32,452 bases of DNA. Origin: a virus. Location of the stretch: the IMG/VR virus record IMGVR_UViG_3300022934_000089, positions 1 through 32,452 of that record; one strand, 5' to 3'. Within the stretch, counting starts at the first letter, position 1, and every line of letters starts with the position of its first letter. Below the pieces are notes generated by a model, which was given only the letters and a program-made list of their open reading frames with translations, was not told the DNA's origin and ran no database searches. The translations under genes were made by a program, and so were the position numbers. Below are positions 1-32,452 of this stretch, in pieces.

Positions 1-1
1 A

Positions 2-1087
2 TCTATTAATACTCTACACGATTACTCTCAAAGAGGTGGTAACTTCAAGTTTAATGTGGTTCTTGTTTATTACGACCTTTACTCACAGAGCAATCCAGGT
101 AATAGAGCAACAAACCTATACGGTGTTCTTTTATTAGATAACTTTAAAGACGGCGGAATTAGAGAGCTTATAAAATATAAGCCTAATTCAATCACAGGTC
201 TTAATGGTAATGCTTATTCACTTAAGCTAAACATTAAGTACAATACTTCATTAGACAACGTGGGTGTTGAAAATAATATCAACGACTTTACTACGTTCTC
301 AATGGACCTGTTCTTTGATACTACATCAGTATTAGAGAACGCTGCAAAACTTTTAATGCAGGCTAACAACAGATACGATGACATAGCATCAAGACTTGAT
401 GTTATGGAGAACATGGTTCTTTCATCTGAAGATGCCGATACAATGAAAGCTGAAATTGCTTCATTACAAACACAAATTGAAAACGCTTCTTTAAATTTTG
501 CTGATGAAGCTTCACTACTTGATATGATTACAGATATCAATAGAAGAATGAACAGCATTATTAATGGTACAATCCCAACAGAAGTTCAATACAATACAAA
601 CGTTATATTTGACGGTAAGGGTACCAAGGTTGATAAATCAGTACCTGGTAAAATCAAAGTAAACAATGACGTTAAAGGTTACCAACTTTTAACTAAATTT
701 GAATGGGACCTGGTTAATAAGGCAGTTGGTCAAAAGATTGTTGAATTCGATCCAACTACTGCAAATACTAAAGGTGTTTACGTAAGACTAAAGTCTTTTG
801 AAAACATGGTGAGAATGTCGTTAACAGCTGGAGCGGCTAATAATGACATAAATATATACATTGATGATAGCTATGAATCTTGGGAAGAGGGTCAAGTGCT
901 TAAACTTGCTTTTGATTCTGTTCTAAATTTAGGTGGCTATAATATCAATATTTACACTGACAAGAAAAACGATTGGTCATTAGCTAGACAAATTACATTA
1001 GGTGATTTGAACAGTACAAAACCTTATATCGAACTTGTATGTGTTGATAAAACATTATTAACATTCGTAGCAGACGTACTAAGATAA
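2..1087 (+). CDS. Virion structural protein, 3' part (5' end outside window)
   Basis: The reading frame is open from base 2, so the gene enters from the left and only its last 361 codons are present. A GTG at 56 is an internal codon, since the frame continues upstream of it. The product is rich in Asn, Thr and Asp with alternating beta-type stretches. A central stretch of roughly 60 residues (about 300-600 nt into the window) looks like a coiled coil, and a beta-rich C-terminal domain follows. There is no signal peptide or membrane segment. It ends one base before the next structural gene, so the two are probably co-transcribed. I do not recognise the family. Position and composition suggest a baseplate or fibre component. 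Confidence 0.7.
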   Translation, partial: SINTLHDYSQRGGNFKFNVVLVYYDLYSQSNPGNRATNLYGVLLLDNFKDGGIRELIKYKPNSITGLNGNAYSLKLNIKYNTSLDNVGVENNINDFTTFSMDLFFDTTSVLENAAKLLMQANNRYDDIASRLDVMENMVLSSEDADTMKAEIASLQTQIENASLNFADEASLLDMITDINRRMNSIINGTIPTEVQYNTNVIFDGKGTKVDKSVPGKIKVNNDVKGYQLLTKFEWDLVNKAVGQKIVEFDPTTANTKGVYVRLKSFENMVRMSLTAGAANNDINIYIDDSYESWEEGQVLKLAFDSVLNLGGYNINIYTDKKNDWSLARQITLGDLNSTKPYIELVCVDKTLLTFVADVLR

Positions 1088-1088
1088 G

Positions 1089-4000
1089 ATGGCAAATAAT
1101 TCAATCTCACAAATAATCAGACAGTTTCTGGAAATGAACCAGAACTCTTTAGAGAACTATGAAAAAATCTCTGAAGCAATCACAACTGATAAGAAAACTG
1201 TATCTCTAGATTTATTCGATGAGCAAGGTACTCTTAGAACGGTTCAAGTACCTGCGTTCGGTTATTTGAAGCGTGAGATTGAAAGACTAGACCAAAACTT
1301 TAAATCACTTTCAGGTATTGGTTCTGGTGATGCTTCTGTTAGAATGGCCGACGGTACGTTTAGACAAATTCAAAAGTCTAAACTTAAAACGCCTGCTAAC
1401 CCTGTAACGAATATTACAACACCTGTTGAATTCGTAGCAACTACAAACAACTTCTTTGAATCATTTCTTAATCCATTACTACAAGTACAACTTAATGTTA
1501 ATAGTCAAATTAGTACAGGTACTGAAAAAATCAAGTTAAGAAGATACATCATTGATTCTAATGACGCCGCTTCTGCTGAATGGTTTGACGGTAACCTTAA
1601 GGGTTTAGACAACCTAGAAGTCAATAATATGATTTCACAACTAGAGACTGCTGGTATTAAATACATTCTTGATGAAGAAGTTATTGATGCTCCGGTAAGG
1701 TCTACTAAATACTATGGTGGTTTCAATGTTATTAAAGTTAGAACAGCTCAAAGAAACATTGTAGTAGATGGTGTTACTCAAACTAAGACTGTAAAGCTAT
1801 ACACTTTAGATAAATTCTCTTATTCAGATGCTGATAAATCAATGTCTGAAACAGAATCATTAAGAGTAAATGACGAACTACTAGTTAACTCTGGTAATAA
1901 TTCTACTAAATATAAAGTAGTTGCACTTAACTCGGATACTCTAGAGGTTGAATTACTTCTTGTTGAGGGTTACGAGTCTATTAAAGTTGGTGCTGACCAA
2001 TTAAAGATTTATAAAGGTAAAGAAGCTTATGAAGCTATTGATGTTTCAGTAGGCTTTGACGAAAGACTAGTTGCATTTATTAAACCAGTTGACCCTGAAT
2101 CAAATATTGAAGCAGAAGTATGGTCACCTGGTACTGCATTCTATTCTAATGACCTTATAATTACTAGAGAAAATGGCGAGGTTCAAACTCTTGCTGATTA
2201 CTATAAAGCTGAAGTTTCTGACTTTGGTCAATTTATTAAAGCTCTTAAAGAGGATTCAATCCCACCAGCAACAGTTGGAGTTGCACCAGATGCACCCCAG
2301 GTGGACGCAGACAGCTTTAAAGTTGTTCAGGTTAATACACACTTAACTAACAGCAAGTCCTTCCAGAAGGTACAGCAACTTAGTTCTAATAAGATTGCAA
2401 CTGAAACTAAAATTAAAAGTTTAGATGATACTCTTGCTAAAAAGAGGTCTGAAGTTGCTACTAAGAAATACTCTTCATCTATTGAAAGAGATAGAGATAG
2501 AAACGAATTAAATTCAATGCTAAATGAAAGAGCAGCGGAATCTAAGCTTTACTCTTCATTAGTTAATGAAATTAAATCTGTAGCAAGCGATAACGCTATT
2601 CAAAGTATTGCACCTAAGTACAGAGTTCGTGGTTTCTTCCCGATGCCAACAGCTAAACTTGCAGGTGATACAATACCTCAAGAGGTTGTACAATTTAAAA
2701 TTCAATACAGATACCTATCACAAGATGGTACTCCATCTGATGTTAATCAAATCCAAACTACAATTGACGGTTCTACAACTACAGGTGTATTTTCAAATTG
2801 GATTGAAGTTGCGTCAAAGGCTAGAAAAAGAATTAAAGACCAAGTAACTGGTAAGTATATTTGGGCAACTGAAGCTATTGAGAACGGGCAAGAGGTTAAT
2901 ATTAACCAAATCGATATTCCAATTCAAGCAGGTGAAATTGTCGAGTTTAGAGTTAAGTCCCTATCTGAAGCGGGATGGCCAGCTAATCCAGTAGAGTCTG
3001 AGTGGTCTGATATTACTAGAATTGAATTTCCAGCTTCTGCACAAACTAATGATGCTGTTGTTTCTTTAATTGATGAAAACTCTAAAGAGATTGCTAAAGT
3101 AGAGCTTATTAGTGAGCTTGAAAGCAAGGGTGTTTATGCACATATTAATGATTCTTTTATCGCTAACGAAAAGTATTTCGTACACGAAGCTCAAAATATT
3201 GCATCAGGTTTCTTAACAGCTGAGCAAAGTCCTATCAATCTATTTGAGAAGCTTACTCAGATGCAAAACGAAATCAACGCACTTAAAGAGCAAATTGCTG
3301 GTACTGTTGGTGAACTTGCAGTTAAGATTCAGTATGAAGATGGAACAACTGAAATTATTCAAAACAATACAGTTAAGTCTATATTCGCGGGGTATTACAC
3401 TGACGAAGTTAAAGACCTAACTATTAAGAAGGGTCACATTGTAACTAAGACGTTTAAGATTCTTCTTGAGAATTCTAAAGCTACACCGCTTGAACTTATT
3501 TCAAGACTTGCTGGTGATAGAAAGTCTTCCGTATATGCTTCTTCTACTAACAACATATTCGGTGTTAAACCAAATACAACTAGTTTAGATTCAGCTATTG
3601 CTGCGGATTCATTCTACCTATCACAGGGTAGATACGATATGGTGCCTGTTATCTATCAGAATACATCGGCTGTTGAATTTACAACATCAGACTTTTTAAA
3701 TGATGCGCCTTATCAATCAGGTCAACTAAAGGGTCAATTTGCTTATTCTAGATTTAGAAACATTTCAAACAGCGGTGATTTATACACTACTGATGATTTA
3801 ATTGCAGCTGATATAACGGCTGCGATTCAATATGAAACATCTATGTGGAATCTGCTTTCACAGACGTATGGTAATGTAGCGAATGATGGTTACATTTGGA
3901 CAGGTAGATGGGATTCTAATGATAATCCTGAAGCAACAATACCTGCTTGGGTTAGCCAAGGTAATCAAAGTTACGATAATGGTTTACATGTCCATAAAGA

Positions 4001-4490
4001 CCACCCAATACTTAAGACTACTACAACATTTAATGATGTATACCAATCAGGAGCAGGTATTGTACAGGCTAAAGCAGCTGGTATAAATAATATTCAATCA
4101 GCATACTATTTAGATGTTAATGAAAATAGAACTATTAAAACATCATTTGACCCTAATGACCAATACTTATTAGGTGGTAAATCGTGTGGTTCTTACTTGT
4201 TCATGTCGCCACTATCTATTGAATCGCTTTCAGTTGATGCTGACAATACGTCGGGTAAATATGTAGTTAATTCAGGTGAATCTAATGCTATTGCAATTGA
4301 CGTTGTATTCCAATATAGAATGACTGATTATGCTGGTACATCTGATTCAAACCTAGGTTTTGTTGGTGGTATCGAATCGACTCCTGTATCTAATCTAACT
4401 TACTCTAAAAAGATTGGTTTAGATATCTTAGATGTTGACAACAATAAATTCTCATTTGACTTAGAGGTATTTGCGAAGTACACTGCGTAA
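1089..4490 (+). CDS. Large virion structural protein with FN3-like region (1133 aa)
   Basis: Unrecognised large structural protein. Residues 1-100 are helical and may be an assembly domain. Residues about 435-500 are Lys/Glu/Ser-rich and likely coiled coil. Residues about 510-650 resemble a fibronectin type III-like beta sandwich, with a Q-F-K-I-Q-Y-R-Y strand, a W-I-E-V strand and an E-F-R-V-K-S-L-S-E-A-G-W segment. A second short coiled coil lies at about 714-746 and the C-terminal third is beta-rich. The length is close to T4 gp7 (about 1030 aa), but I see no clear similarity, so that analogy is positional only. ATG at 1089 follows the previous stop by one base and has no Shine-Dalgarno. 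Arginine is mostly AGA, as in its structural neighbours. Confidence 0.8.
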   Translation: MANNSISQIIRQFLEMNQNSLENYEKISEAITTDKKTVSLDLFDEQGTLRTVQVPAFGYLKREIERLDQNFKSLSGIGSGDASVRMADGTFRQIQKSKLKTPANPVTNITTPVEFVATTNNFFESFLNPLLQVQLNVNSQISTGTEKIKLRRYIIDSNDAASAEWFDGNLKGLDNLEVNNMISQLETAGIKYILDEEVIDAPVRSTKYYGGFNVIKVRTAQRNIVVDGVTQTKTVKLYTLDKFSYSDADKSMSETESLRVNDELLVNSGNNSTKYKVVALNSDTLEVELLLVEGYESIKVGADQLKIYKGKEAYEAIDVSVGFDERLVAFIKPVDPESNIEAEVWSPGTAFYSNDLIITRENGEVQTLADYYKAEVSDFGQFIKALKEDSIPPATVGVAPDAPQVDADSFKVVQVNTHLTNSKSFQKVQQLSSNKIATETKIKSLDDTLAKKRSEVATKKYSSSIERDRDRNELNSMLNERAAESKLYSSLVNEIKSVASDNAIQSIAPKYRVRGFFPMPTAKLAGDTIPQEVVQFKIQYRYLSQDGTPSDVNQIQTTIDGSTTTGVFSNWIEVASKARKRIKDQVTGKYIWATEAIENGQEVNINQIDIPIQAGEIVEFRVKSLSEAGWPANPVESEWSDITRIEFPASAQTNDAVVSLIDENSKEIAKVELISELESKGVYAHINDSFIANEKYFVHEAQNIASGFLTAEQSPINLFEKLTQMQNEINALKEQIAGTVGELAVKIQYEDGTTEIIQNNTVKSIFAGYYTDEVKDLTIKKGHIVTKTFKILLENSKATPLELISRLAGDRKSSVYASSTNNIFGVKPNTTSLDSAIAADSFYLSQGRYDMVPVIYQNTSAVEFTTSDFLNDAPYQSGQLKGQFAYSRFRNISNSGDLYTTDDLIAADITAAIQYETSMWNLLSQTYGNVANDGYIWTGRWDSNDNPEATIPAWVSQGNQSYDNGLHVHKDHPILKTTTTFNDVYQSGAGIVQAKAAGINNIQSAYYLDVNENRTIKTSFDPNDQYLLGGKSCGSYLFMSPLSIESLSVDADNTSGKYVVNSGESNAIAIDVVFQYRMTDYAGTSDSNLGFVGGIESTPVSNLTYSKKIGLDILDVDNNKFSFDLEVFAKYTA

Positions 4491-4537
4491 TTAATCTGAA
4501 TATATAAGTCAAGCGCTTATAAACATATCATAGATTA
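4491..4537 (+). promoter_or_regulatory. Nested inverted repeats directly before the 1476-aa gene
   Basis: This 47-base gap can fold on itself. TTAATCT at 4491-4497 is the exact reverse complement of AGATTAA at 4532-4538. Inside it TATAAG (4503-4508) pairs with CTTATA (4516-4521) around a 7-base loop. The last base of the outer arm is the A of the start codon, so the fold would partly hide the start. There is no U-tract after it, so it is not a standard terminator. It could be a translation-control hairpin, a processing site, or an AT-rich promoter containing TATATAAG. Confidence 0.4.
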
Positions 4538-7500
4538 ATGGCTAATTTAAACTTCGAAGCAAACAATAACCCTATTGAGGGTAAGAGTCACGTTATTCTG
4601 AGAACCAATCCTTTACTTTCTTCAAATGTAAAGTTGGTTGTTGATTCAAACGATGAAATATACTTGGATTCTATTAATGCTAATAGAGCTCTGAGCGATA
4701 AGAGATATAAGAAATTTAGTCTAAATCGCAATGGCCATTATGCATATGATATAGCTTCTTTCTTTGCTAACACACCATACGATACTGTATACGATGTTTA
4801 TAGAAAAGACTCAGACATTTCAGTCTACAGAGAATACAATAAGCAATATGAAGAGCAGTACAATTACGGTGCTCGCTTAAATGGATCAAAACACTTTGAC
4901 GAGAACATTAGGTTCATGGCACCACTATGGCTTGATGAAAAGTTACCTGAATATTTTGTAATTTATAGAATTGAAGAACCGGTATCCGAGATAAATCTTA
5001 CGGATGACTTGTCTGGTATCAATGATAGAATTATGAAGATGTTGTCAAATGCAACTTTAGTAAAGTCATTTGATTTAAGAAAGGGTTCACCGATCGGCGA
5101 TTACTTAAATACATTTGTTAATGACCCTAATAGACCAAAAGCACCGCTAACTGTTTCTTTTGAAAAAGATGAAAAGACATCTTGGAACGGTATTGATTTA
5201 CGTAAGGGTGGGTTTGTCTCAAAGGGTGAATACATCTATAGAGACTTTGTACTAGAGGACAGGTCTGAAATCATGAACAATGAGTTTATCACTAATGGTT
5301 TTAAAAGAAACCAAATGATTAGTGCTAATCTTATTAATATGGAATTCATGTTTGAAGACTTTGACAATGCTTATGAAGTAAACAGATACATTGGACTTTA
5401 TGTTAATGCACATGAAGAGGGTACATTTAAAAGCGTAAGATACGACGGTAACGTTTTACATATTAATGAAAGTACAGTAGAAACTAACTTTGACTTAACG
5501 GGTACAAGTTTAGTAGCAACTGACATGTTACCAAATATTGAATTAGCAGATCCAACATTAAACTGGGTAAAATCAGGTAATTCATTTGCACATATTAAAA
5601 ATATTTATGACGGTGTACAAAGTCCGTATAAATTAAATGTAAGTGCTTTTAATATTGATAATAGCAAATACGTTAAAAAAGATGATACTTTAACGGTTAC
5701 AAACTTTTTAAGTGATGTTAAAGACTTTATTGAAATTGAAGTTATAGATACACCTGATATTGCAAATCAATATATTATTGGAATTACAACCGAACTCTTA
5801 CAAGGTAATTTTGTAAAATATGTAATAGTAGCAGACCCTGGTCTCCCAGCTGGTGAAGCATCAGCTCACAAGTTTTCTAATCAAGGGACATTCAGTGAAA
5901 TAGCAAAAGCTATGAGGTCTGCTTTTTTAAATATAGATGATCTTCAATTAAATATAGATGTTATAGGTAACGCAATTCTTGTAACTAGTTATAAAACTGG
6001 TAATAGAACATATGGTTTTGCTTTTGGTGAATATAAAGATAATAATAATTGTTTGTCTATTAGAGGTATCTTAGATAATGTTGACAAAAAATTAAAGTTA
6101 GACTCTTATCTTTATTCTACATTTACACTTTATTCAGGTATTGGTGGTTCTAATGCTGGTTCAGGTATTTTAGTAGATGCTACTGAAGTTGGTGATATCA
6201 ATACTGATACTTATTTAAAATCAGGTGAAAAGTTTATTAGAATTATTGAAATTCTAGAAGACCCTAATTTTAATGGATATTACAGAGTTTGCTTAAATGA
6301 TAAACTAAATGTATCAAATATTACAGATATAAACCTATCATTATACGTTGATAACAAAATAAGTTTCGGTAAGTTTGAAGCGTTAGACTTTCATGATTTT
6401 GATTACAATTTCTATTCTGAAGCAAACTCTAAAATGGGTGAACTACAGTATGAAATCGACTATGATATTCTAGGTGTTGAATCAACTCAAATAGGTACTA
6501 TATCTGGTGATTATGCTAAACTACAAGGCGTTAAAAATGCAGTTACCCAAACAAGCTCTGGTGTTAGTTATGTTAATAATGAATATGATAGACTGCAAGA
6601 AAACTATAATACAGCACTAGCACTTGAATCAAGGGTTATACCTACAATAAACAAGTGGAAATATTTTGAAGGTGTAAACGCTAAAGAATTACCATATATG
6701 CTTACGATGAGCGAAGCGTTTGGTAAAACTAATTTCTCACCAGATGTCGATGTTACAGGTAGAAGTATATCTGATATGACACACGAGTGGTTCTATTTGT
6801 ACAAGCATCCTGTTTATGACGGTATTGCCAACGAAACGGACCCACTTAAAAAAGCACAGCTTCAAGCTGATTTAGCTAAAACACTTTCAAGCTATTTACA
6901 GCCAGAAGAAACTATAAATTTAGAGGCTTCTCATTTATTAGATGTTACTAATAATTATTTTGATAGACTATTTGTTTACGATGGATACGACGTAACTGGT
7001 ATGGGCTTTGCACCTGCAGTTCCAACTGCTAAGTATGTAACCCTACGTGGTGGCTCACAGGAAGCCCCTGCTGAAGCTTTGTTCAGAGGCTTAAAGGTTA
7101 AGCTATATGAAAGGAAGGAATCATTAGAAGCCAATCCAAGGAATCTATTTACATCTACTTCTTTTAATGGTTATAGATTTTCAGCGGTGTTAAATTACAA
7201 TAACAATCAAGCTGATAATAATATTGAAATCAAAGCTATAAAGAATGACAAATTTAAGTTTGTTTGTTTATACATTGAACTTAATACAACGGAAGCTTCA
7301 ATAACTTCATTAAATAGAGAGCTGCTTTACAAGCTCAATGACATATTTAAGATAGACCCTGTTGATGGTCCTGTACCAGCAGATACACAGATTAACGGTT
7401 ATATTAATTTTAATATTCAACAAGATGCTGATGGTAAATATGCAGAGGGTATTGGTGTTGATGCTAAACTTGCTAGAGACATTCAACTTAATTCAAGCGG

Positions 7501-8968
7501 TGGATACAATAATTTAATCTTTACATACAATGGTACTGATTGGGTGTTACCTGTGATTGAAGTAAATGACAATACTATTAAAGTAGCTACATCAAATTAT
7601 AAAATTGATGATGTTAACAATACCACTCAATTAAATATTACTGGACTATCTGAATCTGATTGGTCGAATATTACATTTACATATCAAGGTGGTGGTGCTA
7701 ATCTAGCTAAATCATTATTAACTTCTGTTTCTGCTAAAAACTTAGTTGATTTATTGAATAATAATGATACTAAAAATGTAGAATACATTACAGTTTCTGA
7801 AGATGGTACAATTTCTAATAATACATTTATTATTAACGTAGAAGATGGTAATAAATTATATAGATTTTCTAAACTTAAACCAGTAGCAGACCCTAATAAG
7901 CCGGATAGTTATAAGATATCTGCTGGTAAAGTTGGGTATATTGTTGTAGAACGTACTGATATGTACAGAGCTGGTTTTGTTAGAATGTCTGGTCATTATA
8001 CACCCTTAACAAGACCTGTTGTAATGTTTACTGATTTATATTCAGAATACAAAACAACACAGCTTGAAGACGATGGCGATGTTCTTACAATACCGGATCC
8101 AAGAGAACAGTTAATCTATAATAGATACAATAGAATGGGTATTGCGTTTATGTCGTATATCGACAGAGGCCAATACAAGTTTGGTTTAATTGAAGACTTG
8201 TTCTATCATAAAGTCAATCCAGAAAAAGCCGACGGTATACTTAAGCTTTCAAACTCTACTAGTAGCCAACCACTATATCCTTTGATTGACGAGATTGCTA
8301 TTGCAAAAAGAGATATTAATGTATTCAGGTCGTCTTGGGAAGACCAGTACTATGTGAAGAACGGTTCGTCACAGACTAATAAAAATGTGTACGGTACACT
8401 TTCACCTTATGAAGAGTCTGCATTCCTAGCATCAACTCTTAATCTTCCTAAATCACAATATGAAATCACAGCATATCCTGATATCGCTGAAATGAACTCA
8501 CTGACACAATTAACTTCTGTAGAATCTATCGGTAATTATACAGGTGATATTTTAAAGTTTGAGGATGCTGATAAAATCTATATGAGCATTAATGTTGATA
8601 ATCTTTTAGTTGATTTATTAGAAGCTGATAATGCTGGTATTTCAATACAGAGATTTGTACAAGCTTCGGAATCATATGGTGATAAGACTACATTAAAAGA
8701 TGATATTAGAAAATACATTGAGGTTAACTTACTTAAGTTATTGAATATTGTAGACGTTAAACTTTTTACTAAAGACGACAGTTCTATAAAAATCAGTGAA
8801 GTTTTAAGCGCTACAAACCTTAATGAGATTGCAGATACTGGATTCAAAGAGTCTAATGATTTTAGAATAGAGTATAATAATACAAACCCGCTAAAATTAA
8901 GACTAATATATAACAAAAGAACTGGCTTTAGACACAAGCTATACGTTTATATAAAAATAAGAAGCTAA
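4538..8968 (+). CDS. Very large virion structural protein (1476 aa)
   Basis: Unrecognised; the longest gene in the window. The protein is Asn/Asp/Ser/Tyr-rich and has no membrane segments. The N-terminal 130 residues contain a tyrosine-rich stretch (Y-R-E-Y-N-K-Q-Y-E-E-Q-Y-N-Y-G) followed by R-F-M-A-P-L-W-L-D-E-K-L-P-E-Y-F-V-I-Y-R. The rest is mostly predicted beta strands with low-complexity Asn-rich linkers. Such composition is typical of phage tail and baseplate proteins. The gene lies between the 1133-aa protein and a collar-domain fibre, with only 3 bases before the latter. A role in the baseplate or in holding fibres is inferred from position alone. No T4 counterpart is evident at the sequence level. 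Confidence 0.78.
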   Translation: MANLNFEANNNPIEGKSHVILRTNPLLSSNVKLVVDSNDEIYLDSINANRALSDKRYKKFSLNRNGHYAYDIASFFANTPYDTVYDVYRKDSDISVYREYNKQYEEQYNYGARLNGSKHFDENIRFMAPLWLDEKLPEYFVIYRIEEPVSEINLTDDLSGINDRIMKMLSNATLVKSFDLRKGSPIGDYLNTFVNDPNRPKAPLTVSFEKDEKTSWNGIDLRKGGFVSKGEYIYRDFVLEDRSEIMNNEFITNGFKRNQMISANLINMEFMFEDFDNAYEVNRYIGLYVNAHEEGTFKSVRYDGNVLHINESTVETNFDLTGTSLVATDMLPNIELADPTLNWVKSGNSFAHIKNIYDGVQSPYKLNVSAFNIDNSKYVKKDDTLTVTNFLSDVKDFIEIEVIDTPDIANQYIIGITTELLQGNFVKYVIVADPGLPAGEASAHKFSNQGTFSEIAKAMRSAFLNIDDLQLNIDVIGNAILVTSYKTGNRTYGFAFGEYKDNNNCLSIRGILDNVDKKLKLDSYLYSTFTLYSGIGGSNAGSGILVDATEVGDINTDTYLKSGEKFIRIIEILEDPNFNGYYRVCLNDKLNVSNITDINLSLYVDNKISFGKFEALDFHDFDYNFYSEANSKMGELQYEIDYDILGVESTQIGTISGDYAKLQGVKNAVTQTSSGVSYVNNEYDRLQENYNTALALESRVIPTINKWKYFEGVNAKELPYMLTMSEAFGKTNFSPDVDVTGRSISDMTHEWFYLYKHPVYDGIANETDPLKKAQLQADLAKTLSSYLQPEETINLEASHLLDVTNNYFDRLFVYDGYDVTGMGFAPAVPTAKYVTLRGGSQEAPAEALFRGLKVKLYERKESLEANPRNLFTSTSFNGYRFSAVLNYNNNQADNNIEIKAIKNDKFKFVCLYIELNTTEASITSLNRELLYKLNDIFKIDPVDGPVPADTQINGYINFNIQQDADGKYAEGIGVDAKLARDIQLNSSGGYNNLIFTYNGTDWVLPVIEVNDNTIKVATSNYKIDDVNNTTQLNITGLSESDWSNITFTYQGGGANLAKSLLTSVSAKNLVDLLNNNDTKNVEYITVSEDGTISNNTFIINVEDGNKLYRFSKLKPVADPNKPDSYKISAGKVGYIVVERTDMYRAGFVRMSGHYTPLTRPVVMFTDLYSEYKTTQLEDDGDVLTIPDPREQLIYNRYNRMGIAFMSYIDRGQYKFGLIEDLFYHKVNPEKADGILKLSNSTSSQPLYPLIDEIAIAKRDINVFRSSWEDQYYVKNGSSQTNKNVYGTLSPYEESAFLASTLNLPKSQYEITAYPDIAEMNSLTQLTSVESIGNYTGDILKFEDADKIYMSINVDNLLVDLLEADNAGISIQRFVQASESYGDKTTLKDDIRKYIEVNLLKLLNIVDVKLFTKDDSSIKISEVLSATNLNEIADTGFKESNDFRIEYNNTNPLKLRLIYNKRTGFRHKLYVYIKIRS

Positions 8969-8971
8969 AAC

Positions 8972-10288
8972 ATGGCTATTAATATTAAAGAAATCTTTGA
9001 GAGCGATACATCGAATCAACAGATTGACAAAATCAATTACAACTTTGACCAAATCCTAGCTAACGGAGGTGGCCCTATTGGGGCAACAGGTGCCCAAGGT
9101 GTTGCCGGTTCAGTCGGAGCTACAGGTGCACAAGGAGCACAAGGTCCTATTGGTCCACAGGGTGTACCAGGTGCATATAGTGACTTTTTTGTATCTGATG
9201 ATTTAAATCCGGGCGTTGCTGGTTCTAATACAATAGCACCAACCGCTAGAAATAATAGAATACCATCTTTAGTATTAGGTGACCAAGATGCAACATCTAA
9301 CGGTAATGTATCTTTATATGATGGTTCTGCTCTTAGGATAATAGGTTCTAAATTTAATGGTAACTTGGTTAGACTTGACGTAAATGGACTTAATACTAAT
9401 TATATTGATATTAATATAAGTGACGGGGCTAATGGTAGAATGCTTAAATTTGATAATTCAGCACAAGGTCTTGACGCAATATATGAATTTGACGGTAAAT
9501 CACTTTCATTAAATTATAATAACAATGATATTATAAAATTAGCTTATGGTGGTTCGTTTTTTGATGTAGAGGTTGATTTTGAAGGCCAAGTTAATTTTAA
9601 TGAAGAAACTGTATTTAATGGTCTAACTAGATTACCTAGTAATGCAGCTACTGGTAAAGTACTTTCCTCTGCTGATAGTAATGGTACTTTCGCTTGGACT
9701 GACCCGGGTGTAGTGCCAATCGGTACTATTGTTATGATACCTGGTTTTGTATTAACTAATAGCGTTGATAAGGTAGGTAATACTGCTACTATTCCAACAG
9801 ATAACTGGATTGGTAGAGGTGAGGGCGATTGGGCTGGATGGTATTATTGTAATGGTGAAACATGGACTGGATCTGGTGTTTCATATGCTGTACCTGATAT
9901 GAGAGATAGATTCCCATTAGGATTCTCATATTTACAAAATGCTGATTCTGAAGCTTCTACAGTAGCTGATGGTGAATATGGTGTTAAAAATGTTGAACAA
10001 TTAAAAACAGTTACAACAGCAACAGACCACTCACATGATGTTGCAATAGGTAATATCACTGTAGATGAAGCTTCAGTGTTTAACCCCGCAGATGTTTTAC
10101 AACCACAAACTGGTGGTCAATCTACATTTACAAGTACAACAAATGGTCAAACTGTTGTTGATATTTCACCTAAGACTACTACACTAGGATACATGATATA
10201 CTTAGGAATACCAACTTTAAAATACGGTATTGGAACAGCACAACAGGGACCTCAAGGTAATACTACACCAGTATTTGGTCTTGGATAA
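8972..10288 (+). CDS. Tail fibre protein with collagen-like repeat and phage collar domain
   Basis: The 438-aa protein has a short N-terminal helix ending N-Y-N-F-D-Q-I-L-A-N. A strict collagen-like Gly-X-Y run follows from G34 to G67 (twelve glycines at spacing three). A beta-rich shaft leads to a tail-collar domain at about 249-320. The collar is marked by P-I-G-T-I-V-M-I-P, G-W-Y-Y-C-N-G and V-P-D-M-R-D-R-F-P-L-G, the signature of the T4 gp12-type short fibre and related host-binding fibres. The C-terminal part has D-H-S-H-D and ends in another G-P-Q-G turn. Phage collagen-like runs generally form trimeric rods, so a trimeric fibre is likely. It could be the short tail fibre or another adhesin; receptor specificity cannot be read. 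Confidence 0.88.
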   Translation: MAINIKEIFESDTSNQQIDKINYNFDQILANGGGPIGATGAQGVAGSVGATGAQGAQGPIGPQGVPGAYSDFFVSDDLNPGVAGSNTIAPTARNNRIPSLVLGDQDATSNGNVSLYDGSALRIIGSKFNGNLVRLDVNGLNTNYIDINISDGANGRMLKFDNSAQGLDAIYEFDGKSLSLNYNNNDIIKLAYGGSFFDVEVDFEGQVNFNEETVFNGLTRLPSNAATGKVLSSADSNGTFAWTDPGVVPIGTIVMIPGFVLTNSVDKVGNTATIPTDNWIGRGEGDWAGWYYCNGETWTGSGVSYAVPDMRDRFPLGFSYLQNADSEASTVADGEYGVKNVEQLKTVTTATDHSHDVAIGNITVDEASVFNPADVLQPQTGGQSTFTSTTNGQTVVDISPKTTTLGYMIYLGIPTLKYGIGTAQQGPQGNTTPVFGLG

Positions 10289-10300
10289 TAATAACTAATA

Positions 10301-11059
10301 ATGATTAATATAAACATAAATAAAGATTGGATTCCCTTTATAGTAATTGCAGTACTTGCATTTATATTATTGGGGCAGTGTTCTACAAACTCAGCACTTA
10401 GGGAAGACAAACGTGTTCTTGTGACTCAGGTTGAGAATGCTAAATCTAACCTAAGAGCTTCACAAGATTCTGTTGAGCTTTATATTAATCAAAATAATTT
10501 CTTAGAAGCTGAAATCAGCACTTACGCTGCAACTGCTAAAGAATTAAAGGAAGAATACAATGGTATGCTTAAAAAATACCAAAAAGCACTTGGTGTTAAT
10601 AAACAACTTGAAAATGTAAACTCTTTACTTTCAGCTGAGCTTAGAAACAAAGACAGTCTTTTAATTAATGCTAATATAAACGCAGATTCAACCTTTACAT
10701 TTAAAGATTCAGTTGATTATGGTGATAACAATACAAGAGTTGTTACATTAGATGGTATGATTAAAGATTCTACAGTTATAGGTAAATTATCAATATACCA
10801 AACAATTACTCTATTGACTGCTCTCGAAAATGAGGACGGTGTTAATAGAATGAGGATAAGCACAAAATACCCATTTGATGATATTAAAATTGAAGGAATA
10901 AATATCATCAATAATGAGTTGAATACATATAAGAAGAAGAGCAGGTGGAATATGAACTTTGGGATTGGATATGGAATCTTCCCGGTTAATGGAACCATTC
11001 AACCGTCACCATTTGTAGGTGTTATGTTTGGATATTCACCTAAATGGCTTCAATTTTAA
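10301..11059 (+). CDS. Membrane-anchored coiled-coil protein, spanin-like candidate
   Basis: This 252-aa protein starts with a short polar N-terminus and one hydrophobic helix (residues about 10-27, I-P-F-I-V-I-A-V-L-A-F-I-L-L-G). A long Lys/Glu/Gln/Asn-rich coiled coil follows to about residue 125, then a mixed region. The C-terminus has short aromatic beta strands (W-N-M-N-F-G-I-G-Y-G-I-F and P-F-V-G-V-M-F-G-Y). An N-terminal anchor, a periplasmic coiled coil and a barrel-like or membrane-seeking C-terminus resemble single-protein spanins that link inner and outer membranes at lysis. The location inside a structural operon is also compatible with a virion or injection protein. The function is inferred from topology only. 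Confidence 0.6.
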   Translation: MINININKDWIPFIVIAVLAFILLGQCSTNSALREDKRVLVTQVENAKSNLRASQDSVELYINQNNFLEAEISTYAATAKELKEEYNGMLKKYQKALGVNKQLENVNSLLSAELRNKDSLLINANINADSTFTFKDSVDYGDNNTRVVTLDGMIKDSTVIGKLSIYQTITLLTALENEDGVNRMRISTKYPFDDIKIEGINIINNELNTYKKKSRWNMNFGIGYGIFPVNGTIQPSPFVGVMFGYSPKWLQF

Positions 11060-11075
11060 TAAAGTAACTAACTAG

Positions 11076-13145
11076 ATGGCACAATCATCAAAATACGCAA
11101 GATTAGACCAAGATGTTCTGTTAGAGTTTATCTACCATGATCAGAACGTTGCTACGCTAAGCAACTACCAGATTGAGATAGACGACAACGGCTCGCATCT
11201 TTTAGTACTTGATACAACAGGTTCAAGTTCTGATTCAAGACACTTAATCCATGAATTAGGCGCTCTTGTAGTAAACTTTGATGTTACTGAAAGTACAACT
11301 GCTGTTCTTATTGAGAATTTTGCATCTAGGTCATTAACATTAGGTAACGGTAAGACATACAAATTTAATGTATCAGCTCTTACAACCCCATCAGACTTTA
11401 AAGTTTTAGATGCAAACGCTAATCAAGTAGGTTCACTTAGCGGTACTACTTATATGTTCACACCAACAACTAATGGTGCGTTTACTTATGTCTATTCAGA
11501 TTTAAACGGTGGTAAAATTACTGTACAAGATACAGCTAATCCATTATATGCAACAGCTGATGAAGAAACTGGTAATGATATAAGAACTGGAGCTGGACAA
11601 CCTGGTAGATACCAAGCGGTTTCTGTAGATGGTGTTGAAGCTTCAAGATACGCTTTATTAGATTCTACTAATAATTTTATTGATAACAATGTAGATTGGA
11701 CAGGTTCAACTTCAGCTACAATACAACAGGCAGATGCAACTGATATTCCTTCTAATACTGTAACTTATGATACTGTAAGACTTCACTTAAAGTCTGGTTA
11801 TTCATTTGCAGCCAGAGGTTACCAAGGATTCTTATTTCAAGTAGGTGCAGTCAGACAATCAGGTGTTAAGAATTATTTCACCTCGATTGCTTACTTAAAC
11901 ACTTCATCTTTTGAAATTCAAAACCCTAAGCCTTTTATTTTAGGCGAGACAATGTATTCTAAGTTTATTGAGATAAAGGTTCCTTCACTTGTGAACATGG
12001 ACCCAGACTTTAAAACTTGGTTCTTTGGTACAGGTGCTGATGATTTAAATTCAACGGCAAACTACGAGATTACATATAAACTTATTGATTCAATTGACAG
12101 CTCAACTGGATTTGACTATATCAATACAGGTGATGAGGTTGAATTTATAGTAGCTCGTGAAGATGAATTCCAAGATATTGCAGCGGTTGTTGAAGAAGCA
12201 GCTGACGGTGATTACTTTAATCTGTATGCAACTAAAGACGGTTCAATTTCTGAATTCGATAAGTACATTCAAAATAGACTGTTAACTTCAGGTGATGACA
12301 TTACGGTCTTCCATGAGATTACAGTTTACGAACAGATTACATCTTTCTTTGATAAGAGTTATTCGGTTACGGTTTCACAAACAGAAAACTTTGATGAACC
12401 AATCCCGTTCAGACCTATCATTAACAACTCATCTGTAGCGACAGCTTACAATATTGATTACACTCTAAGAATTTACAACGAGTCTAATAATACACAGATA
12501 GTTAAGAAAGCTTCTTATACTTCATACAACGTTGGTAAATACGGTAAGTACCTAAGAAATATCAATCTGCCTTCATCTAATAAAATTATGAAAGTATACA
12601 ACACACTTCCTAATGTTTTAGAGAACAGACAGATTATAGAAAACTTAGCAACACTGCCAAATAACCAAGTAAGCTTTGTACCTACATTTATTGAAAGAAT
12701 GAATATTGTTACAGGTTCGACTAATGTTACAATAAACAGTAATGAGGTGGTTGATAACTCATCTATCAAATACTACTCAGATGGTGAGTCTCAATTAAAA
12801 CTAAGCCCATTCGATAATTACATTAAGTTTAAAATTGCTAAACTTGACGGTGATGACCTTATTAATATTTCATTAGAGTCTGTAAATAAAGTTGTACTTA
12901 ACTTAGGTAAGGTTGCTATTGATAATACTTTAAATTATGCTGATGTTGAATTAGCAGAAGGTGAGATTATGTTTAAAATTAGTGAAGCTGTAATGAATAA
13001 AGTTGCGAGACAGTCCAACAGCACATACATGCTTTCAATCCATAACGGTAACGATAAGACACTTATTCACCACGGTACATTTACAGTATTAGGTTCAAAC
13101 AATCCTAATGACTCAACACAATTACAGGTGCAATTACCTATTTAA
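11076..13145 (+). CDS. Virion structural protein (689 aa), unknown family
   Basis: Beta-rich, Asn/Thr/Ser-rich protein with no membrane segments. Residues about 88-155 (S-L-T-L-G-N-G-K-T-Y-K-F-N-V-S, then G-A-F-T-Y-V-Y-S) have the strand pattern of cupredoxin-like domains found in phage virion proteins, but I see no copper-ligand set. The C-terminal half alternates strands with an I-N-L-P-S-S-N-K-I-type motif. The gene follows the coiled-coil membrane protein by 16 bases and precedes the tail-tube-like gene by 17 bases, so a tail or baseplate role is likely. Start ATG at 11076 lies in AACTAACTAG context without Shine-Dalgarno, as for its neighbours. Confidence 0.72.
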   Translation: MAQSSKYARLDQDVLLEFIYHDQNVATLSNYQIEIDDNGSHLLVLDTTGSSSDSRHLIHELGALVVNFDVTESTTAVLIENFASRSLTLGNGKTYKFNVSALTTPSDFKVLDANANQVGSLSGTTYMFTPTTNGAFTYVYSDLNGGKITVQDTANPLYATADEETGNDIRTGAGQPGRYQAVSVDGVEASRYALLDSTNNFIDNNVDWTGSTSATIQQADATDIPSNTVTYDTVRLHLKSGYSFAARGYQGFLFQVGAVRQSGVKNYFTSIAYLNTSSFEIQNPKPFILGETMYSKFIEIKVPSLVNMDPDFKTWFFGTGADDLNSTANYEITYKLIDSIDSSTGFDYINTGDEVEFIVAREDEFQDIAAVVEEAADGDYFNLYATKDGSISEFDKYIQNRLLTSGDDITVFHEITVYEQITSFFDKSYSVTVSQTENFDEPIPFRPIINNSSVATAYNIDYTLRIYNESNNTQIVKKASYTSYNVGKYGKYLRNINLPSSNKIMKVYNTLPNVLENRQIIENLATLPNNQVSFVPTFIERMNIVTGSTNVTINSNEVVDNSSIKYYSDGESQLKLSPFDNYIKFKIAKLDGDDLINISLESVNKVVLNLGKVAIDNTLNYADVELAEGEIMFKISEAVMNKVARQSNSTYMLSIHNGNDKTLIHHGTFTVLGSNNPNDSTQLQVQLPI

Positions 13146-13162
13146 ACTAAGGTTAACTAGAT

Positions 13163-13714
13163 ATGATATTAAATAGTAGAAGTAACTTATTTAACTTTAA
13201 GTTTCCTAAGAACTTTATACCTAAAGAGGTTGCTGACAAATATCGTCCTTATTTGAACAGATTACCAGGTAATATAATCGAAGAACCTATTGATTTCATT
13301 AATTATACTATCCAAGGTGTTTCAATGCCAGGTATTTCATATACACCTGCTGAGCAGAATTTCAATGACGGTACTACAGTGTATAAAAGAGGATACCAAC
13401 CGGTTCAAAACTTAATTAACAGAGAACTAACAGTTACAATGCAGTTATTAGACGGCTTTATTAACTATTGGATTCTTTCAGATGCTTTATTGTACCATTA
13501 TAACAGACAGAATGAAAAGTCTTATATTGACGACCTTAAGTTACAACTATTAGATGCCGAAGGTATTCACTTAATGTCGGTTGTATTTGAGAAGCCTATT
13601 ATGAATTCTATTTCTGAGCTTGACCTTAATATGGCACAAAATGTAGCAGAGTTTAACACAGTCAGTGTAACATTCTTCTATAACAAGTTCAATTTGATTA
13701 ATGAATTACAGTGA
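13163..13714 (+). CDS. Tail-tube-like virion protein
   Basis: The 183-aa protein has the strand order expected of the tail tube superfamily (T4 gp19, gp54 and relatives). There is an early strand, I-N-Y-T-I-Q-G-V-S-M-P-G-I-S-Y-T, then a long loop. Next come paired strands: R-E-L-T-V-T-M-Q-L-L-D-G-F-I-N-Y-W-I-L with a helix, D-L-K-L-Q-L-L-D-A-E-G, H-L-M-S-V-V-F-E-K-P-I-M-N-S-I-S-E-L, and a final V-A-E-F-N-T-V-S-V-T-F-F-Y-N. The size (183 against 163 aa for T4 gp19) fits. It may be the major tube protein or a tube-initiator protein; no second copy is visible here to decide. It ends at 13714, just before the glycine-zipper gene. Confidence 0.55.
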   Translation: MILNSRSNLFNFKFPKNFIPKEVADKYRPYLNRLPGNIIEEPIDFINYTIQGVSMPGISYTPAEQNFNDGTTVYKRGYQPVQNLINRELTVTMQLLDGFINYWILSDALLYHYNRQNEKSYIDDLKLQLLDAEGIHLMSVVFEKPIMNSISELDLNMAQNVAEFNTVSVTFFYNKFNLINELQ

Positions 13715-13725
13715 TATATAATAAT

Positions 13726-14094
13726 ATGAAAACTTTTTTAACATACTTAGAAGAACAAAACGTAACTCAAGCTGACCTTCAAGCTATCAATGAGTCACTA
13801 GAACAGGAATGGACACCTGAGCTAGAAGCTAAAATTGATGAAGCTGTCGATGCATTCTTAGCTGATTACGTAAATGAAGATGGTTCTTACGACTTAGAAA
13901 GATTCAATGCTGAGGTAACTAACGAAGGAGTTCTTGGTTCAATCATCGGTGGTCTTACAGGTTTTGCACTGGGTAAATCAGTTGGTAAGATTGTTGCTAA
14001 AGTACTAGGTATTCAAAAAGGTGTATTCTACGATTTATTAACTTCAAGACTAGTTGGTGCCGCTCTAGGCGCAGCGCTTGGTAAAAAGCTTTAA
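13726..14094 (+). CDS. Small capsid-targeted glycine-zipper protein (122 aa)
   Basis: The frame is open from a GTG at 13711, but ATG at 13726 gives the N-terminus M-K-T-F-L-T-Y-L-E-E-Q. This closely resembles the T4 internal-protein capsid-targeting sequence M-K-T-Y-Q-E-F-I-A-E, so I choose 13726. Residues 12-66 are acidic and helical. Residue 67 ends a V-T-N-E/G motif similar to prohead-protease sites. After it comes a hydrophobic Gly-rich segment (G-V-L-G-S-I-I-G-G-L-T-G-F-A-L-G, then L-V-G-A-A-L-G-A-A-L-G) of glycine-zipper type, which often packs in membranes. Cutting at 67 would free a 55-residue membrane-active peptide. It could be a prohead core or internal head protein. The function is inferred. 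Confidence 0.65.
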   Translation: MKTFLTYLEEQNVTQADLQAINESLEQEWTPELEAKIDEAVDAFLADYVNEDGSYDLERFNAEVTNEGVLGSIIGGLTGFALGKSVGKIVAKVLGIQKGVFYDLLTSRLVGAALGAALGKKL

Positions 14095-14095
14095 T

Positions 14096-14713
14096 TTGAA
14101 TCTAGTCGCAATAGATTATTCTATCAACTCCCCGGGTATCTGTCTTCTTAAAGACGGAAAGCCTTACTATATTTCATACATCAAACCTAAATCAGGGACA
14201 AAGAAGCAACAAGCACTACAGGAAGAGATGAATCTTCTTAATGATGTTACTCTAATAAACCAACCTGAACCAAACGTTGATAAACAAGAATTAGCTAGAG
14301 TCATGAGACACCGAACAATTGCTGAAGGTATCTGTGACTTAATAGCTGAGCATACAAATCCAGATGAGGAATATAAAATCTATTTTGAGGGTTCTTCTTA
14401 CGGGACCTCTCGCTTTGGAACAAACTCTCTTATTGATTTGGCTTCTGCTAGCTCTATCTTAAAATCATATTTGATTGATCGCTTCAATGTGACTGTACTC
14501 GAAGTCTATGCCCCAACCACAATTAAGAAACATGCTGGTAAGGGTAACATGAAAAAGATGGAGATGTGGGAAAAGTACATTAATGATGAGTCAAATCGTG
14601 AGTCGGGTCTTTGGAACTTTTGTCAACAATTTAAGGAGGACAAAAAGATTATGAAGCCCCTAGATGACCTTGTGGATGCTTATTTTATCATGTCTTACGT
14701 TAGGTCCCTTTAA
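14096..14713 (+). CDS. RuvC-like Holliday-junction resolvase / RNase H-fold nuclease
   Basis: The 205-aa product has the RuvC-type acidic set: D7 in V-A-I-D-Y-S-I-N-S-P-G, E98 in I-Y-F-E-G-S-S-Y-G, and D191/D194 in D-L-V-D-A-Y-F-I. It also has a basic K-K-H-A-G-K-G-N-M-K-K segment after A-P-T-T-I that fits the family's DNA-binding loop. The family cuts branched DNA using two Mg ions. No in-frame ATG precedes D7, so the gene must start at a non-ATG codon. TTG at 14096, one base after the previous stop, places the first Asp at residue 7 as in E. coli RuvC. TTG at 14078 is the alternative. A role in clearing branched replication DNA before packaging is likely (T4 itself uses endonuclease VII for this). 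Confidence 0.8.
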   Translation: MNLVAIDYSINSPGICLLKDGKPYYISYIKPKSGTKKQQALQEEMNLLNDVTLINQPEPNVDKQELARVMRHRTIAEGICDLIAEHTNPDEEYKIYFEGSSYGTSRFGTNSLIDLASASSILKSYLIDRFNVTVLEVYAPTTIKKHAGKGNMKKMEMWEKYINDESNRESGLWNFCQQFKEDKKIMKPLDDLVDAYFIMSYVRSL

Positions 14714-14854
14714 ATTGTATTTTACCCTCAGGCATAAAACCATAACTTATACGAGCATATTGGTATGTTTGTTTCATTTTAGGGTAAAAATATTTAAAAA
14801 TAATAAGGTAGTATGTTATTATGAAACAAAAAAGAATAGTTCCATATAATATAC
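14714..14854 (+). other. 141-base gap with inverted repeat
   Basis: This is the longest gap in the window. TTTTACCCT (14720-14728) is the exact reverse complement of AGGGTAAAA (14781-14789), with 52 bases between the arms. The loop contains a smaller CATA-TTGG-TATG hairpin. The right arm is followed by AT-rich sequence rather than a clean U-tract. A 13-codon frame starts at ATG 14821 and overlaps the next start. The structure could be a small RNA, a weak terminator after the RuvC-like gene, or a leader for the next small gene. No known RNA family is recognised. Confidence 0.35.
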
Positions 14855-15037
14855 ATGAATAAAAATATACTTACACCAAGTCAATTAACAGAACTAAGTC
14901 GCGCTGTAGAATTAATGGTAAATTCAGAAATGATTACCGTTGAGGAAGGTGTTGACTTTCTAGGGAAAGCAGGGTTGACTCAAGTAGAGGGTTCTACATG
15001 GGTTGATACTACTGGAACTAAATACGTCTTTGCATAA
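14855..15037 (+). CDS. Small hypothetical protein (60 aa)
   Basis: The predicted product begins M-N-K-N-I-L-T-P-S-Q-L-T-E-L-S-R and is mostly helical to residue 45. A short beta hairpin (S-T-W-V-D-T-T-G-T-K-Y-V-F-A) ends it. There is no signal peptide, membrane helix or cysteine. It lies between the structured 141-base gap and the gp32 leader. I do not recognise the family; its placement before gp32 hints at an early or replication-linked role, which is only positional evidence. Confidence 0.55.
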   Translation: MNKNILTPSQLTELSRAVELMVNSEMITVEEGVDFLGKAGLTQVEGSTWVDTTGTKYVFA

Positions 15038-15045
15038 GACAAAAC

Positions 15046-15096
15046 TATTTTTGAAACATTTTTAAAAGTAGATATATAAATAGAGTTAAGAAACTC
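15046..15096 (+). promoter_or_regulatory. gp32 leader: TATAAATA promoter-like box and hairpin
   Basis: In the 112-base leader, TATAAATA at 15075-15082 is identical to the T4 late promoter -10 consensus. A TATTTTTG at 15046-15053 matches the Bacteroidota -7 pattern TAnnTTTG, but no -33 TTG is found at the usual spacing. GAGTT (15083-15087) pairs with AACTC (15092-15096) around four bases. The rest of the leader to the ATG is A-rich and poor in structure, the kind of site gp32 binds to repress its own mRNA in T4. No transcription start can be proved from sequence. Confidence 0.45.
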
Positions 15097-15149
15097 AAAA
15101 GGTAATTAACAGGATAAACAGTTTAACAAATTAAAGAATTAAAGGAAAC

Positions 15150-16058
15150 ATGGCAGATTTTGACATTTTCAATTTGAGCGTCAACGATGTTGAAACTCAC
15201 AAAGCAGCAGCGTCAAACACAAATGACGTAATCTACAAACCATCAGCAGACGATGGTATGGATGGTACTTACAAAGCACTTATTCGCTTCGTACCAAACC
15301 CAGAAAACCCACGCAAATCATTAGTACGCAAGTACGTTCACTGGTTGACTGACCCATCAGGTTCAGGTCGTCTAGTTGATTCTCCTACTTCAGTTGGTGA
15401 GAAGTGTCCTATTCAAGACGCATTCTTCCGCCTACGTAAGTCTGATTCAGCAATCGACCGTAAGATGAGTGAAAAACTAAAGCGTCGTGAGCAGTACTAC
15501 TCTCTGATTAAAATCATTAAAGACCCACAAAACCCGTCAATGGAAGGTCAGTATATGATTTACAAGTTTGGTTACAAAATCAAAGAAAAGATTGACGAAG
15601 AATTGTCACCAGCATTCGGTGAACCAACTCAAGTATTTGACCTGTTTGAAGGTAAAAACTTTGAGCTAATCATTACTCGTCAAGGTGATTACAATAACTA
15701 CGATAAATCTAAATTCTCTGCAAGTACATCTCCAATTATGGTGGGTGATTCACCAGCTGAGCGTACACCAGAGTCTATGCAAGCTATTAAAGCTGAACTA
15801 GAAAGTGCTCCATCACTTTCAACTTATGAGTACAAGCCTTGGGACGATTCAGTTCGTGACTTTGTAAACCAAGTGCTAAGTCAGTACGTTACTAATCCAG
15901 GTCGTTCAATGGGGTCTGTTACAGCACCCGCATCTGCACCGACGCCGACTGCAACAACAGTTACAGAAACTGCACCAACACCAGCTCAACCAGCTGCAAG
16001 TGCAACAGTTAGTGATGATGACGACCTTGACTCATTCCTAGATGGACTCGATATCTAA
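15150..16058 (+). CDS. 32: Single-stranded DNA-binding protein, gp32-like
   Basis: The 302-aa protein (T4 gp32 is 301 aa) should coat single-stranded DNA at forks and recombination sites and contact primase, helicase loader and recombinase through its tail. The OB-fold core includes the signature F-V-P-N-P-E-N-P-R-K-S-L-V-R-K-Y-V-H-W. The C-terminus is a Pro/Ala/Thr linker followed by an acidic tail (D-D-D-D-L-D-S-F-L-D-G-L-D-I), as in gp32. H64 and C86 remain, but the two other cysteines of the T4 zinc site (H64, C77, C87, C90) are absent, so zinc binding is probably lost. An AAAGGA just before the ATG is one of the few Shine-Dalgarno-like sites here. All arginines are CGN, unlike the AGA-rich structural genes. 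Confidence 0.92.
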   Translation: MADFDIFNLSVNDVETHKAAASNTNDVIYKPSADDGMDGTYKALIRFVPNPENPRKSLVRKYVHWLTDPSGSGRLVDSPTSVGEKCPIQDAFFRLRKSDSAIDRKMSEKLKRREQYYSLIKIIKDPQNPSMEGQYMIYKFGYKIKEKIDEELSPAFGEPTQVFDLFEGKNFELIITRQGDYNNYDKSKFSASTSPIMVGDSPAERTPESMQAIKAELESAPSLSTYEYKPWDDSVRDFVNQVLSQYVTNPGRSMGSVTAPASAPTPTATTVTETAPTPAQPAASATVSDDDDLDSFLDGLDI

Positions 16059-17118
16059 TCTCACAGAAGAGCTTAAAGGTAAAATTAGAAGCTTAGTAAA
16101 AGAGGTGGCTGTGCGTGAGCATGGTCACCCTTCTAAGCAAATGATAAAGGAGATGCCAGGTCGTTTGACTTTGGCTTGTCCTTATTGTGGTGACTCGACT
16201 ACAGACCATACAAAGAAAAGATGTAATCTGTATTGGGACACCCTACAATTTCATTGCTATAACTGTGGTGAACATGGTGATGTATACCGTTTATTAAGAG
16301 ACCATGATTTAAGACTTAGAGATGGAGATGATTCCATAAAAGTCATTGAGTACATTAAGTCTCGCAAGACTGAAACCAAGCAGATTGAAACAATGAAGCA
16401 TGGTATTTATGTCAAGGCTAACGAAGCAGCGATATCAGTATCAGACTTTAAGAAACATTTTAAAGCACAGTCCATTGAAGTTGGTGACTATGCTTGGTTT
16501 TATTTAAAGGGTCGTGCACTACACCACAAATCCGAAGAGTTTCTATATTCGCCGTTTGGCCAGAACCTATGGATTTTAAATAAAACACCAGACGGTAAAA
16601 TATTAGGTTGTCAGAGTAGAAAGCTTGGTAAGTACAAATCAAGATACCTTACATACGATATGGGTAAGCTGTATTCAGAAATGGGTAAAGACTTTCCGTT
16701 TGAAGGTGATGAACTTATTTCAGTTAATAAGATTTCAACTTTGTTCAACATTATGCGTATAGACATGACTAGAGACGTTACTCTTTTCGAGGGACCTCTT
16801 GATGCAATGTTTATGGCAAACTCTATGGCTCTTGCGACTGCAGGTCGTTCAACAACAGAACTAGACGAGATACCAACAACTCGCTATATGTTTGATAACG
16901 ATGAAACAGGTAAGCAAAAGATGATAGAGAAATTAAAGAAGGGCAAATCAGTGTTTATGTGGTCTAAATTCCTACAGGATTATAAACTGAATATATACAG
17001 TGATGATATAAAAGATTTGAATGATTTAGTACTTAAGTGCTTTGAACTCAAGTCTCCGGCTCTAAAAAATATAGGCAATTATTTTACAAACTCTAAGTTA
17101 GATGCTTTGTACTTATGA
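16042..17118 (+). CDS. 61: DNA primase, gp61-like
   Basis: The 358-aa product (T4 gp61 is 342 aa) makes RNA primers for lagging-strand synthesis with the gp41-type helicase. The N-terminal zinc module has C46-P-Y-C49 and H-C72-Y-N-C75. A TOPRIM catalytic domain follows, with E250 in L-F-E-G-P-L-D-A (D254) and D285-N-D287 in Y-M-F-D-N-D-E-T-G. These are the standard metal-binding acids of DnaG-type primases. The start overlaps the gp32 stop by 17 bases, which suggests translational coupling. The stop overlaps the next ATG as ATGA. Confidence 0.93.
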   Translation: MDSISNLTEELKGKIRSLVKEVAVREHGHPSKQMIKEMPGRLTLACPYCGDSTTDHTKKRCNLYWDTLQFHCYNCGEHGDVYRLLRDHDLRLRDGDDSIKVIEYIKSRKTETKQIETMKHGIYVKANEAAISVSDFKKHFKAQSIEVGDYAWFYLKGRALHHKSEEFLYSPFGQNLWILNKTPDGKILGCQSRKLGKYKSRYLTYDMGKLYSEMGKDFPFEGDELISVNKISTLFNIMRIDMTRDVTLFEGPLDAMFMANSMALATAGRSTTELDEIPTTRYMFDNDETGKQKMIEKLKKGKSVFMWSKFLQDYKLNIYSDDIKDLNDLVLKCFELKSPALKNIGNYFTNSKLDALYL

Positions 17119-17327
17119 TTGATTTTAACCTAATGATTGAAGAAGAATTTGACGACTTCTACGAAGAAAGTGAGAAGCATAAAAATTTGAAAATGTTCAT
17201 TGAATTTGATGACCTTGATACTGAATACAAAGGCAAGGAAATTAAGTTCAATGCACCTAAGTTTAAGAAAAGACTGAAAGCGAGTAAATGGATTCCTAAG
17301 TCCAATAACAAATCATCATTATTCTAA
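17115..17327 (+). CDS. Small hypothetical protein (70 aa)
   Basis: The start overlaps the primase stop (ATGA) and the stop overlaps the UvsY start (TAATG), so it is tightly locked in the replication operon. The first half is acidic and aromatic (E-E-E-F-D-D-F-Y-E-E). The second half is basic (F-K-K-R-L-K-A-S-K-W-I-P-K-S), ending in S-S-L-F. No cysteines or membrane helices. I do not recognise the family; a small adaptor for the primase or recombination proteins is possible but unsupported beyond position. Confidence 0.65.
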   Translation: MIDFNLMIEEEFDDFYEESEKHKNLKMFIEFDDLDTEYKGKEIKFNAPKFKKRLKASKWIPKSNNKSSLF

Positions 17328-17752
17328 TGTCAACAGAAAATAAAGTAATTAAGATAGACACATACTTGAACGAGCAACGTCAAGATTGGACCGCTAAGAT
17401 CCGTGAGCTTGCTAAGTGCTTTAAAGATGTTGACTTACTTAATCAGGCTATGGTAGAGATTCCATCATACCGTCAAATTATTATTGAGCAGATTGCACAG
17501 CTTAATATTAAGATTAAGCAACAGGAAGCAAAGCTTTCTAAAACATATAAAAACTCATACTTGAAGTATTTCGAGTACGACTATAAATTAACGGACAAAC
17601 AAAAAGAATCATTCTTAAAGGCAGACATGTCTGAGGACAATATGGTTCTTGGTTTGTTAACCACGCAAATGGATTTCTTGCGTGAATCGGTGAAGACTCT
17701 AGATAATATGAGCTGGGCCGTTCGTAATAAGCTACAACTACAAGGGCTGTAA
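17327..17752 (+). CDS. uvsY: UvsY-like recombination mediator
   Basis: The product has 141 aa (T4 UvsY is 137 aa) and is almost fully helical. UvsY loads the UvsX recombinase onto gp32-covered single-stranded DNA as an oligomer. The pattern L-S-K-T-Y-K-N-S-Y-L-K-Y-F-E-Y-D-Y, then K-E-S-F-L-K-A-D, then M-D-F-L-R-E-S-V-K-T-L-D-N-M-S-W-A-V-R-N-K fits the UvsY layout of a basic helix, a short L-x-A-D stretch and a C-terminal helix pair used for oligomer formation. The identity is weak by sequence alone but strongly helped by position directly before uvsW, the same pairing as in T4. Confidence 0.75.
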   Translation: MSTENKVIKIDTYLNEQRQDWTAKIRELAKCFKDVDLLNQAMVEIPSYRQIIIEQIAQLNIKIKQQEAKLSKTYKNSYLKYFEYDYKLTDKQKESFLKADMSEDNMVLGLLTTQMDFLRESVKTLDNMSWAVRNKLQLQGL

Positions 17753-17778
17753 CGAGAATAAAAATAGTTTCATTATGA

Positions 17779-19293
17779 ATGGAGCTAACTTTAACTGACG
17801 ACAATCAGTTCTTACGTATAGATAAGGCCAGTGAGATTGAACTTGAACAGGTTACAATTTCACTGACTCGTCGTATAGAAACATGGCGTTTCAATCCCTT
17901 GGTTAAAAAAGGTATTTGGGATGGTTATGTTTCATATGTTAAAGATGATAAGTGGATTCCTGCTGGTTTATGGCAAGAGGTCACAAAAATCTGCAAACAG
18001 TACAAATACGATATTAAAATCAACGGTGTAACTAGATTGTTTGACAAAGACATTTCAGCTGAAAGCTTTGAAGAGTGGGCTAATGACTTTTTTGAAGGTC
18101 ATCCTGATGGTATTAAACCAAGAGACTATCAAATCGAAGCGGCATATAATATTTTAAAGTTTAGAAGGTCTCTTTCTGAATTAGCAACATCTGCTGGTAA
18201 AACTTTAATCTCATTTCTTACAGTAGCCTATATGCTTGAAAAAGAAAAGGCTAAGAAGATTCTGTTTATTGTACCGAACGTATCGCTTGTTGTTCAGGCA
18301 AGTGAAGACTTTGGTGAGTACAATCACGAAAACAGAGTTAAGATACTTATACAGCAAATCTATGCTGGTCAAAAGATTAAGGAGAATAGAAATGTAGTTA
18401 TTGGTACATACCAGTCTTTAGTTAAAAAGCCTAAGGAATTCTTTGATGATTTTGAGGCAGTTATTGTAGATGAGACACATAAAGCAAAATCTAATTCTAT
18501 CAAAACAATTCTACAGAAATGTAGACATGCTACATATAAATATGGTCTTTCCGGTACAATACCTAAAGAGAATACATTAGACCGTTTAACACTAATGTCT
18601 CAAACAGGACCTTTAATTACAGAGATTAAGGCAAACTTCTTACAGAAAGAAGGTCACATTGCTGGTTGTAATGTGAATATTATTGAAATGGATTATGCTA
18701 CCGAAGAGACTAAAAAAGCCTTTATGGAGCTTGCAACTAATAGATACGACTCTAAAGATGTATTTCCACTTGAACAGAATTATGTAATCAATTCACCAGG
18801 TCGTATTAATTTCATAACAAAGGTTATTTCTAAAATACCTAAAAACTCTTTGGTTCTTTTTCATAGAATCGAACATGGTAAAAAGCTGTATGAAATGTTA
18901 CGCCAAAGAAGTGATAAAAGGGTGTACTATGTTGACGGTGGAACTAACACTGATATTAGAGAGGAATATAAGGCTAAAATGGAAGCGGGTGATGACGTGG
19001 TTATTATAGCCAGTTATGGTACATTCTCGACGGGTATTTCTATTAAAAAAATACACAACATTTTCTTTACAGAGTCATTCAAATCAGAAGTAATTATTAG
19101 ACAGTCAATTGGTCGTGGTTTAAGACAACACGAGTCAAAAGATTCTGTAAACATCATAGATTTTGTAGATGACCTTACAACAGATGACTGGCAAAACTAT
19201 CTGTACAGACATGGTATTGCTCGTAAAAAGATATATCGCCAAGAAAAGTTTAATTACAAGGTTAAAAAAGTCCGTTTTGAAGGAGATATATAA
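17779..19293 (+). CDS. uvsW: UvsW-like superfamily 2 helicase
   Basis: The 504-aa product (T4 UvsW is about 500 aa) unwinds branched DNA and R-loops and drives the switch from origin to recombination-dependent replication. The first 110 residues match the small N-terminal DNA-binding domain. The helicase motifs are complete: Q-type K-P-R-D-Y-Q, Walker A A-T-S-A-G-K141-T, motif II D231-E-T-H, motif III S258-G-T, and motif VI R441-Q-S-I-G-R-G-L-R-Q. The DETH box replaces the common DEAH/DECH form. ATG at 17779 is chosen because a nearer-upstream ATG at 17775 is out of frame. A 26-base gap follows uvsY. Confidence 0.92.
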   Translation: MELTLTDDNQFLRIDKASEIELEQVTISLTRRIETWRFNPLVKKGIWDGYVSYVKDDKWIPAGLWQEVTKICKQYKYDIKINGVTRLFDKDISAESFEEWANDFFEGHPDGIKPRDYQIEAAYNILKFRRSLSELATSAGKTLISFLTVAYMLEKEKAKKILFIVPNVSLVVQASEDFGEYNHENRVKILIQQIYAGQKIKENRNVVIGTYQSLVKKPKEFFDDFEAVIVDETHKAKSNSIKTILQKCRHATYKYGLSGTIPKENTLDRLTLMSQTGPLITEIKANFLQKEGHIAGCNVNIIEMDYATEETKKAFMELATNRYDSKDVFPLEQNYVINSPGRINFITKVISKIPKNSLVLFHRIEHGKKLYEMLRQRSDKRVYYVDGGTNTDIREEYKAKMEAGDDVVIIASYGTFSTGISIKKIHNIFFTESFKSEVIIRQSIGRGLRQHESKDSVNIIDFVDDLTTDDWQNYLYRHGIARKKIYRQEKFNYKVKKVRFEGDI

Positions 19294-19334
19294 CATTAAG
19301 ATATTATACTATAAAAATAAAGTATCATTATATA
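19294..19334 (+). promoter_or_regulatory. AT-rich gap with TATAAAAATA, possible promoter of the internal-protein block
   Basis: This 41-base gap between uvsW and the 677-aa gene is almost only A and T. It contains TATAAAAATA at 19310-19319, close to but longer than the T4 late consensus TATAAATA. It marks the border between replication genes and the presumed internal-head-protein genes, where a late promoter would make sense. Support is limited to this weak match and position. Confidence 0.3.
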
Positions 19335-21368
19335 ATGAAAAAAATCGAATCATTTAAGTCTTTCTCTCAACTGCAGAATCAATTAAGAGAGGAAGCTAGA
19401 CTAAAAGAAGTTGCAAGTAAACGTGAAGCTTCTACCGCAGCGTTTAATGAACTACTATCTAAGTACAATGCATCTTCAATCACAGATATCAACGAAGAAG
19501 ACCTTGATGCATTTATGACAGAGCTAACAGCTGAAGGTAACGCCTTTGGTGCTGCAAGAGCAGAAGCTATTGCTAAAGGTGAAAAAGAGTTTGAAGTTGA
19601 CGGTGAAAAACTACCAGTTGAAGACGTTGATGCTGAAGACGAGGAAAACGCAGAAGAATTTGCTAACGAGTCAGTGGTTAATGAAGATACTACTATTTTT
19701 GAAGCAACAGTTGAGCTAGACGCATTAGACCCAAAATCTAAAGACCTTGCAAAGCTACTTAAGAAAAATAAGGTAGAAATGGAAATCGTTTCTTATGGCG
19801 GTCCAACATACGGTACACAAGTTGTTGTATTAACAGGTAAGAAAAAAGATCTTCAAACTGTAATGGCTGATTGTGATTACGGTTGGTGTATGGATAACTC
19901 TGAGTCTGATGAGTTTATCGAAGAGTCTACTAAAGTAGATTTTATGAATGAAGCACTAGATGCACGTTCTCAAAAAGATGCGGTTAGAGGTTTAGCAGCT
20001 ATTAATAAATTTATGGCAGCTCACCCGGCATTTGCAGGTGGTAAAACAGTAGCCGACCAAACAATTGCATGGTTATTAAAAGAAGCTCTTAAAGCTGCAA
20101 TGATTGACGCTAACTTTAGTCAAGAGGCTAATCAAGCTGCAAGAGCAATTAACTTTGCAAACTTCATAGCCCCAACTATCTTTATTAAGGAAATGGGTGG
20201 TATGCCAATCCAGATTAGCAAGAGGATAATGATGGAGAAGGTGTATGAACTAGGTACTGAAATAGCTAGAGGTGTTAAATATAATGGATATGCTATTATT
20301 GAAGCTGTTGCACTTTACATGGAGTCTAGATTTAAAAAGAATTCATCAGCTACAGCACTTAGAGACACATTAAATAAATTTTTAGGTGAAGCTAACGAAC
20401 TAGATATCAAAGTACAAAGAATCAACGAAGGTTCAGCTTTTAACACAGCGAGACTAAAAGCGATTGCTGACGATAAGGACGAGTTTGAGTTTGACGGTAA
20501 AACTTATCCAGTAAAGTCTGTTGATAAGGAAGATGAAGAGCTAGCTGATGAAATTACAGAAGCGTTAGGTTCAGGTAATAAGAAGCATGCATCAAGCAAA
20601 CTAATGCAGGCTAAAAGAAGTTTAGAAAATACTTTTGACCCAGATATAGACGCGCCATTAGATGTTAAATCATTTGGTTCAGATATCAAAAAAATGGTAA
20701 AGCAACTAGAGGTTATTCTTAAAAAACAAAAAGAATTTGAAGGTTCAGTAACTGAAGCATTAGACAAAGAAACTATGAAAAGAATGTCAGGTCTAACAGA
20801 TACAAGAGACCTACGTGATTTTAGATCAGCTTTCCTATCAATCGTACAGTCACACATTGACGAAGGTTTTGAATTTGACGACGTTATTGAATTTATGAAC
20901 TCAATCATGAGGGACCCTAACATAAGAAAGCAACTACAAGAATCATTAATTTCTGAAGGTAGAGCGTTTGCAGCCGCAGCTAAGAAGGCTAAAGATGCTG
21001 GTGAAGAAGAGTTTGAATTTGACGGTAAAACTTACCCAGTAACTATTAAAGAATCACAGGAAGTGATTGAAGAAGGTTACGAAGAAAGAAAACTAGAAGA
21101 CGCTAAGGAATTTATTAAGAAGGCTGAAGGTAAAAAAGTTAAGCTAACTATTTACGAAGGCGGTTCTGAATCAGAAATTATAGATACTTTCAAAAAAGGG
21201 TCATACGGCCTTCACAAAATTGATTACATGGGATTTGACTTTGATGAAGAGTTAAAATCTATTGAAAATGGTGATGGTATGATTATGGGTGTTAGACCTG
21301 GTATGTTCCTTAAATGGAAAATCGGTAAAGGTAGACATGGAACTACTTGGTTAATCGAGGTACTATAA
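19335..21368 (+). CDS. Internal-head-protein polyprotein candidate with triplicated module (677 aa)
   Basis: Unrecognised as a whole. The N-terminus M-K-K-I-E-S-F-K-S-F-S-Q-L resembles capsid-targeting leaders. A 29-residue unit occurs three times without gaps: residues 67-95, 365-393 and 541-569, consensus E-G-x-A-F-x-x-A, then E-F-E-F-D-G-K-x-Y-P-V. Each copy starts with the E-G of a candidate prohead-protease site (T-A-E/G, I-N-E/G, I-S-E/G). Between the copies are a compact domain at about 118-190 (with V-S-Y-G-G-P-T-Y-G and C-D-Y-G-W-C), an alanine-rich helical domain at about 208-350, and a helical segment at 410-540. A beta domain at about 573-677 ends the protein. The design suggests a precursor cut into several peptides inside the prohead. 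A terminator follows the stop directly. Confidence 0.72.
   Translation: MKKIESFKSFSQLQNQLREEARLKEVASKREASTAAFNELLSKYNASSITDINEEDLDAFMTELTAEGNAFGAARAEAIAKGEKEFEVDGEKLPVEDVDAEDEENAEEFANESVVNEDTTIFEATVELDALDPKSKDLAKLLKKNKVEMEIVSYGGPTYGTQVVVLTGKKKDLQTVMADCDYGWCMDNSESDEFIEESTKVDFMNEALDARSQKDAVRGLAAINKFMAAHPAFAGGKTVADQTIAWLLKEALKAAMIDANFSQEANQAARAINFANFIAPTIFIKEMGGMPIQISKRIMMEKVYELGTEIARGVKYNGYAIIEAVALYMESRFKKNSSATALRDTLNKFLGEANELDIKVQRINEGSAFNTARLKAIADDKDEFEFDGKTYPVKSVDKEDEELADEITEALGSGNKKHASSKLMQAKRSLENTFDPDIDAPLDVKSFGSDIKKMVKQLEVILKKQKEFEGSVTEALDKETMKRMSGLTDTRDLRDFRSAFLSIVQSHIDEGFEFDDVIEFMNSIMRDPNIRKQLQESLISEGRAFAAAAKKAKDAGEEEFEFDGKTYPVTIKESQEVIEEGYEERKLEDAKEFIKKAEGKKVKLTIYEGGSESEIIDTFKKGSYGLHKIDYMGFDFDEELKSIENGDGMIMGVRPGMFLKWKIGKGRHGTTWLIEVL
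19533..19619 (+). repeat. Module copy 1 (29 codons)
   Basis: This is the first of three equal-length protein modules in the 677-aa gene (residues 67-95). It is the most diverged, reading E-V-D-G-E-K-L-P-V where the others read E-F-D-G-K-T-Y-P-V. It follows L-T-A-E/G. Confidence 0.75.
20427..20513 (+). repeat. Module copy 2 (29 codons)
   Basis: Residues 365-393 of the 677-aa protein, following R-I-N-E/G. The 34-base stretch from 20481 differs from copy 3 (from 21009) at only two third-codon positions, so these two copies are the closer pair. Confidence 0.8.
20955..21041 (+). repeat. Module copy 3 (29 codons)
   Basis: Residues 541-569, following L-I-S-E/G. It has an alanine/lysine-rich helix (A-F-A-A-A-A-K-K-A-K) and then the E-F-E-F-D-G-K-T-Y-P-V strand pair shared with copy 2. 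Confidence 0.8.
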
Positions 21369-21378
21369 AAAACTATTA

Positions 21379-21416
21379 AAAAAGTCTGACATAATTTTTT
21401 TATGTCGGCTTTTTTT
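21379..21416 (+). terminator. Rho-independent terminator
   Basis: GACATAA (21388-21394) pairs with TTATGTC (21400-21406) around a five-T loop. Pairing extends outward through T-G and C-G pairs and an A-rich/T-rich base, and a run of T follows from 21410. It lies 10 bases after the 677-aa gene and 15 bases before the next ATG, so it can end or thin out transcription between these two genes. Confidence 0.85.
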
Positions 21417-21430
21417 CTTATATTCATATT

Positions 21431-21733
21431 ATGAAAAAGGTAAAACTATTTGAAGCGTTTATTGGCGAAGGTGTCTTTAGAACATACAACGAGCTTGTAG
21501 GCTATGAGTACAGAGAGTTTGTAGATGGTTTTAAGAAGCTTCATAAAGATAACGTAGTAATCACTGATAACAAAGAAGATGTCGACTACGGTATGCGTAA
21601 AGGCTCTAAAGAAGCCCTTTGGAAATACTTTAAAGACGAAGGTAGAATTTACCATTCTGAAAAAGACAGAGATGTATTAGGTCTTATTAATGCATTTAAT
21701 ATGGTGAAGAAAAACCATCCTTGGTCAAAATAA
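21431..21733 (+). CDS. Small internal-head-protein candidate (100 aa)
   Basis: The N-terminus M-K-K-V-K-L-F-E-A-F-I-G-E/G has the form of a capsid-targeting sequence ending in a prohead-protease-like site after residue 13. The mature part would be an 87-residue basic, aromatic protein (F-R-T-Y-N-E-L-V-G-Y-E-Y-R-E-F, later N-A-F-N-M-V-K-K-N-H-P-W-S-K). It has no recognisable domain. It follows a terminator and heads a run of four genes that share this type of N-terminus. By analogy with T4 IPI-III, it may be packaged and delivered to the host. Its target is unknown. Confidence 0.7.
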   Translation: MKKVKLFEAFIGEGVFRTYNELVGYEYREFVDGFKKLHKDNVVITDNKEDVDYGMRKGSKEALWKYFKDEGRIYHSEKDRDVLGLINAFNMVKKNHPWSK

Positions 21734-21745
21734 CAAAACAACAAA

Positions 21746-22075
21746 ATGAAAAGGGTTAGACTATTTGAACAATTCTTAAATGAAAGAACAGCAGACTACA
21801 AATATTTAGTAGATCTATTATTAAATGCTGATTTAAAACACAGTGTTTATTATAATAATTCTTGGAGAGTTGTTAATGTAGGTGGGACTGGTTATGATAA
21901 AGGTGATTTAGTTAAACAGTTCAATGCTAAGCCAGGTCAATCTCAAAAAATTAAAGATAACTTCTATTTAGCAGCTCAAAACCCAGATGAAACTATAAAC
22001 CAAATTGATAAGTTAGCAAAGGGTAAAATTGAAGTAGAGCAGGACGGTAAGTTGTTAAAATATACAGTAAAATAA
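21746..22075 (+). CDS. Small internal-head-protein candidate (109 aa)
   Basis: Begins M-K-R-V-R-L-F-E-Q-F-L-N-E/R, with the first 24 bases identical to those of the next gene. The remainder has a helix (Y-K-Y-L-V-D-L-L-L-N-A-D-L), then a short beta segment with W-R-V-V-N-V-G-G-T-G-Y-D-K-G-D-L-V, and a C-terminal I-E-V-E-Q-D-G-K-L-L-K-Y-T-V-K hairpin. There is no enzyme motif. It is one base from the next ATG. Position and leader suggest a packaged protein; the mature function is unknown. Confidence 0.7.
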   Translation: MKRVRLFEQFLNERTADYKYLVDLLLNADLKHSVYYNNSWRVVNVGGTGYDKGDLVKQFNAKPGQSQKIKDNFYLAAQNPDETINQIDKLAKGKIEVEQDGKLLKYTVK

Positions 22076-22076
22076 T

Positions 22077-22559
22077 ATGAAAAGGGTTAGACTATTTGAA
22101 GATTTTGTTAACGAAGCAAAAGTTAACAAAGGTAAAGTTCATAAAGCAGCAAAAGACGCTAGCTATCCAGTGACACTTGTAGTGATTGACGGTAAAAAAG
22201 TTGTTCACCAAGAATTGGTAGAGACTCCAATGGCAGTTCCAGCTTCAATGTCAGTATTAAAAGACAAGTACCCAAACCTTAAGATTCATGTAGAATCTAA
22301 AACAGGTGAAGTTGTATTTGTTCAAGAATCAGCTGAAATTAACGAAGGACAGTATCTTAAAAAATTAGATAGATTAGCAGTTAAGTTTGAAGGTGAAATG
22401 GGATTTGCAACTTTGTCTGAGGATGATATGGATAAGTACATTAATATAGATATGGCTAATGAACTTGCAGAAGAAATGTTCGGTGAGTTTGGTTTTGCAA
22501 CTTTAGATGAGGACCAAATGGAAAAGGTTCTTAAAAAGAATCCAAAGATAATTAAATAA
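22077..22559 (+). CDS. Small internal-head-protein candidate with internal duplication (160 aa)
   Basis: Begins M-K-R-V-R-L-F-E-D-F-V-N-E/A. A second site-like motif, A-E-I-N-E90/G, splits the protein into a beta-rich part (residues 14-90, with V-T-L-V-V-I-D-G-K-K-V and G-E-V-V-F-V-Q) and an acidic C-terminal part. The C-terminal part repeats a 12-residue unit, G-F-A-T-L-S-E-D-D-M-D-K at 109-120 and G-F-A-T-L-D-E-D-Q-M-E-K at 139-150. The stop and the next start share bases (TAATG), so the next gene is probably translated by coupling. No known family recognised. Confidence 0.7.
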   Translation: MKRVRLFEDFVNEAKVNKGKVHKAAKDASYPVTLVVIDGKKVVHQELVETPMAVPASMSVLKDKYPNLKIHVESKTGEVVFVQESAEINEGQYLKKLDRLAVKFEGEMGFATLSEDDMDKYINIDMANELAEEMFGEFGFATLDEDQMEKVLKKNPKIIK

Positions 22560-23848
22560 TGAAATTACTTGTTTCTTTTAATGAGTTTCTTTTAGAAAAA
22601 GCTCATAACTCATATAACGCTGATTTAATCTTAGAAGGTGGCGCAGCTGGTCATATGATGCACCCATTTGATGATAAGGGTCTTACTTTTGATGACTTTA
22701 GAAAGTTTATCGAGGCAGGTCTTCAAGGTGAAATGACTTTTGACGAAGAGCCAACTGAAAAGACTGATGGTCAAAACGTATTTGCTACTGTTAAAGACGG
22801 TCAAGTTCTTTTTGCTAGAAACAAGGGACAATTAATGGCGCCTATAGATTTAGCGGGTATTACAAAAATGTTTGCTGAGCACAAATCTGAGTTGGTTAGG
22901 GACACATTTACATTCGCTGCTCAAGATTTATCATCATCACTTACTAAATTAAAACCAGCTGACCAAGAAAAGTATTTTAACAATGGTAAGAACTTCATGA
23001 ACATGGAGCTTATCTATTCAAAGAACCCTAACGTAATCAACTACGATAGAGATGTTATTCAATTCCACGGTATTAAAGAGACTGATGGTGAGGGCAACAT
23101 TATTGGTGATATGGGTGCAAGGTCGGCTAAAGAGATTGCAAAGCTTTTAGACAATGTTAATGCAAGAGCTGGTAAGGTATTCAACATTATTCCACCCCAG
23201 GTACTTAAGCTACAAAAAGATATTGATTTCGAAACTCGTAAACCTTATTTCATGAAAAAAGTAGATGCACTTCAAAAGAGGTACAATCTAACAGGCCATG
23301 ACGAGGTTGCAAGATACCATGAAATGTGGTGGAGAGAACAAATTGAAGAAAACTTTGGTGACCTTACACAAGATAAGAAAGAGGGATTACTACTTAGATG
23401 GGCATATAAAGACAAGAAGACTCTAAACATGAGAACTCTTGCAAAAGAAGTGACTCCAGAACAAATGGAAGCTATTAAAAAGTTTGATAAAGAGGACCTT
23501 AGTAAAAAGTACAAAGAAAACATTAGACCATTTGAAGACCTTTTCCTTGAATTAGGTTCAGTCATTTTAAAGAATGCTTCTAATTTTGTTGCAGCATCTC
23601 CAGACGCGGAAATGCAAAGACTGCATAATCAAATTAGAAAAGAGGCTGACAAAATTAAAAAGGGCGGTGACATTGAGCAAATTGAAAAGGTAGAAGCCGA
23701 GCTTGAAAGACTAAATAGAATCGGAGGTATTGAATCAATCATTCCAACAGAGGGTTTAGTGTTCAAGTATAATGGCAAAATATATAAGTTAACGGGAACC
23801 TTTGCTGCGATTAATCAGCTAATGGGTATCATTAAATACGGTAGATAA
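22559..23848 (+). CDS. Ligase-fold nucleotidyltransferase (DUF6267-like) with capsid-targeting-like N-terminus
   Basis: The 429-aa protein carries the motifs of the covalent nucleotidyltransferase superfamily (DNA/RNA ligases and capping enzymes). Motif I is K68-T-D-G-Q-N and the lysine would carry AMP or GMP. R87 lies in F-A-R-N-K-G, a motif III-like acid sits at E150 in N-M-E-L-I-Y, motif IV is E398-G-L-V-F, and motif V is K407-I-Y-K410-L-T-G. The E-G-G-A-A-G-H-M-M-H-P-F-D-D segment at 26-39 is typical of the phage family I know as DUF6267. The N-terminus M-K-L-L-V-S-F-N-E-F-L-L-E/K and I-L-E26/G look like leader and cleavage sites. The substrate is unknown; it could join RNA or DNA, or transfer a nucleotide to another target. 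Confidence 0.75.
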   Translation: MKLLVSFNEFLLEKAHNSYNADLILEGGAAGHMMHPFDDKGLTFDDFRKFIEAGLQGEMTFDEEPTEKTDGQNVFATVKDGQVLFARNKGQLMAPIDLAGITKMFAEHKSELVRDTFTFAAQDLSSSLTKLKPADQEKYFNNGKNFMNMELIYSKNPNVINYDRDVIQFHGIKETDGEGNIIGDMGARSAKEIAKLLDNVNARAGKVFNIIPPQVLKLQKDIDFETRKPYFMKKVDALQKRYNLTGHDEVARYHEMWWREQIEENFGDLTQDKKEGLLLRWAYKDKKTLNMRTLAKEVTPEQMEAIKKFDKEDLSKKYKENIRPFEDLFLELGSVILKNASNFVAASPDAEMQRLHNQIRKEADKIKKGGDIEQIEKVEAELERLNRIGGIESIIPTEGLVFKYNGKIYKLTGTFAAINQLMGIIKYGR

Positions 23849-23857
23849 CAATTAAAT

Positions 23858-25705
23858 ATGGCACTTCAAAAACTAAGGGACTATTATAACGAAACGTCTA
23901 GAAATCATTTTTATAAAATGCTAGAGCAAAAGATTCACGTTGTTGAGAAATTAGCAGCGTCGTCTTTTCACGTTAAAGCAAGTGATATTAAAAACGAATA
24001 CTATAAGTCTGGTCAATCAACACCTCTTAATGTTATTGACAGAACAATCGTTAGTTTTTATGAACCTGCTATTATGCACTTTAAAGGTCTTCCTATGGAA
24101 ATTAGAGAAGAAATGCCTAAAGATTGGAAGTTTGGATTTGACTATTTAATTGACGGTGAAACTCCCAACTTCAAGTACTCACTACTTCCTAAAAACAATT
24201 TAGTACTTACACACATTCAAGTATTAAATCCAACTAATGAGACAGTTTCTAAAGTAATTAGAGATACTCAGGTTCTTAATAAATGGGCAGAAAAACTAGA
24301 GGTTCAAAAACCACCAGTTATTTTTGAGGGTCAATTGAGCCACAACCAAAAGGAGGATCTTGTTAAAATGTTAGAGCTTACTGATGATGAGTTTGCTAGA
24401 AAATATGAAGACAGGTCTTTTACAAGAGATTTGTTCTCAATTTTTAATTCAAATCTTAGGAATTCAGCACTTCAAGAAAATCTTGATAGTGAAATTGAAG
24501 GCTTGGTAGTTTCATTTGTAGACGGTAAAAAAATGACGCCGTTTAAAATTGAAGATTTTAGAAAAATTAATGAATCAGCTGGCCCTAGAAAGTCATCAGA
24601 TATTTACCAAATCACTATTGTAGATTTAATTGAGTATCTATCTGAATATGATTTTAAAAAGCATAAATTAGTTAAAGAAGACAAGTACCGTAGGTTCCTT
24701 GAACTTATGTCAGAAGTGTTCAATAACTATATCAAAGAAAATGCACCTAAATATATTGGTGTTAACTTTGAATCAGCAGACTTTGCTAAAAAAGAATCGT
24801 TTAAGCTTAATACTTCATTTATAGAAAATGAAGAAACGATTAGACTTACGAATAATCCAGTATTAGCAGAGCTGTTTAAAATTACACTTAGCTCATTTAA
24901 GGCTAAGAGAACAAAAACAACGGACATCCTATCTGAAGATATGGTCAATCAAATGAATGAAATTGTTGAAGCTATTGATTCACATGTGTCTGCAAAAATA
25001 GAAGAAGGTGACGTGTTAGATTTCCAGAACTATATCAAAAAAGATAGAATTGATGCTTCTGTAAACGAAGCAAGACGCGTATTTACAGTAAAACACCCTG
25101 AACAAGGTAAGAAGCTTGTAAATATGTTTGTTGGTAGATTCCAACCATTTACATTAGGCCATGCTAAAGTGGTAAAAACAATTCACGAACAAAACGGTTA
25201 CCCTGTAGTAATCTTCCTAGTGAAGTCAGTTTCTAAAAAGAAAGAAGACGGTTTTAAAAGACCTTACGATGAGCAAACACAGCTTGAAATGCTAAACGCT
25301 CTTAAAAGAGAACTTCCGATTGAAGAGGTATACATTATTAACTCAGCAGGTATTGACCTTATGTTTAACGAAATGAGACCTAAGTACGAACCAGTTTTAT
25401 GGGGTACAGGTACTGACAGATTAAAAACGTATGGTTACCAGGTTGATGAGCCAAAATACAGGTCTCAATTAGATGTTAGACCAGACTTTGGTTTATTTGA
25501 GATTCCAAGAACAGGTAAAAACATTTCAGCTACTCAAGTTAGAGAAGCAATGTTAGCTGGTGACGAAAAGTTATTTAAGAAGCTTACACCTAAGTCTATT
25601 CACGGTATGTACAACGACCTTAAATCTAAATTAGAGCAAGCAATGGCGTTAGCAGAGTCAAATGAAACAATCATGACATTTGAACAATTTATTGCTAATA
25701 TATAA
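23858..25705 (+). CDS. Ligase-like / nicotinamide-nucleotide adenylyltransferase (NMNAT) fusion
   Basis: The 615-aa protein has two halves. The C-terminal half (about 405-615) is an NMNAT-type nucleotidylyltransferase: N-M-F-V-G-R-F-Q-P-F-T-L-G-H with the GRFQPxxxGH nucleotide-binding motif, a later G-T-G-T-D-R, and I-S-A-T-Q-V-R, which matches the family's ISxTxxR motif. This family joins ATP to NMN to make NAD or performs related transfers. The N-terminal half has ligase-like signs (F-G-F-D-Y-L-I-D-G, N-N-L-V-L-T-H-I, E-G-L-V-V-S-F-V-D-G like motif IV) but no clear K-x-D-G, so it may be inactive or atypical. I-N-E239/S and V-N-E404/A resemble prohead-protease sites, the second exactly at the NMNAT border. 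The C-terminus ends M-T-F-E-Q-F-I-A-N-I, like the leaders in this block. Confidence 0.8.
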   Translation: MALQKLRDYYNETSRNHFYKMLEQKIHVVEKLAASSFHVKASDIKNEYYKSGQSTPLNVIDRTIVSFYEPAIMHFKGLPMEIREEMPKDWKFGFDYLIDGETPNFKYSLLPKNNLVLTHIQVLNPTNETVSKVIRDTQVLNKWAEKLEVQKPPVIFEGQLSHNQKEDLVKMLELTDDEFARKYEDRSFTRDLFSIFNSNLRNSALQENLDSEIEGLVVSFVDGKKMTPFKIEDFRKINESAGPRKSSDIYQITIVDLIEYLSEYDFKKHKLVKEDKYRRFLELMSEVFNNYIKENAPKYIGVNFESADFAKKESFKLNTSFIENEETIRLTNNPVLAELFKITLSSFKAKRTKTTDILSEDMVNQMNEIVEAIDSHVSAKIEEGDVLDFQNYIKKDRIDASVNEARRVFTVKHPEQGKKLVNMFVGRFQPFTLGHAKVVKTIHEQNGYPVVIFLVKSVSKKKEDGFKRPYDEQTQLEMLNALKRELPIEEVYIINSAGIDLMFNEMRPKYEPVLWGTGTDRLKTYGYQVDEPKYRSQLDVRPDFGLFEIPRTGKNISATQVREAMLAGDEKLFKKLTPKSIHGMYNDLKSKLEQAMALAESNETIMTFEQFIANI

Positions 25706-25725
25706 TAAAATACAATCATAGTAAG

Positions 25726-28700
25726 ATGTTTGAATCTTTTAACGACTTTACAAATAATGACATGCCTTTAAATGAGGGCATGTTCTCGTTTAAAACCTTA
25801 GGTGATAATAAGGCAATCAGTGCTAGGTCAGGTGCTGATATTTACATGTTTGATGATAAAGGAAACATGTGGCATGAAGAAAACTATGAAGGTTATGGTA
25901 TCTTCGGTGGTAAAGACTATTTTGAGCTAATGGCCGAAATGAATGGTGAAGAAGGTAGAGATATCGGCATTGACCTTTACTACAGCGATAATAAAAAAGT
26001 TTTATATCCAGCTTTAACAAGAGACGAAGACTTCAACTGGAAAAGACATAAGTTTACTACTAAGATTAAGTCAGACCCTAAGCAAGGTTGGTTTTATGAA
26101 TCTGTAGTTAATGAAGCAAGCGTTACGTTTACAGCAGACCAATTAAACGGACTTCATAGAATTTTGGTTCTTAAAATGGACCAAGGTGAAAGAATTGCGG
26201 GTGTATACGGATATACTTTAAATACAATGCTTTCTAACTATATAAAAAGAGCAGAGTCTAAACCGGGTAACAAAACGGCAGTAAAGGTTGATGATAAATT
26301 AGCAAACGCTATGGACCAACTTCTATCTAATAATGATAATCATTTATCATCAGATGACGAAGCCTATGTTAGATCAAAAATTAGTAAAATAGTGACTGAA
26401 TCAACAATTAATGAAGCTAAGTCAATTGCTAAGATTCAAAAGGAATGGGGTAATGTTACCGCAATTATGAAAGACGTTGTTGCTAAATATAAGAAAGCAG
26501 AAGGTCAAGAAAAAGAGGACTTATTAGACGAGCTTAAATCTTTAACAGCTTCTAAGAAACAACTTGAAGCTGAATTAGATGCAGCGGTTGGTCTTAAAGA
26601 TATTGACGCTGAATTAGCAGAGGGCATGACAACAGAAACAGTTGACGAGTCTATTAAAGCTGAAGATATTAAACCAGGTGCTGAATTTAAAATTAAAGGA
26701 GGTACTGTTTTTAGAGTTGATGATGTTGAAGACCACAAAAAGCAAGGTCTGATAGTTCATTCAAGCATGTCTGACTCTGGCAAGAAAAACGCATACCGCG
26801 ATAGCCTAGATGATTTTGTAGAATTTTTGAATGACGAAAAAGCAAAGATGTTAGAAAATGCAACAGAAACTCGTGGCACAATCGAGTTAGTAAGCGAATC
26901 GTACAACGAACTTAATGAAAGAACGGTTACACTTAAAAGAAGATATACTGAAAATTACCCAGCAGTTACAGCTGGTAAATCAGCAAGAATTAGAAACAAA
27001 ATGCTAGAAGCAATCGCTGATGGCAAAATCACTCAAGAAGAGTTTAACGCTATCTTAAAAGAAATGTCTAACCACCCAGGTAAGTGGTCAAGAAGAAACG
27101 CTAAGTACTTTAACGTATCTGAAGACGGTATTTCACTATCAAAGTTTGGTAAAAGAGCTCTTAAGCAAATTACAATTAACGAAGACGATATGAATGAAGC
27201 TAGAGAACACTGGGTTGTTTATACAGGTGAAGCTATGAAAAAGTTTTACTCAGAACACACTGGTAAAAAGTCGGCTGAAAAAATGGTAGACATGGCCTCA
27301 AGAGTACTGAACCAAGTAGGTATGATGACTAAGAGTGAATGGGAAAAAGAAAAAGAAGCGGGTAACGTTATGGAAAACACTAAATTTGTATTTGAATCAT
27401 TCTCTGAATTCGAATCTAACACAATTAATGAAGGTGCATTTGTTGTATGGTATGAAGATAAAGAAGGCAAGCACCTTCTAGGTACATTCCATAATAAAAA
27501 AGCAGCGGACAAGTACAAGTCAGAAGAAGAAGATGAAGTACTAAACACAGTGGGTGTTAAAGCAATTGGCACAATGTCTAAAGATATGTGGGACAAAAAA
27601 GAAGCACCATATATTAAAGAAGCTGCAAAGATTAAAATGAATGCTCTTGATTGGGGTAAAACAACAGCTGAAAGAAATGCTAATCAAGATAAGTACGATG
27701 CACTTGAAACTGAAGAAGAGCGCGAAGAATTCTTAAGACAATTAAAGAATGAATCAGTAGTTAATGAAGGTAAGCACGATGCAATGCTAGACCAATTAGC
27801 AGAGCTTGTTAAAGATGTAACGTTTATGAACATCGGTCTTAAGCTTAAAGAAGCGGGTATCAAGTATGATTTCTCAACAGGTATGATGCCAATGTATCAA
27901 CTGAAAAAGTACCCAATCGCTATTCTAAACAAAAAGTATGTTGAAAAAGGTGATAGAGAAGTTGGTGATATTGCAATCGGTGTACTTGAGTCGGTTACTA
28001 CGGAAAACGCTGAATTAGTTACAGAAGCATTCAAGTCTTCAAAGCTAAGAAACCTTTTAACAATGAGAGGTGCTGACGGTAACGCAATTAAAAGTTTAGC
28101 TAGAGCATTTTACGGTTTAACTAAGTACAAACTAGACGAACTACCAGATGCAGCGTTAAGAGATGTTGACCCTCAAACAGCGTACAAGTCTTACCAAAAA
28201 GATAATGAATTTGCAGTATTCTATATTGCAGATAACGAAAAAGAAAATCCTTACGGCGACAGTGACTGGGAAAGCAAAATTCAACCAGGTATTATTGGAA
28301 TTACAAGAGGTAAAGAATTCTTAGGTGCAACACACGATACTAAAAAGATGCCAGCGACACTTATGAAAGCTGCTTCAGATAATGCAGTTGGTGGTGATAA
28401 AAGATACTCTGGTTACGGTGCTACAGGTATTTACAATATAAAGAGAGCGGCGGAGCTTGCAGATAGAGCAGTTGTTGTATGGCTTAATAATGATGTATTC
28501 AAGTCTACTGATAAAGTAGAGCAAAGAGCCGATGCTAAATCAGGTGCTATTGCATTTAAATCTGATAAAGAGTTTAAAGATGCTAACATGTATAGATACA
28601 GAGAAATTTTAGCAACTAAAGCTTCTAAACTTCCTTTAGATAAAATGGTTGAAAAAGCTATTAATGATTTGTCTGCCCAAATTAAAGATGGTTTAGCTAA

Positions 28701-28956
28701 AGGTGAATTTACACGTTACGGTGATATTCTTATTGGTAAAAACAAAAAGGGTAGTGATGTTAGAATGAGAGATGCTTCTCAACATATGTCAAACATTTTA
28801 GATGCATACAGTAAATACGTAAGCTATACACAAGAGGCGAAAGAAGAAAAAGACAAGGGATACTCATCAGGTTTCTATGAAAAAGAAGCTAAAGCTTATG
28901 CTAAGAGAGTTGCTGATGACATTAAAAAAATTAAATCGTTTGATTACGCTTGGTAA
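25726..28956 (+). CDS. Internal-head polyprotein candidate with about eight protease-like sites (1076 aa)
   Basis: Starts M-F-E-S-F-N-D-F, a leader-like segment. Sites of the form [LIV]-x-E/[GA] fall between apparent domains, after residues 17, 130, 230, 299, 491, 569, 681 and 767, several preceded by an E-S-x-x-x-N-E pattern. Predicted pieces: 18-130 with W-H-E-E-N-Y-E-G-Y-G-I-F-G-G-K-D-Y; 131-230 helical; 231-299 coiled coil; 300-491 mixed; 492-569 and 570-681, which begin with related repeats; 682-767; and a 309-residue C-terminal domain with a G-D-S-D-W-E and a K-S-G-A-I-A-F-K-S-D-K-E-F motif. I do not recognise any piece as an enzyme. ADP-ribosyltransferase, as for T4 Alt, was considered, but no R-S-E-x-E motif was found. 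The design fits a precursor processed in the prohead. Confidence 0.72.
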   Translation: MFESFNDFTNNDMPLNEGMFSFKTLGDNKAISARSGADIYMFDDKGNMWHEENYEGYGIFGGKDYFELMAEMNGEEGRDIGIDLYYSDNKKVLYPALTRDEDFNWKRHKFTTKIKSDPKQGWFYESVVNEASVTFTADQLNGLHRILVLKMDQGERIAGVYGYTLNTMLSNYIKRAESKPGNKTAVKVDDKLANAMDQLLSNNDNHLSSDDEAYVRSKISKIVTESTINEAKSIAKIQKEWGNVTAIMKDVVAKYKKAEGQEKEDLLDELKSLTASKKQLEAELDAAVGLKDIDAELAEGMTTETVDESIKAEDIKPGAEFKIKGGTVFRVDDVEDHKKQGLIVHSSMSDSGKKNAYRDSLDDFVEFLNDEKAKMLENATETRGTIELVSESYNELNERTVTLKRRYTENYPAVTAGKSARIRNKMLEAIADGKITQEEFNAILKEMSNHPGKWSRRNAKYFNVSEDGISLSKFGKRALKQITINEDDMNEAREHWVVYTGEAMKKFYSEHTGKKSAEKMVDMASRVLNQVGMMTKSEWEKEKEAGNVMENTKFVFESFSEFESNTINEGAFVVWYEDKEGKHLLGTFHNKKAADKYKSEEEDEVLNTVGVKAIGTMSKDMWDKKEAPYIKEAAKIKMNALDWGKTTAERNANQDKYDALETEEEREEFLRQLKNESVVNEGKHDAMLDQLAELVKDVTFMNIGLKLKEAGIKYDFSTGMMPMYQLKKYPIAILNKKYVEKGDREVGDIAIGVLESVTTENAELVTEAFKSSKLRNLLTMRGADGNAIKSLARAFYGLTKYKLDELPDAALRDVDPQTAYKSYQKDNEFAVFYIADNEKENPYGDSDWESKIQPGIIGITRGKEFLGATHDTKKMPATLMKAASDNAVGGDKRYSGYGATGIYNIKRAAELADRAVVVWLNNDVFKSTDKVEQRADAKSGAIAFKSDKEFKDANMYRYREILATKASKLPLDKMVEKAINDLSAQIKDGLAKGEFTRYGDILIGKNKKGSDVRMRDASQHMSNILDAYSKYVSYTQEAKEEKDKGYSSGFYEKEAKAYAKRVADDIKKIKSFDYAW
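27199..27369 (+). repeat. Repeat A in the 1076-aa protein
   Basis: Residues 492-548, starting right after M-N-E491. It shows W-V-V-Y, then G-K-K-S-A-E-K-M, R-V-L-N-Q-V-G-M, and M-T-K-S-E-W-E-K-E-K-E-A, in the same order as repeat B. Confidence 0.55.
27433..27609 (+). repeat. Repeat B in the 1076-aa protein
   Basis: Residues 570-628, starting right after I-N-E569. It shows F-V-V-W-Y, then N-K-K-A-A-D-K-Y, E-V-L-N-T-V-G-V, and M-S-K-D-M-W-D-K-K-E-A, aligning with repeat A with small gaps. Confidence 0.55.
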
Positions 28957-28970
28957 TTAAGTTATAGATT

Positions 28971-29663
28971 ATGCCTAGTCAAAGTAAATCACAACAACGT
29001 CTAATGGGAGTTGCATACGCGGTTAAATCCGGTGATATGCCACTTTCTGATGTAGATGCGTCATATAGAGATAAAGTTAAAGAGCTTGTTGACGGTATGT
29101 CACTTAAAGACCTTAAAGATTTTGCTGAAACAAAACACGACGATATACCGGAAGAGGTTACAGAAGGTGTAGTGAAAATTGATTTACGTAAAATACTAAC
29201 TAAAATTTCAGGTGCTATCGGATACAAGCATGACCCAAAAATGAGGGAAGAGTTGTTATCAGCTTTTGAAAAAGACCTTAGGGAAATTATGGTTAAGCAT
29301 GACTACATTGTAGAAGATGAAACAATTGAAGAAGATTTATCAGCTGTTACCCCAAGTATGCTTGGTGGTATGGGCGATGTTGTTTTACCCAATGGAGATG
29401 CCCCAGGTTCAGGTGATGTTCCAGCAGGTCAAGGTAAAGCTAAAAAGAAAAAAAAGAAACTTTTAAATGTTCAAGAGTTTATTAAAGAACAAGAACAATT
29501 AAAAGCTTTTAAACCAGAACAAGGTGAAGGTGAAGAGTTAGGTGAGGGTGAATATGAAATTGGCCCAGCTAGAGACCCTGACCTTGAGATGGAAGAAATA
29601 CGCAAACGTAGACACGCTGCAGTTAATGTAACTACTTTTAGTAATTTCACTAAAAATAGGTAA
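28971..29663 (+). CDS. DUF3008-like protein with lysine-rich linker (230 aa)
   Basis: The N-terminal 65 residues match the small DUF3008 family seen in many phages and some bacteria: M-P-S-Q-S-K-S-Q-Q-R-L-M-G-V-A-Y-A near the start and M-S-L-K-D-L-K-D-F-A-E-T-K-H further on. A helical middle follows. Then comes a Gly/Pro stretch (G-M-G-D-V-V-L-P-N-G-D-A-P-G-S-G-D-V-P-A-G), a seven-lysine-rich run at 157-163, and N-V-Q-E-F-I-K-E, a leader-like F-I-x-E segment. The C-terminus is Glu-rich and then basic. This make-up occurs in T4-like phage head or core proteins, which supports but does not prove a capsid role. DUF3008 has no defined function that I know of. Confidence 0.72.
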   Translation: MPSQSKSQQRLMGVAYAVKSGDMPLSDVDASYRDKVKELVDGMSLKDLKDFAETKHDDIPEEVTEGVVKIDLRKILTKISGAIGYKHDPKMREELLSAFEKDLREIMVKHDYIVEDETIEEDLSAVTPSMLGGMGDVVLPNGDAPGSGDVPAGQGKAKKKKKKLLNVQEFIKEQEQLKAFKPEQGEGEELGEGEYEIGPARDPDLEMEEIRKRRHAAVNVTTFSNFTKNR

Positions 29664-29686
29664 GTCTAATTTCGAAACAAATTAAG

Positions 29687-29717
29687 AAGTCCATATATAA
29701 ACTATATGGACTTTTTT
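29687..29717 (+). terminator. Rho-independent terminator overlapping the next start codon
   Basis: AGTCCATATA (29688-29697) pairs perfectly with TATATGGACT (29703-29712) around a five-base loop, and six T follow at 29712-29717. The ATG of the next gene (29706-29708) lies inside the right arm. The hairpin would end transcripts from the internal-protein block. Read-through RNA would have that start hidden in the stem. Confidence 0.88.
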
Positions 29718-29963
29718 ATTAACCCGAATTCACATTATTTAAAGTTGATGTTTATCGTCAAATCGGCGGAAACACCCGGTCAATTAGAAGTTGCCCAAAG
29801 ATGTTTAGATCTGTATGATTCTAGAAGAGATTACTATATACAATACTTTAAGAAAAGTAGCGATAAACCTATTGTATCACATACAGGTGAATACGATCAT
29901 GAAACAGCAATATGGATACTCAGTAAAAAACTAAAAATGAAAAGAAGCTTATATGACAAGTGA
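29706..29963 (+). CDS. Small hypothetical protein (85 aa)
   Basis: Starts M-D-F-F-I-N-P-N-S-H-Y-L-K-L-M and continues F-I-V-K-S-A-E-T-P-G-Q-L-E-V-A-Q-R-C-L-D-L-Y, a helical pattern found in small T4-like phage proteins. The C-terminal half is polar, with H-E-T-A-I-W-I-L-S-K-K. The first codons are built from the right arm and U-tract of the terminator. ATG at 29748 (M15) is the alternative start and would avoid that overlap, but it would cut into the apparent first helix. The function is unknown. It overlaps the next small ORF by 11 bases. Confidence 0.6.
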   Translation: MDFFINPNSHYLKLMFIVKSAETPGQLEVAQRCLDLYDSRRDYYIQYFKKSSDKPIVSHTGEYDHETAIWILSKKLKMKRSLYDK

Positions 29964-30129
29964 AGAGCAAGTAATTGAAATCTTAATGGAAGCTGATGCG
30001 TTAGGAATTCGCGAAGAGGTTATACAGTATGCTAGACACCTTAGAGAAATCAATATTAGATTAGACCGAGTAGATGCATATGAAGTTGCATTTAGTAAAA
30101 TCAAACAAGTTTTAGAAGAAGATGAATAA
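29953..30129 (+). CDS. Small conserved T4-like hypothetical protein (58 aa)
   Basis: A 58-codon gene nested between its neighbours, overlapping the previous one by 11 bases and the thymidylate synthase gene by 8. The product M-T-S-E-E-Q-V-I-E-I-L-M-E-A-D-A-L-G-I-R runs on into E-E-V-I-Q-Y-A-R and D-A-Y-E-V-A-F-S-K-I. It matches a pattern I know from small proteins of T4-like phages (L-x-E-A-x-A-x-G-[LI]-R, then V-x-A-Y-x-x-A-[FY]). It is two or three helices with no catalytic residues. The function is unknown. Confidence 0.65.
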   Translation: MTSEEQVIEILMEADALGIREEVIQYARHLREINIRLDRVDAYEVAFSKIKQVLEEDE

Positions 30130-31150
30130 TTTAGATAGACAATACCAAGAGCTATTAAAAGATGTTTTAACTAATGGCGTAAGTAAAGACGATAGAACAG
30201 GAACCGGTACTATTTCAACATTTGGTCGTATGATGCGTCATAAAATGTCAGATGGTTTTCCACTTCTTACAACTAAGAAGATGTTTATGAAAACTTGTAT
30301 GACCGAGTTAAAATGGTTCTTAAAAGGAGATACCAACATCAAGTATTTGGTGGATAATGGATGTAACATTTGGAATGGTGATGCTTATAAGGCATATGAG
30401 AAATATGCATTGGCTAATTCTTATGGTGTTGATATTCTGTCAATGGATGAATTTATTGAACAAATTAAAACCGACAATGCATTCGCAGCAAAATGGGGCG
30501 AGTTAGGTCCTATTTATGGTTATCAGTGGAGACACTGGGTTGCTAAGAATGAAATTGAATCCGGTGGTGAATATGCATGGGTTGACCAAATTGAATGGTT
30601 GATTAATGAACTTAAAACAAATCCTGATTCACGTAGACTAATGGTTAACGCTTGGAATGTTGCAGACCTTCCAAATATGACGTTGCCTCCGTGCCATTAC
30701 GGGTTCCAAGTTTATACACAACCACTATCGTTAAAGCAACGCAGAGCAGCTTGGGCTAAATCATTGGATAAAGACGAATCATATGCTAGAGAACTTTCAC
30801 ATGAAGACCTTGATGCTAAAGGATTCCCAACTAGAACTATTTCACTAAAGTGGGACCAGCGTTCAGTTGACACTTTCTTAGGATTACCTTTTGATATTGC
30901 ATCGTATGGTATGCTTCTACACTTGATTGCACTTGAAGTAAATATGATACCGGATGAATTGATTTGCATGCTAGGTGATGTTCACATTTACAACAATCAC
31001 CTAAAGCAAGTAAATGAACTATTAGGAAGAATGCCTAAAAAATTACCAAAGCTTTCTAAGTTAGAAGGCAGTGTTTTGACGGGTGAGTTTGAATATGAAA
31101 TTGAGGGATATGACCCACACCCTGCAATTAAAGCACCCTTAAGTAATTAA
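30122..31150 (+). CDS. td: Thymidylate synthase (ThyA type)
   Basis: The 342-aa product methylates dUMP to dTMP with methylene-tetrahydrofolate. Signatures: R25-T-G-T-G-T near the start, N-I-W-N-G-D, G-P-I-Y-G-Y-Q-W-R, the catalytic C191 in L-P-P-C-H-Y-G-F-Q-V-Y, S-L-K-W-D-Q-R-S-V-D-T-F-L-G-L-P-F-D-I-A, and D-V-H-I-Y-N-N-H. It is longer than T4 Td (286 aa). One extra segment lies at about 89-125 and another at about 201-237 (L-K-Q-R-R-A-A-W-A-K to G-F-P-T-R), the latter right after the catalytic region. No intron is present in this copy, unlike T4 td. It lies in a nucleotide-metabolism group with dUTPase. Confidence 0.96.
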   Translation: MNNLDRQYQELLKDVLTNGVSKDDRTGTGTISTFGRMMRHKMSDGFPLLTTKKMFMKTCMTELKWFLKGDTNIKYLVDNGCNIWNGDAYKAYEKYALANSYGVDILSMDEFIEQIKTDNAFAAKWGELGPIYGYQWRHWVAKNEIESGGEYAWVDQIEWLINELKTNPDSRRLMVNAWNVADLPNMTLPPCHYGFQVYTQPLSLKQRRAAWAKSLDKDESYARELSHEDLDAKGFPTRTISLKWDQRSVDTFLGLPFDIASYGMLLHLIALEVNMIPDELICMLGDVHIYNNHLKQVNELLGRMPKKLPKLSKLEGSVLTGEFEYEIEGYDPHPAIKAPLSN

Positions 31151-31152
31151 TT

Positions 31153-31365
31153 ATGATATTTGTTTATTGGGCTATTCGATATTTAGCAGTTGGTACAATT
31201 TTTATGTTGGTTTTAGACATATTACACAGAATGGTAATTAATAAAATTGACGAAGAATTTAAAGAAGGTTATAAAAACTGGGAGCGTATATACATTATAT
31301 GCACTTGGCCTTTCTTTTTGTACAGTGTGATTAAAGAAATAGTCATTAGCAAGAAACAAAAATAA
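31153..31365 (+). CDS. Small two-helix membrane protein (70 aa)
   Basis: Two hydrophobic helices at about residues 3-24 (F-V-Y-W-A-I-R-Y-L-A-V-G-T-I-F-M-L-V-L) and 46-65 (I-Y-I-I-C-T-W-P-F-F-L-Y-S-V-I). They are joined by a charged loop (K-I-D-E-E-F-K-E-G-Y-K-N-W-E-R), and the tail is basic. The start is two bases after the thymidylate synthase stop. A helical hairpin in the inner membrane is likely. It might be a holin-like or superinfection-exclusion protein, but nothing beyond topology supports a choice. Confidence 0.6.
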   Translation: MIFVYWAIRYLAVGTIFMLVLDILHRMVINKIDEEFKEGYKNWERIYIICTWPFFLYSVIKEIVISKKQK

Positions 31366-31384
31366 CATTAAGAGTATAATAAAC

Positions 31385-31759
31385 ATGGAAGTAAATTTTA
31401 AACTTATAAAACCAGACGGTACTGAAATAACAGCAGACGCTATTAATTGGGTAACATGGAATGTTGATGGAGGTGGCTTAAAAGCTGCGCATGACGGACC
31501 ATCTGAAGGTAGAAGTTTGGTTATGGATATGAAAACAATTCCAATGGATGTTTTATTGGCAATGTCTCAAAATAACTTTGAAGGTATGGGCGATATTAAA
31601 ATAAAAGACCCATATAAATTTTTGTCAGAACCAATTACAAAAATTGTAGAATCTACAAAATCTAAAGTTATCTTTGAAACAGAAAAAGATACATTTGAAT
31701 TATTAATTAATACTAATCCAGCTTGGGTAAAACCACGCTCACCATTTAGCTTAAGATAA
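31385..31759 (+). CDS. Hypothetical protein (124 aa)
   Basis: Unrecognised. Beta-rich at the start (V-N-F-K-L-I-K-P-D-G-T-E-I-T) and with N-W-V-T-W-N-V-D-G-G-G, then helix and strand (V-I-F-E-T-E-K-D-T-F-E-L-L-I-N). It ends P-R-S-P-F-S-L-R. There is no cysteine, signal peptide or membrane segment. Nineteen bases separate it from the membrane protein, and one base separates it from dUTPase, so it is probably co-transcribed with nucleotide-metabolism genes. Confidence 0.6.
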   Translation: MEVNFKLIKPDGTEITADAINWVTWNVDGGGLKAAHDGPSEGRSLVMDMKTIPMDVLLAMSQNNFEGMGDIKIKDPYKFLSEPITKIVESTKSKVIFETEKDTFELLINTNPAWVKPRSPFSLR

Positions 31760-31760
31760 T

Positions 31761-32228
31761 ATGGCAAACGCAGATAATCAATGTAAAGACCTAGAGGTAA
31801 AAGACTTCTACGGCGAATCAACAACACACCTAGCAGACATTATGGAGCATCAAAAAGAGATGCAAGAAAAAACTTATGGATTCAACTTTGAAGATATGAG
31901 TTTACGTGATGTTATGAATTTCTGGCATGTTACAAATCATGCGATGATTGACGAGATTCACGAAATGACAGATGCACTTGGTGGTATTAATGATGGCTCT
32001 GGTTCTGCGATTTGGAAGACGTGGAAAAAAGACTTTAGTAAATACGACACCATGAAGGTTGCTGACCTAACGGACGATGACCGCAAAGAGTTGTATATGG
32101 AGTGGGTTGATATTCTACACTTCTTTATGAACTACGCTGCGTCTATTGGACTTGACGCTAAAACGGCATACAATTACTACTTCGCAAAAGCAGAAGAGAA
32201 TAAGAACCGTCAAAAGCGTGGATACTAA
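31761..32228 (+). CDS. Dimeric all-alpha dUTPase (MazG-superfamily)
   Basis: The 155-aa product should hydrolyse dUTP to dUMP, keeping uracil out of DNA and feeding thymidylate synthase. The metal-binding acids of the all-alpha NTP pyrophosphatase fold are present: E65 and E68 in I-D-E-I-H-E-M, and E114 and D117 in M-E-W-V-D-I-L-H-F-F-M-N. The C-terminal Y-N-Y-Y-F-A-K-A-E-E-N-K-N-R-Q-K-R-G-Y matches the dUTPase_2 end that contacts the base. The start is one base after the previous stop. The stop shares bases with the polymerase start (TAATG). Confidence 0.85.
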   Translation: MANADNQCKDLEVKDFYGESTTHLADIMEHQKEMQEKTYGFNFEDMSLRDVMNFWHVTNHAMIDEIHEMTDALGGINDGSGSAIWKTWKKDFSKYDTMKVADLTDDDRKELYMEWVDILHFFMNYAASIGLDAKTAYNYYFAKAEENKNRQKRGY

Positions 32229-32452
32229 TGCTATTAGATGTAGAACAAAAAGACAAAGAAATTATCGTATCGTATTACGATAAAGAAGGCCAAGTTAAGT
32301 TTCGTCGTTATCCAATCGAACAGTATAAAAACTGGTACATCACAGATGAGAACGACAGATACAAACACAGCTCTTTAAGAAATTGGGACGGTCGACCAGT
32401 AAAAGAAGGTCGCTCAAGACAATACAGTAAGTTCTCTCTTATTTCATTCTTG
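32228..32452 (+). CDS. 43: DNA polymerase family B, gp43-like, 5' end only
   Basis: The first 75 codons run off the window edge. They read V-E-Q-K-D-K-E-I-I-V-S-Y-Y-D-K-E-G-Q-V-K, then N-W-Y, then L-R-N-W-D-G-R-P-V and F-S-L-I-S-F-L. This resembles the N-terminal domain of T4-like family B polymerases, where a beta hairpin with D-E-N/K-x-G is followed by a short charged segment. The neighbours (dUTPase, thymidylate synthase) fit. The catalytic and exonuclease motifs lie outside the window, so the call rests on this N-terminus and context. Confidence 0.65.
   Translation, partial: MLLDVEQKDKEIIVSYYDKEGQVKFRRYPIEQYKNWYITDENDRYKHSSLRNWDGRPVKEGRSRQYSKFSLISFL

Follow-up and report, generated by a model that had tools for sequence, protein, structure and literature searches.

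The closest described counterparts of the locus considered here are the internal proteins IPI-IPIII and the Alt protein of phage T4. As far as the accessible portions of the published accounts extend, they share with it an N-terminal tag in which aromatic residues stand three apart ahead of an [IL]-x-E cut site (PMC9026906, PMC3012670), a single tag borne by unrelated mature proteins, and the grouping of an S77-type protease (gp21), scaffold and capsid gene. These portions also assign positions 4 and 7 of T4 IPIII to targeting and positions 8 and 10 to processing (PMC9026906), and describe C-terminal processing for Alt and gp21 (PMC9026906, PMC3012670). Giant phages of the SPN3US and phiKZ type likewise remove head-protein propeptides with a prohead protease, and the proteins are thought to be ejected together with the DNA. 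However, their propeptides often exceed 100 residues and their protease belongs to MEROPS family S80, unlike the clade examined here, and no description of a polyprotein cut module by module was found in the portions of the source available (PMC5694885). The polyvalent proteins and the Dar proteins of phage P1 are similar in being multi-domain, injected, counter-defence cargo, and an N-terminal packaging signal has been shown for DarB. Processing of the polyvalent proteins has been proposed to depend on their own peptidase domains rather than on [ILV]xE sites of a prohead protease, and what we could consult of these sources makes no mention of a T4-type tag (PMC5512222, PMC9024508).

The window, meaning the whole stretch of DNA analysed, is a fragment of 32,452 bases from an uncultured T4-like virus of bacteria (IMG/VR record IMGVR_UViG_3300022934_000089), a myovirus whose host probably belongs to the Bacteroidota. 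We consider it likely that the block at 19335-29663 is a cargo-loading locus whose tagged products are cut by the prohead protease and injected with the DNA. Given that the analysis includes no virion data, packaging, cutting, injection and function are all inferred. We regard the locus as an expansion of the logic of T4 internal proteins into a modular polyprotein system. T4 has three internal proteins and Alt, whereas this clade has 59-73 tagged families. Compared with T4, as far as the accounts consulted allow, its tag is approximately three residues longer, its polyproteins are modular, its protease is fused to a scaffold-like part, and a motif of the capsid protein appears on a cargo protein. 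The features discussed are as follows, with homologous ORFs counted after removal of identical proteins.

13726-14094, plus strand: leader-like gene (MKTFLTYLEEQ) outside the block, adjoining a tail-tube gene
19335-21368, plus strand: 677-aa cargo polyprotein candidate with a looser leader (MKKIESFKSFSQLQNQLREE)
21431-21733, plus strand: 100-aa protein, leader at 21431-21469, predicted cut after E13, 14 homologous ORFs
21746-22075, plus strand: 109-aa protein, leader at 21746-21784, predicted cut after E13, 4 homologous ORFs
22077-22559, plus strand: 160-aa protein, leader at 22077-22115, predicted cuts after E13 and E90, 22 homologous ORFs
22559-23848, plus strand: 429-aa putative RNA-ligase-like nucleotidyltransferase, leader at 22559-22597, KTDG motif
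23858-25705, plus strand: 615-aa NMNAT fusion, C-terminal tag at 25658-25702 (SNETIMTFEQFIANI)
25726-28956, plus strand: 1,076-aa cargo polyprotein candidate, leader at 25726-25776
27370-27432, plus strand: second, internal tag (MENTKFVFESFSEFESNTINE, then GAF) inside the 1,076-aa protein
28971-29663, plus strand: 230-aa protein, DUF3008 at residues 4-62 (PF11450, 9e-10)

An earlier note on this DNA had placed leaders on the genes at 21431, 21746, 22077, 22559 and 25726, and a looser one at 19335, and the translations bear out each position. The first three leaders (MKKVKLFEAFIGE, then G; MKRVRLFEQFLNE, then R; MKRVRLFEDFVNE, then A) have their acidic end at residue 13, as does the variant at 22559 (MKLLVSFNEFLLE, then K); the other variant, at 25726, reads MFESFNDFTNNDMPLNE, then G. 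Four block genes carry M-K-x-[VIL]-[KR]-L-F-E-x-F-[ILV]-x-E or a near form, the genes at 19335 and 25726 have looser N-terminal forms judged by eye, and the tag core is C-terminal in one further gene (23858) and internal in another (28971). The likeness to T4 suggested in that note also stands, in that the aromatic-x2-aromatic-[ILV]-x-E geometry matches the T4 capsid-targeting positions as given in the accessible part of PMC9026906. When a T4-type tag was defined as two aromatic residues three positions apart followed by [IL]-x-E within the first 10-19 residues, 4/30 window genes qualified, and two more did so loosely by eye. A core pattern, [FY]-[EDKNQSRT]-x-[FY]-[ILVMA]-x-E within the first 26 residues, is met by 4/30 window genes against 0.07 expected from shuffled N-termini, and by 0/352 windows of 26 residues taken from protein interiors. 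In six large relatives, matches number 7-13 per genome against 0.20-0.43 in shuffles, with 0.2-0.6% of internal windows matching. These counts reject chance as the origin of the leader, although the looser leaders of 19335 and 25726 do not meet the pattern.

Sites for cutting were counted with the first 22 residues removed and with expectations taken from composition-preserving shuffles. The block holds 28 [ILV]xE[GA] sites against 8.8 in shuffles and 8 [ILV]NE[GAS] sites against 0.6 (13-fold), while the other window genes have 15 against 10.6 and 1 against 1.1, respectively. Setting the block against the contig's structural and replication proteins, a comparison the earlier note had proposed for its [ILV]-x-E border motifs, therefore yields a clear block excess. 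Composition is rejected as its cause, since control motifs in the block lie near expectation ([ILV]xD[GA] 1.34 times, reversed motif 1.04, [ILV]xK[GA] 0.90). The excess does not carry over consistently to the relatives, whose leader-bearing proteins have an internal excess in only 2/6 genomes, and so internal cutting of every leader protein is not supported. A modest [ILV]NE[GAS] excess (1.8-3.0 times expectation) occurs in relatives' proteins without a strict leader, which we attribute to loose-leader polyproteins and scaffold proteins that remain unseparated in this class. Compared with control proteins, the sites favour N at P2 (18% versus 7%) and A, S or G at P1' (51% versus 22%).

These sites are enriched, and they lie at module borders: of 154 projected borders, counted without near-identical contexts, 87 have a site within 3 aa, where 28.3 are expected. 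In the 677-aa product, a module of the AFxxAxxxAxxxGxxEF(E/K)xDGKxYPV type occurs three times, its copies beginning at residues 68, 366 and 542 and standing behind AE, NE and SE sites, respectively, each then followed by G, with a further border at E206. The same type of module is also found inside the protease-scaffold protein of relative G004. For the 1,076-aa product, cuts are predicted after E17, E130, E230, E398, E491, E569, E632, E681 and E767. After removal of near-identical contexts, the latter protein's sites recur elsewhere, offset by no more than 2 aa, at E230 (8/8), E398 (32/34) and E767 (26/26), and in single other contexts at E632 (1/1, in the cultured phage PTm1), E569 (1/1) and E681 (1/1). 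PTm1, a Tenacibaculum phage, has this construct as its ORF 082, with cuts predicted after VNE, LNE and SLNE. In the former, with copies inside the same protein counted as contexts, the values are 8/8 for E206, 29/34 for E365 and 31/37 for E541. The background for these six recurrent borders is 0.141, and the site persists where modules recur after a leader or a different upstream sequence (26/26, 32/34 and 8/8 contexts). Other chosen sites are only partly supported (E63 11/36, with the border four residues further on; E117 10/20; E580 1/2) or unsupported as borders (E299 0/1, E709 0/2), and E130, E409 and E491 have no other context for comparison. The [ILV]xE motif is short enough that conserved residues of the modules themselves could account for some sites. 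Nevertheless, internal sites mark module borders, and therefore both long proteins, in which no peptidase domain was found in Pfam at E 0.1, look like cleavable cargo polyproteins.

The mechanism we propose would begin with a capsid-targeting sequence at the N-terminus, at the C-terminus or inside each product, which would bind the prohead scaffold core. On closure of the shell, a gp21-type S77 protease (scaffold-fused in relatives) would cut after [ILV]-x-E, with a presumed preference for N at P2 and for A, S or G at P1'. Such cutting would remove the tags and would also separate the modules of the long proteins, with the consequence that a single gene could load equal numbers of several distinct proteins. 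Once released, the products would be retained alongside the DNA in the head, accompany it into the cell and act at once. Their likely jobs may include RNA repair, NAD+ synthesis, anti-CBASS activity and protein modification, with most cargo families having no known function. Whether the prohead protease truly acts as a polyprotein protease on strung, phage-shuffled injected effectors, with three tag placements and a second address copied from the capsid arm, is a proposal to which we give even chances.

An alternative is that the proteins are packaged and lose only a terminal tag, the long ones being injected intact as ‘polyvalent’ proteins whose internal sites are uncut relics of gene fusion. 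Injected multi-domain proteins have indeed been described, and the N4 virion RNA polymerase is packaged unprocessed, according to the accessible part of PMC5512222. Internal tags that have their own ATG and an A-rich upstream region also resemble fused genes, and the lack of a consistent internal-site excess in leader-bearing proteins fits uncut sites. The whole ORF set has 75 internal ATGs with a tag of the 27370 type, near-duplicates included, and the upstream A content is 0.61 versus 0.36 at other internal ATGs and 0.50 at gene starts. This value is confounded by K/N-rich linkers: it drops to 0.42 when no more than two K or N residues come before the tag (n = 28). As a start, the internal tag of the window scores poorly (-5.7). 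This tag, like the leader gene outside the block, was not mentioned in the earlier note. Relic sites should decay, yet the E and A at the border of the AFKSSKL module (residues 760-1076 of the 1,076-aa protein) are invariant in 24/24 aligned sequences, and the 26/26 and 32/34 retentions given above hold despite variable P3 and P2 residues. Similarly, the border site of the NMNAT fusion (VNE at E404, then A) is present in 53/53 relatives that hold the NMNAT start motif (background 0.08), even though the linker varies. We therefore judge intact injection unlikely and prefer cutting between modules. The AFKSSKL module itself yielded a structure model of pLDDT 74 with no PDB match at E 0.001, and a sequence search likewise gave no function.

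Two block genes add candidate enzymes to the cargo types. In an alignment of 30 sequences of the 22559 family, E13 and K68-T-D-G71 are invariant; the product has a second site (LILE at E26, then GG), and 54/54 relatives of more than 400 aa carry [FY]xx[FY][ILVMA]x(1,2)E among their first 50 residues. Its structure model, compared by VIA-align, ranks only ligases at positions 1-31, and the titles of 25 name an RNA or tRNA ligase. However, these matches are weak (Z 5.2-7.4, none reaching 8, with 10-16% identity), Foldseek gave none at E 0.001, and no convincing match was found among PDB sequences or Pfam. The RNA-ligase-like assignment is thus favoured by VIA-align only and should be regarded as provisional. 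The NMNAT fusion, with 57 homologous ORFs in all, has an NMNAT/cytidylyltransferase-type domain at residues 423-563 that qualifies as a CTP_transf_like domain (PF01467, 2.4e-10, 41.2 bits versus a cut-off of 21), and we read an EGLVVSF motif in its N-terminal domain as ligase-like. Its C-terminal tag, which the earlier note had overlooked, is represented by the tag core in 50/52 relatives that reach the C-terminus, compared with 2/1,658 other proteins. Among the small genes, the predicted E90 site of the 22077 product is INE followed by GQYL. The 13726 gene, whose start was reassigned to an internal ATG, encodes a glycine-rich hydrophobic tail behind a VTNE site (then G); its 40 homologous ORFs include all 19 members of the leader family starting MRKDIRTFNEYLAEQ.

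The 28971 product carries a lysine run and a GMGxVxLP..GSGD motif (29367-29417) in common with the major capsid protein, as well as a tag-like stretch, LLNVQEFIKE, at 29460-29489; neither the stretch nor the motif had been noticed earlier. GMGxxxP is found in 42/44 members of the family. In 2,263 ORFs, GMGxxxP with GSGD or the like occurs at 49 places (0 or 1 in 20 shuffles), namely in 6 major capsid proteins, 42 members of the 28971 family as defined by BLAST, and 1 further protein. The motif might serve as a second address copied from the N-terminal arm of the capsid protein; once exposed by cutting, it might seat one effector on the inner face of the shell. A literature search on DUF3008 found no paper.

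A megablast search of phages with 22 kb of the window gave no match, nor did tblastn with the 19335 product. Relatives were gathered from IMG/VR through two block genes, and hence are not independent; 80 of 283 related stretches were kept. The earlier note had expected a gp21 homologue elsewhere in the genome: none is present on the 32-kb fragment (PF03420, 0/1), and an S77 protease is present in 9/12 large relatives. In the six relatives that were fully read, its neighbours are a portal-like gene and, beyond it, the major capsid gene, with core genes flanking the protease and capsid pair. The head operon in 6/6 comprises the portal-like gene, a protease-scaffold fusion whose LLI[LV]E ends at residue 9-11, a capsid protein carrying an INE site (then A or S), and two core genes, the first of them small; in G006 and G008, one gene intervenes before the second. 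By eye, a tag or tag-like N-terminus is found on these head-operon core proteins in 6/6 relatives; the core pattern itself is met by the first core gene in 2/6 and by the second in 2/6.

This arrangement bears on the possibility that the leader is some other amphipathic docking or membrane signal and that the excess of [ILV]xE merely follows from acidic linkers. Shortness and amphipathicity are traits that the leader has in common with many signals, and we know of no experiment in this clade. Even so, the T4-like residue spacing, the leaders on neighbours of the prohead protease and capsid gene, the capsid-protein motif in the 28971 product, and the absence of a like excess in shuffles and in the D, K and reversed-motif controls make this explanation highly improbable, and we retain capsid targeting.

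The tag is spread over unrelated proteins, as well as onto and beside the head-core genes. A wider pattern identifies it on 270/2,263 ORFs, forming 73 post-leader families by single linkage, and a stricter pattern on 208 ORFs in 59 families; 14/73 families fail the latter, 6 of them still leader-like by eye. Representatives of 71 of the 73 families were listed, and 56 were aligned and scanned. The 15 left out comprise 7 with doubtful leaders, the ligase family, the 13711 family and 6 genuine-looking ones, of which 3 were scanned otherwise. That leader and modules merely reflect recent duplication or recombination without shared function is scarcely credible: modules are clearly shuffled between genes and phages, but the 59-73 families have no BLAST similarity (1e-3) beyond the leader, and only M1, E5, F7 and E10 (first-row numbering) are nearly invariant (90% or more) over the 56 leader proteins.

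Leader-bearing proteins of relatives include Acb1-like, polynucleotide-kinase-like, RimK-like and P-loop kinase proteins, to which the window adds the RNA-ligase-like protein and the NMNAT fusion. For the Acb1-like protein, a PHROG match named ‘RNA ligase’ (phrog_755, 2.3e-10) disagrees with the Pfam name. PADLOC matches on tagged proteins were weak (best 1.5e-4) and were not used. Two patterns, an ADP-ribosyltransferase-like R-S-E pattern (G004, 160240-161439) and HExxH (G009, 20836-21546), were confirmed by no family search and were set aside.

The interpretation offered in the earlier note is therefore supported, with packaging, cutting and injection not shown. As far as literature searches reveal, this is the first indication that a phage head protease cuts cargo polyproteins. 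The findings suggest that this phage packs a kit of host-takeover and counter-defence proteins and injects it with its DNA; the tagged set holds likely counter-defence proteins, including RNA-repair-like enzymes, an NMNAT and an Acb1-like protein. The short tag can serve as a search tool, in that tagged genes of these uncultured phages become candidates for injected effectors, and the injected content of T4-like phages becomes testable across many uncharacterised families at once.

Eight genes within 19335-29663 of this uncultured T4-like virus, named here by their start positions, carry capsid-targeting-like tags or [ILV]xE sites, and two of them, 19335 and 25726, are candidate cargo polyproteins. 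A tag, or leader, is a short amphipathic segment ending in [ILV]-x-E, and a slash marks a predicted prohead-protease cut. The leader positions reported for this block in an earlier note are borne out by the translations. The fixed pattern [FY]-[EDKNQSRT]-x-[FY]-[ILVMA]-x-E, sought within the first 26 residues, fits 4 of the 30 window genes, versus 0.07 in shuffles and none of 352 internal windows. Among large IMG/VR relatives it fits 7 (G009), 10 (G008), 8 (G001), 13 (G006), 9 (G004) and 12 (G005) genes, with 0.20-0.43 in shuffles. A slightly wider pattern matches 270 of 2,263 distinct ORFs from 103 sources, grouped into 73 families between which BLAST at 1e-3 detects no similarity past the leader. 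False positives, by our reading, include ribonucleotide reductase and a dUTPase-like protein, and with a stricter pattern 208 ORFs in 59 families remain.

In an alignment of 56 leader representatives, only M1, E5, F7 and E10 in the first row are nearly invariant. The T4 tag carries Y, F, I and E at residues 4, 7, 8 and 10. Compared with the tag of T4 IPIII, the leader has like residues at identical spacing, shifted three residues inward. According to PMC9026906, IPIII targeting depends mainly on residues 4 and 7, and processing on residues 8 and 10. A gene adjoining the tail-tube gene (13163-14094) likewise opens with a leader-like segment, and after VTNE/G its product ends in a hydrophobic tail rich in glycine.

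ORFs were called with a simple script on metagenomic contigs, and relatives were gathered via two block genes only. The best 80 of 283 IMG/VR stretches encoding a relative of the 22559 protein were retained, and relatives of the 25726 protein occur at 7 IMG/VR loci; megablast with 22 kb of the window gave no match in the INPHARED phage collection. The 32,452-base record, probably a fragment, includes T4-like genes for tail tube, single-strand binding protein, primase, helicase and thymidylate synthase. The last of these (30122-31150) has ~32 additional residues around QPLSLKQRRAAWAKSLDKDESYARELSHEDLDAKG that are absent from a near relative (L007 17846-18841). The G008 major capsid protein has matches in 1,090 phage records, many from T4-like phages, with the best rows from a 462-kb uncultured phage, Prevotella Lak phages and Tenacibaculum phages; the record of Tenacibaculum phage PTm1 annotates its match as major capsid protein. 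We infer a host among the Bacteroidota.

Predicted cut sites are over-represented in the block. With the first 22 residues of each protein excluded, [ILV]xE[GA] occurs 28 times in the eight block proteins versus 8.8 expected, and 15 times versus 10.6 in the other 22 window genes. The corresponding values are 13 versus 1.9 and 5 versus 2.7 for [ILV][NSAT]E[GA], and 8 versus 0.6 and 1 versus 1.1 for [ILV]NE[GAS]; control motifs in the block stand at 1.34 (D), 1.04 (reversed) and 0.90 (K) times expectation. Leader proteins of G009 (3 versus 0.2) and G001 (3 versus 0.4) also have an [ILV]NE[GAS] excess, and no clear excess is evident in those of G008 (0 versus 0.2), G006 (1 versus 0.3), G004 (1 versus 0.3) or G005 (0 versus 0.4). 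The relatives' proteins without a strict leader, a class that includes loose-leader polyproteins and scaffold proteins unseparated, exhibit a modest excess (1.8-3.0 times). Across 122 polyprotein-like ORFs, N takes the P2 position in 18% of [ILV]xE (7% in control proteins), and A, S or G follows at P1' in 51% (22% in controls), a preference close to that of leader ends, where P2 is N in 34 of 63. A caveat is that motifs of this type are short.

The modules of 19335 and 25726 reappear elsewhere in other combinations. Taking as a projected cut any place inside another protein that matches the first 110 residues after a leader, [ILVM]xE lies no more than 3 residues away at 87 of 154 distinct places, versus 28.3 expected. 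Partial-alignment starts in the polyprotein set show about twofold enrichment of sites over their initial 15 residues, and those in control proteins lack enrichment (highest bin 1.36). Individual border sites, named by the Glu before the cut, were then compared among contexts whose 30 upstream residues are less than ~45% alike.

Border sites kept in other contexts (background frequency of a site within 2 residues, 0.141; contexts for E63, E365 and E541 include other copies within the same protein; no comparison context was available for E130, E409 and E491)
E767 (25726): 26/26
E398 (25726): 32/34
E230 (25726): 8/8
E206 (19335): 8/8
E365 (19335): 29/34
E541 (19335): 31/37
E17 (25726): 4/4, one being the window protein itself as carried by a different contig
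E569, E632, E681 (25726): 1/1 each
E474: 2/3; E117: 10/20; E580: 1/2
E63: 11/36, the true border lying 4 residues downstream
Not kept: E299, 0/1; E709, 0/2

Examples of such borders are the stand-alone start MKKFEEFIGE/GKITLKRRYTEN versus ELNE/RTVTLKRRYTEN in the window, and MNKIHTTFESFVNESLEVNE/AFKSSKL versus LVTE/AFKSSKL in the window. ORF 082 of the cultured phage PTm1 has LNE/GIKMNNLDWGKTTAERNANQDKY at the window's IKE/AAKIKMNALDWGKTTAERNANQDKY. In the NMNAT fusion (23858), the inter-domain border carries [ILVM]xE[AGR] 15-19 residues upstream of the NMNAT start in 53 of 53 relatives that hold the NMNAT start motif (background 0.08). By our reading of the translation, NMNAT-like and ligase-like domains, which are adjacent genes in the window, share one fused gene in Microcystis phage Mel-JY01 (PP395634 11243-13162).

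An S77 protease is present in 9 of 12 large relatives; the remaining three are perhaps incomplete. The protease makes up the N-terminal portion of a protein of 632-820 aa in G001, G004, G005, G006, G008 and G009, for example:
G008 93458-95458, S77 protease-scaffold fusion
The remainder, in which sites of the YxAE type recur, resembles a scaffold by our reading, judging from the sequences of four of the six relatives (only starts were viewed for G001 and G005). Prohead protease and scaffold are two genes in T4; in the six relatives the protease and the scaffold-like part are fused. The operon runs from a portal-like gene, named from size and place, through a small core gene, protease-scaffold and capsid protein to a further core gene (one other gene intervenes in G006 and G008). 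Both core genes have tag or tag-like N-termini (e.g. MKYVKLFEQFIKE in the first), the protease-scaffold carries LLI[LV]E, whose last residue is at 9-11, and the capsid protein has INE/[AS] near its start. Among the first core genes, those of G008 and G006 fit the fixed pattern, and among the second, those of G009 and G004; remaining core-gene tags were assigned by eye. The likeness to T4 is close because T4 gp21 cuts gp22, gp67 and others after L/I-X-E and has LIE-9 near its own N-terminus, as described in PMC9026906. The AFxxAxxxAxxxGxxEFEFDGKTYPV module of 19335 also appears in the protease-scaffold protein of G004 (46201-48336).

Protein 28971 and its DUF3008 family carry GGMGxVxLP followed by GSGD, a combination present at 49 places in the 2,263 ORFs: 42 in the 28971 BLAST family, one in a further protein, and six in N-terminal regions of major capsid proteins, one for each of six large relatives. 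Twenty shuffled proteomes yielded 0 or 1. The GMG part occurs in 42 of 44 family members, among which 37 have [ILVAM]xE shortly upstream and 35 a tag-like stretch downstream. Cutting could leave the capsid protein and the cargo with similar exposed arms at their N-termini; docking on the shell as the reason is a guess.

Tags are not confined to N-termini. The NMNAT fusion lacks one there and ends in TIMTFEQFIANI; of the 52 relatives reaching the C-terminus, 50 have its tag core within their final 28 residues, versus 2 of 1,658 other proteins, and the two exceptions are fusions into 1,117- and 1,122-aa proteins. For T4 Alt, PMC9026906 likewise describes processing at the C-terminus. The 1,076-aa protein 25726 has a second, internal tag, MENTKFVFESFSEFESNTINE/GAF, and 28971 has LLNVQEFIKE after a lysine run. 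Internal ATGs with such a tag number 75 in the ORF set, near-duplicates included. Internal tags often open with an in-frame ATG after an A-rich stretch, resembling real gene starts, for example:
L010 13799-14407, residue 104
L042 13758-16535, residue 587
It is as if fused genes had retained their own starts, although K/N-rich linkers confound this reading.

Possible cargo functions are predicted from sequence and models. In 22559, K68-T-D-G71 and E398-G are invariant, and with a model of middling quality (pLDDT 72) VIA-align ranks 1-31 are all ligases (Z 5.2-7.4), of which 25 have titles naming an RNA or tRNA ligase; we label this protein RNA-ligase-like, as predicted from the model. Protein 23858 has a C-terminal NMNAT-type domain. 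By inference, an NMNAT would restore NAD+, and an RNA ligase would repair cleaved tRNA. Tagged proteins in relatives include one resembling Acb1 (Pfam 5e-7, above cut-off; 0.028 to solved Acb1; its PHROG bears the name RNA ligase) and one resembling polynucleotide kinase (phrog_415, 1.9e-8), along with a P-loop kinase (AAA_33, 5.3e-10) and a RimK-like ATP-grasp protein (3.3e-5), and a GNAT (9.3e-7) has the tag-like start MKKVKLFEEFTKGYE without an [ILV]xE end. Pfam gave few matches for 56 tagged representatives, with 8 Pfam families each hit in a single representative; three of these hits we assign to the ribonucleotide reductase regarded above as a false positive. At other genome sites there is a second cluster of tagged genes, or genes with a tag-like start, encoding kinase, GNAT, RimK-like, Acb1-like, DUF5824 and unknown proteins:
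G004 159497-163308
G008 18405-21634
G009 20836-23394
G005 1887-4226

All of this evidence is sequence-based, and packaging, cutting and injection are inferred. In the sources cited, packaging through the capsid-targeting sequence (CTS) is established for T4, and the CTS is suggested to let T4-like phages load various proteins (PMC9026906); a packaging signal is known for P1 DarB (PMC9024508), and giant phages have long propeptides (PMC5694885). Titles and abstract starts in the open PMC literature, which excludes subscription papers and preprints, revealed no module-wise cargo polyproteins of this kind. As far as the open literature shows, the principle of tagged head packaging is known, and its putative extension to cargo polyproteins built module by module appears to be new.
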